A model generated the notes under the pieces. It was not told the origin of the DNA. It saw only the letters and a list, made by a program, of their open reading frames with translations, and searched no databases. From Owenweeksia hongkongensis DSM 17368 (GTDB lineage: Bacteria; Bacteroidota; Bacteroidia; Flavobacteriales; Schleiferiaceae): DNA of 64,000 nucleotides. Where the stretch lies: contig NC_016599.1 of the NCBI RefSeq assembly GCF_000236705.1, positions 1,922,001 to 1,986,000 of the forward strand. Reading direction: 5' to 3'. The position numbers and the translations under genes are program-made. Below are positions 1 through 64,000 of the stretch, piece after piece; the stretch's first letter is position 1; every line of letters begins with the position of its first letter.

Positions 1-572
1 TGATTAGCAGTACGTGCCACACTGGTACCCATTGCATAACCATTGTTTTCTATTACAAACACTACTGGCAATTTCCAAAGCATAGCGAGGTTCAGTGTCT
101 CATGAAAGGCACCTTGACGCACAGCACCGTCACCCATATAGCATAGAGTAACGTGATCATTACCTTGATACTTATCACCAAAAGCAAGACCAGCTCCTAA
201 AGGAATCTGCCCTCCTACGATACCGTGACCACCATAAAAGTGATGCTCTTTAGAAAACATGTGCATTGAGCCACCTTTTCCGTTAGATGTTCCGGTTTTT
301 TTACCAAACATCTCGGCCATTATCTTTCTTGGGTCTTCGCCCAAACCGATTGGCTGCACGTGATTTCTATAGGCGGTTATCATTTTATCGCCCTTATTCA
401 TGGCAAATAATGAACCGGCAAGTACCGCTTCCTGACCATTATATAGGTGCAAGAAACCTCTAATCTTTTGCTGGATGTACATGGCGGAACATTTGTCTTC
501 AAATTTCCTCCACAATAACATATCTTCATACCACTTCAGGTAAACTGCTTTGGTAATTTTCTTTTTTGGCAT
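1..572 (-). CDS. pdhA: Pyruvate dehydrogenase E1 component, alpha subunit (3' end beyond window)
   Basis: This is the N-terminal 190 codons of the thiamine-diphosphate-dependent E1 alpha subunit, which decarboxylates pyruvate in the cytoplasmic pyruvate dehydrogenase complex. The frame reads from an ATG at 572 (MPKKKITKAVYLKWYEDM) to the window edge without a stop. It shows the family hallmarks: YNGQEAV near the start, the SMHMF and GGHGIVGGQ stretch, and the ThDP-binding block GDGAVRQG followed by IENNGYAMGT. The gene is truncated only by the window. It is transcribed in the same direction as porV and porU but is separated from them by a terminator. Identification is firm; the E1 alpha versus branched-chain E1 alpha choice rests on overall motif wording. 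Confidence 0.93.
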   Translation of the reverse strand, partial: MPKKKITKAVYLKWYEDMLLWRKFEDKCSAMYIQQKIRGFLHLYNGQEAVLAGSLFAMNKGDKMITAYRNHVQPIGLGEDPRKIMAEMFGKKTGTSNGKGGSMHMFSKEHHFYGGHGIVGGQIPLGAGLAFGDKYQGNDHVTLCYMGDGAVRQGAFHETLNLAMLWKLPVVFVIENNGYAMGTSVARTAN

Positions 573-908
573 CGTGAATATCGATTAAATAAGTCAGCGG
601 CAAATTTATAATAAAATGTAAGCCGCTATTTTATGATGTGATTTTTCTTAAAATGATCAAATACTGAAGGGCTAAGTTACTTACTTGCAGGTAGATTATA
701 GCACCCAGCATATCTAAAAAAGGATTATCCTTTATAGTCTTTATACCTATACACATCAATAACGGCAGCAAGTATAGCCTAAAAAATGCAGTGCATCAAC
801 AAACTTGCATACTATACCTCAAATAAGCTAGAAACAGAATTGCCCTGAAACAACAAAAGTTCCTCCAGCGAGGAACTTTTGAAATTCTAAACATCCTAAA
901 ATGTAATA
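573..908. other. Intergenic gap between pdhA and porV
   Basis: This 336-base AT-rich gap holds no credible coding frame on either strand. Next to pdhA it contains a -7-like box on the minus strand (TAAATTTG, read at 608-601) that would start pdhA transcription about 20 bases upstream of its ATG. Next to porV it contains the porV terminator at 855-880. In several Flavobacteriia I recall a cytidine deaminase gene (cdd) between porV and pdhA; nothing resembling it is present here. Confidence 0.6.
855..880 (-). terminator. Rho-independent terminator of the porU-porV unit
   Basis: A perfect 11-bp stem (855-865 with 870-880) closes a 4-base loop and ends in a run of T on either strand. It lies 29 bases past the porV stop codon. 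Confidence 0.85.
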
Positions 909-2135
909 TTATTGATCGGAGAAATCCTGAAAATTAAACAGAAGTGAGAAACGTAATGTATTCTCTAACGGACTCCTTACTGTAGCTGAAGCCGGAATCA
1001 AATAAGCAAAATCCAACCCAAATACATTGTACTTGATACCCAATCCCATTGTGAAGTATTGACGACCTCCTTTTTGCTCATCTTCATATTGATAACCTCC
1101 ACGAATTGCAAATTTATCATCATACCAAAATTCTACCCCCACATTTAGCACAACCTCTTCAAGTTCTTCTTTTCCGCCACCGGCTGCATCACTAAAAGAT
1201 GAAAATATTCCTTCAAAGGCACCTACGTCACTATTATCACTTAGTACCTCATCATCAACATCATTTCCATTCAAATCCTGAGGAACTCCGTTTTGTCCTT
1301 CTACCACTGCCGGAGATGGAACCAAAAGCTTATTAACATCCACCAAAAAAGACAAACGATTATACTCATCCAACCTCAAGTGATAACCTCCACCTAAGCG
1401 TAGATTGGTTGGTAAAAAATCGCTTTGCGCTGAATTTCCATAAGATATTTTCGCACCAACGTTAGAGATATCAATACCAAAACTGGCTGACTGCTTCATA
1501 CCACCTTCCATATTATACTCTCTACTTTGGTAATAATAACCTAAATCTGCTGCAAAAGATTGCCCTGGAGCAGCGTCACGATCTTGAAGACCATTGGTAA
1601 GGTCACTAAATATGTAGCGAAGACCAACAGCCAGCGACATTGTTTCACTTAGCTTTAGAGCATAGGCCCCGTTAAGAGTAAATTCATAAGGAGAACCTGT
1701 ACCTAGTGAAGTATTATTCTCGTCTGTAAAGTTGATATCTCCCAAAGAAAAATAGCGCATCGCAAAACCCATCCCTTGATTGTCTCCAATTTTGAAAACA
1801 TAAGATAAATAAGCAAGATTGATATCACTAACTAACTTATTGAGCCAAGGGGTATAACTAAGCGAAAGTGACTTTGTCCCATCTTCAAGAAAGGCAAGCT
1901 TGGCTGGGTTCCAATACAAACTTGCCGCATCGGGTGATGATGCCGCCCCCACATCTCCCATACCTCCGGCACGTGAGTCAGGTGAAACAGCAATAATGGG
2001 AACCGCTGTTGAAATTGTCCGTAGACCATTATAATAATCCTCCTGACCCTCAGCTGAAACATTACCTGGTAGCTGAGCATATAATGAACTTACTGAGCAA
2101 AAAACTCCTACTGTAAGCGCTAGTATCTTTTTCAT
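909..2135 (-). CDS. porV: Type IX secretion system outer-membrane protein PorV
   Basis: PorV is an outer-membrane beta-barrel that shuttles type IX cargo from the translocon to the PorU attachment complex. The 408-residue product has a signal peptide (residues 1-20, ending SLYA) and the characteristic N-terminal block ISTAVPIIAVSPDSRAGGMG followed by SLYWNPAKLAF. Its C-terminus is rich in alternating aromatic residues (LRFSLLFNFQDF), as expected for a barrel. I chose the ATG at 2135 over a TTG one codon earlier. porV lies 50 bases downstream of porU on the same strand, and a minus-strand -7 box at 2161-2154 lies in that gap, so porV can be transcribed alone as well as with porU. Confidence 0.95.
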   Translation of the reverse strand: MKKILALTVGVFCSVSSLYAQLPGNVSAEGQEDYYNGLRTISTAVPIIAVSPDSRAGGMGDVGAASSPDAASLYWNPAKLAFLEDGTKSLSLSYTPWLNKLVSDINLAYLSYVFKIGDNQGMGFAMRYFSLGDINFTDENNTSLGTGSPYEFTLNGAYALKLSETMSLAVGLRYIFSDLTNGLQDRDAAPGQSFAADLGYYYQSREYNMEGGMKQSASFGIDISNVGAKISYGNSAQSDFLPTNLRLGGGYHLRLDEYNRLSFLVDVNKLLVPSPAVVEGQNGVPQDLNGNDVDDEVLSDNSDVGAFEGIFSSFSDAAGGGKEELEEVVLNVGVEFWYDDKFAIRGGYQYEDEQKGGRQYFTMGLGIKYNVFGLDFAYLIPASATVRSPLENTLRFSLLFNFQDFSDQ

Positions 2136-2153
2136 CAAATAAATTTAAAGTGG

Positions 2154-2161
2154 CAAAAGTA
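2154..2161 (-). promoter_or_regulatory. Putative porV -7 box
   Basis: TACTTTTG on the minus strand matches the Bacteroidota TAnnTTTG consensus and lies 18 bases upstream of the porV ATG. No convincing -33 TTG accompanies it. Confidence 0.5.
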
Positions 2162-2185
2162 CTGATTAATCACAATTGGACAGGC

Positions 2186-5100
2186 TTAACGCAAGATTAC
2201 CAATTTTTCGTATTTATCAGCCGAAGAATTATCCAACTGTGACCTTACCTTGACGCGATAAACATACACCCCTTTTCCGATTTTATCACCATAATCATCC
2301 AATCCATTCCAAGTAATTTGATCGGAAACACGATTACCCTGAGAAACAACCAGCTTGTTAATGGTCTTTACCAACTTTCCGGAAACGGTAAAAATCTGCA
2401 CTTGCACTTCTAAAGGTTGATCTGCCCGGTTATGCTCAAACTGAAACTCAGTATATGTGGTAAATGGATTAGGGTAGTTCAAAACACGTTTCAATGCCAT
2501 TTCTTCAGAGTCGGCTACTATAAATTCGGTCTCGGCAAAGGATACATTATTGTGTACATCAAAAACCTCTAGGCTCAAAGTATGGGTCCCCTCTGCTACA
2601 CTATAAAAAGGATAACTCACTTTTCCGGATTGGTAACTATTAAGATCAGCCTCATAATATTCATTAATAATATAGGCCTGGCTTTCATCATTATCAAGTA
2701 CAGCTTTTAGGTTGTGCCCAATTTTATTACCAACTGTATTTATCCCTGATGAATCTGAAATAATAGCGTACAGCTCTGGGTTTTCATCTGTAACACCTCC
2801 ACGCACAAAGCTTTCATCATTAATATAAAGCTCCACAATCGGGCCTTCATCATCAGCCACCGGATTTTCATTAAATCCACCTACAAGTATTGTGTCAAAA
2901 GAACCTCCAGCATCGCTAACACCGTTATCCGCATACAGACTTATCTTACCAAAACCATATTGGAATGAAATATCTTTTGGTACAATGAACTCAAAACTAA
3001 ACTCACCTTTCTTTACCTCTACTTTACCTTTATAAAGGAGGCTATTTTGTAACTCAAACGGAATTGGGCTTCCTATTCCATCATTTACCAAAGTTTCTTT
3101 ATCAGTAGGTTTATCATATACCGATATGCTTGTAATTCCATCAAACGAGTCGATTAGTTGACCCGAAAAATCATTTACCTGTCCTGAAATTTTAACTTTA
3201 CTCAAAGCCTTTAATGTATCAAGTCCTCCTGCAGAAACCGAAACACCGTTCACCTCATTCACTTGCATTCTATAGTAAGGTATAGCCAACCTCACTGCGG
3301 GATCACCAATGAGTGAAAACTTCAATCTAGTTCCATCATTCTTAAGTTCATTTTTTGCTGTCATCACAATTTCACCCAAAGTTTTAGGCTGATTATTAGG
3401 CCTTTCAAAGGCTGTGATAAATACTTCTTCATTAAGATTGACAGCTGACTGAGCACCAACTACCCTTGTGGTTGACAAAAGAGCTATGGCACCACCATTA
3501 GCATTGAATGCAAGTTGCTCACCTGCCGACACCCTTTTTGGGTCATCGAGTCTGGTAAACTCACAAGTAATGGTCATAAACAATGATAAGGCATCAAAAT
3601 TTGTCCAACTATTCACATCTTGTAAACCAAGCAACTTTTCTGAGGTCAAACCAATTTCTCCACCATGACCAATATAATTTGTCACCAAGCATCCCTGCTG
3701 CACCTTTCTAAACATATCGTCATGCGCTTCTGGGTAAGATTCACCACCTGTGGTACTTATTTGCTTATACGAATCTGTATATATCTTCTCCACATTCAAA
3801 GCAGGATTGATACCTGTAATGATGTCTTCAAAATTTTCTGAATTCGTAACAAACATCCCTTCCCAGTTATCCTCATCATCCAGATCATCCGCCATCATTA
3901 AAATTTTGTTTCTCCAGTTACCGAATCGATTTGCTCCAGTAGTATAATTAATGATCTTATCTACAGCAGAATTTGCCTGACCTGTGGTTTCGCACGGAAT
4001 CCGGCCTACACCAATTTCCAGTGTTTGTCCGGTGAGACTACCTATGCTACCATTTCCTCCTTCATTCATGCTCAGCAAACCAAAATAATCATCGGTAATA
4101 CTAGATAGCTCCAAATTATATGAAGCCGTAGACTCCCATATAGGAATGTAATTATTGTTGTTAGATATTCTATCCTTGTAATCATAAGATGCATCACCAA
4201 ATAATAATAGATATCTGAAATCCACATTTGCCGCTTGAGCATTATCATACATTAGCTTCGAAAAATCACGTATAGCAGTGATATCCTGCCCACCGCTCGA
4301 AAACTCATTATACACTTCGTTTATGGTTACAACCTTAGTTTCAATTCCATCATTATTGGTATGGAAATCTGCTAACCTATTAGCCGCAGTCAAAAATTTA
4401 GGGTGTGTAATGATTATCATCTCGGGAGGAGCCATACTGTGTAAGTTTTGAACTGGCACCGAACCTACAAACTCGGGCTCCGGAAAATTCACTCCAGAAA
4501 AAGCCACATACTCTTCCAGCTCCACCGCGTTATCTTTGAAGGATAGTATTGTGCCATTGTTGCTAACAGGCATTTCTACTACATTATTATGCTCAGTAAC
4601 TTTCCAAACGACCATTGCATTTGGGGCTTGACTGATTGTGAATTCAGCAACTGCTGTTGGCGAAACCACATTCATATCCCTAAACAAAATTGGAACGCCA
4701 CCATAAGTTAGATTTCTTCTACACTGAATTTCTATAAAATCAAGCCACGCCACAGCCGATGGGTTCATGGAATTATCATAGGTAAGTTGTACTGTGAAAC
4801 CATTTGCGTTTCCTGTAAAGTTGAAATTCCTAATCGAATCTGTTACTTGTACGTAATTAGACGTTTTCGAAGTTCCATATTGATTAAAGCGCAAGTTTTG
4901 CAATTGCTGATTGCCAATTTGTGTCCGCATTATTGTATTAGAAGAAGATGCCCTAGCGGCTGCCTGTACGCGCAAACGCACGGGTGAGTTTTTATCCATA
5001 TTAAGAAATGAAAAGCCATATCCTTTGGTAAGTTCTACATCAAAAATATCGCCCAGCCACTGCCTCCCAGTTCCTACTAAGTTATAAGTTTCACTCTCTC

Positions 5101-6019
5101 TAAAATCGTAATCGTCATAGCTGGTACTTTGCACAGTGGCTGAAGCAGTAATAGCTGGCGCAACAGGCACTGCTTTCCCAACTCCATTTTTCACAGAAAT
5201 GAAATAAAAATTAACATCCCGATAAATATTTGTTTGGTGTGTAAACACACCTGCCGCTAGATTAGCATCCCATTGGTGAGCACCCTTGGCATAAAACACG
5301 GCATAATCATTACCGTTAAACATACCGTCATTATTCAGGTCATATATTTTTAAAGGTACATCCTGCAAATCATTTGGCCTCGATACTGAATTTTGCTCCG
5401 GCAGCATCCCTGTACCATTTCCCACTATCCGAAGTGAATTAACGCTAACCTGAGATGTAGCGATACCATTAGAAACCAAAAATGCGGGAGTGATTTTAAA
5501 CAAGCCTGTCTTATTGACCGACATCTTGAACCAACCCTCACCACTTAGCACAGAAGATGCCATGGCAGTAGATTTTCGAAAAGCACTGGAAGAAACCCTT
5601 TCTACAGGCCTTAGCTCCATACTATAAGAAACCACCTTTTGTACTTTTCCGTTTCGTAAAACGTATGGATAAAAGCAAACAGAAGCATGGCCTACCCCAT
5701 TAGTAGCACCCAAATGTGTTTCTACCTTTGGAGTTTCAGGAAGTTCCATTTCACTACGGATCATTCTAGCCTCAGCAGCCCCAATCTCCTTATATGTAAA
5801 TGAAATATTCGAAGCTTCAGATTTGAGTATATTATTAGAAATATTGATCTGCTCGCAATGTTTTGGAATATCAATACCAGCATCATAGGCTGTATTATTG
5901 GGTTTGATTCCATCCCATTCAATATTTCCAGAAAGTACCTGCTGAGCTTGAGATACAAAAAATCCACACATTAGCAGCGTTATAGTAAGTAGCGATATTT
6001 TTGTTTTAAGGTGCATCAT
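2186..6019 (-). CDS. porU: Type IX secretion system C-terminal signal peptidase PorU
   Basis: PorU is the gingipain-like (peptidase C25 family) surface transpeptidase that removes the C-terminal sorting domain of type IX cargo and attaches the product to the cell surface. The 1,277-residue protein has an N-terminal signal peptide (cleavage near residue 25, SQA). The C25 domain covers roughly residues 530-930. It holds the catalytic pair His785 in NYIGHGGE and Cys819 in MTITCEFTRLDDP. The C-terminus is itself a sorting-like domain (YPNPFTTYTEFQF, then WNGLDDYGDKIGKGVYVYRV), as in known PorU proteins. Two consecutive ATG codons (6019 and 6016) could both start it. It precedes porV in a two-gene unit and is divergent from the PorP/SprF-like gene. 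Confidence 0.95.
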   Translation of the reverse strand: MMHLKTKISLLTITLLMCGFFVSQAQQVLSGNIEWDGIKPNNTAYDAGIDIPKHCEQINISNNILKSEASNISFTYKEIGAAEARMIRSEMELPETPKVETHLGATNGVGHASVCFYPYVLRNGKVQKVVSYSMELRPVERVSSSAFRKSTAMASSVLSGEGWFKMSVNKTGLFKITPAFLVSNGIATSQVSVNSLRIVGNGTGMLPEQNSVSRPNDLQDVPLKIYDLNNDGMFNGNDYAVFYAKGAHQWDANLAAGVFTHQTNIYRDVNFYFISVKNGVGKAVPVAPAITASATVQSTSYDDYDFRESETYNLVGTGRQWLGDIFDVELTKGYGFSFLNMDKNSPVRLRVQAAARASSSNTIMRTQIGNQQLQNLRFNQYGTSKTSNYVQVTDSIRNFNFTGNANGFTVQLTYDNSMNPSAVAWLDFIEIQCRRNLTYGGVPILFRDMNVVSPTAVAEFTISQAPNAMVVWKVTEHNNVVEMPVSNNGTILSFKDNAVELEEYVAFSGVNFPEPEFVGSVPVQNLHSMAPPEMIIITHPKFLTAANRLADFHTNNDGIETKVVTINEVYNEFSSGGQDITAIRDFSKLMYDNAQAANVDFRYLLLFGDASYDYKDRISNNNNYIPIWESTASYNLELSSITDDYFGLLSMNEGGNGSIGSLTGQTLEIGVGRIPCETTGQANSAVDKIINYTTGANRFGNWRNKILMMADDLDDEDNWEGMFVTNSENFEDIITGINPALNVEKIYTDSYKQISTTGGESYPEAHDDMFRKVQQGCLVTNYIGHGGEIGLTSEKLLGLQDVNSWTNFDALSLFMTITCEFTRLDDPKRVSAGEQLAFNANGGAIALLSTTRVVGAQSAVNLNEEVFITAFERPNNQPKTLGEIVMTAKNELKNDGTRLKFSLIGDPAVRLAIPYYRMQVNEVNGVSVSAGGLDTLKALSKVKISGQVNDFSGQLIDSFDGITSISVYDKPTDKETLVNDGIGSPIPFELQNSLLYKGKVEVKKGEFSFEFIVPKDISFQYGFGKISLYADNGVSDAGGSFDTILVGGFNENPVADDEGPIVELYINDESFVRGGVTDENPELYAIISDSSGINTVGNKIGHNLKAVLDNDESQAYIINEYYEADLNSYQSGKVSYPFYSVAEGTHTLSLEVFDVHNNVSFAETEFIVADSEEMALKRVLNYPNPFTTYTEFQFEHNRADQPLEVQVQIFTVSGKLVKTINKLVVSQGNRVSDQITWNGLDDYGDKIGKGVYVYRVKVRSQLDNSSADKYEKLVILR

Positions 6020-6054
6020 ATTATTTAAGGTCTGCCAAACAAACGCGTTTTTCG

Positions 6055-6062
6055 CAAAAGTA
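6055..6062 (-). promoter_or_regulatory. Putative porU -7 box
   Basis: TACTTTTG on the minus strand, 35 bases upstream of the porU ATG, matches TAnnTTTG and predicts a leader of about 28 bases. It lies in the divergent region between porU and the PorP/SprF-like gene. Confidence 0.5.
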
Positions 6063-6231
6063 TTATTAAGAATAAAGTAACCCTACAATAAGAATGATTA
6101 AACGCAATTTTAACTTGTTGTAAGCGGTATTTGATAAAAAATACCATATTTGTAATTATAATAGGACAGCCCATAATTGTGGCATTTAGTCTAATTATTT
6201 GTATCATTGTCATTTGAAACTCCTAGTAAGG

Positions 6232-7215
6232 ATGAAGAATATAAAACTAACTCTTTTGGCTATCACCATACTGAGTACGTGCAGTTTGCTACGTGCTCAG
6301 GACCCTCATTTTAGCCAATATTACTCAAATCCACTGTACCTAAACCCGGCATTTGCAGGTTCTAATATTTGCCCAAGAGCTTCATTAAATTACCGAAATC
6401 AATACCCAGTACTTGACGTTTTTCAAACTTATTCCGCTTCTTATGATCAATATGTGGATGGACTAAATGGAGGTATTGGTGTGCTTGTAATGCGTGATGA
6501 AGCAGGTGGAGGAGCTTTGTCTACAACAGAGGCAAGCCTTATTTACTCTTACCATCTTAAGGTAAGTCGAAAATTCACATTACTAGCAGGGTTCCAAGGA
6601 ACTTTTCGTCAGCGTGCTATAAACTGGGACAACCTAACTTTCCCTGATCAAATTGATCCTTATTATGGTTTTGTACTCGAAACTGCACAAAGACCACCAG
6701 GTAGTGATATCGCTACAAACCTAGATGTAAGTGCCGGAATACTTGGTTTTACAGAGAAATTCTATTTCGGAGCAAGTTTTCATCACCTTACTCAACCAGA
6801 TGAAGCTTTCTTTCAAGATGGAAAACTTCCATTAAAAATATCAGGTCAAGCTGGATTCACCATTCCATTAGGCCGTCAGCGCATTCACAATGAACTACAG
6901 AATTACCTGATTCCTAATGTAGTATATCAGCGTCAAGGCACTTTTGATCAAATGACCCTGAGTACTGCTTTTAGCCGTGGCCCCATTAGTGGAGGTCTTG
7001 GTTTCAGAACCAGTACTGCAAACCCGGATGCTGTAGTAGTTTTACTAGGCTACGCTCCCACCGAGGGTGCTTGGAAAATAGGCTATAGCTATGATATTAC
7101 AATCTCATCTGCAGCCAATTCTTTGGGCGGTGCTCATGAAGTTTCTCTTGGCTACAACTTCCCTTGCAGGGTGAGAAAGAAGAGAAACGAGGCAATAAAA
7201 TGTCCTAAATTCTAG
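6232..7215 (+). CDS. Type IX secretion outer-membrane protein, PorP/SprF family
   Basis: Members of this family are outer-membrane beta-barrels. In Flavobacterium johnsoniae SprF-like proteins are needed to secrete partner proteins with type B sorting domains. The 327-residue product has a signal peptide ending LLRAQ, followed directly by the family signature DPHFSQYYSNPLYLNPAFAG. The rest is glycine and aromatic rich, with alternating strands. The ATG at 6232 follows AGTAAGG and gives a clean signal peptide; an upstream TTG would add 11 unsupported residues. It sits 37 bases upstream of gldJ on the same strand. A type B cargo gene is present 25 kb away (32706-36032), but a functional pairing is only inference. 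Confidence 0.88.
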   Translation: MKNIKLTLLAITILSTCSLLRAQDPHFSQYYSNPLYLNPAFAGSNICPRASLNYRNQYPVLDVFQTYSASYDQYVDGLNGGIGVLVMRDEAGGGALSTTEASLIYSYHLKVSRKFTLLAGFQGTFRQRAINWDNLTFPDQIDPYYGFVLETAQRPPGSDIATNLDVSAGILGFTEKFYFGASFHHLTQPDEAFFQDGKLPLKISGQAGFTIPLGRQRIHNELQNYLIPNVVYQRQGTFDQMTLSTAFSRGPISGGLGFRTSTANPDAVVVLLGYAPTEGAWKIGYSYDITISSAANSLGGAHEVSLGYNFPCRVRKKRNEAIKCPKF

Positions 7216-7220
7216 TTTTG
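7213..7220 (+). promoter_or_regulatory. Putative gldJ -7 box
   Basis: TAGTTTTG overlaps the stop codon of the PorP/SprF-like gene and lies 32 bases before the gldJ ATG. It matches TAnnTTTG, so gldJ may have its own promoter besides read-through. Confidence 0.4.
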
Positions 7221-7252
7221 AAAACTACTCGATAACGATTTTATAAAGAGTT

Positions 7253-8839
7253 ATGAAAAAAACAATCCATACAAATTTATCATTAGCAGCGCTTTCGCTA
7301 GCTTCGATAGTTACCTTTTCTTCCTGTAAAGAAAAAAGTAACTCAACTGGTTGGAACTATAACGACAAAGACAACGGAGGCTTTTCACTTGTAGACTTTA
7401 AAGGTCAAGTGACTGGCCCTGGTCTTGTGTTTGTTGAAGGTGGTACTTTCACCATGGGCCGAGTAGAAGAGGACTTTTACAAGGACTGGAATAATGTACC
7501 TAGACAAGTATCTGTTTCATCTTTTTACATGGATGAAAACGAGGTTACCAATTTGGATTATATGGAATATCTATACTGGTTAGATCGTGTATTTGATCGT
7601 GATTACTACCCAGAAATTTATACCAGCGCCCTTCCAGATACATTGGTATGGAGAGATGAGCTATCATATAACGAGGCCATGGTAGAAAACTACCTTCGTT
7701 ATCCTGCTTACAGGTTTTACCCTGTAGTAGGTGTAAGTTGGATTCAAGCTATGAAATTTTGCTCATGGAGAACAGATCGTGTGAATGAGCAGATCTTGAT
7801 CAACGAAGGTGTATTTAATGAGTTTCCTGACCAACAAGATGCTGATCACTTTAACACCGAAACATACCTATATCGCCCTGGCGACTATACTCAGCAAAAC
7901 AAAAAAGGTCTTCCTGACAATGACCCAAATAGTCAATATGGCAAAGAAGGTCGTCCGGTAAAAAGAACTGATGGTATTCTTTTACCAAAATATAGACTAC
8001 CAACAGAAGCTGAGTGGGAATATGCTGCTTACGGAAACTCTGGACATCGTGTATATAACCGTACCACTGATGGTAATAAATATACTTGGGATGGTAGTTC
8101 AATGCGCAACCCTGACAAGAAGCACCGTGGAGACATGCTTGCTAACTTTAAGAGAGGCAGAGGAGATATGGCCGGTGTTGGTGGCTGGTTGAATGACCAA
8201 GCTCATTATACAATGCAGGTTAAGTTTTATCCTCCAAACGATTATGGTTTATATGATATGGCTGGTAATGTTTCTGAGTGGGTGCTCGATGTTTACCGTC
8301 CACTTTCACCTGAAGATGTGACCGACTTGAACCCTTACCGTGGAAATCAGTTTACTGTTTACGATGACAACTATCAAGATATTGGTGCCTTAGAAGTACT
8401 TCAGGAGCCACAGTACAATAGTGATAGTGATATTGTAAGACTACCAGGAGAGCTACCTATTCGTGCCGTAACCGAAGAAGAAAACCTAAATAGAAGGAAT
8501 TATCAAAAATCAGATTACAGAGATCATCTTGATGGTGATAAGCAATCTTCTATTTACTATGATCAAGATGTGGAAGAAGGCGAAGCAATGATGTATGACT
8601 ACGCCCAAACTACTTTGATTGGAAACACCACCCGTGTATATAAAGGGGGTAGTTGGAAAGATAGAGCTTACTGGCTAAGCCCAGGTACAAGAAGATACCT
8701 TGAAGAAGATCAATCAACTGACGACATCGGCTTCCGTTGTGCAATGGATAGACTTGGTTTCCAAAACCCAAGCGAGAAGAGAGAGAAAGAGCACACCGCT
8801 CCTAAACGTGATAAGTTTAAACGTCACGAGTATAACTAA
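7253..8839 (+). CDS. gldJ: Gliding motility lipoprotein GldJ
   Basis: GldJ is a lipoprotein required for gliding motility and for stability of the type IX machinery in F. johnsoniae. The 528-residue product has a lipoprotein signal peptide with lipobox TFSSC (acyl Cys near residue 25). It carries a formylglycine-generating-enzyme-like (FGE-sulfatase) fold seen in VFVEGGTFTMG, MDENEVTNLDYMEY, YRLPTEAEWEYAA, YDMAGNVSEWV and YKGGSWKDRAYWLSPGTRR. The conserved motifs and length fit GldJ better than GldK because of the long insertions between FGE blocks and the genomic link with porU/porV. It ends in a basic tail and is followed by a strong terminator that abuts murF. Confidence 0.93.
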   Translation: MKKTIHTNLSLAALSLASIVTFSSCKEKSNSTGWNYNDKDNGGFSLVDFKGQVTGPGLVFVEGGTFTMGRVEEDFYKDWNNVPRQVSVSSFYMDENEVTNLDYMEYLYWLDRVFDRDYYPEIYTSALPDTLVWRDELSYNEAMVENYLRYPAYRFYPVVGVSWIQAMKFCSWRTDRVNEQILINEGVFNEFPDQQDADHFNTETYLYRPGDYTQQNKKGLPDNDPNSQYGKEGRPVKRTDGILLPKYRLPTEAEWEYAAYGNSGHRVYNRTTDGNKYTWDGSSMRNPDKKHRGDMLANFKRGRGDMAGVGGWLNDQAHYTMQVKFYPPNDYGLYDMAGNVSEWVLDVYRPLSPEDVTDLNPYRGNQFTVYDDNYQDIGALEVLQEPQYNSDSDIVRLPGELPIRAVTEEENLNRRNYQKSDYRDHLDGDKQSSIYYDQDVEEGEAMMYDYAQTTLIGNTTRVYKGGSWKDRAYWLSPGTRRYLEEDQSTDDIGFRCAMDRLGFQNPSEKREKEHTAPKRDKFKRHEYN

Positions 8840-8846
8840 AAATTTC

Positions 8847-8871
8847 AGCCCCGTTTTTACGGGGCTTTTTT
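8847..8871 (+). terminator. Terminator after gldJ, abutting the murF start codon
   Basis: A GC stem (8848-8853 AGCCCCG-type half with 8860-8865) closes a 6-base loop and is followed by six T at 8866-8871. The murF ATG begins at 8872, so the T tract touches the start codon. Confidence 0.85.
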
Positions 8872-10146
8872 ATGACTATCCCCGAATTACACAAAACCTA
8901 TTTATCATCCAAAAGTGTATCAACTGATACACGGGCTATAGAACACGGAGACATCTACTTTGCCCTAAAGGGCGACAATTTTGATGGCAACAAATTCGCT
9001 CAACAAGCCATTGATTCTGGAGCCAACTTGGCGGTAATCGATGATCCAAAATATCAAACTGAAAAAACTGTTTTAGTTGAAGACGTTCTAAGCACATTAC
9101 AGCAGCTTAGTTCTTATCATAGAGATCAACTTACGATTCCTGTTATTGGTCTTACTGGAAGTAATGGAAAGACCACCACCAAGGAGCTTATAGCTGCAGC
9201 TCTACGTCCTAAATTTAAAGTTGCCTTTACTAAAGGAAATCTCAATAATCACATTGGTGTTCCCCTAACTATACTTTCGATTAAGCCTGAGCATGAAATT
9301 GCTGTTGTCGAAATGGGTGCCAATCATCAAAAGGAAATTGAATTTCTATGCTCCCTTTGTAAGCCCGACTTTGGCTATATTACTAATTTTGGAAAAGCCC
9401 ACCTTGAGGGTTTTGGAGGCATTGAAGGAGTTATAAAAGGAAAAACTGAGCTGTATAATTTCTTAAGAGAAAATAGGAAAACAGTCTTTGTTAACATTGA
9501 AGACCCTATTCAAGTTGAAAAATCGACAGGTATAAAAGTCATCCGTTTTGGTCAAAACCCTACAGCTGATGTTCAAATCAAACAACAGGAAAGTAAAGGC
9601 TCCGGACTTGATGTGACCTATAAAGGAGTTTCCATTCACAGTAACCTTACAGGGACATATAACTTCCCGAATATCGCTGCTGCAATTGCTATTGCTGACC
9701 ATTTTGGTGTGACACCGGAGCAGATTAAATCAGGCTTAGAGAACTATTTCCCAACCAACAACCGCTCACAGGTAACCAAGACAGAGAACAACACCCTAAT
9801 TGTTGACACGTACAATGCCAACCCGAGTAGCATGGAGGCAGCATTGAAAAACATGGCCACCTATTCAGGCGAGCACAAATGGGTGGTTCTTGGTGATATG
9901 TTTGAACTCGGTGAATTTGAAAAGGAAGAACACCAGCGTATTGCAAATTTGGCTCTGGCTCAAAACTTCGAGAAAGTTATCCTGGTAGGAAAGGCATTTG
10001 CAGCCTGTACCACCACTGACTCTATTCAATTTGAAGCAACTTCTGATTTACTTGTTTGGCTCGAATCAAACCCTGTTAAAGGAAAAACCATATTGCTAAA
10101 GGGTAGCCGAGGAATGGCTATTGAAAGAGCCCTTCCACTACTATAA
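8872..10146 (+). CDS. murF: UDP-N-acetylmuramoyl-tripeptide--D-alanyl-D-alanine ligase
   Basis: MurF adds D-Ala-D-Ala to the UDP-MurNAc tripeptide in cytoplasmic peptidoglycan precursor synthesis, using ATP. The 424-residue product has the N-terminal Mur substrate domain (VSTDTRAIEHGDIYFALKG), the central ATPase with P-loop GSNGKTT at residues 96-102 and NNHIGVPLT, and the C-terminal domain (DTYNANPSSMEAAL, LGDMFELG, KGSRGM). Length is slightly short of the common 450 but typical for Bacteroidota. The start is well supported because VSTDTR sits about 15 residues in, as in homologues. No promoter box or ribosome-binding sequence can fit between the terminator and the ATG. Confidence 0.95.
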   Translation: MTIPELHKTYLSSKSVSTDTRAIEHGDIYFALKGDNFDGNKFAQQAIDSGANLAVIDDPKYQTEKTVLVEDVLSTLQQLSSYHRDQLTIPVIGLTGSNGKTTTKELIAAALRPKFKVAFTKGNLNNHIGVPLTILSIKPEHEIAVVEMGANHQKEIEFLCSLCKPDFGYITNFGKAHLEGFGGIEGVIKGKTELYNFLRENRKTVFVNIEDPIQVEKSTGIKVIRFGQNPTADVQIKQQESKGSGLDVTYKGVSIHSNLTGTYNFPNIAAAIAIADHFGVTPEQIKSGLENYFPTNNRSQVTKTENNTLIVDTYNANPSSMEAALKNMATYSGEHKWVVLGDMFELGEFEKEEHQRIANLALAQNFEKVILVGKAFAACTTTDSIQFEATSDLLVWLESNPVKGKTILLKGSRGMAIERALPLL

Positions 10147-10152
10147 AACGAA

Positions 10153-10178
10153 AAAGCCCTGCATTTCTGCAGGGCTTT
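10153..10178. terminator. Bidirectional terminator between murF and acyl-CoA dehydrogenase
   Basis: A perfect 11-bp stem (10153-10163 with 10168-10178) with loop TTTC has A-rich and T-rich flanks on opposite sides, serving both convergent genes. Confidence 0.88.
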
Positions 10179-10199
10179 GTTTTATCCATTTCTGAGGAA

Positions 10200-11342
10200 T
10201 TAATCTCTCAAAATATCTCTTGAGATTACGATTTTTTGAATTTCAGAAGTTCCTTCATAAATCTGAGTAATCTTAGCATCGCGCATCAAACGCTCCACGT
10301 GGTATTCTTTTACAAAACCATATCCACCGTGAATTTGAACTGCCTCAACAGTGGTTTTCATTGCAACTGAAGAAGCGAATAATTTAGCTTGAGCTCCAGC
10401 TCTGTCGAAGTTTTGTCCATTATCTTTCATCCAAGCCGCTTTGATACAAAGCAATCTTGCAGCTTCAATTTCAGTAGCCATATCAGCTAGCTTAAAAGCG
10501 ATTGCCTGATGCTTTCCAATTTCTTTACCAAAAGTCTTACGCTCTTTAGAGTACTTTAATGCCAATTCATAAGCACCAGAAGCAATACCCAAAGCCTGAG
10601 AAGCAATACCCACACGGCCGCCACTCAATACTTTCATAGCAAATTTAAAACCGAAGCCTTCTTCACCAATTCTATTTTCTTTAGGGACCTTTACATCCTG
10701 GAACATCAAAGAATGTGTATCACTTCCGCGGATTCCTAGCTTATCTTCCTTTTTACCAACTACAAAACCCTCCTGCCCTTTCTCTACGATAAGGCAGTTG
10801 ATACCTTTGTGACCGGCCTCCACATCAGTTTGGGCCATCACCAAATAAACGGAAGCAGTACTACCATTGGTAATCCAGTTTTTGGTTCCGTTCAACAAAT
10901 AATGGTCTCCTTTGTCTATTGCAGTAGTTTTTTGAGATGTAGCATCAGAACCAGCCTCAGGCTCGCTCAAGCAAAATGCTCCAATAATCTGACCTGAAGC
11001 TAATGGCTTCAAGTACTTTTCTTTTTGTTCTTCAGTACCAAACTTCTCAAGTCCCCAGCATACAAGACTGTTGTTTACAGACATTACTACAGATGCAGAA
11101 GCGTCAACTTTCGAAATTTCCTCCATCGCCAATACATAAGAAATAGTGTCCAATCCACTACCACCATATTTTGGGTCAACCATCATTCCTAAAAATCCAA
11201 GCTCACCCATTTGCTTTATTTGCTCGGCTGGAAACCTTTGCTCATTATCTCTTTCGATTACTCCTGGCAAAAGCTCATTTTGGGCAAAATCCCTAGCGGC
11301 CTTTTGGATCATCAAGTGCTCTTCTGTCAACTCAAATTTCAT
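10200..11342 (-). CDS. Acyl-CoA dehydrogenase (short-chain/butyryl-CoA type)
   Basis: This FAD enzyme catalyses alpha,beta-dehydrogenation of acyl-CoA, the first step of beta-oxidation. The 380-residue product is the normal family length. It shows the two signatures AFCLSEPEAGSDA and the C-terminal QIHGGYGF...RDAKITQIYEGTSEIQ, with catalytic Glu363 in YEGTSE, the position used by short-chain and butyryl-CoA dehydrogenases. The flavin-contact segment WITNGSTA is also present. Exact chain-length preference cannot be read from sequence. It is convergent with murF and stands alone, divergent from anmK. A minus-strand TACATTTG box at 11484-11477 could be its promoter but would give a 130-base leader. 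Confidence 0.92.
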   Translation of the reverse strand: MKFELTEEHLMIQKAARDFAQNELLPGVIERDNEQRFPAEQIKQMGELGFLGMMVDPKYGGSGLDTISYVLAMEEISKVDASASVVMSVNNSLVCWGLEKFGTEEQKEKYLKPLASGQIIGAFCLSEPEAGSDATSQKTTAIDKGDHYLLNGTKNWITNGSTASVYLVMAQTDVEAGHKGINCLIVEKGQEGFVVGKKEDKLGIRGSDTHSLMFQDVKVPKENRIGEEGFGFKFAMKVLSGGRVGIASQALGIASGAYELALKYSKERKTFGKEIGKHQAIAFKLADMATEIEAARLLCIKAAWMKDNGQNFDRAGAQAKLFASSVAMKTTVEAVQIHGGYGFVKEYHVERLMRDAKITQIYEGTSEIQKIVISRDILRD

Positions 11343-11501
11343 CTGTCTATAATTATATTAATCAATGATGGTTAATTGCAATAATCCCAATAATTTCGCC
11401 TAAGCTAAAATTAACAGCGGGTGTTTATTGTGTTCATTCTCACTAAAACCTGATTTACTCGATTTTAGAAGGAGTGCAAATGTAATGTTTACACCTTAAA
11501 A

Positions 11502-12572
11502 ATGGTAACAAAACCAATGAAGGCTATAGGATTAATGAGTGGCACGTCACTAGATGGGCTAGATATTTGCCTCTGTGACTTTACTGAGAAAGACGGCATT
11601 TGGGCATTTTCTATATTAAAAGCCGAAACCATACCCTATAATCCGCAGTGGCAAGAACGACTAACCTATAATGGTAGCCTTTCGGCAAATGAACTCCTGG
11701 CTCTTGATCATGACTACGGCATTTTATTAGGCAATATGCTTCAGGGCTTTCTTCAAAAAAATAATATTGACGCAAAGTCTTTGAGCTTAATTTCCAGCCA
11801 CGGGCACACGTATTATCATCGCCCTGAGCAAGGCTTTACCTTTCAGCTAGGTAATGGCCCTGAGCTTTTTTCCAAATTTCAGATTCCGGTGGTATGTGAC
11901 TTCAGAAGACAAGATGTGGCCATGGGCGGTCAAGGCGCTCCATTGGTGCCTATTGGCGATCAATTGCTTTTTCATAAAAATGCAGCCTGTTTGAATTTCG
12001 GTGGCTTTGCCAATATTTCTTTTGCTGAAAACGAAAGCCGAACAGCTTTTGATATTTGCCCGGTAAATTTTGTGCTAAACGATTTAGCCAAAGAATTGGG
12101 CTATGATTACGACTATCAAGGATTACTGGCTTCTAAAGGAAAGGTGGATATGGAGTTGCTCAAAAAACTAAATGATCTCCCTTTTTATAAAATGAAACAC
12201 CCCAAATCTCTCGGTGCAGAGTGGGTGAATGAAAATGTGTTTCCGCTAATTGAAAATTCAGGTTTGGGGATTTTTGAAAAACTCCGAACAATGACTGAGC
12301 ATGTGGCTATTCAGGTAACTGATATCCTAAACCGCTATCAGATTAAAAACTGTATGATAACTGGAGGCGGTGCTTACAATGCTCACCTTATCCAATTAAT
12401 AAGGAGTAAAACCAATTGCCTGATTCACATTCCTGAAAAGGAAATAGTAGAATATAAAGAAGCCGTGATTTTTGCCTTTATGGGCGTACTACGCTGGCAG
12501 AAAAAAAATAATGTGATTGGCACCGTTACGGGCGCTCCTCACTCACATAGCTCAGGAATTATCTACTCCTAA
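11502..12572 (+). CDS. anmK: Anhydro-N-acetylmuramic acid kinase
   Basis: AnmK phosphorylates and opens 1,6-anhydro-MurNAc released from cell-wall turnover, giving MurNAc-6-phosphate for recycling. The 356-residue product shows the ATP-binding GLMSGTSLDGLD at residues 10-21, SSHGHTYYHRPEQGFTFQLG, VCDFRRQDVAMGGQGAPLVP and the C-terminal ITGGGAYNAHLI. An in-frame ATG five codons later (11517) is an equally good start. It lies upstream of the amino-acid dehydrogenase in the same direction, but that gene has its own -7 box. Confidence 0.94.
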   Translation: MVTKPMKAIGLMSGTSLDGLDICLCDFTEKDGIWAFSILKAETIPYNPQWQERLTYNGSLSANELLALDHDYGILLGNMLQGFLQKNNIDAKSLSLISSHGHTYYHRPEQGFTFQLGNGPELFSKFQIPVVCDFRRQDVAMGGQGAPLVPIGDQLLFHKNAACLNFGGFANISFAENESRTAFDICPVNFVLNDLAKELGYDYDYQGLLASKGKVDMELLKKLNDLPFYKMKHPKSLGAEWVNENVFPLIENSGLGIFEKLRTMTEHVAIQVTDILNRYQIKNCMITGGGAYNAHLIQLIRSKTNCLIHIPEKEIVEYKEAVIFAFMGVLRWQKKNNVIGTVTGAPHSHSSGIIYS

Positions 12573-12626
12573 TTGGGCTTGCATTAAATTACTGTAACCA
12601 AGACCCCTCCCACTTCAAGGTTTTAT

Positions 12627-12634
12627 TACATTTG
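12627..12634 (+). promoter_or_regulatory. Putative promoter -7 box of the amino-acid dehydrogenase
   Basis: TACATTTG matches TAnnTTTG and lies 20 bases before the ATG at 12654, predicting a very short leader. Confidence 0.5.
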
Positions 12635-12653
12635 CGCGCAATAAAATTATACC

Positions 12654-13880
12654 ATGAAGGATTTACTAAAGATATACGAAAGCAAGGCGCCAGAAATCGT
12701 TTTTCACTGGCATGATAGTGAAACCATCGCTGAAGGATGGGTAGTAATAAATTCATTGAGAGGCGGTGCTGCCGGTGGCGGTACTCGTATGCGTGAAGGT
12801 CTTAATGAGCATGAAGTGCTTTCATTGGCCAAAACCATGGAAATTAAATTTACAGTTGCAGGCCCTGCAATTGGTGGTGCAAAATCAGGTATCAACTTCA
12901 ACCCAAATGACCCTCGTAAGGATGGTGTTTTGGAAAGATGGTATAAAGCTGTAAAGCCTCTACTTAAAACATATTACGGCACAGGTGGTGACTTGAACGT
13001 GGATGAAATTCACGAAGTAATTCCTGTAACCAGAGAGCTTGGAATAGAGCATCCTCAAGAAGGTGTTTTGGTGGGTCACTTTGCTCCAAATGACGCTGAC
13101 AAAGCCAAAAAAATAAAGCAACTTCAGGAAGGAGTTTTATATCCTGTAACCAAGGAAAACCTTACTCCTAAGCCAGAAAAAAATTATACGGTAGCCGATA
13201 TGATTACCGGTTACGGAACTGCTGAATCGGTTCGTCACTTTTATAATATTTATGGTGGTGACCTTGCCGGAAAGCGTGTGATTATTCAAGGTTGGGGAAA
13301 TGTAGCCGCTGCTGCTGCCTTTTACCTTGCTCAAAATGGCGCCAAAGTAGTTGGAATCATTGACCGTGTTGGTGGTCTTATCAACGAAAACGGTTTTTCT
13401 TATCAAGAAATCACAGATTTGTTCAATGCCAAAAATGGCAACTTCTTAGTAGCTGATAATTTGATTCCTTTTGACGAAATCAACGAACGCATTTGGACAG
13501 TAGGTGCGGAAATCTTTATCCCTGCTGCTGCTTCACGTTTGGTAAGCAAAGACCACTTGGACAAAATGATTGACAACGGTCTTGAAGTAATTTCTTCAGG
13601 TGCCAATGTACCATTTGCTGACAATGAAATTTTCTACGGTCCTATTTCAGAATATGCTGACCAGAAAGTAACCTGCATCCCTGACTTTATCTCTAACTGC
13701 GGTATGGCCCGTGTATTTGGCTACCTAATGGGAGATGATGTAACTCTTAGCGATGAAGCAATCTTTGACGATAGCTCAGATACTATTAAGGATGCCCTTC
13801 AAAAATGTTTTGACAAAAGCTCTGACAAGAAGTTTTTGACCAAAACAGCTTATGAAATTGCTTTAAAACAACTTATCTAA
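12654..13880 (+). CDS. Glu/Leu/Phe/Val dehydrogenase family protein
   Basis: The enzyme oxidatively deaminates an amino acid to its 2-oxo acid with NAD(P). The 408-residue product has the N-terminal ELFV dimerisation/catalytic domain (RGGAAGGGTRMREG, then GPAIGGAKSGI with the catalytic Lys) and the C-terminal Rossmann domain (VIIQGWGNVAAAAAFYLAQNGAKVVGI). It is about 40 residues longer than Bacillus leucine dehydrogenase because of a charged insertion at about residues 140-180, a form I associate with Bacteroidota. Whether leucine, valine or glutamate is the substrate cannot be decided here. The next gene, nhaD, starts 24 bases downstream. Confidence 0.88.
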   Translation: MKDLLKIYESKAPEIVFHWHDSETIAEGWVVINSLRGGAAGGGTRMREGLNEHEVLSLAKTMEIKFTVAGPAIGGAKSGINFNPNDPRKDGVLERWYKAVKPLLKTYYGTGGDLNVDEIHEVIPVTRELGIEHPQEGVLVGHFAPNDADKAKKIKQLQEGVLYPVTKENLTPKPEKNYTVADMITGYGTAESVRHFYNIYGGDLAGKRVIIQGWGNVAAAAAFYLAQNGAKVVGIIDRVGGLINENGFSYQEITDLFNAKNGNFLVADNLIPFDEINERIWTVGAEIFIPAAASRLVSKDHLDKMIDNGLEVISSGANVPFADNEIFYGPISEYADQKVTCIPDFISNCGMARVFGYLMGDDVTLSDEAIFDDSSDTIKDALQKCFDKSSDKKFLTKTAYEIALKQLI

Positions 13881-13904
13881 TTTAACTTTTCAATCCTCGG
13901 CCCC

Positions 13905-15329
13905 ATGTATATTTTAATGGTAGTAATTTTTGTGCTCGGTTATGCAGCTATTGCAATGGAGCATACTATTCGTATTGATAAAGCTGCATCTGCACTTATA
14001 ACAGGTGTTCTTTGCTGGACCGTATATGTACTTGGGGCCCAGGGTATCGTTGACTTTGACAGTATACCAGCGTATATTTCAGAAATATTCTTCCATAACC
14101 CCGGTCATAGTGGGGCTCCTACTATTGCTGAGCAATCGGAGATTATTACCCATTATGTTACCGAATTTCAAATTTTAGAGCATCTGGGTGAAATAGCTTC
14201 CATCCTGTTTTTCCTTTTGGGCGCTATGACCATAGTGGAGCTTATTGACAGCCACGAAGGTTTTGCTGTAATTACAGATCGTATTCGCACCACAAACAAG
14301 CGCAAGCTAATGTGGATCGTGGGTATTCTTACTTTCTTCTTTTCTGCCGCATTGGATAACCTTACAACTTCTATTGTAATGATTTCGCTATTGCGAAAAC
14401 TGATAGAAGACAAAGAGGACCGTTGGCTTTTTGCCGGTTTGGTAATTATTGCAGCCAACGCTGGTGGTGCCTGGTCTCCTATTGGAGACGTTACCACAAC
14501 CATGCTTTGGATTGGCTCTCAGGTTACCGCAGGCGCCATTATCATTAAGCTTATACTACCAAGCTTGGTGTGTTTGGCTATTCCGCTTTTAGTGGTTTCT
14601 ATGCGTACCAAAGGAAATGTAAAGCGCCCCATGAAATCTGAAGGACTGGAACACTATACCAATCCTACCACCCCAAAGGAGCGTAACATTGTGTTTGGAG
14701 CTGGTGTAGCCGGATTGCTATTTGTGCCTGTATTTAAAACCTACACACACCTCCCTCCTTTTATGGGAATGATGCTGAGCTTAGGTGTACTTTGGGTAAT
14801 CACCGAAGTGCTTCACCGCAGTAAAAACAAAGAGGCAAAGTATAACCTTAGCGTAATTGGTGTACTTCAAAAAGTAGATACCGCCAGTGTACTTTTCTTC
14901 TTAGGAATCCTTTTGGCAGTAGCTAGTTTGCAATCTGCGGGCCAACTACAAACTATGGCTGGATTTCTTGATGAAAGCATAGGTACATCTAACGAAAGTG
15001 GAATTTACATCATCAGTATGGTAATTGGTTTATTATCTGCCATTGTGGATAACGTGCCTTTGGTGGCCGCTGCAATCGGTATGTATGACATCAATCCTGA
15101 GGTAGGTCACTTCTTTTCACAAGATGGTTTGTTCTGGGAATTTTTGGCTTACTGTGCTGGTACCGGAGGTAGCGCATTAATCATCGGTTCTGCGGCTGGT
15201 GTAGCTGTAATGGGCCTTGAGGGCATTCCATTTGGATGGTATCTTAAACGTATTTCATTACTTGCCATCATAGGTTATTTTGCAGGAGCGTTTGCCTACA
15301 TCATTCAGGAAAGCATATTTCATCTGTAA
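13905..15329 (+). CDS. nhaD: Na+/H+ antiporter NhaD
   Basis: NhaD is an inner-membrane sodium/proton antiporter of the ion-transporter superfamily, common in marine and halophilic bacteria. The 474-residue product is almost wholly hydrophobic, with about 12 predicted segments. It carries the family core FFFSAALDNLTTSIVMISLL and, in the second half, SAIVDNVPLVAAAIGMY, the two pseudo-repeated Asp-Asn motifs. NAGGAWSPIGDVTTTMLW between them is also diagnostic. The start ATG at 13905 begins directly with a membrane segment. It could be co-transcribed with the dehydrogenase 24 bases upstream; exbB after it has its own promoter box. Confidence 0.92.
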   Translation: MYILMVVIFVLGYAAIAMEHTIRIDKAASALITGVLCWTVYVLGAQGIVDFDSIPAYISEIFFHNPGHSGAPTIAEQSEIITHYVTEFQILEHLGEIASILFFLLGAMTIVELIDSHEGFAVITDRIRTTNKRKLMWIVGILTFFFSAALDNLTTSIVMISLLRKLIEDKEDRWLFAGLVIIAANAGGAWSPIGDVTTTMLWIGSQVTAGAIIIKLILPSLVCLAIPLLVVSMRTKGNVKRPMKSEGLEHYTNPTTPKERNIVFGAGVAGLLFVPVFKTYTHLPPFMGMMLSLGVLWVITEVLHRSKNKEAKYNLSVIGVLQKVDTASVLFFLGILLAVASLQSAGQLQTMAGFLDESIGTSNESGIYIISMVIGLLSAIVDNVPLVAAAIGMYDINPEVGHFFSQDGLFWEFLAYCAGTGGSALIIGSAAGVAVMGLEGIPFGWYLKRISLLAIIGYFAGAFAYIIQESIFHL

Positions 15330-15385
15330 ACTATCGATTGTTAATTTTTCTTTCGGCAACTATAATCTAGGCTTGTGTAGTCCGT

Positions 15386-15393
15386 TATCTTTG
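15386..15393 (+). promoter_or_regulatory. Putative promoter -7 box of the exbB-exbD-tonB-folC operon
   Basis: TATCTTTG matches TAnnTTTG and lies 22 bases upstream of the exbB ATG. No clear -33 TTG was found at the expected distance. Confidence 0.5.
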
Positions 15394-15415
15394 GAGGTAA
15401 ATAATAGCACCTTCA

Positions 15416-16120
15416 ATGTACACACCTTTTTTACAGATATCAGTGCCTGACACGGCCACTGCTGCTGGAGATGAACTTCCGGTAGAGAAAACATTAAGCA
15501 TTTGGGAACTGATAACCAGCGGAGGACCTGGCGGTATACTCATTATGAGTGTGCTTTTTATCCTTTCCATAATTGCTGTTTACATCTTTATTGAGCGATT
15601 TAATTCCATTAAAAAAGCCAATAAAATAGATGTCAATTTCATTAACAACATCAAAGACCACGTAAGTCAAGGGCGCTTAGATGCGGCTAAGGCTTTATGC
15701 CAAAGTCAGGACACTCCCGTGGCGCGTATGATTCAAAAAGGTATTTCCCGTATCGGAAAACCTTTGAAGGATATTACCTCAGCTATTGAAAACACTGGCA
15801 AGCTTGAAATCAGCCGTCTTGAAAAAAACCTGGCTGCCTTAGCTACCATTGCCGGTGCCGCTCCAATGATTGGTTTCTTGGGTACCGTTATCGGGATGAT
15901 TTTAGCCTTTCACGAAATGGCTGCTGCTGGTGGTCAGATTGACATCGAAATGCTTGCCGAAGGTATCTATACCGCAATGACTACAACTGTAGCCGGACTT
16001 GCAGTGGGCATTGTTGCCTATATCGGTTACAACGTATTGGTAGCTCGTGTAGACAAGGTGGTTTATAATATGGAAGCCAATACTGTAGAGTTTTTGGATC
16101 TATTACACGAACCTGCTTAA
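15416..16120 (+). CDS. exbB: ExbB/TolQ/MotA family proton-channel protein
   Basis: ExbB is the inner-membrane channel subunit that uses the proton gradient to drive TonB. The 234-residue product has three membrane segments: about residues 40-62 (ILIMSVLFILSIIAVYIFIE), 140-165 (AAPMIGFLGTVIGMILAF) and 175-205 (MTTTVAGLAVGIVAYIGYNV). The cytoplasmic loop between the first two carries the GAPMIGFLGTVIGM-type motif typical of ExbB/TolQ. It begins a tight operon, with exbD starting 2 bases after its stop, then tonB and folC. The context with a TonB protein favours ExbB over TolQ or GldL-like roles. Confidence 0.93.
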   Translation: MYTPFLQISVPDTATAAGDELPVEKTLSIWELITSGGPGGILIMSVLFILSIIAVYIFIERFNSIKKANKIDVNFINNIKDHVSQGRLDAAKALCQSQDTPVARMIQKGISRIGKPLKDITSAIENTGKLEISRLEKNLAALATIAGAAPMIGFLGTVIGMILAFHEMAAAGGQIDIEMLAEGIYTAMTTTVAGLAVGIVAYIGYNVLVARVDKVVYNMEANTVEFLDLLHEPA

Positions 16121-16121
16121 G

Positions 16122-16514
16122 ATGAATTTAAAACGTAGAAATAGAGTTAGCGCAGAATTCAGCATGTCCAGTATGACGGACATTGTGTTTCTGTTGCTAA
16201 TATTCTTTATGATCGCCTCCACCTTGGTTACAAGTTCTGCTTTGGATTTGCAGCTACCTAGCAGCAAAGTACAAACTGTAAAACGCCAGGATGTAACGGT
16301 AAATATTTCACCTGATTTACGCATTTCTGTAGGAAAAGATATAGTGAGCGAAGCAGAGCTGGAGAGTGCTATTTTAGCTAAAGCCAATAATGACCCGGAG
16401 GCCGTGGTAATGCTTAGAGCCGACAAATCTGTACCTTATGAAAAAGTGGTAATGGTGATGGACATAGCTTATCGCAATAAGCTAAAAATGATTGCCGCCA
16501 CAAACCCCAAGTAG
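16122..16514 (+). CDS. exbD: ExbD/TolR family biopolymer transport protein
   Basis: ExbD partners ExbB in the proton-driven motor of the TonB system. The 130-residue product has a short cytoplasmic start (MNLKRRNRVSAEFSMSSMTD) with the motor Asp next to one transmembrane helix (residues 20-40, IVFLLLIFFMIASTLVTSSA) and a periplasmic ExbD domain (VNISPDLRISVGKDIVSEAEL, VMLRADKSVPYEKVVMVMD). Length is normal. It lies between exbB and tonB with one-base gaps, so the three are surely one transcript. Confidence 0.93.
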   Translation: MNLKRRNRVSAEFSMSSMTDIVFLLLIFFMIASTLVTSSALDLQLPSSKVQTVKRQDVTVNISPDLRISVGKDIVSEAELESAILAKANNDPEAVVMLRADKSVPYEKVVMVMDIAYRNKLKMIAATNPK

Positions 16515-16515
16515 T

Positions 16516-17334
16516 ATGTTTAAAGAAATTTGGAACGATAAAGACCGAAGGAAAGGGCTGATTGGCTCCATAACTTTCCATGCCATATTGTTGCTATTGT
16601 TCCTTTTTGTGGGATTGAAGTACTACGAACCAAAGCCCGAGGATGGTATCGTTATCAACTTTGGGAACTCTGAAACCGGGATGGGCGATCAAGCGGATGG
16701 CGCACAGCAAACCGTAGTGGAAACTACGCCAGAAGAAACCACTCCTGAACCTGTGGAATCTCCAAGTGATGCTGTAGAGCCCACTCAAACACAAGATGTG
16801 GTGGATGCTCCTGCCGTTGAAACTAAAAAAGCTGAAAAGCCCAAAAAGGTAGAAGAACCAAAACCTGTAGAACCAGAAAAGCCAAAGCCTAGTAGCGAAC
16901 TGGAAAAAATGCTGGAAAGCGTAAAGAGCTCTAAGGCGGGTGGCGAAGGAGAAAAGAAAGGTGAAGGCGACCAAGGCGCTGCTGATGGTGACCCCAACAG
17001 CAAAAGCAGAACTGGAGGAAGCACTGGAGGTGGCGGAACTGGAGGGACAGGAAACTATATGCTGGGAGGCCGACAAGCCCTAAATAAACCAAAGCCTGAG
17101 TACCCTTGTACCGAAGAAGGTCGTGTGGTAGTGAAGATTTACGTGGATCAAAACGGTAAAGTTACCAACGCCATACCTGGCGAAAGAGTACCTGGCGGAT
17201 CAGCTACCACCACTACAAGTAGCTGCTTGTTTGACAAAGCTAAAGCTGCAGCTATGCGCACTACCTGGCAGCCAGATGGCGATGCACCAAATCCACAAAT
17301 AGGTTACATCGTTTACAACTTCCAAAAGCGATAA
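16516..17334 (+). CDS. tonB: TonB family energy-transducing protein
   Basis: TonB spans the periplasm and passes ExbBD energy to TonB-dependent outer-membrane receptors. The 272-residue product has one N-terminal membrane anchor (residues 14-34), a long Glu/Pro/Lys-rich periplasmic spacer (about 60-155), a Gly-rich linker (about 165-190) and a C-terminal TonB-type domain with YPCTEEGRVVVKIYVDQNGKV. The ATG at 16516 starts one base after the exbD stop. The unusual Cys in the C-domain (YPC, SSC) may form a disulfide. folC follows after 3 bases. Confidence 0.9.
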   Translation: MFKEIWNDKDRRKGLIGSITFHAILLLLFLFVGLKYYEPKPEDGIVINFGNSETGMGDQADGAQQTVVETTPEETTPEPVESPSDAVEPTQTQDVVDAPAVETKKAEKPKKVEEPKPVEPEKPKPSSELEKMLESVKSSKAGGEGEKKGEGDQGAADGDPNSKSRTGGSTGGGGTGGTGNYMLGGRQALNKPKPEYPCTEEGRVVVKIYVDQNGKVTNAIPGERVPGGSATTTTSSCLFDKAKAAAMRTTWQPDGDAPNPQIGYIVYNFQKR

Positions 17335-17337
17335 ATC

Positions 17338-18558
17338 ATGACGTATCAGGAGTGGCTCGATTGGCTCTTCACGCAGCTGCCCATGTACCAACGCGTTGGT
17401 GGAGCAGCTTATAAAGCTGACCTCAGCAATACCCACAAACTGATGCATTTGCTGGATCATCCAGAAAATAAGTTCAAAAGTGTGCATGTGGCGGGTACCA
17501 ATGGCAAGGGTTCTACTTCGCACATGCTTGCTGCTATATTTCAAAAAGCAGGTTACAAAACAGGCCTTTATACCTCTCCTCACTTAAAGGATTTTAGAGA
17601 ACGTATTCGCATTAATGGCGAAATGATCCCCGAAAAGGATGTAGTAAGCTTTGTAGCAAATCACAAAACCAAATTTGAAAGTGTTGGTCTTTCCTTTTTT
17701 GAAATGACCGTGGGCATGGCGTTCCAATATTTTGCTGATAAAAAAGTAGACATTGCCATAGTAGAAGTAGGCATGGGTGGTCGCCTTGATAGCACCAATG
17801 TAGTTTCTCCTGAACTCAGTATTATCACCAACATCAGTTTAGATCACACCCAGTTTTTGGGAAATAACTTGGCAAGCATAGCCGGTGAAAAAGGAGGAAT
17901 CATAAAGGAAAACACTCCAGTGGTAATTGGAGAACACCACCCTGAAACCGACCCTGTTTTCACCAAATTAGCTGGGGCTAAAAATGCTCCACTCTCTTTT
18001 GCGGAAGATATTATTCCGATGCGTGAATTGGATGAACTGGACTTAAAGGGCATTTACCAAAAGAAAAATATTCGCACCGTTTTGGCAGCGGTTCAGCAGC
18101 TGGAAGAGAAAGGATATCTACTTGAGAACACTCTAAAAGAAGCTTTGCTCAATGCAAGCAAACTTACCGGCCTCCGCGGACGATGGGAAACATTAAGCAC
18201 CAGCCCTCGCATAATTTGTGATACGGGCCATAATGAAGCTGGCGTAAAACTTATCATGGAGCAACTCGCCAAAGAGCCATTTGAGAACCTACACATCGTT
18301 TGGGGAATGGTTGGAGATAAAGACATTACTAGCGTTCTCAAATTATTGCCAAAAGACGCAACTTACTATTGGTGCAAACCAAGTATCCCTCGTGGCAAAA
18401 ATGCTGAAGAACTAAAACAAGATTCTTTGGTCATTGGACTAAAAGGCGAAGTTTATAATTCCCCAAGCTCCGCTTTGGGAGCTAGTAAAAATGCAGCTTC
18501 AGCTAATGATTTAATCTTTGTGGGCGGAAGCACCTTTGTGGTTGCCGATGTTCTTTAG
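17338..18558 (+). CDS. folC: Bifunctional folylpolyglutamate synthase/dihydrofolate synthase
   Basis: FolC ligates glutamate to dihydropteroate and then to folates, in the cytoplasm, using ATP. The 406-residue product has the P-loop VAGTNGKGS at residues 51-59, the FolC block TSPHLKDFRERIRING, the omega-loop region EVGMGGRLDSTN and TNISLDHTQFLG. The C-terminal Mur-ligase-like domain has RGRWETL and CDTGHNEAG. It ends the exbB-exbD-tonB-folC operon, an odd functional mix. Its stop codon overlaps that of the convergent secreted-protein gene by 4 bases (TTAG shared). Confidence 0.94.
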   Translation: MTYQEWLDWLFTQLPMYQRVGGAAYKADLSNTHKLMHLLDHPENKFKSVHVAGTNGKGSTSHMLAAIFQKAGYKTGLYTSPHLKDFRERIRINGEMIPEKDVVSFVANHKTKFESVGLSFFEMTVGMAFQYFADKKVDIAIVEVGMGGRLDSTNVVSPELSIITNISLDHTQFLGNNLASIAGEKGGIIKENTPVVIGEHHPETDPVFTKLAGAKNAPLSFAEDIIPMRELDELDLKGIYQKKNIRTVLAAVQQLEEKGYLLENTLKEALLNASKLTGLRGRWETLSTSPRIICDTGHNEAGVKLIMEQLAKEPFENLHIVWGMVGDKDITSVLKLLPKDATYYWCKPSIPRGKNAEELKQDSLVIGLKGEVYNSPSSALGASKNAASANDLIFVGGSTFVVADVL

Positions 18559-20060
18559 AGTTTCTGTACCAAGCGCGTTTGCTGCAAACCATCGGACTTC
18601 ACTTCCAGCAAGTACATACCTTTTGAAAGTTTAGAAATATCAATCTCCGTTTTATACGATTGAGGAATTACGGATTTCAGCTCCCGGCCTTGAATATCAA
18701 AAAGGGTGATTAGCTCTGGAGTTTCTCCCTCTTCAAGCTCTACGGTAATTTTATCCTTGGTGGGATTTGGATAAACTGAGAAGGTATTTGAATTTAAAGT
18801 TTCAAGTAGTCCTGTAAATTGACAATCTCCCGCAATAAGAACCCCGTTATCTGAATCCGGGAATTCAATTCCGCAATAGTTTATCAGGGTATTTCCGTCT
18901 GTTCCCTTTTTCAATGTGATTAGAAGTGTGTCATTAGCCATAACAGGTCTATGCAACTTTACCCAGATAGAGTCGAATGTTAGGTCTGGTTTAATGTTGT
19001 AGAAACCAGCTTCAATTACTGGATATGGTATTGAATCATTACCAACAACCCTGAATTCTGAACCACTTTGTGTTAGTGAGCTAGTAGAAAAGTTATTTAG
19101 TCTCAATGAGATAACAGAGTCATTACAGAATATTTTTTTGATGGTATCAATAGTATTTACACCTCCAAAGGCTGTGCTCACCATTCCCATAGGTGCTGCG
19201 GACTCTACATAGTAGGTTACCTCCCGCATTGCGGATCCGACCTGAAACCATCCCCAAGCCGGATCTAGTCTATACTCAACAGCTTCCACTACCACTGAAT
19301 ATATTCCTGCTTGTGTAAAAATCATTCCAGAGCCAAACAGTGACTGCGATGGCAAGGGTTGGCCAGAACTAAAACCGTTTGCATAAGTTGCGTTAACTCC
19401 ATTGGAATCCTTAGCTGAAACCAGCCGGAACCAAACCGAATCATTATTTGGATCCACCGCATACATTCCCGTATTCCATACTGGGGAGTTCATGTAAAAT
19501 TTAAACCTTGGATAACTATAAAACTGTGGAGATGTGTTAGGTCCAAAGGTTGTATTAAGCTTTGCATCAAGGTAAAAAGCTGTATTTTCTGAATTCACTA
19601 AATTGTCAATTAAACTGTCCCTACAGCACTGTTGGTAAGAAAACACATAGTCAGTACACCCTCCAGGAAGTGCTACAGTATCTCTGTAATAAAATGCCAA
19701 AAGAGGGATACTGTCGGATGTTAAGCTATCTCCACAGTTTACACCGGAAGCAAACCACACCCCACTCGACACGGTATGAAAACTTCCAGGAATGAAAGGT
19801 TTCATTGATAATGTATCGTTGCCAAAACAAGAAGATGTGAGGATTACCTCTACTGGTTGATTTGCCAAATTAGCACTGGCAGTTTGGTATAAAACCAAAG
19901 TGACCTCATAATCAGCAATGCCATTAACATATTTGTAACTAATCTCTCCACCCATCGGCCCTCCAGCTAGGGCTAATTGGTATGAAAACACAAATAAAAT
20001 TATGGTCAGAAGGGATTGAAAATTGCGAGTCACCATCGGTTTAGTTTTTGAATTGAGCAT
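18555..20060 (-). CDS. Secreted protein with type A type IX sorting domain
   Basis: This 501-residue protein of unknown function is probably exported by the type IX system and surface-attached or released. It has an N-terminal signal peptide (ending YQLALA) and begins with GGPMGGEISYKYVNGIADYEVTLVLYQ. That opening resembles the N-terminal domain of large Bacteroidota gliding-associated and PKD-containing surface proteins. The C-terminal 80 residues are a type A sorting domain (FSVYPNPTKDKITVEL, LFDIQGRELKS, LSKGMYLLEV, TRLVQKL). A later ATG (20036) would give a shorter signal peptide and is equally possible. It is a single-gene unit with a palindrome just upstream (20097-20124). Confidence 0.82.
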   Translation of the reverse strand: MLNSKTKPMVTRNFQSLLTIILFVFSYQLALAGGPMGGEISYKYVNGIADYEVTLVLYQTASANLANQPVEVILTSSCFGNDTLSMKPFIPGSFHTVSSGVWFASGVNCGDSLTSDSIPLLAFYYRDTVALPGGCTDYVFSYQQCCRDSLIDNLVNSENTAFYLDAKLNTTFGPNTSPQFYSYPRFKFYMNSPVWNTGMYAVDPNNDSVWFRLVSAKDSNGVNATYANGFSSGQPLPSQSLFGSGMIFTQAGIYSVVVEAVEYRLDPAWGWFQVGSAMREVTYYVESAAPMGMVSTAFGGVNTIDTIKKIFCNDSVISLRLNNFSTSSLTQSGSEFRVVGNDSIPYPVIEAGFYNIKPDLTFDSIWVKLHRPVMANDTLLITLKKGTDGNTLINYCGIEFPDSDNGVLIAGDCQFTGLLETLNSNTFSVYPNPTKDKITVELEEGETPELITLFDIQGRELKSVIPQSYKTEIDISKLSKGMYLLEVKSDGLQQTRLVQKL

Positions 20061-20096
20061 TGAATTACCTTATTCAAACTCACTATTCCAACAGGC

Positions 20097-20124
20097 AATT
20101 TGTTAAAGCTCAGTTTAACAAATT
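20097..20124. repeat. Perfect 11-bp dyad upstream of the secreted-protein gene
   Basis: AATTTGTTAAA at 20097-20107 and its exact complement at 20114-20124 flank a 6-base spacer. It sits 37 bases upstream of the 20060 start and 26 bases past the methyltransferase stop. It could be an operator or an AT-rich terminator hairpin. Confidence 0.6.
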
Positions 20125-20149
20125 ATACGCCCCCCATAAATAAAAGATT

Positions 20150-21217
20150 TTAGGCTAACCTACATCTGAACAGTGTGTGACCAAGACCGATGTCATCAGT
20201 ATCCTCATCTATAATAAGACCGGCAGCGTGCACCTGTTTTATCATATCGCGTGAGTGATACATACGGCTATTCCCATTGGCCATAACTGTAAAGTAAAGC
20301 GAAGTAGCATTAAGACTATACTCAGCTCCCTCAAAGCGTTGGCGATCCCAATAGGTTTCTAAAATATAAAGGCGCGTATCAGCCGTCATTGCTGCTGCTG
20401 CCCTTTTTAGTATACCAAGAATTTCCTCCTCAGAAAAGCAATCCAAACATTGGCTAATCCAAAATACATCAGCTCCTTTTGGAAAAGGTTGGTTGTCATC
20501 CAACAAGTCAATTTGATGTCCATGAATACGCTCACTCAACCCAGCTTCTTCAGCTTGTTTTTTTGCATCACGAAGTTGACCAGGTAAATCAAGAATGGTT
20601 ACCTCCACATTAGGATCGTGCTGCACACAAAGACGCGCCCATCTTCCTGTATTACCACCTACATCATAAAGCTTGCGTGGCGGATTTTTAAACACCATTT
20701 CAAGCAAAGTAGGAAAGGCATTGTCTGAATAAAAATGATCAAAGGCGAACCAACTTTTACGAACTTGTTCTGGCAGTTCGGCTAGGCCTTTATAAATATT
20801 CTCCCATTCACCCAATACTTTTAGACCCGCTGGCTTTACTTCTCTAATAGCTTCTTCCAAATAATATGAACCTTCGTAGCACACATCCTGTACAAAGTCC
20901 ATATTCACTTCTGTCATTTTATCATTAAGTAAAAAGTACCCGGTTTTTAACAGCCAAAAGTGTTCGTTCTCTTCACGAACTACTTTCATGCTAGCCGCCA
21001 TATCCAACAATACTTTTACTCCATATTTAGAAATACCAGTCTTCTTACTAATATCATCAGCAGAAATACCTTCTTTACGAGAATCAGCTACAGCTTTAAG
21101 AATTCCAGTATTTCTAATGGTCATAGCACATTGAAATGTAATTGGACCGAAAGCTATCTTTTGAGCTTCATACTTTGCTTCAACCGCTGAAATATCTTGA
21201 CTAAGGGTATCTTTCAT
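20150..21217 (-). CDS. SAM-dependent O-methyltransferase (family 2 type)
   Basis: The 355-residue product looks like a plant/polyketide-type O-methyltransferase. It has an N-terminal winged-helix dimerisation domain (residues 40-90, GISADDISKKTGISKYGVKVLLDMAAS) and a C-terminal Rossmann SAM-binding domain with the motif LYDVGGNTGRWARLC near residue 190, then VTILDLPGQL and a late acidic block. The sequence GADVFWISQCLDCFSEEE fits the active-site helix. Related Bacteroidota genes occur near aryl-polyene/flexirubin clusters, but here it stands alone, so the acceptor substrate is unknown. The start ATG at 21217 lacks a recognisable promoter box. Confidence 0.78.
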   Translation of the reverse strand: MKDTLSQDISAVEAKYEAQKIAFGPITFQCAMTIRNTGILKAVADSRKEGISADDISKKTGISKYGVKVLLDMAASMKVVREENEHFWLLKTGYFLLNDKMTEVNMDFVQDVCYEGSYYLEEAIREVKPAGLKVLGEWENIYKGLAELPEQVRKSWFAFDHFYSDNAFPTLLEMVFKNPPRKLYDVGGNTGRWARLCVQHDPNVEVTILDLPGQLRDAKKQAEEAGLSERIHGHQIDLLDDNQPFPKGADVFWISQCLDCFSEEEILGILKRAAAAMTADTRLYILETYWDRQRFEGAEYSLNATSLYFTVMANGNSRMYHSRDMIKQVHAAGLIIDEDTDDIGLGHTLFRCRLA

Positions 21218-21366
21218 CTTTATTTAAATGGATGTATGTCTAAAACTGCTGCTCACCAATGTGACGTTTGATTCTAAATCAACAGCGGCTAAAATAGCCA
21301 AAGATTCGAATTACCCACAGAATGTTTTCGCCATATATCTGGATACTTTCACCGAAAGTATAGAGC

Positions 21367-21399
21367 AAAAAAAAAGCCTCATCATGACGATGAGGCTTT
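21367..21399 (-). terminator. Terminator of the tRNA-Val transcript
   Basis: An 11-bp stem (21373-21383 with 21389-21399) and a run of nine T on the minus strand lie 12 bases past the tRNA 3' end. Confidence 0.88.
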
Positions 21400-21410
21400 C
21401 CCTTGAGAAG

Positions 21411-21485
21411 TGGGAGCTGAGGGATTCGAACCCCCGACCCCCTCGGTGTAAACGAGATGCTCTGAACCAACTGAGCTAAGCTCCC
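21411..21485 (-). tRNA. tRNA-Val (anticodon UAC)
   Basis: The minus strand folds as a cloverleaf: acceptor stem GGGAGCT with AGCTCCC, D-arm GCTC...GAGC, anticodon stem TCTCG/CGAGG around the loop TTTACAC, and T-arm GGGGG-TTCGAAT-CCCTC. The anticodon TAC decodes valine. The 3' CCA is not encoded; the discriminator base is A. It is a solitary tRNA with its own promoter and terminator. Confidence 0.97.
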
Positions 21486-21505
21486 TTCCCTTATTTTTGG
21501 GACGG

Positions 21506-21534
21506 CAAATATAGAGCCTTTTTCTAATTCCCAA
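21506..21534 (-). promoter_or_regulatory. Promoter of tRNA-Val
   Basis: On the minus strand a TTGG-type -33 element (21534-21532) is followed after 18 bases by TATATTTG (21513-21506), a full match to the Bacteroidota -33/-7 pattern. Transcription would start about 14 bases before the mature tRNA. Confidence 0.7.
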
Positions 21535-21600
21535 AACATCTGATGAAAAAAATCAAACTTTTTTTATTCCATCATGTTTCCCTGATTAAAATTCACGTCC

Positions 21601-21608
21601 TATCTTCG
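21601..21608 (+). promoter_or_regulatory. Putative -7 box (variant) of the CxxC protein gene
   Basis: TATCTTCG is a one-base variant of TAnnTTTG, 34 bases before the TTG at 21642. If real, it rules out the ATG at 21543 as the start. Confidence 0.35.
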
Positions 21609-21641
21609 CATTCTATCTCAATAATAATCAATGTTTTTACC

Positions 21642-22190
21642 TTGGATATACCTTCAAAATTTGACAACTCTATTTTAGAAAAAAAATTTTCCAATTGTTC
21701 TGTTTGCAATAGCGACCTCACCTCTTTTGACCAAGAGTACTTGATTGAGAAAGCCTACAAACGTTTTCCGGACAACCTTGGTGAAGAACTGTTGTTTGAA
21801 ATTGCTGTTTGTTTTGATTGTGCAGGAAGAATGAAAGGTGAACTTTCAAAAGAATCGCTCGAAAACATAAGCACATTCTTTCAGGAAAAGAGCTTTGAAC
21901 AAAAGCAAGCCAATCCAAACCCCGACCCATCAATACTTTTGAACCAATGCCTACTAAGTGGTAAGAACCTGGGCGATATGCAAGAGTATCAAGTTTACGC
22001 ACACTGCCGTGGAGGTCAATTAGCCGACCCTCACAGCTATTACATGTTGAGTGATAAAATCATTGAAGAAATTCAAGGATTACTTTCCGATCACACAAGG
22101 GATCAACTCCAAAAGTTTAGTGACGATAATATTGGAATGCCACCTGAACTGAAGAAGTTATTTAGCAATGGTGACCTAATTATTCTTTAA
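21642..22190 (+). CDS. Hypothetical protein with paired CxxC motifs
   Basis: I do not recognise this family with certainty. The 182-residue product (from TTG 21642) has two CxxC knuckles: NCSVCNSDL near its start and CFDCAGRM about 50 residues later, an arrangement typical of a zinc ribbon. A further Cys (AHCRGGQ) occurs in the second half. There is no signal peptide. An ATG at 21543 would add 33 residues (MKKIKLFLFHHV...) that look like translated untranslated sequence. The promoter-like TATCTTCG at 21601 argues for the shorter form. It is convergent with the DUF481 gene and shares a 4-base stop overlap (22187-22190). Confidence 0.62.
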   Translation: MDIPSKFDNSILEKKFSNCSVCNSDLTSFDQEYLIEKAYKRFPDNLGEELLFEIAVCFDCAGRMKGELSKESLENISTFFQEKSFEQKQANPNPDPSILLNQCLLSGKNLGDMQEYQVYAHCRGGQLADPHSYYMLSDKIIEEIQGLLSDHTRDQLQKFSDDNIGMPPELKKLFSNGDLIIL

Positions 22191-22945
22191 AAAGTAAGCG
22201 CTAAACCATTCACCCATTTTACCGTAAGGTTGGGAATATCCGGATCCTGTACTGGAAAAGCATCATAGGTCATATTTAAAGTGCTTACGAAAAATAACTT
22301 TTTGATGATACCTAGTTTCAATTGTGTTTGAATTGAGGTTCTAAAGTCCTCCCAATAATCTATTCGAGGCTGATAATAGATTGTGGTGGACCATTGCAAC
22401 CTATCCTTCTTTGCTAAATATGCTGACAAATACGCACTAAATCGCGGATCATGCCTTTCAATGTTATTATCCAATTCGTTTTCATACTCATACAAAATCA
22501 AGGTTCCCAAGTAGCCTTTTCTACTTGGTTTTTCGAAGAGTGTAAATCGAGTACCCCCTCCTGAAAGAACTCGGTCACGAATTCTTAATGGTCGATTTTG
22601 TTGATACTGAGCCAAAGCTTCATAGGTAAGCCATCCATTTTGCTGATAGCCGTAGCGAGCATGAAAAAGTAAATTTTGCTCCAACTTTTCATCTGCCGCA
22701 ATAGAAACATCCCAAGTATTAAGAAACAACCATGTGCTTTTATCCTGTTTGTATTGAGCTGTAAAATTGTTATTAAGTTCAAAAAGCTCCTTTGTATTCT
22801 TTGTATAGGTAACATTAAAATTTTCTACACCATACCAGCCATTACTATCGGCAGCACTGCGCAAAGATTCTATATTTACAATTTGAGAATAAAGAGGAAC
22901 TGAACAGAAAAAGAGTAAAGTGAAGACAACAATACGTTTCAACAT
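22187..22945 (-). CDS. DUF481-like outer-membrane protein
   Basis: The 252-residue product has a signal peptide (cleavage after VPLYS, near residue 20) and is otherwise made of alternating amphipathic strands rich in aromatic residues (LFHARYGYQQNGWLTYEALAQ, TTIYYQPRIDYWEDFR). It ends in Phe, all typical of a small outer-membrane barrel. The pattern GGGTRFTLF and LYEYENELD fits the DUF481 (YdiY-like) family. Function is unknown. Just upstream on its own strand lie a terminator hairpin (23004-22982) and a further upstream promoter, so its expression may be controlled by a leader or depend on the TATTTTTG box at 22979. Confidence 0.72.
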   Translation of the reverse strand: MLKRIVVFTLLFFCSVPLYSQIVNIESLRSAADSNGWYGVENFNVTYTKNTKELFELNNNFTAQYKQDKSTWLFLNTWDVSIAADEKLEQNLLFHARYGYQQNGWLTYEALAQYQQNRPLRIRDRVLSGGGTRFTLFEKPSRKGYLGTLILYEYENELDNNIERHDPRFSAYLSAYLAKKDRLQWSTTIYYQPRIDYWEDFRTSIQTQLKLGIIKKLFFVSTLNMTYDAFPVQDPDIPNLTVKWVNGLALTF

Positions 22946-22971
22946 GCAATCGTTTATTTTTAAGAATGGTG

Positions 22972-22979
22972 CAAAAATA
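22972..22979 (-). promoter_or_regulatory. -7 box of the DUF481 gene, fused to a terminator T tract
   Basis: TATTTTTG on the minus strand matches TAnnTTTG and starts immediately after the T run of the hairpin at 23004-22982. It is 27 bases upstream of the ATG at 22945. Confidence 0.4.
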
Positions 22980-23049
22980 AAAAGCCCCGAAAAAATCGGG
23001 GCTTAATAAACCTAAAAGGTCAAGTCATGAAACATTTGAAAACTCTACT
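22978..23049 (-). ncRNA. Candidate small RNA or leader transcript upstream of the DUF481 gene
   Basis: A full promoter (23088-23056) predicts a minus-strand start near 23049, and a strong intrinsic terminator ends at about 22978, giving about 72 nucleotides with no annotated gene. The transcript would contain a 7-codon reading frame at 23035-23012 (MFHDLTF). It could be a free sRNA or an attenuator leader for the DUF481 gene. This is inferred only from signals. Confidence 0.4.
22982..23004 (-). terminator. Orphan terminator hairpin
   Basis: A 9-bp stem AAGCCCCGA/TCGGGGCTT around a 5-base loop has its T tract only on the minus strand. No minus-strand gene lies upstream of it before 23128. Confidence 0.8.
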
Positions 23050-23055
23050 CTGTGT

Positions 23056-23088
23056 CAAATATAAAGTAAAAAGTTCTCATAAAACAAA
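23056..23088 (-). promoter_or_regulatory. Minus-strand promoter with no gene of its own
   Basis: TTTG (23088-23085), 21 bases, then TATATTTG (23063-23056) matches the full Bacteroidota promoter pattern. It has the same -7 octamer as tRNA-Val and recA. Confidence 0.5.
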
Positions 23089-23127
23089 TAATTATTAATC
23101 TTTATTTACAGGTACTTACAATTTTTA

Positions 23128-23775
23128 ATGTCGAAAAAGTTACAATCCATGAACATTATAACCACAACAATCTTGAAATCAATACAAAGCGTTTTACTTG
23201 GAGCCATTATTTTTCTTTCAGCCTCCACAAAATCTTTTGCTCAAAGCGAAGAACTGAAACAAAAAGTAAGCGCCTTTAAAAGTGATCTGGAATCCTATGA
23301 AATGAAATACCTCAACATAAGCGACCGTGATTTGGGGAGTATAGAAGAAACCGGATATGTCTGGAAGGATGAGTTTATGCTAAAGTCAAAAGAGAAGGAA
23401 GAAAACAACATTGGGAATAAGAGCTACGCCAAGTATTACTTCTCCATCTTTTCCTACGAAACCATAGAAGATCGTCAATATGGACTAAAAGACTGGATGG
23501 GCGATTTTATAAACAGCGAAACTTTGCGCCCAGGTCGTGATATGCGTACTTATCCTGAGGCAACCCCCACTATTATTCTTATCAATGATTTGGAAATTAT
23601 TACGTGTAACTACAAATGCAGCGATTTTTCAGATGATGGTTTTGACAATTGGAAAGATATGCTCCTAAAGTACTTTGGCGAGGACAATACGATGGTAATT
23701 GAAATAATGTGCGATGGTCCATTAAAGTGGACGAAAAACGCACCAGACCCTAAAGATAGGAGGAAGATGATTTAA
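23128..23775 (+). CDS. Hypothetical exported protein
   Basis: I do not recognise this 215-residue protein. It has a long N-terminal signal peptide (VLLGAIIFLSASTKSFAQ, cleavage near residue 39 from the first ATG). A start at the ATG of residue 8 (23149) would give a more usual signal length. The mature part is charged and mildly aromatic (YYFSIFSYETIEDRQYGLKDWMGDF) with three Cys (TCNYKCSD, IMCDG) that could form a disulfide in the periplasm. No repeat or membrane segment is visible. It is convergent with yifB, sharing a 4-base stop overlap (23772-23775, TTAA). Confidence 0.65.
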   Translation: MSKKLQSMNIITTTILKSIQSVLLGAIIFLSASTKSFAQSEELKQKVSAFKSDLESYEMKYLNISDRDLGSIEETGYVWKDEFMLKSKEKEENNIGNKSYAKYYFSIFSYETIEDRQYGLKDWMGDFINSETLRPGRDMRTYPEATPTIILINDLEIITCNYKCSDFSDDGFDNWKDMLLKYFGEDNTMVIEIMCDGPLKWTKNAPDPKDRRKMI

Positions 23776-25310
23776 CCCATCCAGCCTTCTCTATCCAAAC
23801 TACGATATTGAATGGCTTCTGCTAAATGGCCCGTTTCTATTTTTTCGCTGCTTTCCAAATCAGCAATAGTGCGGGCCACTTTTAATATTCGATCATACGC
23901 ACGAGCAGAAAGATTTAGCTTATCAATAGCGTGGCGCAATAAATCCTGACCGTCCTTTTCTATCCTGCATACTTCTCGTAAATGGCGTGTTTGCATTTGA
24001 GCATTATTGTAAATGCCTTCTGTTTCTTTAAATCGTTCGTTCTGAATTTCGCGTGCCACCACTACCCTTCTTCGTATATCCGCACTCTTTTCCTCTTTCC
24101 TTTCAGAAGACATTTCATCAAAACTCACTGGGGTAACTTCTACATGTAAATCAATTCGGTCTAAAAGTGGCCCTGAAATTTTGTTGAGATACTTCTGCAC
24201 GATACCGGGCGAGCAAACGCATTCTTTGCTTGGATGATTAAAATATCCACACGGACAGGGGTTCATGGAAGCTACCAGCATAAAAGAGGCAGGGTAATCA
24301 ACCGAAAAGCGCGCGCGGCTTATATTTACCTTTCTGTCCTCCATAGGTTGACGCATTACTTCCAGTACCGTCCGTTGAAATTCCGGCAACTCATCCAAAA
24401 ACAAAATACCGTGATGTGCCAATGAAATCTCTCCCGGCTGTGGAAAACTTCCGCCTCCAACAAGGGCTACATTCGAAATAGAGTGATGCGGACTTCGAAA
24501 AGGTCTCTGCGCTACCAAACTTGCATTATTACCCAACTTACCCGCTACCGAATGAATTTTGGTGGTTTCCAAAGCTTCATTCAAAGTCATGGGCGGAAGA
24601 ATGGTAGGCATACGTTTGGCTAGCATTGTTTTTCCTGCTCCTGGAGGCCCAATCAAGATTACATTATGTCCACCAGCTGCCGCGATCTCTAGAGCGCGTT
24701 TTATGTTTTCTTGTCCTTTTACTTCACTAAAATCAAATGCTGGATTTTCTAAATGTTGACGAAACTCTTCCCTTGTATTTACAATAGTTGGCGTAATGTT
24801 TTTTTCTCCCGAAAGGAAACCAACCACATCAGAAATACTATCCACACCATACACTTCAAGGTCATTTACAATGGCTGCTTCGCGTGCATTTTCTGTAGGA
24901 AGAATGAATCCTTTAAAACCTTCTGCTCTAGCCTGGATAGCAATTGGTAAAGCGCCCTTAATCGGCTGAACTGTTCCGTCCAAAGACATTTCCCCCATTA
25001 TTATATAATCACCAATGTTGGGCATTTCGTGCTGACCAGAAGCTGACAATATTCCTAAGGCAATAGGTAAGTCATAAGCTGAACCTTCTTTTCGAATATC
25101 GGCCGGAGCCATGTTGATGGTAATCTTTTTACCTGGCCATTTATACCCTCGGTTTTTGAGAGCGGCAGTTATACGATGTTGGCTTTCCTTTACTGCGCTA
25201 TCAGGCAGCCCCACCAAGTGGAAATTTATTCCGGTATCAATATTTACTTCTATGGTAATTGTGGTGGCATCTACACCAAAAACTGCGCTGCCAAAGGTTT
25301 TTACAAGCAT
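23772..25310 (-). CDS. YifB/ComM family Mg-chelatase-like AAA+ ATPase
   Basis: Proteins of this family (ComM in naturally competent bacteria) are hexameric helicases that aid branch migration during recombination of incoming DNA. The 512-residue product, taken from the ATG at 25310 because MLVKTFGSAVFGVDA is the usual family start, has an N-terminal Lon-protease-like fold (residues 20-170). It also has an AAA+ ATPase domain with Walker A GPPGAGKT at 221-228 and Walker B ILFLDELPEF, then the Mg-chelatase C-terminal region (DRIDLHVEV). A zinc-like cluster CPCGYFNHPSKECVCSP is present. It is divergent from recA. Confidence 0.93.
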   Translation of the reverse strand: MLVKTFGSAVFGVDATTITIEVNIDTGINFHLVGLPDSAVKESQHRITAALKNRGYKWPGKKITINMAPADIRKEGSAYDLPIALGILSASGQHEMPNIGDYIIMGEMSLDGTVQPIKGALPIAIQARAEGFKGFILPTENAREAAIVNDLEVYGVDSISDVVGFLSGEKNITPTIVNTREEFRQHLENPAFDFSEVKGQENIKRALEIAAAGGHNVILIGPPGAGKTMLAKRMPTILPPMTLNEALETTKIHSVAGKLGNNASLVAQRPFRSPHHSISNVALVGGGSFPQPGEISLAHHGILFLDELPEFQRTVLEVMRQPMEDRKVNISRARFSVDYPASFMLVASMNPCPCGYFNHPSKECVCSPGIVQKYLNKISGPLLDRIDLHVEVTPVSFDEMSSERKEEKSADIRRRVVVAREIQNERFKETEGIYNNAQMQTRHLREVCRIEKDGQDLLRHAIDKLNLSARAYDRILKVARTIADLESSEKIETGHLAEAIQYRSLDREGWMG

Positions 25311-25399
25311 TAGTTGAGGAGTTTGTTCTTTGAAAAATACCACTTTTAAATTAAACAATTCAACTTATAAACATCACCCAAATCCCACATCGTATTGGT

Positions 25400-25407
25400 T
25401 ATATTTG
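25400..25407 (+). promoter_or_regulatory. Putative recA promoter -7 box
   Basis: TATATTTG matches TAnnTTTG exactly and lies 34 bases before the recA ATG. I saw no LexA-type dyad between it and yifB. Confidence 0.55.
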
Positions 25408-25441
25408 CCTTTCTTAAGATTTAGAATAAAAACATTTAGAT

Positions 25442-26437
25442 ATGAGCGATGATAAAGGCGCAAAACTGAAAGCGCTACAACTTACCATGGACAAGATGGA
25501 CAAAACCTATGGTAAAGGTGCGGTGATGCGAATGGGTGACAGCCCTGTAGTTTCTGTTGAATCTATTTCTTCTGGTTCATTAGGCCTGGATGTAGCCTTG
25601 GGCATTGCGGGTTATCCAAAAGGGAGAGTGGTTGAAATTTATGGCCCTGAATCTTCTGGTAAAACCACACTTACGCTTCACGCTATAGCTGAAACACAAA
25701 AGAAAGGTGGCATTGCCGCTTTTATAGATGCCGAGCATGCTTTTGACCGTACTTATGCTGAAAACCTTGGCATCAACACCGAAGAGCTAATTATTTCTCA
25801 GCCTGATAATGGTGAGCAAGCTTTGGAAATTGCTGACAACCTTATTCGCTCAGGCGCGATAGACCTTATCGTAATTGACTCGGTAGCTGCACTTACACCA
25901 AAAGCAGAAATTGAAGGTGAAATGGGCGATAGCAAAATGGGACTTCAGGCTAGGTTGATGTCGCAGGCTCTGCGTAAACTCACTTCTACTATTAGCAAAA
26001 CTAATTGCTGCTGCATTTTCATCAACCAGCTTAGAGAAAAAATTGGGGTGATGTTTGGAAACCCAGAAACTACCACCGGTGGTAATGCACTTAAATTTTA
26101 CGCTTCGGTTCGTTTAGATATAAGACGTGCATCGCAGATAAAAGATAATGACGGAGTAATTGGAAACCGCACCCGTGTAAAAGTGGTGAAAAACAAAGTT
26201 GCTCCTCCATTTAAGCAAGCTGAGTTCGACATTATGTACGGACAAGGAATCAGCAAGGTGGGTGAAATAATTGACCTTGGTGTAGATCATGAAATCGTAA
26301 AGAAATCAGGTTCTTGGTTTAGCTATGGAGACACTAAGCTTGGCCAAGGACGTGATGCTGTAAAGCAACTTTTACTTGACAACCCGGAGCTGGCTGATGA
26401 GATTGAAGGCCTTATCAGAGAAGCTATCAAAAAGTAG
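25442..26437 (+). CDS. recA: Recombinase RecA
   Basis: RecA forms ATP-dependent filaments on single-stranded DNA for homologous recombination and SOS signalling. The 331-residue product has the Walker A GPESSGKT at 68-75, MAW-type [18 protein letters not shown], loop L1/L2 regions and [24 protein letters not shown]. The C-terminus is short and moderately acidic. A run of three Cys ([16 protein letters not shown]) occupies the strand just before the L2 region. It is followed by its own terminator (26454-26485). Confidence 0.97.
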
Positions 26438-26453
26438 ATTGAAATACCTTATC

Positions 26454-26485
26454 AAAAAGTCCGCTTATTTACAGCGGACTTTTTT
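26454..26485 (+). terminator. recA terminator
   Basis: A 9-bp stem (26457-26465 with 26473-26481) and 7-base loop are followed by a T run that merges into the next gene's -7 box. Confidence 0.88.
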
Positions 26486-26492
26486 AGTTTTG
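26485..26492 (+). promoter_or_regulatory. -7 box of the TPR lipoprotein gene
   Basis: TAGTTTTG matches TAnnTTTG. It begins at the last T of the recA terminator and ends 6 bases before the ATG at 26499, so transcription would begin at or next to the start codon. Confidence 0.5.
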
Positions 26493-26498
26493 ACACCT

Positions 26499-27521
26499 AT
26501 GAAAAATATCCTTTTTGCCCTTTTTACCACTTTGTTTTTGGCTAGCTGCCAAAATACTCCAACGGAAGATTCTACAAATGATAGCTCTGACCAGAAAAAT
26601 GTAGCCACTCCCCCTGCATCGTCACTTGATTCTATCAATGAATTACTTTCTAATGATGAACTAAACGCAAAAAAATTGGCGCTTAGAGCAAAAGTATATT
26701 TGAGAGCTAACAACGTAAATGCAGCTCGCATAGATATTGGCAAAGCCTATGTAATAGATAGCAACTTGGCAGTAGTGTATGAAGCTAGGGGCGAAATGAG
26801 CTACTTACTAAATAAAGGTCGTGCTGCACAAAAGGATTGGGAAAAGTGTATTAAGATTGATCCAAAAAATTCCAACTGCTTGCTGAGTTTAACGGAACTC
26901 TATATTACTGTTCAGGAATATGAAAAGGCATTGAAAATGGTAAATCGCCAACTTGAAATTGACGATAAAGATCCTCAGGCCTACTTTATGAAAGGTATTA
27001 TCATTCGCGATTTTAAGCAGGACACAGGTCTGGCCTTACAGTATTTTCAGAATGCAGTGGACCTTAAGCAGGATTATATTGAAGCTTTGGATATGCTTGG
27101 TGTAACTCTAGCCAACCGTGGTGACACCCTAGCTCCGTTTTATTATAAAAGGATACTTGATCAGCAACCACAACGATGGGATGTTTACTATAAGCTGGGA
27201 GCGTATTATATGAATAAGAATGAGGAGAACCGCGCTTTGGAAGCATTCACCAAGGCTACCCAAATAAATCCTGCTGATGCTGAAAGCTACTACAGCATGG
27301 GCTACATTCACCTAACGCTAAGACAATTTGCCAAGGCAAGAGATTTGTTTACACAATCCATTAATGCAAGGGAAAGAAACTACAAAGCCTACTACGGTAG
27401 AGGCTATTCTCATGAAATGCTGGGCGATATTATCAATGCTAAAAAAGACTATCAACGAGCCATCAAAGCACTACCTCAGTACACACCTGCCGTAGAGGCT
27501 TTAGAAAGAATAAGCAAATAA
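26499..27521 (+). CDS. TPR-repeat lipoprotein
   Basis: This is a 340-residue lipoprotein with signal MKNILFALFTTLFLASC (lipobox LASC, acyl Cys at residue 17), a Ser/Asp-rich linker and then about seven tetratricopeptide repeats (for example AYFMKGIIIRDFKQDTGLALQYFQNAV and AESYYSMGYIHLTLRQFAKARDLF). Such proteins act as scaffolds in the cell envelope; a partner cannot be named. The ATG at 26499 is chosen because it opens the signal peptide; reading further upstream would overlap recA. The next small gene starts 3 bases after its stop, so the two probably form one unit. Confidence 0.85.
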   Translation: MKNILFALFTTLFLASCQNTPTEDSTNDSSDQKNVATPPASSLDSINELLSNDELNAKKLALRAKVYLRANNVNAARIDIGKAYVIDSNLAVVYEARGEMSYLLNKGRAAQKDWEKCIKIDPKNSNCLLSLTELYITVQEYEKALKMVNRQLEIDDKDPQAYFMKGIIIRDFKQDTGLALQYFQNAVDLKQDYIEALDMLGVTLANRGDTLAPFYYKRILDQQPQRWDVYYKLGAYYMNKNEENRALEAFTKATQINPADAESYYSMGYIHLTLRQFAKARDLFTQSINARERNYKAYYGRGYSHEMLGDIINAKKDYQRAIKALPQYTPAVEALERISK

Positions 27522-27524
27522 ATA

Positions 27525-27821
27525 GTGAGGCAAATACCACCTGAAAATATTTGGAATCAAGATGCTCAAAAATCCTTTTTCTCTTTACTAAAAACTAAAG
27601 CAGGACATGAGCAAGGCGAGTTTATTCTAGCTAAAGCTGAGGAGTTAACAAAGTATGGCAATAGTGCTAATCACGATTTGCTTAAAGGTGCAGAATCGCT
27701 GATGAATATGTACACACTGAAGTATCATAACCCTAAAGACTCCACCAAGGCAAAAGAATTGCTTGCCACTATTTACCACAAGCTTGGCGAAACAGAAAAG
27801 GCTAATCGTTTTCTGAAGTAG
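27525..27821 (+). CDS. Small hypothetical protein with TPR-like C-terminus
   Basis: This 98-residue protein starts with GTG at 27525, 3 bases after the TPR lipoprotein stop. It has no signal peptide. The C-terminal part (LLKGAESLMNMYTLKYHNPKDSTKAKELLATIYHKLGETEKANRFLK) resembles one to two helical TPR-type repeats. Function is unknown; translational coupling with the upstream gene is likely from the spacing. It is convergent with, and overlaps by 20 bases, the 3' end of the glycerophosphodiesterase gene, which lowers confidence a little. Confidence 0.6.
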   Translation: MRQIPPENIWNQDAQKSFFSLLKTKAGHEQGEFILAKAEELTKYGNSANHDLLKGAESLMNMYTLKYHNPKDSTKAKELLATIYHKLGETEKANRFLK

Positions 27822-28713
27822 TCACTTCTCGTTTTAGTTGAGGATAATCAGTAATAACGCCATCTACTCCCATTGCCCTTAGCTGAGATATTTCCTCTTT
27901 GGTGTTTACCGTCCAAGGGATAATCCGCATTCCCTTTTCATGGCAATAGTTTACCAGATCCTGATTTACCAAGGGAAAATAACAGCTGTATATTTCAGGT
28001 TCAAAGCCTAAATCTGAAATATGATCCTTTGCAGAAATATCATCTTCAACCAGCAAAGCCAATTTTATCTTGGGGTATTCTTTATGTAAAAACTGTAGAG
28101 GCCGTTTATCAAAACTCTGAATAACCGTGCGGCTTAGCACATCTTTATTTTTAAGTAACTCTACAAGCAAGCTCGCGTATTCCTCAATTTCCGGGTGGTA
28201 CAGATTGTCCCACTCAGGGCGACTTTTTATTTCAATGTTATAATTTGGGGCTGGTAGTTTATTCGCTTTAGCATAAACCTCTGCCGTGTCTATCACATCT
28301 TCAAGCAAGGGTTTTACCGCAGGTATTTTCTTTTGATCTGGAAATTTAGAGTTTGGTAAGCTTCCACAATCCACATGACTTACATCTTCGTAAGTCCATT
28401 GGTAAATATTATTACCTACTCCCAAAGTATCCGGCAAACCACCATCTACAAAATTGACATTGCAAATCTCACGATTGAAAAACGGTTCATGAGAAACCAC
28501 CAGCTTTTCATCACTGCTTACCACCACGTCCATCTCCAAGGTATTCATGCCTTCGTCCAATGCAAACAAAAAAGCGGGAATAGTATTTTCAGGAAATGCA
28601 CCACGGGCACCACGATGGCCTTGCCATTCAAAATCAGAGCTAGAAGGCTCCGTAACTGGAGTACATGAATTGATCAAACTTAGTGTTCCAAGAAGCAAAC
28701 ACAGTTTCCTCAT
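27802..28713 (-). CDS. Glycerophosphodiester phosphodiesterase family lipoprotein
   Basis: The enzyme hydrolyses glycerophosphodiesters to glycerol-3-phosphate and an alcohol, here probably from the cell envelope. The 303-residue product has a lipoprotein signal (LINSC, acyl Cys17) and a GDPD TIM-barrel domain. The domain has HRGARGAFPENT at residues 33-44 (catalytic His and Arg), the metal-binding LEMDVVVS (Glu60, Asp62) and His75 in VSHEP. The C-terminal strand INWT-like PWTVNT and GVDGVITDYP completes the barrel. It follows the SDR gene after 3 bases, so the two are one operon. Confidence 0.88.
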   Translation of the reverse strand: MRKLCLLLGTLSLINSCTPVTEPSSSDFEWQGHRGARGAFPENTIPAFLFALDEGMNTLEMDVVVSSDEKLVVSHEPFFNREICNVNFVDGGLPDTLGVGNNIYQWTYEDVSHVDCGSLPNSKFPDQKKIPAVKPLLEDVIDTAEVYAKANKLPAPNYNIEIKSRPEWDNLYHPEIEEYASLLVELLKNKDVLSRTVIQSFDKRPLQFLHKEYPKIKLALLVEDDISAKDHISDLGFEPEIYSCYFPLVNQDLVNYCHEKGMRIIPWTVNTKEEISQLRAMGVDGVITDYPQLKREVTTSEND

Positions 28714-28716
28714 AGC

Positions 28717-29598
28717 TTACTTTGCGCTTCGTGTGGCTTTTTCAATCCAGTCCCACTCGTCCTTTCCAAGTGCTTCCAAAAAGTTCATTTGCCCAGCACC
28801 TTGAAGCCACTCACCACCATCTATGGTTACCACTTCACCATTCATATAAGAAGCAAAATCAGAAACCAAATAAGCCGCAAGATTGGCCAACTCCTGGCGC
28901 TCGCCAGTTCTCTTCATAGGTACCTCTGCCTCTAAGTCTAGTTTTTCAGAAATGTTGCCTGGCAGTAATCTGTCCCAAGCGCCTTTGGTAGGAAATGGCC
29001 CCGGAGCTATAGCATTAAAGCGAATGCCATACTTAGCCCACTCCACTGCCAGTGATTTGGTCATAGCCAAAACTCCAGCCTTGGCCATTGCCGATGGAAC
29101 CACATATCCAGAACCAGTGGTAGCATAAGTTGTCACAATATTTAGGACGGTGGCTGTTTCTTGTTCCGAATTTATCCAATGTTTTCCAAAGGCCAATGTG
29201 CAGTTTTTGGTACCTTTTAACACGATGTCGATTACCGCATCAAAAGCTCCGGCCGAAAGTCTTTCTGTAGGGCTGATAAAGTTTCCGGCAGCATTATTCA
29301 AAAGCACATCTACCTGACCATACTTTTCGACTACAGCAGCATGAAAGGCTTTTACTTCTTCATAATTTCTTACATCACATGAAAATGGAAAAACTTCGCC
29401 TCCACTAGCTTCGGCCATCTCTTTTGCAGATTTTTCAATCACTTCCTGACGTCTTCCACAAATGGCCAATTTAGCGCCAAGCTGCAAAAAATATTCGCCC
29501 ATAGAGCGCCCAAGCCCAGTGCCACCGCCTGTAATTACAATCACCTTTCCCGCTAGCGCATCTTCGCGCAGCATTCCTTCCATATATCGTTTTGTCAT
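28717..29598 (-). CDS. SDR-family oxidoreductase, 2,4-dienoyl-CoA reductase-like
   Basis: This short-chain dehydrogenase/reductase probably reduces 2,4-dienoyl-CoA during oxidation of unsaturated fatty acids (family inference). The 293-residue product has the cofactor motif TGGGTGLGRSMG at about residues 23-34, NNAAGNF in the fourth strand, and the SAMAKAGV helix. In place of the usual YxxxK tyrosine there is a Ser/Ala-type site, as in mitochondrial and peroxisomal dienoyl-CoA reductases. GPFPTKGAWDRL and the C-terminal TIDGGEW fit the same group. A later ATG at 29583 is possible. It leads an operon with the glycerophosphodiesterase gene. Confidence 0.85.
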   Translation of the reverse strand: MTKRYMEGMLREDALAGKVIVITGGGTGLGRSMGEYFLQLGAKLAICGRRQEVIEKSAKEMAEASGGEVFPFSCDVRNYEEVKAFHAAVVEKYGQVDVLLNNAAGNFISPTERLSAGAFDAVIDIVLKGTKNCTLAFGKHWINSEQETATVLNIVTTYATTGSGYVVPSAMAKAGVLAMTKSLAVEWAKYGIRFNAIAPGPFPTKGAWDRLLPGNISEKLDLEAEVPMKRTGERQELANLAAYLVSDFASYMNGEVVTIDGGEWLQGAGQMNFLEALGKDEWDWIEKATRSAK

Positions 29599-29650
29599 AA
29601 CCTTTACTTTTGGCTAGGATTTTTAGTAATCCTGTTCTGAGCTTTGATAG

Positions 29651-29658
29651 CAAATGTA
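29651..29658 (-). promoter_or_regulatory. Putative -7 box of the SDR-GDPD operon
   Basis: TACATTTG on the minus strand lies 53 bases upstream of the SDR start, in the divergent region shared with oligopeptidase B. Confidence 0.4.
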
Positions 29659-29693
29659 TTCATTTGCACCATCCAATAATATTCCTGCAAATT

Positions 29694-31748
29694 ATGCAAA
29701 AGACTGACATACGCTTCCCGCTTGCCGAAAAGATTGCACAATCTTTATCTATTCATGAAGATGACAGAGTAGATGACTATTTCTGGCTTCGTGATAGAGA
29801 AAATCCAAAAGTGGTCGAATATCTGAATGCCGAAAACACATTCCGCGAAAGCGAAATGAAAGACACTGAGGAACTTCAGGAAAATCTTTTTCAAGAAATA
29901 AAAGGACGTATAAAGCAGGATGATGCTTCGGTTCCTTACCATAAGAATGGATACTGGTATTATGTTCGATTTGAAGAGGGAAAAGAGCATGCAATCTATT
30001 GCCGTAAGAAGGGCCAGCTTAGCGCAGATGAGGAAATAATGATGGACGTAAATATAGAAGCCGCCAAGCATAGCTACTATCAGGTAGCAGGCATGAGCGT
30101 GAGTCCTGACAACAAATTATTGGCTTTTGGTGAGGACAAAGTGAGTCGTAGAATTTATACGCTTCGCTTTAAAAATCTGGAAACCGGAGAAATTTTGGAA
30201 GATGAAATCACCAACACCACTGGAGGTGCAGCTTGGGCTAATGACAATTCTACCATTTTTTACACTGCCAAAGACGAAACACTTCGCCCAAATAAAGTTT
30301 ACAGACATAAGCTTGGCAGCAAAACCGATGATGTAGAAATTTATCACGAAGCAGATGAAACCTTTGTATGTGGGGCTTACCGCAGCAAATCGCAATCTTT
30401 CATTATGATTGCTTCCGGGAGCACTGTTTCTAATGAATATCGCTATTTGGATGCCAACAATCCTGAAGGTGAGTTTAAAATTATACAGCCGCGTGTCCGC
30501 GATTTAGAATATTCTGTGGCGCACTTTGGTGAATTTTGGTACATCCTTACCAATGCCGACAAAGCCACCAACTTTAAGTTGATGCGCGCTCCACTTGCCA
30601 AAACCACCAAGGAAAATTGGGAAGAGATAATTCCGCACCGCCCTAATGTGTATTTGGAAAACCTTGAAATATTTAAGGAATACCTAGTAACTGAAGAGCG
30701 CGAAAATGGCTTGACGCGAATTCGCATAAAGCGCTGGGATGGCAGCGATGAGCACTACATGGAATTTGACGAAGAAACCTACACCGCTGGCATTGGCAAC
30801 AACCCTGAGTTTGACAGCCAAACATTGCGTTACGGCTATTCATCACTTACTACGCCTTCTTCCGTTATCGATTATGATATGGAGTTTAGAAAAAAGCAGG
30901 TGATGAAACAGCAGGAAGTAGTGGGCGGCCACAATCCTGAAGAATATCATGCGGAGCGCATTTGGGCTACAGCCGCAGATGGCACCAAAGTGCCGATGTC
31001 TTTAGTTTACAAAAAGAGCCTGAAAAAAGCTGAAGGCAACCCTACCCTTCTTTATGGATATGGATCTTACGGAATTACAGTAGACCCGGGTTTTAGTGCA
31101 ACTCGACTTAGCCTTTTGGATAGAGGTTTTGTGTTTGTAATAGCGCACATACGTGGTGGACAATACCTAGGACGCCAGTGGTATGAAGACGGAAAAATGT
31201 TGAAAAAGAAAAACACTTTTACGGATTTTATCGCTTGCGCGGAAAAACTGATTGAAGATAAATACACGACTACCGAACACCTTTACGCGATGGGTGGAAG
31301 TGCTGGCGGCCTGCTAATGGGAGCCGTGATGAACATGCGCCCTGATCTTTTTAATGGAATGATTGCCGCAGTGCCTTTTGTAGATGTGGTAACCACCATG
31401 CTCGACACTTCTATTCCATTGACCACCGGAGAGTATGACGAATGGGGAAACCCTAATGATCGCGATTATTATGATTATATAAAGTCTTATTCGCCTTATG
31501 ACAATGTGGAGGAGAAAGATTATCCCTCTCTATTAATTACCACCGGAATAAACGACTCACAGGTACAGTATTGGGAGCCTGCCAAATGGGTAGCTAAGCT
31601 CCGCACCAAAAAGACGGACAAAAACCCGCTGTACCTATACACCAATATGGACACCGGCCATAGCGGTGCTTCCGGCAGATTTGAAGCTTATAGAGAAACG
31701 GCTATGGAATATGCGTTTTTGTTGAAGTTGGAGGGGATTTTAAAATGA
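29694..31748 (+). CDS. ptrB: Oligopeptidase B (S9 family prolyl-oligopeptidase-like)
   Basis: Oligopeptidase B is a serine peptidase that cuts short peptides after Lys or Arg. The 684-residue product has the N-terminal seven-blade propeller (DYFWLRDRENPKVVEYLNAEN to about residue 400) and the C-terminal alpha/beta hydrolase domain. The catalytic triad is Ser536 in MGGSAGG, Asp621 in GINDSQV and His656 in GHSGASGR. Spacing and length agree with E. coli PtrB. The ATG at 29694 is preferred; reading from upstream would add about 28 residues with no family support. No signal peptide is visible, so it is likely cytoplasmic. Confidence 0.92.
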   Translation: MQKTDIRFPLAEKIAQSLSIHEDDRVDDYFWLRDRENPKVVEYLNAENTFRESEMKDTEELQENLFQEIKGRIKQDDASVPYHKNGYWYYVRFEEGKEHAIYCRKKGQLSADEEIMMDVNIEAAKHSYYQVAGMSVSPDNKLLAFGEDKVSRRIYTLRFKNLETGEILEDEITNTTGGAAWANDNSTIFYTAKDETLRPNKVYRHKLGSKTDDVEIYHEADETFVCGAYRSKSQSFIMIASGSTVSNEYRYLDANNPEGEFKIIQPRVRDLEYSVAHFGEFWYILTNADKATNFKLMRAPLAKTTKENWEEIIPHRPNVYLENLEIFKEYLVTEERENGLTRIRIKRWDGSDEHYMEFDEETYTAGIGNNPEFDSQTLRYGYSSLTTPSSVIDYDMEFRKKQVMKQQEVVGGHNPEEYHAERIWATAADGTKVPMSLVYKKSLKKAEGNPTLLYGYGSYGITVDPGFSATRLSLLDRGFVFVIAHIRGGQYLGRQWYEDGKMLKKKNTFTDFIACAEKLIEDKYTTTEHLYAMGGSAGGLLMGAVMNMRPDLFNGMIAAVPFVDVVTTMLDTSIPLTTGEYDEWGNPNDRDYYDYIKSYSPYDNVEEKDYPSLLITTGINDSQVQYWEPAKWVAKLRTKKTDKNPLYLYTNMDTGHSGASGRFEAYRETAMEYAFLLKLEGILK

Positions 31749-31801
31749 CATCGATTACAATATTACATTAAAATATGTCGTGTAAAAGAGTGCATTTCTT
31801 T

Positions 31802-31862
31802 AACCATTAAGGAATGAAGAAACATGAAGCAAGTCTTAATAAACCTTAACTTCTTAATGGTT
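31802..31862. repeat. Intergenic element copy A (7-bp-periodic, inverted ends)
   Basis: AACCATTAAG at 31802-31811 and its exact complement at 31853-31862 bound a 61-base element that reads with an irregular 7-base period. Both halves recur, in swapped order, at 56272-56330: the right half agrees in 19 of 20 positions and the left half in 24 of 28. Confidence 0.7.
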
Positions 31863-31926
31863 CTGTACAACCATGAAGTTACACAAAGACTTTATCCTTA
31901 GGTAGCTCCTAAGTAGCGTTCCAGCT

Positions 31927-31949
31927 AGCGCAGATTTACAATCTGTGCT
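31927..31949. repeat. REP-like hairpin
   Basis: AGCGCAGATT and AATCTGTGCT pair over 10 bp (one G-T) around a 3-base loop. The wording resembles the REP palindromes associated with RAYT transposases in Bacteroidota genomes as I remember them; no transposase is in the window. Confidence 0.5.
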
Positions 31950-32024
31950 TCATCCAAATGATAAACTTACCTGGACACGCTTTACAAAAGTGCGCCAGCA
32001 AAAAAATAATGCTTATCAATTGGC

Positions 32025-32032
32025 TATCTTTG
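32025..32032 (+). promoter_or_regulatory. -7 box of the antitoxin-like gene
   Basis: TATCTTTG matches TAnnTTTG and lies 22 bases before the ATG at 32054. It supports that ATG over in-frame upstream starts at 31958. Confidence 0.45.
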
Positions 32033-32053
32033 AAATACGTCAATATTTTCAAC

Positions 32054-32260
32054 ATGAAAGAAGTAACCCTTAAAATCCCGGATAAAAAACTTGGCTTCTT
32101 TATGGAGCTTGTGAAGCAATTGGGCTTTGAAGTATCTCACGAGGTAGAAATTCCTGAAGAGTACAAGGCTATTGTTAGAGAGCGTATTCAAAAATCCGTA
32201 AACGAACCGGATAGACTAGTAGATTGGGATAAAGTACAGGATGATTTTAAACTGGATTAA
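32054..32260 (+). CDS. Small antitoxin-like protein (orphan)
   Basis: This 68-residue protein begins MKEVTLKIPDKKLGFFMELV, a short strand followed by helices. Its tail EEYKAIVRERIQKSV and VDWDKVQDDFKL resembles the small proteins that precede RelE/ParE toxin genes in many Bacteroidota. No toxin gene follows: a terminator starts about 50 bases downstream and the next gene is on the other strand. The start is set by the promoter box at 32025. It lies just past a repeat-rich gap. Assignment as an antitoxin is inference from size and wording. Confidence 0.6.
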   Translation: MKEVTLKIPDKKLGFFMELVKQLGFEVSHEVEIPEEYKAIVRERIQKSVNEPDRLVDWDKVQDDFKLD

Positions 32261-32311
32261 TCTCACTACTCAGTTTTATACTCTTAAAAAAAGTAATTCA
32301 GCAAAACATAA

Positions 32312-32342
32312 AAAAGCGGCTACCTCATCAGTAGCCGCTTTT
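32312..32342. terminator. Bidirectional terminator
   Basis: A 12-bp stem (32312-32323 with 32331-32342) around a 7-base loop has A and T flanks on both sides, serving the antitoxin-like gene and arsC. Confidence 0.88.
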
Positions 32343-32361
32343 GCATGCTTGGTATTTCTAC

Positions 32362-32700
32362 CTAAATAATTTCGAGCACATCTTCTGGCGGGCGGCCAAC
32401 ACGGGCTTTATCACCGTTTACCAAAATTGGTCTTTCCATAAGTTGTGGGTACTCTATCATTGCAAGGATCACCTCATCTTCGGTAAGTTCTTTGTCGGCA
32501 AATTCTTCTTTCCAAATAGCCTCTTTCTTGCGCACCAAATCAATGGCGTCTATGTCCAACTTATCCAAAATTTCCTCTAAATCTCCCGGAGTGATAGGCT
32601 CCTTCATGTATTCCACTATTTCGGGGTTTACATTTTTACTTTCAAGCAATTGCAAAGTTTCGCGGCTTTTGGAGCAGCGTGTATTGTGATATAAAACCAT
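32362..32700 (-). CDS. ArsC-family (arsenate reductase-like) protein
   Basis: This 112-residue thioredoxin-fold protein belongs to the glutaredoxin-coupled ArsC/Spx-like family. It has the active-site Cys9 in HNTRCSKSRETL and the conserved Arg-Pro motif MERPILV followed by VGRPPE, which supports true ArsC chemistry (arsenate to arsenite) over Spx regulation. No other arsenic gene is nearby, so arsenate resistance is uncertain; many such orphan genes have unproven roles. It starts 5 bases downstream of the large type B surface-protein gene and is probably read from the same transcript. Confidence 0.85.
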   Translation of the reverse strand: MVLYHNTRCSKSRETLQLLESKNVNPEIVEYMKEPITPGDLEEILDKLDIDAIDLVRKKEAIWKEEFADKELTEDEVILAMIEYPQLMERPILVNGDKARVGRPPEDVLEII

Positions 32701-32705
32701 GGTTA

Positions 32706-35700
32706 TTATTTATTCATTAGGTGAACAAAGCCCTTAAACTCTTTTTGATTTGAGCAGGCATCTTCAATTTCAAGGGTGTAAAAGTAAACACCTTCGGCCA
32801 AAGTATTGCTTTCAAAAGTGCCATCCCAGGGCTTATTTATATCATTGGTTTCATAAATCAATTTTCCCCAACGGTTGAAGATTTTCATATCTACCCATTT
32901 ATAAAACTCCGGGTGAGCTCCTTCCGGTAAACCAAAGTAGTCGTTTAAGCCATCTCCATTTGGGGTAAAAATGTTTGGCATCCAAGGAGTGTAGCCATCC
33001 GAGAAAATTTCAAGCACCGTGTCTTTGGTAAAATATCTTTGACATAATGAATCCTTAAGACTCAGTGATATCTTATACTTGCCACTTTCTGAAAAACTAT
33101 AGTTTACGGCTTTTCCCTGGGCTGTTTCCCCATTCCCGAAATTCCACTCATAATCTTGAAAATGTGTTCCCCAAGCAGAAAGCTTTACATCTCCTCCATC
33201 TCTGCATGGTTCATAATCTATGCTAAAATCATTGGAAGAAGCTCGCTTAACAAACTTCAGACTCTTCTCCACCGTATCTGATATACCACAGGCTTTATTC
33301 TCAGCCACCATGGTCACAGTGTAAACTCCCTCCTTAGTATAATAATGCTTGGGCGAGACATCTGTTGATTTTTTTCCATCCCCAAAGTTCCAGGAGTAGG
33401 AAATAGCATCGTTGGATTGATTGACAAAATCTACCTCAAAAATATTGCTACAGCTATCATATACTGGCTCAAACTTAGCGACTATAGAATCTGAAAAACC
33501 GTAAACCGGTAGAGCAAATGTGTCGATTGTGTTACACATCGTGTCGATTGCAATCAAATTGTAAATATGCTTTCCTCTAATAAGAACTTCAATAGAATCC
33601 AGATTACCATTTATCACTGATCCATTTGGTAATATCCATTTATATATATCACCATTAAAACTTTCATTATTAACTTTTGCCGAAAAAGGAACGCAAGCGC
33701 TATCCTTACTGAGAGTAGCTTTAGCCTCTACTTCTAAAGCCGAGAATTCCATTTTGACTGCAGCTAAATTGCATGCGCTTATATCCAATCCTAAATTGTG
33801 TCTTGAGTAAGCATTAGTTGTTGTAGGCCAATTACTATTCCCTGGACAACCTCCGCACACAGCTTGATAAATTGTACCATCCGGTGAAAACCTACTTGTG
33901 CCACCATCTACATGATCATCATTTGATCCCCCAAAATATGTGGCGTAACTAAGCTCTTTCCAGGATGCATCAAGCACCATAAAGTAAAAATCGCTTCCAT
34001 CGGTAGTGCTTTGAAAAGCATCGGATGTTAAAGGTAAGTTGCGCGTAAACCCTTGGTTGTGATTGGCACCTCTATTCACCTCGCCTCCCCAACCAGAAAC
34101 ATAGACATTTCGACATTCATCCACCATAAAAGCCGTTGGCGAAATATTATTGGTAATATGTGCACCATCACCAAACACCATCGAGCTTTTTGATTTTTGA
34201 AGATCTGAACTAAACTTATGAATATACTGAGAGCTACTAGCGTTATGATAAATATTAGAATCGGTGGTAATTGGATAATCACCTAGAGTTTGCCCAAACA
34301 CATAAACATCTCCGGTATAATCAATATCCACAAAGTAGTTCACATCTCTACCTGGAGACCCATTGTAAGTGCCTGATATAAAATTACCATCATTAACACC
34401 AAGCTCTACTATGTAACCATCTCTATCACCACTTCTATTGGATTGATAGGCTTCATTTGGAAAATTGAAATCATTGCTAAGAGTACCTCCAGCAATATAA
34501 ATACTTTGAAAATCGGTTGACAATTTAGCGCTAAGCGCATTGTCTTCACCAATACCGCCAAGATAGGAAGCCCATTTAAGTGTACTAAGCGTGGAATCGA
34601 AGGCTGCCACAAATCCATTAATGGAATCGGGTGCGGTGCGGATAAATGCACTTGGTCCTACAGTAAGATTGGTAGAGTTTGAACTCCCTACTATGTAAAT
34701 ATTTCCAATACTATCCGTTATCACCTCTCCCCTAAAGGTGTCCCCATAATTATAGTCGAGGCTATTAATTCCGTCATTACCCGTACCTCCATAAAGTGTA
34801 GCTGCAGGAAGTGTACCTCCACTTGAATCTAACACACAAACAAACACATCTGTACCCTGTGGAAATGAAGCATCGCCCAGAAAAAAGCTCAACGCATTCC
34901 CTCCACCAGCAAAGGTTCTGTCATGTGCATTAGGTCGTGTGGGAAAATCACTGGAGCCGGTAGATCCATAAACGACCAGCTGTTTATTTTTAGTTTCTAT
35001 CAAGCTATAGGGCATCTCATCTTCGCCACCACCTAAATAAGTGGCATACTCCAACTGGCTTCCATCAGCACTAAACTTACTAATTGCAACATCAACTCGA
35101 GGGCCTGCAAAATTAATTTGAAAAGCACCTCGGGTGGCAGGGTATTTACCACCATCATTGAACACAATACCTCCAGCATATAAACCTCCATCTTCACTAT
35201 ATGTGGCTGTAAAGCCAAAGTTATTGGCAGTACTTCCTGAAAAGGTACTAAACACTAATTCAGGGTCAATTACCAAAGGATATTTTCTATTGTAATTCCC
35301 TATTTCAAAAACTACCAAATCTCCTTCAATATTATACTCACATGGCACCTCTACTCGCTCATCATTTATTTGCTGATAGGCAAAAGGCGCCATCTCCAAA
35401 ACTTCTCTCACACTGGTTTGTAAAGTCAGGTTTCCATGCTCTAGCTTCATGCCATCAACCCCTATATATTGCATTGCAATCTGCTTAGGGTTGGACTTGG
35501 GTTTTACAACAAAATCATACTTCAGATTTCCCTCAGGGGTAAAATAATATTTGGCATCGATACCAGGATAAACATCAGTATACATCACTTCTCTATAAGC
35601 GCCAACTCCACTTTTCCATTTTTCAGAATCAGCCCCTAAAAAGAAATTGTATTTGGTATGGGATTTATCTTTGGTAACAGAAGAAATATCCAAAGAAGCT

Positions 35701-36032
35701 CCAACAAGTTTTACCTCATAAGCGTGAGCTTGAATATAATCTCGAGTTTCTACATCCTCGCCATGCATGGCTCTATGAAAATCGCCCAAAGCATCCTCGT
35801 CAATCATGCTTACCACCACCGAACTGCCTTGCAAAAAAACAACTCCACTTGCCATGTCATATTTATAATCAAATGGTTGCGACCATTGACCCTCATTTGC
35901 TATAAAAGTAGGCTGGTACTGACCCGAAACAAGCCAGCTAGATAGAATAAGTAAGATTAATATCCGTAAAGGTTTTATCAACTTATGAATTTTGGTAAAC
36001 CTTAAAAGTATGTCCTTTTTCAAGATTCGCAA
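32706..36032 (-). CDS. Surface protein with SBBP-type repeats, PKD domains and type B sorting domain
   Basis: This roughly 1,100-residue protein is probably type IX cargo. After a hydrophobic signal (RILILLILSSWLVSG) it has an N-terminal module (FIANEGQWSQPFDYKYDM, later YPLVIDPELVFSTFSG) typical of SBBP-repeat proteins, then a propeller of repeats of the form YATYLGG/YGGTGND/YLGGIGED (about residues 280-730). Two or more PKD-like domains follow (WNFGDGKKSTDVSPKHYY and WNFGNGETAQGKAV). It ends in a gliding-motility-type C-terminal domain (MPNIFTPNGDGLND, MKIFNRWGKLIYETN, WDGTFESNTLAEGVYFYTLEI), the type B signal. No ATG opens the signal; TTG codons at 36032 and 35981 are possible starts. Confidence 0.85.
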   Translation of the reverse strand: MRILKKDILLRFTKIHKLIKPLRILILLILSSWLVSGQYQPTFIANEGQWSQPFDYKYDMASGVVFLQGSSVVVSMIDEDALGDFHRAMHGEDVETRDYIQAHAYEVKLVGASLDISSVTKDKSHTKYNFFLGADSEKWKSGVGAYREVMYTDVYPGIDAKYYFTPEGNLKYDFVVKPKSNPKQIAMQYIGVDGMKLEHGNLTLQTSVREVLEMAPFAYQQINDERVEVPCEYNIEGDLVVFEIGNYNRKYPLVIDPELVFSTFSGSTANNFGFTATYSEDGGLYAGGIVFNDGGKYPATRGAFQINFAGPRVDVAISKFSADGSQLEYATYLGGGEDEMPYSLIETKNKQLVVYGSTGSSDFPTRPNAHDRTFAGGGNALSFFLGDASFPQGTDVFVCVLDSSGGTLPAATLYGGTGNDGINSLDYNYGDTFRGEVITDSIGNIYIVGSSNSTNLTVGPSAFIRTAPDSINGFVAAFDSTLSTLKWASYLGGIGEDNALSAKLSTDFQSIYIAGGTLSNDFNFPNEAYQSNRSGDRDGYIVELGVNDGNFISGTYNGSPGRDVNYFVDIDYTGDVYVFGQTLGDYPITTDSNIYHNASSSQYIHKFSSDLQKSKSSMVFGDGAHITNNISPTAFMVDECRNVYVSGWGGEVNRGANHNQGFTRNLPLTSDAFQSTTDGSDFYFMVLDASWKELSYATYFGGSNDDHVDGGTSRFSPDGTIYQAVCGGCPGNSNWPTTTNAYSRHNLGLDISACNLAAVKMEFSALEVEAKATLSKDSACVPFSAKVNNESFNGDIYKWILPNGSVINGNLDSIEVLIRGKHIYNLIAIDTMCNTIDTFALPVYGFSDSIVAKFEPVYDSCSNIFEVDFVNQSNDAISYSWNFGDGKKSTDVSPKHYYTKEGVYTVTMVAENKACGISDTVEKSLKFVKRASSNDFSIDYEPCRDGGDVKLSAWGTHFQDYEWNFGNGETAQGKAVNYSFSESGKYKISLSLKDSLCQRYFTKDTVLEIFSDGYTPWMPNIFTPNGDGLNDYFGLPEGAHPEFYKWVDMKIFNRWGKLIYETNDINKPWDGTFESNTLAEGVYFYTLEIEDACSNQKEFKGFVHLMNK

Positions 36033-36093
36033 ACAACAATTATATGAGCTATCACTTTGCGTTTGCTAATTCAGGTTTTCATCGCGTAAGCGA

Positions 36094-37200
36094 TTATTGC
36101 TCCTGCAATTCATTGCTCTGACCTTCTTGCATCAAGTAGGCTTTTATAAAAGCATCAATATCGCCATCCAGCACAGCATCAGTTGCACTGGTTTCGGTAC
36201 CTGTACGTACGTCTTTTACTAATTTATACGGATGCAAGACGTAGTTTCTAATTTGAGAACCCCACTCAATTTTTTTCTTCCCTGCTTCAATTTCGGCTCT
36301 AGCCTGATTCTTGGCCTCCATCTCTATTTCATACAGCTGAGATTTCAAAAGTTGAATCGCCTTATCCTTATTTTGAAGCTGAGAACGGCTCTCAGTATTT
36401 TCAATAATAATACCTGACGGCTTGTGTTTCAAACGCACGCCTGTTTCTACCTTGTTTACGTTTTGCCCTCCAGCACCGCCAGACCGGAAAGTATCCCATT
36501 CGATATCTGATAGGTTTACATCTATGCTGATAGTTTCATCCACCAAAGGATATACATACACGGATACAAAGGAAGTATGGCGTTTTGCATTACTGTCAAA
36601 TGGTGAAATACGCACCAAGCGATGAACACCATTTTCACCCTTGAGGTAACCAAATACAAAGTCGCCTTCTATTTCTAAGGTCACCGTTTTTACTCCAGCC
36701 ACATCGCCAGCTTGGTAGTTGAGCTCCCGAACCTTAAACTTATTTCTTTCTGCCCATCGCAAGTACATTCGCATAAGCATGCTTGCCCAATCACAACTTT
36801 CGGTTCCACCGGCACCAGCTGTAATTTGCAATACCGCACTCAGCTTATCCTCTTCACCAGAAAGCATATTTCTAAACTCCAAGTCTTCCACAATTGTCAT
36901 TATCCCTTTGTAGATTCGCTCCACTTCAGAGGCTTCCATTTCGCCAAGCTCATGAAACTCTATCGCAAGGGTAAGTTCTTCGCGTTGCTCTTCTGCTCTT
37001 TCATAGGCTTCAACCCAAAATTTAAGCCCGCGGATTTTTTTCATCACGGCTTCTGCAGCGTCATGGTCATTCCAAAAATCAGGATCACCGGTTTTCTCCT
37101 CCTCATTCCTGATAAGGATTCGCTTCTCCTCAATATCCAGATAAGCTTTCAGCTTTGACAGCCTCTCATCTAGCTCGCGTAAGTCTTCTTGTGAAATCAT
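36094..37200 (-). CDS. prfB: Peptide chain release factor 2
   Basis: RF2 recognises UGA and UAA stop codons and triggers peptide release. The 368-residue product has the stop-recognition SPF tripeptide in [16 protein letters not shown] and the catalytic GGQ at residues 244-246 ([15 protein letters not shown]). The start is the ATG at 37200 ([10 protein letters not shown]). The reading frame is continuous: where many bacteria carry the CTTTGA programmed +1 frameshift site, this gene reads TAT CTG GAT (YLD) in frame. A -7 box ends only 4 bases before the ATG. The gene is a single unit downstream of lpd's divergent promoter. Confidence 0.95.
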
Positions 37201-37204
37201 GTTG

Positions 37205-37212
37205 CAAAAGTA
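37205..37212 (-). promoter_or_regulatory. prfB -7 box next to the start codon
   Basis: TACTTTTG on the minus strand matches TAnnTTTG. With the normal spacing the transcript would start at or within a base or two of the prfB ATG (37200), leaving essentially no leader. Confidence 0.5.
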
Positions 37213-37311
37213 AAGGTTAAATCCAATCCGCAATTCTTGAGTTGCTTAGTAATCTTTAATTTGCAATTAAAAGCATTTAGCACCTAACCCACCTTATATC
37301 AAAGGCTTTAT

Positions 37312-37319
37312 TACTTTTG
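37312..37319 (+). promoter_or_regulatory. lpd promoter -7 box
   Basis: TACTTTTG matches TAnnTTTG and lies 27 bases before the lpd ATG. Confidence 0.5.
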
Positions 37320-37345
37320 CGTTTCTATATAAAATTTCATCAGAA

Positions 37346-38746
37346 ATGACCCAATATGACGTAGCCGTAATCGGCTCAGGACCTGGCGGATATGTGGCTG
37401 CAATCCGTTGTGCACAATTAGGATTCAAAACAGCAATAATTGAAAAGTACAGTACCCTTGGGGGAACTTGCTTAAATGTGGGGTGCATTCCATCAAAAGC
37501 ACTTCTAGATTCTTCTGAGCATTTTCACAATGCCTTGAAAAATTTTGATACCCATGGTATTAAAATTAATACACCAGAGGTAGACTTTACCCAAATGGTG
37601 GATCGCAAGCAAAAGGTAGTAGACCAAACCTGTGATGGTGTAAAATTCTTGATGGGCAAAAACAAGATTGAAGTTTATGAAGGCCTAGGATCTTTTATAG
37701 ACGAAAACACCATCAATATTGCCCAAAAAGATGGTGATGAAAAAATTGGCGCTAAGCACATTATCATTGCCACAGGTAGCAAACCTACCGAACTTCCATT
37801 TGCGAAGTTTGATAAAGAGCGTATAATTTCCAGCACCGAAGCTTTGAAGCTAAAAGAGGTGCCAAAAACCATGGTAGTGATTGGTGGTGGTGTGATAGGC
37901 CTAGAGCTAGGTAGCGTATATGCTCGCTTAGGCACGGAAGTTACCGTGGTAGAATACATGGACAAAATTATCCCAACTATGGATGCTCAGCTTGGTAAAG
38001 AACTTATGAAGTCTCTTAAAAAGCTTGGAATGAAATTTAACGTCAGCCATAAAGTGACTGACGTGAAACGCGAAGGTGATACCGTAACAGTAAGTGCTGA
38101 AGATAAAAAGGGTAAAGCTGTAAGTTTTGAAGCGGAATACTGTTTAGTGTCTGTGGGAAGAAGACCATATACTGATGGTTTGAACCTTGACAAAGCAGGT
38201 CTTACAACTGATGACCGCGGACGTATCGAAACCAATGAGCATTTACAAACTGCTAAAAGTCATATCTACGCTATTGGGGATGTAGTAAAAGGGGCCATGC
38301 TTGCCCATAAAGCTAGCGAAGAAGGAACCCTGGTAGCTGAAACCATTGCCGGACAAAAACCGCATATTGACTACAACCTAATTCCTGGAGTAGTGTACAC
38401 TTGGCCAGAAGTAGCCAGCGTTGGTAAATCTGAAGAGCAATTGAAAAAAGAAGGCAAAGAAGTTAAATCCGGATCTTTCCCTTTCAAAGCTTTAGGACGT
38501 GCTCGCGCCAGCATGGATCTTGAAGGAATGGTAAAAATTCTTGCCGATAAGGAAACCGATGAAATATTGGGAGTGCATATGATAGGACCGCGTGCGGCTG
38601 ACCTTATTGCTGAAGCAGTAGTGGCCATGGAATATCGTGCGTCAGCTGATGACATATCACGTATGAGCCATGCTCACCCTACATTTGCGGAAGCCATTAA
38701 AGAGGCCGCACTTGCAGCGACTGATAACCGTCCTTTACATATCTGA
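37346..38746 (+). CDS. lpdA: Dihydrolipoyl dehydrogenase (E3)
   Basis: This FAD enzyme reoxidises dihydrolipoamide for the pyruvate, 2-oxoglutarate and branched-chain dehydrogenase complexes and the glycine cleavage system. The 466-residue product has the FAD motif GSGPGGYVAA at residues 10-19 and the redox disulfide GGTCLNVGCIPSK near 40-52. It also has the NAD motif GGGVIGLELGSVY, the second FAD motif YAIGDVV and the C-terminal catalytic HAHPTFAEA. Length is normal. pdhA and gcvP at the two ends of the window would both use E3, but lpd is a single unit with its own promoter and terminator. Confidence 0.96.
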   Translation: MTQYDVAVIGSGPGGYVAAIRCAQLGFKTAIIEKYSTLGGTCLNVGCIPSKALLDSSEHFHNALKNFDTHGIKINTPEVDFTQMVDRKQKVVDQTCDGVKFLMGKNKIEVYEGLGSFIDENTINIAQKDGDEKIGAKHIIIATGSKPTELPFAKFDKERIISSTEALKLKEVPKTMVVIGGGVIGLELGSVYARLGTEVTVVEYMDKIIPTMDAQLGKELMKSLKKLGMKFNVSHKVTDVKREGDTVTVSAEDKKGKAVSFEAEYCLVSVGRRPYTDGLNLDKAGLTTDDRGRIETNEHLQTAKSHIYAIGDVVKGAMLAHKASEEGTLVAETIAGQKPHIDYNLIPGVVYTWPEVASVGKSEEQLKKEGKEVKSGSFPFKALGRARASMDLEGMVKILADKETDEILGVHMIGPRAADLIAEAVVAMEYRASADDISRMSHAHPTFAEAIKEAALAATDNRPLHI

Positions 38747-38762
38747 TTTTATATATTTACAG

Positions 38763-38790
38763 CATGGGGATTCTTTTCCCCATGTTTTTT
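38763..38790 (+). terminator. lpd terminator
   Basis: An 8-bp stem (38763-38770 with 38777-38784), 6-base loop and T run to 38790 lie between lpd and the histidine kinase gene. Confidence 0.88.
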
Positions 38791-38821
38791 CTCTCTCTTG
38801 CTATAACAAACTCTGGGCATA

Positions 38822-41800
38822 TTGAACATTAGAAGCATCAGTTTCATTTTTGGTTTGTACTTGGTTATCACCTTTGGTATATCCATAACCGAGTATGTAG
38901 CTACCGACCAATTTGAAGAATTACTTCAAAATGATGCCTCAAGAATAAACCTTGCCGGAGAACAGCGCGTTGCCGGAGCTACACTTGTGAGCTTGGCATA
39001 CAAATCCACTTCTGATACCAGCACGCACCACCCCCTTGACCATTCTCTTGAGCAACAAATGGCAAGCTTGAGAAAATTGCATCAAGAACTTGTCGATAAT
39101 CAACCTACCACTTCTTACTTTCCGAATATAACTTCACAAATAGAAGAAAAACGAATACAGGTAGAAAGCCTTTTAAGTAAGCTAGACGCGCAAGTTGAGA
39201 TCATCAACCTATACTATGCAGACAATCTGAATTTAGTTGATGCTCAAAATGCAGCTGCTAATATTGAGGAACTATCAAAAGAGTTAATTGATGTATTAAA
39301 CGTAAAAACTTCCCTGTTTAAAACTCTGGCGGAAGCAAGGGTTAAAAAAATTAAAACCTATAAATACTCTTTCCTTATAGGTTCTATTCTGATTTATATC
39401 GTATTTGGTGTTTTGTTTGCACTACCGCTCTTACGTTCATTACAAAGTAAGGCTAAGCAAAAATCGGAAGACTTACAAAGAGAAAGAGAGTATAATCACG
39501 AGCTTTCTATACAGGAAGAAGAGTTAAGACAAACGATAGATCAACTGGATTTGTCCAGAAAGCACCTTGAAAGAAGCCAAGCCAACATTAATGCTATTAT
39601 GGACTTTTCTAATCAGGAGATTTGGTCCGTAGATGCAAATGGCGTTATTCAAAAGGCAAATAAGCAATTTCAGCGCGAATACAATCGCGTATTTGGTGAG
39701 GAATTAAAAGAGGGTAAATCCAATCTAATTGACTCTTTAAAAAGAATCGAAGCATTCGCAGATTGGCCTGAAAAATATCAACAAGTTTTCTCTGGCAAAT
39801 CATTACACTTTTCCTACACACGTGAGGTAGATGATCATATTTTAGAGGTAACTATCAATCCTATCTATGATATTAATGGTAGAGTTTCTGGTGCAGCGGG
39901 ATTTTTAATTGACAATACTGACGAAGCAAGAAAAAAACGAGAAATTAAAATTTCAGAAGAGCGACTCACTTTGGCCTTGAAAAACTCCAACCAAGGTATG
40001 TGGGATTGGAATCTTGATTCGGATACTTTGGTTGTGAATCACACCTTCTTAGAACTTCATGGATATGATAAAGAATATTACGCGGAAGATCATGCAGCCT
40101 TTTGGCGTGCGCATATCCATCCCTCATATAGATCTTATTTTGACAAATTTATTTGGCAAGCAAAATTAAAAGGCCCCACCCACAGTACTGATTTTGAGTA
40201 TAAAGGTCTAAAAAAAGATGGTGGTTCAATTTGGTTACGCTTTATTGGAAAACACGTAGATGAAGACTCTAGCTCCCTTACTAGAATGATTGGTACCATC
40301 ACAGACATCACAGACAAAAAGGAGCATGAAATTGAATTTAAAAAGCTATATGATCAAGCGCAAGGCTTGAATGAAGAGCTTGCCGAAAATGAGAGTCAAT
40401 TAACAAACCATATTGCCTCTCTTGAGCAAACCAAATCTAAGCTTGAAGCTAGTGAGAAACAACTCAAAAGAGTAATTGAAAACCTCCCTGTAGGAGCACT
40501 TCTGGTGCAAGGGGATCGGGTAAAGATTAATCAAAAGGTAACGGACGTTTTAGGCTACACCTCTGATGATATAAAAACAGTAGACGATTGGTTTAATACT
40601 ATTTATCAAAAAGATGAAGTTCATCAAATCAAAGCACTTTATGATCATGCTATAAAATCCAGCATTGGAGAATCCTTCCTATTTGCTGTATATACTAAAG
40701 ATGGCGAAAGAAAAGTAATAGAATTTGGTGGCTATAATTACGGTGAAGCCATTGTATGGACCTTGTTGGATGTAACAGAGAAAAGACGTGCAGAAAGAGC
40801 TTTGATAAAAAATGAGGAGGTTATTCGTGATTTATACAAAGTTTCCTCCAATCCATTTTTTGATTTTAAAGGGAAGGTTGATCGAATTCTCTCCCTTGGA
40901 TGTGATCGGTTTGGTTTACCTTATGGAATACTTTCTGAGGTAAATCTTAGTGACCGACAGTATAGTATTAAGCACTATTATTCTCAAGATGAAGATTTGC
41001 CTCTCCCTGCTTTGGAACTGGATTTGGACGACACCTTTAGTTCGGTAGTTGCTGATACACAAAAACCACTTGCAATAGATGATGTTGAAAATTCAGACCT
41101 GCTAGGCCACCCTGCTCATGATCGTCTGCCACTTCGCGGATACTTGTGTGCGCCTGTATTTATAAATAAAGAATTATATGGCACATTAAATTTTTCGGGT
41201 CCTGAACCGAATAAACACCAGTTTACAGAAAGCGATAAAGATTTGATAAGCCTGATGGCACAGTGGGTAGGAGCTGAAATGGAAGCGATAAAAACACGAG
41301 AAGAGATTATTAAAGCGAAAGAAGCCGCTGAAGATGCGGCAGTTGCTAAGAGCGACTTTTTGGCCACCATGAGTCACGAAATAAGAACTCCAATGAACGG
41401 GGTAATTGGAATGACCAGCCTATTACTACAAACTAAACTCAATGCTGAGCAACTTGATTATGTAAACACCATAAGGCTGAGTGGTGATGCTCTCCTTTCT
41501 GTAATTAACGACATTCTAGATTTTAGCAAAATAGAAGCCGGAAACATGTCACTTGAAGAGTTTCCTTTTGAAATAACACAATGTGTAGAAGAGGCGGTGG
41601 AACTGCTTTCATCGCGTGTTTCAGAAAAAGGTATTGAGCTTCTATATTTTATTGACCCCTCCGTACCTGCAGTAGTTTCTGGTGATATTACTCGCCTTAG
41701 ACAAATATTGATTAACCTTCTTAGCAACGCTATAAAGTTTACCGAGAAAGGTGAAATTGTAGTAAATGTAAGTGCAAAAAAGAAAGAAGATAGCAGAGTG

Positions 41801-42904
41801 CAGATTCACTTTTCGGTGCGCGACACGGGGATAGGTATTACAGCAGATCAGCAAAAGAAACTGTTTACCGCTTTCACTCAAGCCGATTCTTCCACCACTC
41901 GAAAATACGGAGGCACAGGCTTAGGACTAGCTATTTGCAAAAGGCTAACGAGTTTAATGGATGGAGAAATTTGGGTGGAAAGCACTCCGGGTGGAGGATC
42001 TGACTTTCAGTTTACCATTATGCAGGAAGTAATAAGGCAACATCGTATTGAAACAGATACAAACTTTGAGAATGACTCGATTTTATATGGACGTAAATGT
42101 CTTATTGTGGATGACAATAAGACTAATCTCAAAATTCTGGAAAAACAGTTTAACCTTTGGGGTATTGATGTAACTTGCTTTAATAATCCGCAAAAAGCCT
42201 ACAAACAAATCATAAAAACCCAAAATTGGGATTTCATGATTTTTGATTTTGAGATGCCTGGCTTGGATGGAATAGAACTGGCCGAAAAAATTCGTCTTCG
42301 CTATAGTAAAAATGAATTGCCTATAATTCTATTAAGCTCCGCTTACCCTGAGGTTAGCGAACATAAGATCAATTCTTTGTTTTCACATTACTTCATGAAA
42401 CCTACAAGGCACAGTATCTTAAAAAAATCTTTGGTAAAACTACTTACAACAAAGGATGAAAACCTAAACTCAAATGCTGTAGAAACCGATATTGAAGAAC
42501 TGAGTATGCTGGCGAGTAAGCACCCTTTAACCATTTTGCTAGCCGAAGATAACATGGTAAATCAAAAACTTGCCGTGCTTACCTTAGAAAAAATGGGCTA
42601 CCATATGGATGTAGTTGCAAATGGGTTTGAAGTTTTGGAAGCCATAGAAAGACAATCATACGACTTGATCTTTATGGACGTACAAATGCCCGAAATGGAT
42701 GGTATAGAAGCCACACATGAAATATTACGCATTTATGGACACAACCGTCCATCTATTGTAGCAATGACTGCAAATGCCATGGAGGGTGACCGTGAGCGCT
42801 TTCTTGAAGAAGGCATGGACGATTATATTAGTAAACCCATTAATATAGATTCTATAAAAAACATTCTGATAAAGATTAGTGCTAAAAAAATATCGCAGTC
42901 CTAA
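38822..42904 (+). CDS. Hybrid histidine kinase with PilJ/NarX-like sensor, three PAS, GAF and two receiver domains
   Basis: This 1,360-residue sensor kinase has a periplasmic sensor between two membrane helices (residues about 5-23 and 183-205). The sensor opens with [15 protein letters not shown], like the PilJ/NarX-type sensory domain. Then come PAS domains at about 250-370, 375-505 and 545-660, a GAF domain at about 680-830, HisKA with phospho-acceptor His852 ([11 protein letters not shown]) and a HATPase domain. Two receivers follow, with phospho-acceptor Asp1142 (FDFEMPG) and Asp1286 ([10 protein letters not shown]), each with its conserved Lys. The best start is a TTG at 38822, since no ATG precedes the first membrane helix. 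No separate response regulator or output domain lies nearby. Confidence 0.87.
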
Positions 42905-42907
42905 AAA

Positions 42908-44179
42908 ATGCGACACAAATTCCCATTGCCTACCCAAAATGTTGAAGAATTAAAATCGGCACTTTTACATTGGTGTGGAATAAGTAGCCATTCTAGTTTT
43001 TTGGATAGTAATCATCATCATGATAAATACAGCCAATATGATTGGCTCGTGGCTATTGGAGCGCATCAGACTATTTCTCCCTCACAAAATTATTTTGCTG
43101 AACAAAGGGCAGCTTTTCACAAACATGAAGATTGGCTATTTGGACACCTGAGCTATGATCTAAAAAATAGTTTAGAAAACCTGAGCACTCAAACTACTGA
43201 TACAATAGGATTTTCACCAATGCTTTTTTACATACCCAAAATAGTGGTTTACTCAAAAGCTGGTGAAATTTTGGTAGAGAGCTTGGAGCATAAGTCAGCT
43301 GATGAATTTTATGCAGCACTTCCTGCAATATCAAATCTAGAAAAAAGTAACTCTATTCGGCTACAGCCAAAAACTAAGGAAGCCGAATACCTGAGAAAAG
43401 TCGCCTCACTAAAAGAGCATTTGCAGTTTGGCAATATTTACGAGGTAAACTATTGTATAGAGTTTTCTACCCAAACTAAAGACTTCCTGCCCATTTCTGC
43501 ATTTGAAAACCTCAATAAAAGTGCTTCTGCCCCATTCTCAGCATTTTACAAGAATGCAGATACGTATCTTATTTGCGCTTCCCCCGAAAGGTATATTCAG
43601 AAGACTGGAAACCATATTATTTCACAACCTATAAAAGGAACTATAAGGCGTGACAAAAATCCAGAAATGGACGCAATGCTGAAAATTGACCTTTACAATA
43701 ATGAAAAAGAGCGCAGCGAAAATGTGATGATTACGGATTTAGTTAGAAACGACCTGAGCCAAACAGCCAAGCGTGGCACAGTGAAAGTGGATGAGCTTTT
43801 TGGTATCTACACCTTCAATACCGTGCACCAAATGATAAGTACCGTTTCCAGCACTTTGGATGATCAATATGATTTGACCGATGTTTTGCAAACCAGCTTC
43901 CCAATGGGTAGCATGACAGGAGCTCCCAAAATAAAGGCCATGGAGCTGATTGATGAGCATGAAAATTTTGCCCGAAATCTATATGCCGGCTCTGTGGGGT
44001 ATATTGACCCTAAAGGAAACTTTGACTTTAATGTGGTTATCCGCAGTTTGTTTTACAATGCAAATACCAGTTATCTCTCAGCGCGTGTAGGCAGCGCCAT
44101 CACCATACATTGCGATGCCAAAAAAGAATACGAAGAATGCCTTTTAAAGGCTGAAAATTTGTTTGCCGCTTTGCGCTAG
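42908..44179 (+). CDS. pabB: Aminodeoxychorismate synthase component I
   Basis: PabB converts chorismate and ammonia to 4-amino-4-deoxychorismate for p-aminobenzoate and folate synthesis. The 423-residue product belongs to the chorismate-binding family, with QPIKGTIRR (the PIKGT motif of PabB enzymes), ENVMITDLVRNDLSQ, FNTVHQMISTVSS and GSMTGAPKIKAMELID. Anthranilate synthase is the alternative, but the PIKGT motif and the lack of trp neighbours favour PabB. It starts 3 bases after the histidine kinase stop and precedes tilS. folC in the same window serves the same pathway but is not linked in an operon. Confidence 0.85.
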   Translation: MRHKFPLPTQNVEELKSALLHWCGISSHSSFLDSNHHHDKYSQYDWLVAIGAHQTISPSQNYFAEQRAAFHKHEDWLFGHLSYDLKNSLENLSTQTTDTIGFSPMLFYIPKIVVYSKAGEILVESLEHKSADEFYAALPAISNLEKSNSIRLQPKTKEAEYLRKVASLKEHLQFGNIYEVNYCIEFSTQTKDFLPISAFENLNKSASAPFSAFYKNADTYLICASPERYIQKTGNHIISQPIKGTIRRDKNPEMDAMLKIDLYNNEKERSENVMITDLVRNDLSQTAKRGTVKVDELFGIYTFNTVHQMISTVSSTLDDQYDLTDVLQTSFPMGSMTGAPKIKAMELIDEHENFARNLYAGSVGYIDPKGNFDFNVVIRSLFYNANTSYLSARVGSAITIHCDAKKEYEECLLKAENLFAALR

Positions 44180-44223
44180 ATCACTATTGCCAGCCAAATG
44201 ACATTTTCTTGTTCAGGGCTTTT

Positions 44224-44231
44224 TACCTTTG
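44224..44231 (+). promoter_or_regulatory. tilS -7 box next to the start codon
   Basis: TACCTTTG matches TAnnTTTG and ends 8 bases before the ATG at 44240, so the tilS transcript would have at most a base or two of leader. Confidence 0.45.
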
Positions 44232-44239
44232 ACCTTCCT

Positions 44240-45559
44240 ATGTATAATTTACCAAGCATCATTCCTCAGTTTTTGAAGGCTCACAATATTGCTGATTCTT
44301 CCAGATTTCTCATTGCCTGTAGCGGTGGTGTGGATAGCATGGTGCTGGCGGAACTCTTTGTACAAGCCGGGCAAAAACCCGCTTTGGTACATTGCAACTT
44401 TATGCTTCGCGGTGATGATGCTGATGGCGATCAAGCGTTTGTAGAAAATTACGCAAAGGATAAAGGCCTTACTTTCTACACCAAAAATTTTGACACTACC
44501 GCTTTCGCTAAGGAGAAAAGGATTTCCATACAAATGGCAGCCCGCGATTTACGCTACTCTTACTTTGCATCCCTGCTAAAAAATCACCATTTAAAATTTC
44601 TATGCACCGCCCATCACGCTGATGATTCATTAGAAACTATCCTCTTGAACCTTGGGCGAGGCACAGGGCTTTCAGGATTGAGTGGCATGAAACCTAAGCG
44701 TGACAATATATTACGCCCCCTCCTGCATCTTACAAAAAATGAGATTATAGAGATTGCAAACTCGCTACAGCTCACCTGGCGTGAAGATGCTTCCAACACC
44801 AAAACCGATTATCAACGAAATTACATTCGTCATAAAGTCGCCCCTGTGTTTAAAGACAATTTCCCTGGTTTTGACACTGGATTCAAAAACACTTCAAAAC
44901 AACTAATAAATGATGATGCCCTTTTTAATTTCTTGCTAAATGAAAAAGTGCAATCTCTTATAACCAAGGATGGCCATCTTTTAAAAATGCCTATTGCTGA
45001 ACTTTTAAAAATGAAAGGCTACTCCTCGTTGCTGCATTATTGGCTGAAGCCGTACGGCAATTTTGACCTTCCTTCAATAATAGAAAGTCTCAATGGCAAA
45101 AGTGGCCGGGTGTTTGTTAGTGGGCAACACGAACTTTTGGTAGATCGTGACTTCCTAATTTTGCGGCAAGCAAAACAAGAAAAAAACCACACCTATTTTA
45201 TAAATGAAGGTGATGAAATTCTGGAAGCACCATTTTTGCTTACTACGGGTAAAATTTCTGCAAGTGATTTTGAGATTTCACGAAATAGAAAACATGCTGC
45301 TTTTGACAAGGATAAACTTAAATTTCCACTAAAATTACGCAGGTGGAAAAACGGGGATAGCTTTTACCCGATTGGGATGAAAGGCAAGAAAAAGCTCAGC
45401 GATTTCTTTATCGACCAAAAGCTCAACCTTTATGAAAAAGAAGATATTTGGATTATGCTATCGGGGGATGACATAATTTGGGTTATAAACCATAGAATAG
45501 ATGATAGATATAAAATTTCAGAAACCACAAAATCTGTTTACTTTGCGCGACTTAAATAA
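44240..45559 (+). CDS. tilS: tRNA(Ile)-lysidine synthetase
   Basis: TilS modifies the wobble cytidine of tRNA-Ile(CAU) to lysidine so that it reads AUA. The 439-residue product has the PP-loop ATPase motif SGGVDS at residues 28-33, VHCNFMLRGDDADGD, CTAHHADDSLETILLNLGRGTGLSGLSGM and REDASNTKTDYQRNYIRHKVAP, then the C-terminal TilS domain (KLRRWKNGDSFYPIGMKGKKKLSDFFID). I use the ATG at 44240 (MYNLPSIIPQ); reading from an earlier ATG at 44198 adds 14 residues upstream of the likely transcription start. It overlaps no neighbour, and dsbD follows after 10 bases. Confidence 0.95.
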   Translation: MYNLPSIIPQFLKAHNIADSSRFLIACSGGVDSMVLAELFVQAGQKPALVHCNFMLRGDDADGDQAFVENYAKDKGLTFYTKNFDTTAFAKEKRISIQMAARDLRYSYFASLLKNHHLKFLCTAHHADDSLETILLNLGRGTGLSGLSGMKPKRDNILRPLLHLTKNEIIEIANSLQLTWREDASNTKTDYQRNYIRHKVAPVFKDNFPGFDTGFKNTSKQLINDDALFNFLLNEKVQSLITKDGHLLKMPIAELLKMKGYSSLLHYWLKPYGNFDLPSIIESLNGKSGRVFVSGQHELLVDRDFLILRQAKQEKNHTYFINEGDEILEAPFLLTTGKISASDFEISRNRKHAAFDKDKLKFPLKLRRWKNGDSFYPIGMKGKKKLSDFFIDQKLNLYEKEDIWIMLSGDDIIWVINHRIDDRYKISETTKSVYFARLK

Positions 45560-45569
45560 AAATTTGGGA

Positions 45570-47699
45570 ATGAAAAAACTGTTAATCCTCGCCACGCTTT
45601 TCTTTGCATTTCAGTTTGTTGATGCACAAGTGTACGATCCAGTAAAATGGAAATACTCAGTAAAATACCTAGAAGATAACAAGGCTGAACTACAAGTAAC
45701 AGCTACTATAGAAGATCACTGGCACGTATATAGTATCGAAATTCCAGAAACTTCCCCGGTAATTGGAACAGAAGTAACAGTTGAAGAATCCTCCTCATTT
45801 GCACTTAACGGACCGTTGAGAGAGCCTACTCCGATAGAAGAATATGATCCGAATTTTGACGAAATTCTCAAATGGCATGCGCACAATGTAACCTTCACGC
45901 AGCCTATCAAAATTCTTTCTGAAAAAGATTTTACCATCAAAGGTGAACTAATGTTTATGGTATGTAATGAATCTATGTGCTTACCTCCCGAGTACATTGA
46001 CATTTCATTTAAAATAAAAGGCAAGCCCCAAAAAGCTGCAGCGACCAAATCTGAAGAAGCTAAAAAAGCTAAACCAACCATCAACAATGATGAGGTGGCG
46101 ACCGAGGAAGAAGAGGAGACTGACGCATCAGACATTGCGCCTGGAGTAGATGAAGAAAAAGAAGAAATAGACTATGCTTACACTGGTGAAGACACTTCGG
46201 CAACTGCGGATGCCACAGAAGAAATAGTTGATGATGAATCTCCAGAATCAGGCAGCAGCCGCTCATTGCTGGGAATATTCATCCTTAGTTTTTTAGGAGG
46301 ATTTGCAGCACTTCTTACCCCATGCGTTTTCCCAATGATTCCGCTTACGGTGAGTTTCTTTACCAAGCAAAGTAAAAACCGTGCAAAAGGTATTGCTAAT
46401 GCTATGACCTACGGTTTGGCTATCATTCTCATCTATACTGCCATAGGGTTCATTATTGTAAAAGTATTTGGTTCAGATGCCCTTAATGCCTTGTCTACCA
46501 ATCCATGGATGAATCTGGCATTTTTCGCATTATTAGTGGTTTTCGCCATTAGCTTTTTTGGAGCCTTTGAAATCACGCTTCCATCCAAGTGGGTAAACAA
46601 AAGTGACCAGGCTTCTGACAAAGGAGGTATAGTTGGAATTTTCTTTATGGCCTTTACTCTGGCTCTAGTGTCTTTCTCTTGCACGGGGCCTATCATTGGC
46701 TCACTATTAGTAGAAGCTGCTAGTGGGGGTTACCAAGGCCCTCTTATCGGGATGTTTGGTTTCTCCTTGGCATTGGCACTTCCGTTTACATTATTTGCCA
46801 TCTTTCCAGGTTGGCTAAACTCCTTACCAAAAAGTGGTGGTTGGTTAAACTCCGTAAAAGTTGTTTTAGGATTTATCGAATTGGCTTTCGCCTTCAAGTT
46901 CCTTAGTGCTGCTGACCTTGTGTGGCAAGCTGGCATTCTACAGCGTGAGTGGTTTATTGCCATCTGGATTGCCATCTTCACCTTACTTACACTTTACCTT
47001 TTAGGTAAATTTAGAATGCCACATGACAGCCCTATGGATAAAGTATCAGTTCCTCGACTATTGATGGCTATCCTATCATTGTTCTTTGTGGTTTACCTTA
47101 TCCCAGGTATGTGGGGTGCTCCATTGAAATTAATTAGTGGCTTCCCTCCACCCATGTTCTATAGCGAATCTCCTGGTGGTTTTGGTGGATCTGCTAAAGT
47201 CGTTTCTGCCATGAGTAATGAAGCAATCCCAGAAGGTGCCGATCCCGAGCATTGCCCGCTTTCTTTAAATTGCTTCCACGATTTTGAGGATGGCTTAGCT
47301 TACGCTAAAAAGGTAAACAAGCCTATAATGCTCGACTTTACCGGATGGGGCTGTGTAAACTGTCGTAAGATGGAAGAGAATGTATGGAGTGACCCTAGGG
47401 TATTAGAGATACTTAGAGAAGATGTAGTGCTCGTTTCGCTGTATGTGGATGAACGTAAAGAATTACCTAAAGAAGAGCAATTTGTATCAGATGTAACTGG
47501 TAAGAAAGTAAAAACTATTGGTAATAAATGGAGTGAATTTCAAGTAAAACACTTTAAAAGCAATAGTCAACCGCAATACATTTTACTCAACCACGATTCC
47601 ATGAAACCACTAAATGGTTCTACTGCCTATGATCCAGACATTGACCTTTATGTGAATTGGCTAGAGGAAGGAATAGCTAAGTTCGAGAAGAATAAGTAG
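45570..47699 (+). CDS. dsbD: Protein-disulfide reductase DsbD
   Basis: DsbD carries electrons from cytoplasmic thioredoxin across the inner membrane to periplasmic thiol proteins. The 709-residue product has a signal peptide (FFAFQFVDAQ), an N-terminal DsbD-alpha-like domain with MVCNESMCLPP, and an acidic linker (about residues 155-225). The eight-helix core has the paired Cys252 (LLTPCVFP) and Cys371 (SFSCTGPIIGS). A C-terminal thioredoxin-like domain has CVNC at 595-598. All three redox pairs are present. The acidic linker is longer than in E. coli. The start ATG at 45570 opens the signal peptide. It ends in a strong terminator. Confidence 0.94.
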   Translation: MKKLLILATLFFAFQFVDAQVYDPVKWKYSVKYLEDNKAELQVTATIEDHWHVYSIEIPETSPVIGTEVTVEESSSFALNGPLREPTPIEEYDPNFDEILKWHAHNVTFTQPIKILSEKDFTIKGELMFMVCNESMCLPPEYIDISFKIKGKPQKAAATKSEEAKKAKPTINNDEVATEEEEETDASDIAPGVDEEKEEIDYAYTGEDTSATADATEEIVDDESPESGSSRSLLGIFILSFLGGFAALLTPCVFPMIPLTVSFFTKQSKNRAKGIANAMTYGLAIILIYTAIGFIIVKVFGSDALNALSTNPWMNLAFFALLVVFAISFFGAFEITLPSKWVNKSDQASDKGGIVGIFFMAFTLALVSFSCTGPIIGSLLVEAASGGYQGPLIGMFGFSLALALPFTLFAIFPGWLNSLPKSGGWLNSVKVVLGFIELAFAFKFLSAADLVWQAGILQREWFIAIWIAIFTLLTLYLLGKFRMPHDSPMDKVSVPRLLMAILSLFFVVYLIPGMWGAPLKLISGFPPPMFYSESPGGFGGSAKVVSAMSNEAIPEGADPEHCPLSLNCFHDFEDGLAYAKKVNKPIMLDFTGWGCVNCRKMEENVWSDPRVLEILREDVVLVSLYVDERKELPKEEQFVSDVTGKKVKTIGNKWSEFQVKHFKSNSQPQYILLNHDSMKPLNGSTAYDPDIDLYVNWLEEGIAKFEKNK

Positions 47700-47723
47700 A
47701 CAACAGCTTTTTCATAATATCAG

Positions 47724-47758
47724 AACCGCTCCGATAAGAAATCGGAGCGGTTTTTTTT
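47724..47758 (+). terminator. dsbD terminator
   Basis: A perfect 12-bp GC-rich stem (47724-47735 with 47741-47752), 5-base loop and eight T follow the dsbD stop. Confidence 0.92.
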
Positions 47759-47786
47759 ATTGTCCAAAAACCAGACGGTTTCAGTG

Positions 47787-48290
47787 TTAATCGAGACCAA
47801 ACTCTATTGCCGTTAAAAGCTTTTTATCAGGATTAATTTTAAAGCCACTGATAAAAAACTCATAGACTGTCCATTCATGATGAATATCTTTTGAAAGCCC
47901 ACTGATGATATAAAATTGAGATTTAATATCCACTAGGTCTTTCAGTAGTATTTCAATTTCAGGGAGCTTTGGGTCAGCACCAATTTGAAGTTCAATAAAG
48001 GTCATAAACCGCTGCACAAATTCTAATGCCCCAACTTTAACAAAGTGTTCCTGTTTCATTTTTTTTATATCATAGAAACCATGAAAGTTCCAGTCTACAT
48101 AGTGTCTCCCATTGTCGTTTGTAATCTCAACTTCGTTTCTAAACTCCTCCTGCCAACAGAAATAGCGGGTTTGCATAAAGTCTTCTACTGCTCTCTGCTT
48201 ACTTTGATCAAAAGCAAACTCCCGCACCATAAAATAGGACAATGCTTCTGGCCTCACCAAGCTTTCACTAATATTTACGAATGTGTTCAT
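47787..48290 (-). CDS. Hypothetical cytoplasmic protein
   Basis: I do not recognise this 167-residue protein. It has no signal peptide or membrane segment and is mixed helical with many charged and aromatic residues (MVREFAFDQSKQRAVEDFMQTRYFCWQEEF, YVDWNFHGFYDIKKMKQ). The start ATG at 48290 lies 12 bases past the T tract of the terminator of the large upstream secreted-protein gene on the same strand, so it must rely on read-through or an unseen promoter. It is convergent with dsbD. Confidence 0.6.
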   Translation of the reverse strand: MNTFVNISESLVRPEALSYFMVREFAFDQSKQRAVEDFMQTRYFCWQEEFRNEVEITNDNGRHYVDWNFHGFYDIKKMKQEHFVKVGALEFVQRFMTFIELQIGADPKLPEIEILLKDLVDIKSQFYIISGLSKDIHHEWTVYEFFISGFKINPDKKLLTAIEFGLD

Positions 48291-48301
48291 TTCTCAAAAA
48301 C

Positions 48302-48337
48302 AAAAAAAGCCCGCTCCAAATTACTCCGGAGCGGGCT
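48302..48337 (-). terminator. Terminator of the 1,893-residue surface-protein gene
   Basis: A 10-bp GC-rich stem (48308-48317 with 48328-48337) and 10-base loop end in seven T on the minus strand. Confidence 0.88.
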
Positions 48338-48372
48338 CTACTATTTTAAATAGTATTTATTTATCTAAAGGA

Positions 48373-51300
48373 TTACTCCTTCACCAAACGTCTTACGGTT
48401 TTTACTTGTTCCGTAGACACTTCTATCATATACACGCCTTTAGCCAAGCTAGAAATATCAATTGACTCAGTCATCAACTTATCCTTCTTCTCTTTGCTTA
48501 CAGCTAGCACTTGCTTGCCTGACATATCCAGTATACGTACAGACACTTCGCTATTCCCTTCCAGGTTAAGCTCCACATTCAGTACATCTGTTGCCGGATT
48601 TGGATACAGCTTAAGGTTTTGAGAAAGTATATTCTCACCTAAGCTTACATCGGCATAAGTAATCTCTAAGGTATCGCTTCCACAAGCATTCGTCACCACC
48701 AAGGTTACGGTGTAGGAACCTCCGGTAGTGTAGATATTGGATACTATCATTCCGGTATCTAAGCTTCCATCTCCAAAGTTCCAGGTGTACACATTACCGT
48801 TTCCGGTAGATGCGCTCGCATCAAAGTCATACATCAGACTTCCTGCTCCCGCTGGTACTCCGGTAAATGCTGCCACTGGTGCTCCTGTCGTTCCTGTATT
48901 AAAGGTAATCGGACCGGTAACAGCGCTCGTATCACCATCACAAACATTGGCCACATACACATCATAAGATGTATTGGGCATGGTGCCTGTAATGTAGTGG
49001 GTGCTATCATTTAGTATCAATGTACCCATGGTAGGCATGGCTCCTGTTGGGCCATAGCCTACTACAGTTGAGTCATTTGAACCATTCCAGGTGATTTCTA
49101 TGCTATCGCAAGCAATCACATTGGCTGCTACATTCGTTACAGGGGTACAGGCTGATGGCATCGCATCATAAATACTGATGTCATCCAAACTATTATCTCC
49201 TGCACAGCAGCCATTGCTCACTACTCTAAATCTTGCACGGAAGTTTGTGGTTCCAATATAAGGTGCTAGATCTATCACCGTATCTAAGTACGCTGCTGAT
49301 TGTGAGGTCTGAATACCTGATGAACTGGTATAGGCATGTACTCCGTTTATCCAGTTGGTACCGTCATACACATCTACATAAAAATCTCCCATCTGGGTTC
49401 CCATTCTATGCAGGTGGTACTCAAGCTCCGGAGCGTTCAGCTGTGAAATATCTACTACCGGAGAAATCAGCATCGATGAGTCTCCGCTTGTTCCATAAGA
49501 AACGTCCGCATTGAAAAACTGACCTCCTATGGCCGGATAAAGTGTATTATCTCCACTGGCTCCTGTAGAGGTTCCTGAGGTCGCTTGAACCACATTTCTC
49601 AAATCCCATCCAAAACCACTTGTGGCTGAAGTTTTCACCACAGTATTCTGAAGGGTCCAGCAGTTGTCTTCGCCTTCATAGAAACCGAGGGTATGATTCT
49701 CAAAGTCTTCGGATATCGGTGCCATTACGGTAACACATGGAGTGTTGAAACAATAAGGTCCTTCCCAGAAGCTGCTATCGGTAGCGCTACACATTTCTCG
49801 TACGTAGAAGCAATACTTAGAACTGCTCATCAACGTGGTCAAGGCTACGCTTGTACCGGTAACGGTTTGCTTGGTCCCTGCTCCTGGAGAGGATAAGTTA
49901 ACACCATACGATACTTCGAAGGTATTACCTGTACTTGCTGCATGGGGGCTCCAGCCAAGAGTTGCACTATTTACTGTTATACCACTTGCAGTAAGGCTAT
50001 TTGGCCTCAAGCATGTTGGGATCACCTCATAGTTAAACTCATCAATGTAGTACGTTCTGAACGTGGCATTATTTCCATGCATCAAAGCGATATAATTATC
50101 TGTACCATTATAGCCATTAGCTACAGTTATATCAGAAATATATTCTGTATAGGTATTGGTAATAGCGATCGTATCTATTGGACTAAAGGTGTTACCCGCT
50201 GATGGATCACTAACGGTACCTACTATAATTGAGTTTGGTGACAAGGTAGTGGTCACCATTGCATCAAATCGGATACGCTTATCGCCTGCAGTTAGATCTA
50301 TAAACTGAGGGCTTATACCCATCGTAGTATCCTGATTGTAGTTGTAAAAACGCACATGGTTAGGACTAGTTTGGGGCGTGCCCGGACTATACACCTCAAA
50401 CACTGCAAAGTTTCCTGTTCCTCCTACAAAGTATGGAGTCCAGCATTCCGGAGTCTCTGTAGTGGTCATGTTATCAAAGCCTGTGTAATAAGATGCCGTA
50501 AATGGACTACAGTCGGTACAGAACACATAAGGGCCTACCCAGTTTCCCGTATCTCCAGGGGCACAAATACCGCGTACCAAAAACTCATAGCATTGATTAT
50601 CCGTCAAGGTATCTACCAGATAACTTTGGTTAGTCTGGAAGCTTCTTCCTCCTCCAATAGTTGCTGTTCCCTGGAAAAATCCTTGTGGACCAAACCAGAT
50701 TTCATATGAACCGGTAGATGGGTTACCCGCCCATGATAGGGTAGCGGATGAATCTGATATACCTGAAGCATTCAAACTAATTACATCCGGGCACGAAGGT
50801 GCTTCGTCAATTTTCACATCATCAATGGCTGCATCTCCACAACATCCGTTTCCGGTTTGGATAAAGCGTACCTGAATAGTATCGCCTACAAAAGCTCCCA
50901 AAGGAATAATTTCATCCTCCCATGGGCCAGCTGCTGCAGTCTGGATATCGCCAGTTACATTGTACACATTGGTCCAGGTAATACCAAAGTCATTGGTCAC
51001 CTCAATATCCATATCTGCTATGGTAGCTCCACTATAGCGGTGCTGTGAAAAGTATAATGCAGGTACTGTAAGTCCGCTTACATCCACTATAGGGCTGTAC
51101 AAATAAGCTACATCATTTGCTGAGCTTCCTGAAGCTTCTGCATATAAGTAGTTACCTCCTGTTTTATCATTCAACGGGCCATTACCACTGGTAGGACCTG
51201 TAGAACGTGGTATCCATTTAAAGGGCTCTGCTCCGTCACTTACATCTGGCGAAGAGGTCCAGCATGGATCTAATACATTACCTACATTGTTTCCACTCGC

Positions 51301-54054
51301 TGTCCAGCTTGTTCCGTCAAAGTCTTCAAACAATGGGGCTGTTAAAATATTACAGGCTGTAGTAAAGCTAAATGGACCTACCCATGGGCTAAAGCCATTA
51401 GTCGCACAGCTATCCTTAATGTAAAATTCATACGTGGTTTGTGGGCTTAGGCCTCCGGCTACTGTGGTATCTACATTTCCATTTACTGAATCTGCTGATA
51501 CATAACTGGTAGTTCCTGGGGTAAATCCTACAGGACCTACTTCCCAGTGTGTTTCGAAACCATCACTACCTGCTCCCCAGTATATGGCCGCAGTAGTGGG
51601 CGATACACCTGAAACTCCTAAGGTATTTACCAATGGTGGGTTACACAATGGAATCGTTTCATACACAAAATCATCAATGTATATGGTACGGAAGGTGCTG
51701 CTGTTTCCATGGCGGAAAGCTACATACTCATCAGTCCCATTATAGCCTGCTGCAGTGCTTAAGTCTACTACATATAGCTGGTAGCCATTAGCTACAGGTA
51801 TGGTATCTATCGCATTAAATGACAATACATCTAAAGGATTTCCCATCGTACCTACCACCAAATCATTAGCTAAAGTAGTGGTGCTATTCGCCATAAACTG
51901 TACGCGCTTATCACCTGCTGTTAAGTCACTAAACTTTGGACTGATAAGTAAGGTGGTGTCCGCAGGACCGGCTGGGCTTCCACTGTAAAACCTAATGTGA
52001 TTAGGTGCACTGTTGGGGGAGCCCGCTTGATATGTTTGAGCCACCGCACTTGAAGAAGCTAAGTGATTGCTCCAACAATACGGTACCGCATTGTTTGGTG
52101 AATTATCAAAGTTATCTGAATAAGGTGCTGTAAAGGGAGAACAAGCCGTTCTAACCAAAATTGGCCCTATCCATATACTGGTTCCATTAGGGCCGCAGTC
52201 TGTACGAACGTATACTTCATAGTCCGTATTGGATTGTAAGCCGTGAATGGTATCAGGATTAGTAGTGGTTGACTGTGTACCTGCTCCTGGTGAAGCCTGA
52301 GTAAATCCGGGAGGTCCCCATTGTAAATCCCAAGTGCTTCCCGTTGGGTCATTCCAACTCATTACTACTGATGAATCTGAACGACCCGTCATAGCAAAAC
52401 CTGTTGGCCATGGGCATGTTGGGGCCTCATCTACTACTACACTATCTATCGCTGCATCTCCACAACATCCGTTACCCGTTTGCTTAAACTGGATCATTAC
52501 AGTATCTCCGGTGTAATTGGCCAAATTCACAAACTCCAATGACCAAGGGTCACTGCTTGAAGTTTGGATATCTCCCGTTACAGAATACTCACTTGTCCAG
52601 GTTGTTCCAAAGTCGTTAGATACCAAAACTTCCATATCGGCAATCGTAGCACCACTATATCTGTGTTGGAAAAAGTAAAGACCCGGTGTTGTCAATCCAC
52701 TCACATCAATTGGTGGTGTGGTAAGAAAAGCTTCATCATTTGCTGTACTACCTGATGCTTCTACATACATAAAGTTTCCACCAGTAAGGTCTTGTAATGG
52801 ACCATTACCACTGGTAGGACCTGTCCCTCTTGGTATCCACTTAAAGGGCTCTGCTCCTTGACTTACATCTGGTAAGGATGACCAGCATGGGTCTATAGTA
52901 TTATTTGTATTACTTCCGCTGGCAAACCAGCTTGAAGTGCTATCAAAATTTTCATTGAAAGGGGCTGTAGCAACTGTACAGGGAGTTCTGAAACTGATTG
53001 GACCCGTGGTGTCGCTGTATGCTGAACCTCCACAGTCTGCTACCAAATAGGCTTCATATAATGTATTGGCACTAAGACCAGACAAGGTAGTAGAGCTTCC
53101 TGTTACCGGATTTGTATTTCCTCCCGTAAGGGGGTTAAAACCTGCAGCACCATAAGTTACTCTAAAATTACTCGCTCCTAAAGTGTTCCAAGAAAGATCA
53201 GCACTTGTAGTTTGAACATTACTCGCCATAAATCCGGTTGGAGCTCCTAATGCGATTTGTGCATTTAATGTATCATTAAAATTAGTAGTATCCGCACTAT
53301 TATTTGGTAAGGATGTCCATGATTTTAGATTATACGTGGTATTGGCTGCGTACGTGTAGTTACCCACAGCCACCACCGCCTCACTAAAACCAGTTCCACC
53401 CAAAGTATCTAATAAACTGGTATGCCAAACCGGAGTTTGAAGCACTCCATCCACTGACCAATTTACTTGTACAGAATCAACTTGGTTAATCCCGTAGTTT
53501 TGAATGGTAACATTAACTGGGTAAGAACCGGGGCATACCGCTGCAACTGCAGAAGTGGACTTAACTCCTGCATCATGCAAGCCCGTAGGCGCTTCATATA
53601 CTTCAATTTCTCTAAAATTAGGATTACTTCCTGTCAGGTTATTAAACCTCAGTTTCGTAGAATTAACACGCACAGGTAGGCTAACACTATCTACGTCTCC
53701 TGGTGCCAAAAGTGAAGCCAGGTTTCCTACTACTGTAACATAGCTACTTGTACTCGCATCCCAGTATTCAATAATACCTCCGGTAACTTTTCGATTACTA
53801 TGATAAAAAACAATATCCTGAAAGTTCACTGCTGACGGCCAAGTATACTCAATCCAGCCACCTCCTGAAACCCAACCCCATGGGGTTGTAGCAGCACCCA
53901 CTGGAATGATTCCATCATTGTAATTTGCAGGACCATATGCAGCTGCCCCTCCACCAGACTGAGCAGCCGTGGCTTGCAACGCAATGTTTTGTTGTGCCAT
54001 TGCCGGAGATATCCAGCAAGCCACCATACCAATTAATAGTAGTAGTTTTTTCAT
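48373..54054 (-). CDS. Giant secreted multi-domain protein (MAM/FN3/PKD) with type A sorting domain
   Basis: This 1,893-residue protein is probably type IX cargo and cell-surface associated. It has a signal peptide (MVACWISPAMAQ), an N-terminal discoidin-like block (about 22-155, NYNDGIIPVGAATTPWGWVSGGGWIEYTWP), a CARDB-like domain, and a long series of alternating fibronectin-III and MAM-like modules. The MAM-like modules repeat VEASGSTANDEAFL / FFQHRYSGATIADME / GNGCCGDAAID. One PKD domain follows (YTWNFGDGSLDTG), then a type A sorting domain (LKLYPNPATDVLNVEL...KTVRRLVKE). The modules form about 541-residue super-repeats that are still similar in DNA. Ligand is unknown; adhesion is the usual guess for this build. 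Confidence 0.88.
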   Translation of the reverse strand: MKKLLLLIGMVACWISPAMAQQNIALQATAAQSGGGAAAYGPANYNDGIIPVGAATTPWGWVSGGGWIEYTWPSAVNFQDIVFYHSNRKVTGGIIEYWDASTSSYVTVVGNLASLLAPGDVDSVSLPVRVNSTKLRFNNLTGSNPNFREIEVYEAPTGLHDAGVKSTSAVAAVCPGSYPVNVTIQNYGINQVDSVQVNWSVDGVLQTPVWHTSLLDTLGGTGFSEAVVAVGNYTYAANTTYNLKSWTSLPNNSADTTNFNDTLNAQIALGAPTGFMASNVQTTSADLSWNTLGASNFRVTYGAAGFNPLTGGNTNPVTGSSTTLSGLSANTLYEAYLVADCGGSAYSDTTGPISFRTPCTVATAPFNENFDSTSSWFASGSNTNNTIDPCWSSLPDVSQGAEPFKWIPRGTGPTSGNGPLQDLTGGNFMYVEASGSTANDEAFLTTPPIDVSGLTTPGLYFFQHRYSGATIADMEVLVSNDFGTTWTSEYSVTGDIQTSSSDPWSLEFVNLANYTGDTVMIQFKQTGNGCCGDAAIDSVVVDEAPTCPWPTGFAMTGRSDSSVVMSWNDPTGSTWDLQWGPPGFTQASPGAGTQSTTTNPDTIHGLQSNTDYEVYVRTDCGPNGTSIWIGPILVRTACSPFTAPYSDNFDNSPNNAVPYCWSNHLASSSAVAQTYQAGSPNSAPNHIRFYSGSPAGPADTTLLISPKFSDLTAGDKRVQFMANSTTTLANDLVVGTMGNPLDVLSFNAIDTIPVANGYQLYVVDLSTAAGYNGTDEYVAFRHGNSSTFRTIYIDDFVYETIPLCNPPLVNTLGVSGVSPTTAAIYWGAGSDGFETHWEVGPVGFTPGTTSYVSADSVNGNVDTTVAGGLSPQTTYEFYIKDSCATNGFSPWVGPFSFTTACNILTAPLFEDFDGTSWTASGNNVGNVLDPCWTSSPDVSDGAEPFKWIPRSTGPTSGNGPLNDKTGGNYLYAEASGSSANDVAYLYSPIVDVSGLTVPALYFSQHRYSGATIADMDIEVTNDFGITWTNVYNVTGDIQTAAAGPWEDEIIPLGAFVGDTIQVRFIQTGNGCCGDAAIDDVKIDEAPSCPDVISLNASGISDSSATLSWAGNPSTGSYEIWFGPQGFFQGTATIGGGRSFQTNQSYLVDTLTDNQCYEFLVRGICAPGDTGNWVGPYVFCTDCSPFTASYYTGFDNMTTTETPECWTPYFVGGTGNFAVFEVYSPGTPQTSPNHVRFYNYNQDTTMGISPQFIDLTAGDKRIRFDAMVTTTLSPNSIIVGTVSDPSAGNTFSPIDTIAITNTYTEYISDITVANGYNGTDNYIALMHGNNATFRTYYIDEFNYEVIPTCLRPNSLTASGITVNSATLGWSPHAASTGNTFEVSYGVNLSSPGAGTKQTVTGTSVALTTLMSSSKYCFYVREMCSATDSSFWEGPYCFNTPCVTVMAPISEDFENHTLGFYEGEDNCWTLQNTVVKTSATSGFGWDLRNVVQATSGTSTGASGDNTLYPAIGGQFFNADVSYGTSGDSSMLISPVVDISQLNAPELEYHLHRMGTQMGDFYVDVYDGTNWINGVHAYTSSSGIQTSQSAAYLDTVIDLAPYIGTTNFRARFRVVSNGCCAGDNSLDDISIYDAMPSACTPVTNVAANVIACDSIEITWNGSNDSTVVGYGPTGAMPTMGTLILNDSTHYITGTMPNTSYDVYVANVCDGDTSAVTGPITFNTGTTGAPVAAFTGVPAGAGSLMYDFDASASTGNGNVYTWNFGDGSLDTGMIVSNIYTTGGSYTVTLVVTNACGSDTLEITYADVSLGENILSQNLKLYPNPATDVLNVELNLEGNSEVSVRILDMSGKQVLAVSKEKKDKLMTESIDISSLAKGVYMIEVSTEQVKTVRRLVKE
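50828..52873 (-). repeat. Tandem DNA duplication inside the giant surface-protein gene
   Basis: Segments at 50828-51250 and 52451-52873 match at a constant offset of 1,623 bases (541 codons), including a 23-base exact identity at 51179 and 52802. A third, more diverged copy lies around 49200. Confidence 0.75.
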
Positions 54055-54395
54055 AAGATTTTTTTTTACGTGTGATAATTATTAGAAAAATAGGACGCTG
54101 AAATTAGTTAAAATTTCCGATAACACCCTCATTACCGAATACATAAACACCTCCTAAATCCCAAATCCCTCTACTTCAATGCCCTATTCTTATCCTTGTT
54201 AGAAATACCCTACAGCCAAAATCTCTAAATTTATTATGCCGCCATAGCAAATGATTCTTTTTATAGCGTATTCTTACCTTATAGTGTTATTGCTTTGCAT
54301 TGATTAAATCTGCTCCTGACAGAACTATTAGAATTAACCCTCACATTGGTAATCTCTCAAAATCAGCACTACATTTGCGAATATCATCCGTTACT
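54055..54395. other. Intergenic gap between the giant surface-protein and YopX-like genes
   Basis: This 341-base AT-rich divergent gap has no credible gene. The part next to 54396 carries the promoter of the YopX-like gene. I found no matching -7 box for the minus-strand giant gene, whose promoter is therefore not identified. Confidence 0.55.
54346..54377 (+). promoter_or_regulatory. Promoter of the YopX-like gene
   Basis: TTGG at 54346, 21 bases, then TACATTTG at 54370-54377 fit the full Bacteroidota -33/-7 pattern. This supports the ATG at 54396 over in-frame starts from 54300. Confidence 0.6.
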
Positions 54396-54812
54396 ATGAG
54401 AGCCTCAGACCCCAGATATCGCCTTCGCATTTCGACCAAGATTGTGGGCTATATGCGAAAAATAGGAGAATCTATGACAGTGTTTTCCAGGGATGGAAGC
54501 TGGTGGACGGGCTATGAGATTGGTTTTAAAGAAATTGATGAGTGGACTGGTTTTCAAGACAAGAACAACCAATTCATATATGAATGGGATATTGTTTTAT
54601 ACAAACTAGATCCCGATGATGACTACTTGAAAGGAGTGATACTGTGGGAGGAGAACGCCAAAGAATTTGGCATCTGCGACATCGAAGAGAAGTCCTTTAT
54701 TCCACTTCAGGTGAATGGAGTAAATATGTTTAGCAAAAATCAGCTGGAAGTATTTTCCTATCTCTTTTTAAACCCTGATTTGCAAAGGCGGCTGGGTGCC
54801 AGAGATGATTAG
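54396..54812 (+). CDS. YopX-like protein
   Basis: This 138-residue protein resembles YopX, a family of unknown function found mainly in phages and prophage remnants. It matches the core wording WTGFQDKNNQFIYEWDIVLY (usual form TGLxDKNGxxIYEGDIV, with Trp here where Gly is usual), the middle strand GVILWEENAKEFGI and the C-terminal LEVFSYLFLNPDL. There are no other phage genes next to it, and its promoter looks native, so it may be a domesticated or solitary copy. Without a search the family call is moderate. Confidence 0.62.
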   Translation: MRASDPRYRLRISTKIVGYMRKIGESMTVFSRDGSWWTGYEIGFKEIDEWTGFQDKNNQFIYEWDIVLYKLDPDDDYLKGVILWEENAKEFGICDIEEKSFIPLQVNGVNMFSKNQLEVFSYLFLNPDLQRRLGARDD

Positions 54813-54870
54813 ATTTTCGACTCCCCTCAATTCGATTTAACCTGATCTCATTAAGCGAAGTCGAAATGTT

Positions 54871-55332
54871 TTAAGCGTACAAGTCTAAAATCTGCTTGGT
54901 AGCTTCTTTGTTTTTTACTTTGGTAATGATTTTGTCAATCATCCCTTTTTTGTTTATCACAAAAGTTTCGCGGTGTATACCATCATATTCACGGCCCATA
55001 AATTTCTTTAGACCCCACACACCATAGGCGTTGATTACTTCCTTCTCAGTATCGGCCAAAAGTGTAAATGGCAACGAAAATTTCTCCACAAAATTAGAAT
55101 GCTTCTTTTCTGTGTCCGCGCTCACACCTATTACCTCAAAACCCTTTTCCTGAAGTTCTTCATAATGATCTCTAAAATTGCATGCTTCGGTGGTGCAACC
55201 TGGTGTATTATCCTTTGGGTAGAAATACAGAATCACCTTCTTCCCTTTGTAATCTTTCAGACTGATAGTATTTCCATGTTGATCAGTTGATGTAAAATCC
55301 GGAGCCTTATCGCCCTCTTTCAAATGTGTCAT
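54871..55332 (-). CDS. bcp: Thioredoxin-dependent thiol peroxidase (BCP/PrxQ)
   Basis: This peroxiredoxin reduces hydroperoxides using thioredoxin. The 153-residue product has the thioredoxin fold with the PrxQ active site YPKDNTPGCTTEACNFRD, peroxidatic Cys46 and resolving Cys51 five residues later, as in the alpha-helical resolving type. The C-terminal part (RETFVINKKGMIDKIITKVK) is standard. It is a single gene, divergent from nth across 123 bases. Confidence 0.95.
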   Translation of the reverse strand: MTHLKEGDKAPDFTSTDQHGNTISLKDYKGKKVILYFYPKDNTPGCTTEACNFRDHYEELQEKGFEVIGVSADTEKKHSNFVEKFSLPFTLLADTEKEVINAYGVWGLKKFMGREYDGIHRETFVINKKGMIDKIITKVKNKEATKQILDLYA

Positions 55333-55426
55333 CTGTTTTGATTTTGTCTGCTTTAACTTTAGCGAAGGCCAAAGGTTTAAATAAAATTGAAGGATACCGA
55401 AATTCGCTTAATGGAAATTTCCGATT

Positions 55427-55434
55427 TACTTTCG
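55427..55434 (+). promoter_or_regulatory. Putative nth -7 box (variant)
   Basis: TACTTTCG differs from TAnnTTTG at one position and lies 22 bases before the nth ATG. The same TAnnTTCG variant appears at 21601. Confidence 0.35.
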
Positions 55435-55455
55435 CCACTCAATATATAATTAGGT

Positions 55456-56091
55456 ATGACTAAGAAGGAAAAAGTGCAATTTGTAATTGATAAGCTCGAA
55501 GAACTTTATCCGGAGGTTCCGATTCCTTTAGATCATTCCGACCCATATACTTTGCTAATTGCCGTTTTGCTATCGGCACAATGCACAGATGCCCGGGTAA
55601 ACAAAATCACCCCACTCCTATTTCAGGTGGCAAGCACACCTTACGAAATGGCCAAACTTACTCAAGAAGAAATTGCCGCCATCATTCGTCCTTGTGGGCT
55701 TACGCCAATGAAATCAAATGGCATTAAGCAACTCTCCCATATTTTGATTGACAAATACAATGGAGAAGTACCAGCTGATTTTGAAGCTTTGGAAAGCCTC
55801 CCTGCCGTGGGGCACAAAACTGCCTCGGTAGTAATGAGTCAGGCTTTTGATATTCCTGCATTCCCTGTAGACACCCATATTCATCGCTTAATGAACCGCT
55901 GGGGGCTAAGTAATGGGAAGTCGGTGGTACAAACGGAAAAGGACGCCAAACGACTTTTTCCAAAAGAGCTTTGGAACAAACTTCATTTGCAAATCATTTA
56001 TTACGCCCGTGAATATTCTCCCGCTCGCGGCTGGGATATTAATAAAGATGTGATTTCTCAAAAAATCGCAAGAAAGAGTTTGTTGAAATAG
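55456..56091 (+). CDS. nth: Endonuclease III lacking the iron-sulfur cluster loop
   Basis: Endonuclease III is a base-excision-repair glycosylase/AP lyase for oxidised pyrimidines. The 211-residue product has the helix-hairpin-helix LPAVGHKTASVV with catalytic Lys121 and the catalytic Asp139 in FPVDTHIHRL. The C-terminal [4Fe-4S] loop is missing its cysteines: the region reads YSPARGWDINKDVISQ and the protein has only Cys43 and Cys80. I recall the same Ser-for-Cys wording in Flavobacteriia homologues, so this is likely a lineage trait rather than damage. It is followed by a repeat-rich gap. Confidence 0.93.
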   Translation: MTKKEKVQFVIDKLEELYPEVPIPLDHSDPYTLLIAVLLSAQCTDARVNKITPLLFQVASTPYEMAKLTQEEIAAIIRPCGLTPMKSNGIKQLSHILIDKYNGEVPADFEALESLPAVGHKTASVVMSQAFDIPAFPVDTHIHRLMNRWGLSNGKSVVQTEKDAKRLFPKELWNKLHLQIIYYAREYSPARGWDINKDVISQKIARKSLLK

Positions 56092-56133
56092 TTTGGAGTA
56101 GGGAGTCTGGAATTTGGAGTAAGGAGTTGGCAA
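56092..56133 (+). repeat. Degenerate heptamer repeat
   Basis: Six consecutive 7-base units (TTTGGAG, TAGGGAG, TCTGGAA, TTTGGAG, TAAGGAG, TTGGCAA) begin right after the nth stop codon. They share a GGA/GAG core at fixed phase. Confidence 0.7.
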
Positions 56134-56271
56134 ATTTTAAAGCTCAAAACACTCCACCGAACAGCCACTTGAATCAAAGTTGGTTTTGGGACTTCCTGCT
56201 TTCACATTTTGAATTTGATGCTTAGGATTTAGAGTTTAATCTTTCTAAAAATCATACTCCAAACTTAATGC

Positions 56272-56330
56272 ACCTTAACTCCTTAATGGTTTTCATTTTT
56301 TTAACCATTAAGCCATCAAGAATCATGAAG
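56272..56330. repeat. Intergenic element copy B (inverted ends, halves swapped relative to copy A)
   Basis: The right half of the 31.8-kb element occurs at 56272-56291 and its left half at 56303-56330. Their facing ends CTTAATGGTT (56282-56291) and AACCATTAAG (56303-56312) form a perfect 10-bp hairpin. It lies just upstream of the 3' end of the propeller-barrel gene. Confidence 0.7.
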
Positions 56331-56337
56331 AGTGGTT

Positions 56338-59300
56338 TTAAAAATCATACCCCAAACTGAAGGCAAACTCACTGTCCAGAATAATACCATCCTCAACAGG
56401 CCATGCCCAATCAAAGCGCAGGTAGTAGCCAAATAGCCTCGTGCGAAGACCAACTCCGTAGCTATAAATGATAGGGTCTTTTTGACTGTCAATTATTATT
56501 TGACCACTCCCTCCCGTGGGGCCGTAAGGAATAGTACTGGTATTAATAGCGTTCTCCTTACTGTAAGGGGATGGCCCATTCCAGGCCGTACCCACATCCC
56601 CAAAGCCAATCACCTGAAGGTTTTTAATAAAATCACTCTTAATTGGTTTTTGAAATAGGTAGCTAAAAATTGGCCATCTCAATTCACTATTGAACACCGC
56701 AAAACTGTTTCCGTTTCTTGAGTTCTGGTAAAAACCTCGCATGTTAGTTACCAAGGTTTGAAATATGTAATTATTGTCCTGAGCAATTGGAGTTGTAGGT
56801 TCAAATTTGGGCACAAACATATTATCCACACCTCCCATTATGTAAATCAACTTTTCCGGCCCAAAGGAAGTTCCCGCTGCAAAGCGATTGGCCCAAATCA
56901 AGTTTTTATGGATGATAGTATAATTTCTTAAATCAATACCCGCAGTATGCAATCCTGTTGGGCTTTTATAAAGATTTCGATAGTACTCTGTAAAAATCTT
57001 GTACCTCAATCCTGAATATAAGTTTGGTCCAATCTTACGTGTGTTATCATAAACATAGGCCAGCCTTGCAATGGCATAATCTTGATATTTGGTCGGCTTG
57101 TCCAATGAGCTATCATCACGGCTCAAACTGATTATCTCATCCATTCTGTACCCCAAGCTTCCGCGTAATGAAGACACTGGATTAAAAGGATATGACAACT
57201 TATAAGTAGCCTCATTGGAAATAGTACGTTCGTAATCTGTTTCTGTAAACAGCTGCACCTTGCTCCTGCGGGCAAAAACATAATCCTTATCAAATCGGTT
57301 TTTATAATCACTAAGCGCCACCATTATCTCCGAGTTTGGAATAATTGAGGTTCCATTCAATGGCTGGAAACTAGTGCTCAGCATTGCTGAAATAGTATAA
57401 TCATGCATCAAATCCTGCACCCCACCACCCAAGGTCATGTTAAACCCTGAATTGAGATAATCACCCGAAACAAACCCTGTGAAAGGCTGGTATTGTGGGT
57501 TGTCATAAATATTGTCAAACCCTACAGTAAAGTCCTTTTGAAAGAATGACAAAAAGTAATTTCTCTGTGGCGGAATATCGAGCGGCTCCTCCTCTTTAGG
57601 CTCCTGCTCCATAGCAATCGGAGCGGGTAATATGTCCACCTCTTTTGGCTTCAATCGAGACCTTGGAGCCGGCCTGTCCTTTTTCTCATCTACATTATCA
57701 AATTTGTAGTCATTAATGTCCACTTCAAACTTTGTAGGGTCAACACCCGGGTAATACAGAGGCATACTTTCACTTTCTTGAATAGCCGCTCTGTCCGGAC
57801 GTTCCGTTTCTTTTGGGTTCGCCACTGGAATTACTGGTGTAGACTTGGAAGTCACAAAATTCAAATCTTCTGGTGAACGATATGGTGTACTATAAATCCT
57901 GTAGCGCTTATCCACCAAAGCCATTTCCAGCACCTCATCCCGCTCCTGCATTACCTCATGGGCCAAAATGCTACGGTTATAATCTGAGAGTTTGTACTCG
58001 CTAAATTCATAAGCATAATGCGTGGTGGTATCCACCGAAGCAATGCTGCTATCAATTTTAAGTAGATGCCGCGAAGCCACTCCCCGTGCTCCTTGACTAA
58101 GTATTGACACATATCCATCAGCGTAAGATTTTGGATATATCTCATTAGTGAAGGGAGAATTGGTAAGTTGCCAAATCACAGAAGTATCTTTAGGCTCACG
58201 GGCAGGCATAGCGTAGATATCCATCTTGCGCTTAGGAAACTCCGTAGCCTTCTCTTTCAGTTTTACTGAATCCGTTGGACGGTTAGAACTAAATGCAATT
58301 CGTGAGTCTTTTTCAATCCAGGTTGGATACAGATCGGCATAAGTATCATTGGTAAGCTGCTCTACTTTGGTATTGAGGATGGTGTAAATAAATATATCGG
58401 ACTGGCCATCTTTTACTGCTGAAAGCACAAATCGCTTTCCGTCAGCAGAGTATTCAAACGAAAGAATTTTATCAAACTTGAAGAATTTTTGCTTCTGCCA
58501 TTTCTTCTTTTCCAATTCATAATAATGGAGATACACAAAACCCTGCTCTTCGGTAATCATGGCTAATATTTCACCATTGGGGTGCCACGCCAGCAAGGGA
58601 TAAGAGTAGTCCGAATTTTGAGCAATGCGATAACCTTCTGTAAGCAGTCGCTTCTTTTTGTCCTTTTCAAAATCATATAAAAACACTTTGTAGCGGGAAA
58701 ACCGCTGGCTTGTGTAGGCCAAATATCGCCCATCATTACTTGTAGACATATGTGTAACGATGTGGTGCTTTTTCACTTTAAGAAGTTCTTCTTCCGCAAA
58801 ATTCTCCACCCCGGTTTTGGGTTCATATTGCTCTTTAAGATAATTCTGCCAGCCCCTTAAAACCTCATCCAGGTCTTTACCCAAAATGTACAGGAAGCCA
58901 CTTTCTATGTTGCGATTTACCACAGCCATGTACACCACATTTTTCAGCACTTTTTGACCATAAGTATCCGCCAAATAATTCCAAATGGAATGCCCGGCAT
59001 ATCGCGCCTGCTCTCCATAAACGGAGTTTATACTTTTATACTGGCCAGACAAATAACCATCGCGCACATACTTATCCACGTTGGGATTATCCGGATTTCC
59101 AATGTAAGAGATAAGCCCCTCAGTGTACCATTCTGGCAGGTTTAGCAAAGTGGAATTTTTAATTGACTGTGTGAAACTTCCATAAATAAGATTGCTTAGT
59201 ACAACTTCAGAAAGCCCTGAACGTAGCTCGCCTTCGAGCTTTACATAGTCACCATCAAAATGTAGAAAAAGGCGTCTCCCACTGATTCGGGTAACACCTG

Positions 59301-59667
59301 TAGTATTATAGTCTTCCTCGCTACTTGAATTTACATTACTCTGCTTGAGGTCGGATAGGTTATTGAAAACCAAAATCTGCACACGGTCATCCAAGGGAGC
59401 ATCCAGCAAGGCTTCTATGCGTGGAAGCTGCTTATCTGCCATTCGAGCTACTTGCGCGGCCAGATCTTTGTTTCCTCTATAAAAATAAACGTCAAAGCGC
59501 TCAAAGCGATAAAACACCCAATCAAACTCGGTATACTGAACCCTATTTTTACCAAAAGTCTGGCGGGTTCCATAGAAAAACTGACCCTGCACCTCGTTTG
59601 CCAACAAGATGAAAAGCAAGCCAAAAAGAGCTATGCGTACGTGAGAGTAAGTTTTTGCCACTGGCAT
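56338..59667 (-). CDS. TolB-like propeller protein with pseudo-peptidase N-domain and C-terminal outer-membrane barrel
   Basis: This 1,109-residue envelope protein has a signal peptide (ANEVQGQ). An N-terminal domain (about 35-290) is built like gluzincin peptidases (peptidase MA type). It keeps the late LPEWYTEGLISYI motif but replaces the metal-binding HExxH by a segment around GLSEVVLSNL, so it is probably inactive. A TolB/PD40 propeller follows (about 300-560, repeats like LAWHPNGEILAMITEE, YSADGKRFVLSAV, RIAFSSNRPTDS), then a charged proline-rich linker (about 620-720). The C-terminal beta-barrel (about 735-1109) ends in Phe. Bacteroidota homologues are often annotated TolB-like; the role is unknown. 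Confidence 0.78.
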   Translation of the reverse strand: MPVAKTYSHVRIALFGLLFILLANEVQGQFFYGTRQTFGKNRVQYTEFDWVFYRFERFDVYFYRGNKDLAAQVARMADKQLPRIEALLDAPLDDRVQILVFNNLSDLKQSNVNSSSEEDYNTTGVTRISGRRLFLHFDGDYVKLEGELRSGLSEVVLSNLIYGSFTQSIKNSTLLNLPEWYTEGLISYIGNPDNPNVDKYVRDGYLSGQYKSINSVYGEQARYAGHSIWNYLADTYGQKVLKNVVYMAVVNRNIESGFLYILGKDLDEVLRGWQNYLKEQYEPKTGVENFAEEELLKVKKHHIVTHMSTSNDGRYLAYTSQRFSRYKVFLYDFEKDKKKRLLTEGYRIAQNSDYSYPLLAWHPNGEILAMITEEQGFVYLHYYELEKKKWQKQKFFKFDKILSFEYSADGKRFVLSAVKDGQSDIFIYTILNTKVEQLTNDTYADLYPTWIEKDSRIAFSSNRPTDSVKLKEKATEFPKRKMDIYAMPAREPKDTSVIWQLTNSPFTNEIYPKSYADGYVSILSQGARGVASRHLLKIDSSIASVDTTTHYAYEFSEYKLSDYNRSILAHEVMQERDEVLEMALVDKRYRIYSTPYRSPEDLNFVTSKSTPVIPVANPKETERPDRAAIQESESMPLYYPGVDPTKFEVDINDYKFDNVDEKKDRPAPRSRLKPKEVDILPAPIAMEQEPKEEEPLDIPPQRNYFLSFFQKDFTVGFDNIYDNPQYQPFTGFVSGDYLNSGFNMTLGGGVQDLMHDYTISAMLSTSFQPLNGTSIIPNSEIMVALSDYKNRFDKDYVFARRSKVQLFTETDYERTISNEATYKLSYPFNPVSSLRGSLGYRMDEIISLSRDDSSLDKPTKYQDYAIARLAYVYDNTRKIGPNLYSGLRYKIFTEYYRNLYKSPTGLHTAGIDLRNYTIIHKNLIWANRFAAGTSFGPEKLIYIMGGVDNMFVPKFEPTTPIAQDNNYIFQTLVTNMRGFYQNSRNGNSFAVFNSELRWPIFSYLFQKPIKSDFIKNLQVIGFGDVGTAWNGPSPYSKENAINTSTIPYGPTGGSGQIIIDSQKDPIIYSYGVGLRTRLFGYYLRFDWAWPVEDGIILDSEFAFSLGYDF

Positions 59668-59786
59668 TGAAATTCTTAAAGGAAATAGTAATCTATTAAT
59701 AAACTGTGAAGCTTAGGGTTTAGTGTAAAGACAAATAAAGCTTCTCACGAATATACCATAAATAGGGAAATGCAAACCTTAGAAAA

Positions 59787-59856
59787 GCTCCGAGCTTCAA
59801 GTTGCAAGCTAATAGCTTACGGCTTGAGACTTGAAGCTTGCGGTTTACAGCTCTCT
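59787..59856 (+). repeat. Ten-unit degenerate heptamer repeat
   Basis: Ten 7-base units in exact phase (consensus GCTTnnn; for example GCTTCAA, GCTTACG, GCTTGAG, ACTTGAA, GCTTGCG) fill the gap and end one base before the kmo stop codon. Confidence 0.75.
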
Positions 59857-59857
59857 C

Positions 59858-61207
59858 TCAATACTTCCCCAGCAATTCCAAAATCTTCGTCTCTACTTTT
59901 GGATCTTCCCAATTTTGATGAATATCCGGCATTGCCATCACCTCTTCCATAATTCTATCCTGGCGCTGACCTTCTTTCAAAGCATCAGAATAGCGAATAT
60001 CACTAAAAGTAACCATTGAATAAAGTGGTATCCACTTTCCCGGATTGTTTCGACTAAACTTGGCTTCTATCTTTTTGCGAAGAAGAAAATCCGCATTACC
60101 GGTAAGGTCGCGCATCTCCACAAAGTTGCGCATCGCCAAATCAGCAATAGCGTCTGCATCAGGCTTACGTTGAGTTTCAAATTCCTTCAGAATAGTATTC
60201 CAATCATCGCCATGCTGACTCATAATTTCTTCTAAAACAGTACAGTCTTCAAAACCACTGTTCATACCTTGTCCGTAAAAAGGAACGATGGCGTGAGAAG
60301 CATCGCCCAGTAAAGCCACCTTTCCATTTTTTGACCATGGGAAGCAGCGAATAATCACCAATGAAGACACAGGATTGTTTTCCCATTCTTCATCAAAATT
60401 CGTCATTAGCTCCAAAGCATCAGCAAAATGTTCCTTGAAAAAGGCGCGAGCTTTCTCCAAAGTATTAACTGTTTCAAAGGAGGTTTCGCCTTCGTTGGCA
60501 AAAAACAAAGTACAAGTAAAACTGCCATCAGGGTTGGGAAGAGCAATGAGCATATAGCTGCCGCGCGGCCAGATATGCAGCGCTTCCTTCTCCATTTTAT
60601 GCGTACCATCGGCATTTGCAGGAATACTCAATTCCTTGTAACCATGCTCGATATACTGTTGCGAATAGTTGAATCTATCGGTTTTCACCATAGAAGAGCG
60701 AACAGCACTAAAAGCGCCATCCGTTCCAAAAAGCAAGTCGCCCTCTACTTTGGTAATTTCTTTGGTACTGTATGATTTAAAACTTGCCTCAGCAGTTTCT
60801 AAATTCACTCGCGTGCATTGCTGGTCAAAATCGATGGAAACATTGCTGTGTTTTTCAGCTTCATCCATCAGCAAAGCATTAAGCCCACCACGAGAAACAG
60901 AATAAATAGCCTCGCCATTAAGCCCGTACGGTTGGTTGGTAAGTTCCCCTTCGCGGGAATGCATCACGCGGCCATACATCGGTATCGCCATCTTGCGAAC
61001 TTCATCCGCCACACCTACACCTTCCAAAGCTTTCCAGCCTCGGTTGCTTAGCGCCAAATTTATAGACCTACCACCATCAATGGTGGTTTTGCGCATATCT
61101 GGGCGTCTTTCGTACACCTTTACATCGTGACCTTTTTTGGCCATATAACAGGCCAAAAGTGAGCCCACCAATCCTGCTCCGGCTATCGTTACTTTTTTGT
61201 TTTCCAT
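59858..61207 (-). CDS. kmo: Kynurenine 3-monooxygenase
   Basis: KMO is an FAD enzyme that hydroxylates L-kynurenine with NADPH and oxygen in tryptophan degradation. The 449-residue product begins MENKKVTIAGAGLVGSLLACYMAKKGHDVKVYERR (dinucleotide-binding motif) and carries GGRSINLALSNRGWKAL, DLLFGTDGAFSAVRSSM and LLGDASHAIVPFYGQGMNSGFEDC, all typical of this family. The ATG at 61207 lies 1 base past the kynU stop, so coupled translation is likely. A slightly longer start would need a TTG inside kynU. The C-terminal membrane anchor of eukaryotic KMO is absent, as in other bacteria. Confidence 0.93.
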   Translation of the reverse strand: MENKKVTIAGAGLVGSLLACYMAKKGHDVKVYERRPDMRKTTIDGGRSINLALSNRGWKALEGVGVADEVRKMAIPMYGRVMHSREGELTNQPYGLNGEAIYSVSRGGLNALLMDEAEKHSNVSIDFDQQCTRVNLETAEASFKSYSTKEITKVEGDLLFGTDGAFSAVRSSMVKTDRFNYSQQYIEHGYKELSIPANADGTHKMEKEALHIWPRGSYMLIALPNPDGSFTCTLFFANEGETSFETVNTLEKARAFFKEHFADALELMTNFDEEWENNPVSSLVIIRCFPWSKNGKVALLGDASHAIVPFYGQGMNSGFEDCTVLEEIMSQHGDDWNTILKEFETQRKPDADAIADLAMRNFVEMRDLTGNADFLLRKKIEAKFSRNNPGKWIPLYSMVTFSDIRYSDALKEGQRQDRIMEEVMAMPDIHQNWEDPKVETKILELLGKY

Positions 61208-61208
61208 G

Positions 61209-62489
61209 CTATTTGGCAAATTTCTTTAGTCCTTGCTCAAAGATTTTCCCGAAGCGGAAAATGTCCTCAAAGTTGTTGTACATCGGCACCGGAGCCATGC
61301 GGATTACATCCGGCTCACGCCAATCCGAAATCACACCATTTTCCATCAAATAGTCAAACACCTTACGACCAACACCCGGCACTATCACCGATAGCTGAGC
61401 ACCTCTTCTTTCCGGATCTTTTGGGGTAATAATTTTCAATTCTACGCCTGTGCTTTCACGAACCTGCTCTACCACAAACTGCAGATAAGCCGTCAGCTTT
61501 TTAGACTTTTCGCGCAAGCGTTGCATACCCGCCTGCTCAAAAAGCTCTAGGCTCGCCAAAAGTGGAACCATGGCAAAAACAGGAGCATTGCTCAGCTGCC
61601 AAGCTTCAGCCGTTGGGATAGGCTTAAAGGTTTCCGGCATTTTAAAACGCGTCTCCTTATCATGTCCCCACCAGCCTTCAAAGCGTGGTATTTCGGTTTG
61701 GCCGTGATGTTTTTCGTGAACAAATATTCCGCTCACCCCACCAGGACCACTATTCAAATATTTGTATCCGCACCAAGCGGCAAAGTCAACATCCCAGTCG
61801 TGAAGTTTGATGGGCATATTTCCCGCAGCGTGGGCCAAATCCCAGCCTACTACCGCGCCAATTTCCTTTCCCTTACGGGTGATGCGCTCCATGTCAAAAA
61901 ACTGACCGGTGTAATAATTCATACCACCCAGCATCACCAAAGCAATTTCATCAGCATGCTTTTCCAAGGTTTCAATCACGCGATCATCTGTGATTAATTC
62001 AGCTACAGGATCCGGTTGAATTTCGATAAGATCATCTTCCGTAAGGCCATGAAAACGCAACTGGCTGCGAAGTGCATATTGATCTGATGGAAAAGCCTTG
62101 CCTTCGCAAACTATTTTTTTCCTTTTCCCTTCCGGGCGAAAAAAGCTCACCATCAATAAGTGCAAGTTTGTGGTAAGGCCATTCATAGCAACTACTTCGC
62201 TAGGTTTCGCACCAACGATGCTCGCCAAAGGTTTTGTGAAAAATTCGTGATACTTCAGCCATGGTCTGCGGCTTTCGGTGTGTCCTTCTACTCCAAATGT
62301 CGCCCAGTCATCCAGCTCTTCACTGATATACTCGCGTGCATTTTTGGCTTGTAAGCCAAGAGAGTTTCCGGTAAAATATATGGCGTTTTCGCCCTTGTGC
62401 TGTGGAAATAAAAATTGAGCTCTGAAATTTTTCAATTCATCCTCCGCATCACATTTGAGCGCAAACTCTGCATTAAACTGATATTCCAT
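61209..62489 (-). CDS. kynU: Kynureninase
   Basis: Kynureninase is a PLP enzyme that cleaves kynurenine or 3-hydroxykynurenine to anthranilate or 3-hydroxyanthranilate plus alanine. The 426-residue product has FTGNSLGLQ near the start, VVGWDLAHAAGNMP and the PLP lysine at residue 243 in AWCGYKYLNSGPGG, then GWWGHDKETRFKMP. Next to kmo, the likely substrate is 3-hydroxykynurenine. The operon order is kynU-kmo, and the first (kynA) and later genes of the pathway are not in this window. Confidence 0.94.
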   Translation of the reverse strand: MEYQFNAEFALKCDAEDELKNFRAQFLFPQHKGENAIYFTGNSLGLQAKNAREYISEELDDWATFGVEGHTESRRPWLKYHEFFTKPLASIVGAKPSEVVAMNGLTTNLHLLMVSFFRPEGKRKKIVCEGKAFPSDQYALRSQLRFHGLTEDDLIEIQPDPVAELITDDRVIETLEKHADEIALVMLGGMNYYTGQFFDMERITRKGKEIGAVVGWDLAHAAGNMPIKLHDWDVDFAAWCGYKYLNSGPGGVSGIFVHEKHHGQTEIPRFEGWWGHDKETRFKMPETFKPIPTAEAWQLSNAPVFAMVPLLASLELFEQAGMQRLREKSKKLTAYLQFVVEQVRESTGVELKIITPKDPERRGAQLSVIVPGVGRKVFDYLMENGVISDWREPDVIRMAPVPMYNNFEDIFRFGKIFEQGLKKFAK

Positions 62490-62653
62490 GTATAAGGTGT
62501 TCTATAAATAAAAAACTGATGGCTTCTTCTCTCGTCATTTTCCCTTATGAGAAAGCCTAGCTGCGAAGTAAAAAACTTTTGAGTTATCAATGGAGTGAAT
62601 CATGTAAAAAGAGAGAAAAAGGTTAGATACCTGACGGATTTTAAACATCACAG

Positions 62654-62682
62654 CTTTTCCAAAGTTTGAAACTTTGGAAAAG
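62654..62682. repeat. REP-like palindrome 1
   Basis: CTTTTCCAAAGTTT (62654-62667) and its exact complement (62669-62682) are separated by one base, a 14-bp near-perfect palindrome in the gap between the ubiA-like gene and kynU. Confidence 0.7.
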
Positions 62683-62702
62683 ATACATGCACTAATAATA
62701 AA

Positions 62703-62734
62703 AGCCCTGACAGGGTTCTAAACCCTGACAGGCT
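62703..62734. repeat. REP-like palindrome 2
   Basis: An imperfect inverted repeat of about 14 bp with a CTAA loop holds the decamer CCCTGACAGG twice (62705-62714 and 62723-62732). It lies 7 bases from the end of the ubiA-like gene and could also act as its terminator. Confidence 0.6.
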
Positions 62735-62740
62735 AAATTC

Positions 62741-63592
62741 TCAAAACACCAAACTCCCCACCATCAAAAGCACCCCACAAAAAATAGGCACCCCTTCTAT
62801 CCAAAAGGAAAAATACAATTCACTGTGTTCACGATGCGAATAGCGCACCAGCCAGTAGCCGATTTCTAAGCCAACTAAAAGTGCAATTGTGTAAAAAACC
62901 GGATCACCAAAAACAAAAAGCCTTACTAAAAGCCACACTTGATATAGTAGAATAAAAAGCATGGACAATTGCCTTGCCTGATCGCGCCCAATCACCTGCG
63001 GAATAGTTTTCATGAGAGCATCGTCATACGGCACATCCCGAATGTCAAAAGGGATTACCAAAGCCAGAATCAGCAAAGTTCTCATCAAAAACTCCAAAAC
63101 ACTTTCCAGCGAAAGCGTATCATAAAGCACGGTGGGAACAATTACCGTAACATAACTCCAGGTAGCGGAAATCAAAAACATCTTTAGCCCCGGAGCCGTG
63201 CGAAGAGATGTGAAACTACTGAAGGGATTTTTAAAACTCAGCGGGTAGGTTGCCGAAATAATGCCAGGAAGAATCATTAACAAAATGAGCTCAACAGAAA
63301 ATATTTCTATAAAAGCTAAACCGGTGAGCGCTCCAAACACAAGCATAAAAAGCAAAACTTCGCTCCTGTGACCAGCTACCCAGGCTTTAAACGAAAGCTC
63401 ACTACGAAGGTCATAACCACGGATTTGCACAAAGCGCATATAGTTATAAGTGAAGGCAGTAGAAAAAATCACCATCAAAATGAAGCCAATATTTATAGAA
63501 GAGAACGATGACATGGTAAACAAACTAAAGGCACCAACAGCAATTCCCACCCACAAATTACTGTACACTACATATTTAGCCATTTTACCCAA
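62741..63592 (-). CDS. UbiA prenyltransferase-like membrane protein
   Basis: This 283-residue inner-membrane protein has about eight hydrophobic segments and resembles UbiA-superfamily prenyltransferases. The second aspartate motif is present (IPFDIRDVPYDD). The first motif (usual form NDxxDxxxD) is degenerate: the matching region reads FTYNYMRFVQIRGYD with no aspartate pair. So catalysis, if any, may differ from standard UbiA enzymes. The start may be the ATG of residue 1 or residue 4. It is divergent from gcvP across about 110 bases. No quinone or carotenoid gene is adjacent to suggest the substrate. Confidence 0.7.
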   Translation of the reverse strand: MGKMAKYVVYSNLWVGIAVGAFSLFTMSSFSSINIGFILMVIFSTAFTYNYMRFVQIRGYDLRSELSFKAWVAGHRSEVLLFMLVFGALTGLAFIEIFSVELILLMILPGIISATYPLSFKNPFSSFTSLRTAPGLKMFLISATWSYVTVIVPTVLYDTLSLESVLEFLMRTLLILALVIPFDIRDVPYDDALMKTIPQVIGRDQARQLSMLFILLYQVWLLVRLFVFGDPVFYTIALLVGLEIGYWLVRYSHREHSELYFSFWIEGVPIFCGVLLMVGSLVF

Positions 63593-63662
63593 GCGTAATA
63601 TTGATTTAATTTATACGAATAGAATATCCTTTATACTATATGCGTACAATGTCCTTAATCCT

Positions 63663-63670
63663 TACTTTTG
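63663..63670 (+). promoter_or_regulatory. gcvP promoter -7 box
   Basis: TACTTTTG matches TAnnTTTG and lies 33 bases before the gcvP ATG. The gap is too short for a glycine riboswitch and I see none. Confidence 0.5.
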
Positions 63671-63702
63671 CCGTCTCAAAAATCTAAAATATTATCATAG
63701 CT

Positions 63703-64000
63703 ATGACAACAGACTCATTTGCCTACCGACACATTGGCCCCAGAGAGGAAGATGTAAAAGCAATGCTTACGGCTGTAGGAGTTGATTCTATAGAAGAGTT
63801 GATCAACCAAACCGTGCCAAAAGATATTCGCCTAAAAGGTGAATTAAACCTTTCGGATACCTTTGGTGAGTCTGAATATTTGTCTCGAATAAGAGACATA
63901 GCTCGAAAGAATAAGGTTTTCAAAACCTATATTGGTTTGGGCTACCACCCTACTATTATGCCTGGTGTTATTCAGCGTAATATTTTAGAAAACCCAGGTT
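63703..64000 (+). CDS. gcvP: Glycine dehydrogenase (decarboxylating), P protein, N-terminal part
   Basis: GcvP is the PLP subunit of the glycine cleavage system. Only the first 99 codons are in the window: MTTDSFAYRHIGPREEDVKAML, VPKDIRL and the strongly conserved YIGLGYHPTIMPGVIQRNILENPG. The frame is open to the window edge. The start ATG is placed by the -7 box at 63663 and by the usual distance to RHIGP. Confidence 0.94.
   Translation, partial: MTTDSFAYRHIGPREEDVKAMLTAVGVDSIEELINQTVPKDIRLKGELNLSDTFGESEYLSRIRDIARKNKVFKTYIGLGYHPTIMPGVIQRNILENPG

Follow-up and report, generated by a model that had tools for sequence, protein, structure and literature searches.

Heptamer repeats near gene ends and the array behind kmo

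Heptamer repeats near the ends of bacterial genes are a known kind of element, and a number of bacteria carry more heptamer repeats than expected. In the available excerpts of PMC4692102, a heptamer excess in bacteria was reported together with a proposed link to the polymerase footprint, and the Xanthomonas and Nostoc heptamers GGGAATC and GGGGA(C/T)T were described as intergenic, many of them located 0-50 nt from stop codons or overlapping them. TAACTGA direct repeats have been described from Beggiatoaceae, Cyanobacteria and some Bacteroidetes (excerpts of PMC4679880), and dispersed elements of four or five tandem heptamers from Geobacter metallireducens (excerpts of PMC2700814). At the level of the phylum, 7-nt simple repeats are over-represented in Bacteroidetes (median class 0.75, compared to 0 in most phyla) in the accessible part of a survey that covered perfect repeats alone, with neither positions nor unit structure (PMC4060949). 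In our search of open-licence papers, we recognized none describing heptad arrays in Flavobacteriales that are degenerate or of the 4+3 type, and a structure of fixed tetramers with free triplets was not seen in the excerpts of these four papers.

The array studied here occupies positions 59787-59856 of the window, a 64,000-nt stretch of the genome of the marine bacterium Owenweeksia hongkongensis. It is assigned to the minus strand, as is kmo, and consists of ten units, which read GCTTnnn on the plus strand and nnnAAGC on the strand of the kmo mRNA. On the plus strand, the units are GCTCCGA, GCTTCAA, GTTGCAA, GCTAATA, GCTTACG, GCTTGAG, ACTTGAA, GCTTGCG, GTTTACA, and GCTCTCT, with GCTT matched at 33 of 40 tetramer letters. 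This is a real period-7 array: its best ten-unit score, 49.1, was never equalled when the 190-nt intergenic region was dinucleotide-shuffled 5000 times, and the remaining tested periods scored 10.7-21.0. Lag-7 identity at 59786 (39/63) was the highest for all lags from 2 to 30 in the whole window. The original prediction had placed ten heptamers here in phase, ending one base before the kmo stop codon, and both points hold, as there is no phase break and 59857 is the sole base before the complement of the stop TGA (59858-59860). Tandem Repeats Finder did not report the array, in our reading because its units are too dissimilar.

The gene that ends at the array (59858-61219, minus strand) encodes a kmo-like FAD monooxygenase (FAD_binding_3) and belongs to tryptophan breakdown. 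The name kmo, which came with the original prediction, is supported by the neighbouring kynureninase gene located upstream (61209-62489, minus strand; KYNU_C). The next gene downstream, encoding 1109 aa with a PD40 match (56338-59667), is on the same strand as kmo and starts 119 nt past the array; its leader occupies 59687-59772 (minus strand).

Compared to the described systems, the kmo array belongs to a known kind and is unusually degenerate. Being intergenic and 1 nt from a stop codon, it is placed as the Xanthomonas and Nostoc heptamers are, and the arrays of O. hongkongensis share with these, going by the excerpts of PMC4692102, the period, the intergenic and stop-proximal location, the occurrence in inverted pairs, and the variation in length and sequence between close relatives. 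However, the Xanthomonas and Nostoc heptamers follow a single G-rich, quadruplex-forming consensus, whereas several A+T-rich or mixed words are used here; no kmo unit contains a GGG or CCC run, and the triplets of the AGTA family described below are free. TAACTGA repeats are likewise intergenic heptamers whose strains differ by indels mostly in 7-nt steps, but they have a single near-exact unit, which is absent from the kmo unit list, and in Beggiatoaceae they are mostly found directly upstream of start codons (excerpts of PMC4679880). The Geobacter elements differ in their fixed consensus, and one of them, with 49 members, is also found within genes (excerpts of PMC2700814). The kmo unit list holds no three identical heptamers in tandem, the minimum for perfect heptamer SSRs of the 7n3 type.

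The heptad word of the kmo array recurs in other bacteria. A search for four GCTTGnR units followed by GCTTG matched at least 119 bacterial genome stretches, of which the 80 listed and analysed came mostly from Pseudomonas, Halomonas, and Alcanivorax. These arrays also share with the kmo array the common presence of inverted arms; they differ in that their units are mostly perfect and their hosts mostly belong to other phyla. An exact GCTTGnn array was present in only 2/296 genomes of Owenweeksia's order. When the orientation of neighbouring genes was counted (mechanically called ORFs of at least 120 aa), 59 intergenic GCTTG arrays were located between convergent (16), divergent (5), or co-directional (38) genes, with 19 of the latter nearer the upstream gene; the 22 left out of this count were inside ORFs, at locus edges, in short loci, or had no neighbour. 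In other bacteria, GCTTG arrays show a weak 3' bias.

Period-7 arrays in the genome and their distance to gene ends

The kmo array belongs, as a degenerate member, to a genome-wide class in this Flavobacteriales lineage. Across 864 kb and 421 intergenic regions of O. hongkongensis, period 7 gave 14 peaks against 1 expected, with at most five at any other period. A second sample, 400 kb of new stretches, replicated the result (13 peaks against 1 expected, other periods at most five); together, the samples total 1.264 Mb of 4.000 Mb. In our reading, consensus words vary with the locus and include GCTTnnn, AGTnnGG, GATTnnn, TACTnnn, CTAAAnn, and TTAGAnn. Among relatives, G026 had eight period-7 peaks and seven in the replicate, and seven further genomes gave little or no signal. 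The signal of one more relative, G017, was rejected: it had ten peaks and none in the replicate, all listed arrays came from one 20-kb stretch (L101), and 12 new stretches gave none. Within L101, strong GAGATGT-type heptad arrays are crowded together at 3400-18740, while other sampled G017 stretches are without them.

A second array in the window, AGTnnGG at 56090-56131 (plus strand), starts at the codon that terminates an endonuclease III-like (HhH-GPD) gene. It ranks next after the kmo array at lag 7 (36/63), none of 5000 shuffles was as good, and, as had been claimed, it has the period of the kmo array with a different consensus. The original prediction counted three period-7 sites beside gene 3' ends. 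Two are real and each abuts a stop codon, but the third, at 31.8 kb, failed the shuffle test (655/5000 shuffles as good), and thus the period-7 arrays are two of the three named sites.

By its sequence, the 31.8-kb element is an inverted repeat with arms TTAACCATTAAG / CTTAATGGTT, present at 31800-31862 of the window and again at about 56281-56312, and is not period-7. As a separate observation, the endonuclease III-like protein (55456-56091 of the window; L145) terminates at the stop codon that adjoins the array; the homologue in G003 continues for another eight or nine residues.

We measured the distance from strong arrays to ORFs of at least 100 aa, which were called mechanically, so that their 5' ends are uncertain. 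An ORF 3' end was located within 15 nt of seven of 11 strong arrays in the first sample (null 0.30, p = 0.023) and of six of seven in the new stretches (null 0.33, p = 0.007). Pooled, this was the case for 13/18 arrays (p = 0.0005 at a null of 0.315). The remaining five were elsewhere, meaning that the predicted tie to gene ends is found genome-wide as a preference and is not exclusive. Counts in relatives were 1/6 for G017 and 4/4, then 1/2, for G026.

A genome-wide search for GCTTnnn arrays had also been suggested. There is no such family here: four GCTTnnn units with up to two mismatches matched 16 genome places outside the kmo array, compared to 11 for the reversed control. The same count led us to reject a dispersed mobile repeat of the REP or MITE type.

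Another candidate was that the stop codon itself seeds the array, leaving TAG in register with it. In the first sample, TAG was indeed found at +7, +14, or +21 in 14/112 genes with a TAG stop compared to 10/278 others (p = 0.0017), but the new stretches gave 2/59 versus 8/122 (p = 0.89). The signal was not replicated, the candidate was rejected, and we regard seeding by the stop codon as very improbable.

Tetramers and triplets within arrays and between relatives

The main family of arrays in the genome is AGTAnnn, with 38 matches (four times, at most one mismatch) versus none for the reversed pattern. When exact tetramer-spacer arrays of four words were counted in the 1.264 Mb (both strands), the 4+3 arrangement gave 23 entries; between periods 4 and 11, the others gave 0 to 2 each, and period 12 gave eight. 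For 16 AGTA arrays, with one perfect array set aside, identity between adjacent units was 0.98, 0.89, 0.94, and 0.86 at the tetramer positions and 0.19, 0.48, and 0.19 at the triplet positions, where 0.28, 0.35, and 0.29 are expected at random. Only the triplet figures are unconditioned, as the arrays were picked by their tetramer; the deficits at two triplet positions are borderline (p of 0.07 and 0.05), and p is 0.03 for the excess at the middle position. A general 4+3 rule was rejected: in 22 mixed arrays, the top four columns were contiguous in nine versus 7.6 expected, and the rule was kept for the AGTA family only.

Across the order, the exact AGTAnnn pattern was detected in 60/196 genomes, often as perfect arrays and sometimes as mixed ones; the reversed control is no clean null on this scale, as the reversed word is common, chiefly in family f6. 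Two identical AGTAnnn arrays are present in both orientations in the O. hongkongensis genome (G000:C1 1352935-1353002 and 1917093-1917160; L339, L344, L357), apparently between the 23S rRNA and tRNA genes of two rRNA operons.

A kmo match was found in 35 of 40 genomes searched, own genome included, and the 3' flank of kmo was inspected in 30 loci, again including the own one. G002 and G008, which by our reading have the same downstream gene, had no such array in this flank. At L072 (G020), CACAGAG words are repeated after the kmo stop with a longer and less strict spacing. In the nearest relative, G001, whose Kmo is 96% identical, kmo and the array are separated by an additional 149-aa ORF that has no Pfam match (L144 1313-1762), and the array follows the stop codon of that ORF; the ORF is absent at the corresponding place in O. 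hongkongensis. The distal units in kmo sense are CTTGCAA, CTTGAAG, CTCGGAG, and CTTTTCT in O. hongkongensis and CTTGAGA, CTTGTAA, CTAGCAG, and CTTTCCC in G001. They differ at 1/16 tetramer and 7/12 triplet letters, next to a leader of the downstream gene that is identical at 86/86 aligned nt.

Unit by unit, two of seven array pairs of the two genomes were identical and five differed; therefore, not every array evolves fast. Letters changed at 9/132 tetramer and 20/99 triplet positions of these pairs (p = 0.002), a contrast that is supporting only, as the tetramer phase was chosen from the arrays themselves. Array length differed from the nearest relative by 7 nt at L083 and L089 and by 14 nt at L090, although steps that are not multiples of seven were also seen (22 nt at L085, 2 and 6 nt at L011). 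The suggested comparison of unit number between strains thus yielded whole-unit steps at three loci; the kmo units of G001 are too diverged to count. Facing L090 8487, G001 (L161) has the palindrome CCCGATAGCTATCGGG in the place of a heptad array of O. hongkongensis.

A purely neutral minisatellite, in which slippage adds 7-nt copies, random mutation degrades them, and survival is limited to non-coding DNA, would account for the unit-step length changes and for the perfect AGTAnnn arrays of relatives. It would also be in line with the bacterial heptamer excess and the polymerase-footprint proposal, as far as the excerpts of PMC4692102 go. Slippage with even mutation predicts triplets as alike as tetramers, however, and adjacent AGTA units share the tetramer and not the triplets (0.19 at two positions). 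For the AGTA family, the neutral reading is strained by these identities. The preference of arrays for gene 3' ends also speaks against it, and we consider this reading rather unlikely overall.

The reading that we prefer, and to which we give an even chance, is a slippage-born class of period 7 whose tetramers are retained, with a possible 3'-end hairpin at kmo. Arrays would lengthen and shorten by whole heptads, probably through replication strand slippage, and would persist where DNA can vary, which at kmo is the space between its stop codon and the leader of the downstream gene. The units do not decay evenly: the tetramer stays the same while the 3-nt spacer varies, most clearly in the AGTA family and less so elsewhere, the kmo array among them. 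Even mutation of slipped copies does not produce this pattern, which would call either for constraint acting on the tetramer or for mutation directed at the spacer.

Another explanation is that the arrays are multivalent sites at which a DNA- or RNA-binding protein recognizes one tetramer per 7 nt, irrespective of orientation. The fixed tetramer, free spacer and fixed pitch are what such sites would look like, as are the inverted pairs of AGTA arrays, but tetramers differ between loci and the reader protein is still hypothetical, which makes this explanation unlikely in our judgement.

A predicted hairpin at the kmo 3' end

The kmo array is an inverted pair, with GCTTnnn matched by its left part on the minus strand and by its right part on the plus strand. 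A hairpin was predicted at 59785-59846 (minus strand), with arms at 59785-59810 and 59821-59846. The RNA fold of the plus strand has 24 base pairs and -31.0 kcal/mol (z -3.45, 0/200 shuffles as good); in kmo sense, it has -28.6 kcal/mol (z -2.41, 3/200 shuffles as good), with a z of -2.00 for a wider piece. A TTTTCT run follows near the predicted hairpin. Over the class, fold stability was not raised (6/14 arrays versus 21/60 controls, p = 0.42), and the hairpin was rejected as a general property of arrays.

These folds open another explanation, namely that the kmo array is an intrinsic-terminator-like or mRNA-stabilizing hairpin and that the heptads are a by-product of self-complementary AAGCTT-type units. 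Besides the two folds and the TTTTCT run, the rank of the first 80 nt after kmo, third most stable among the 30 post-kmo stretches, is consistent with it, as are the GCTTG arrays of other bacteria, where 23/81 were accompanied by an inverted arm no more than 150 nt away, against 0.17 expected. However, two terminator scans gave no match to a terminator-like site around the array, and the hairpin is not kept in G001, where the corresponding stretch folds weakly (-6.5 kcal/mol). The absence of raised stability over the class is a further point against it. We hold this explanation to be possible, at about one chance in three.

Under the preferred reading of a slippage-born class, the kmo array would have become an inverted pair able to form a hairpin directly after the stop codon. 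Terminator-like hairpins follow kmo in four of the 30 loci (that of O. hongkongensis is not one of them), and because some relatives have such hairpins there, the likeliest local use of the array, if any, would be a hairpin at the transcript 3' end. A 3'-end role of the predicted kmo hairpin is plausible.

More broadly, spaced-tetramer arrays of Bacteroidota, with four fixed and three free letters at a strict pitch of seven, located at gene ends and in rRNA spacers, could be functional platforms and not decayed satellites. They might either be recognized at every seventh nucleotide by a protein yet to be named or arise from replication or repair in which four nt are copied and three untemplated ones added; we put this forward as an unlikely reading. 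The AGTAnnn family provides a handle: with a tetramer that is fixed and triplets that are free, slippage can be told apart from constraint, and both can be tested by comparing close strains. Should a protein read the pitch of seven, it would represent a new type of signal at gene ends of Bacteroidota.
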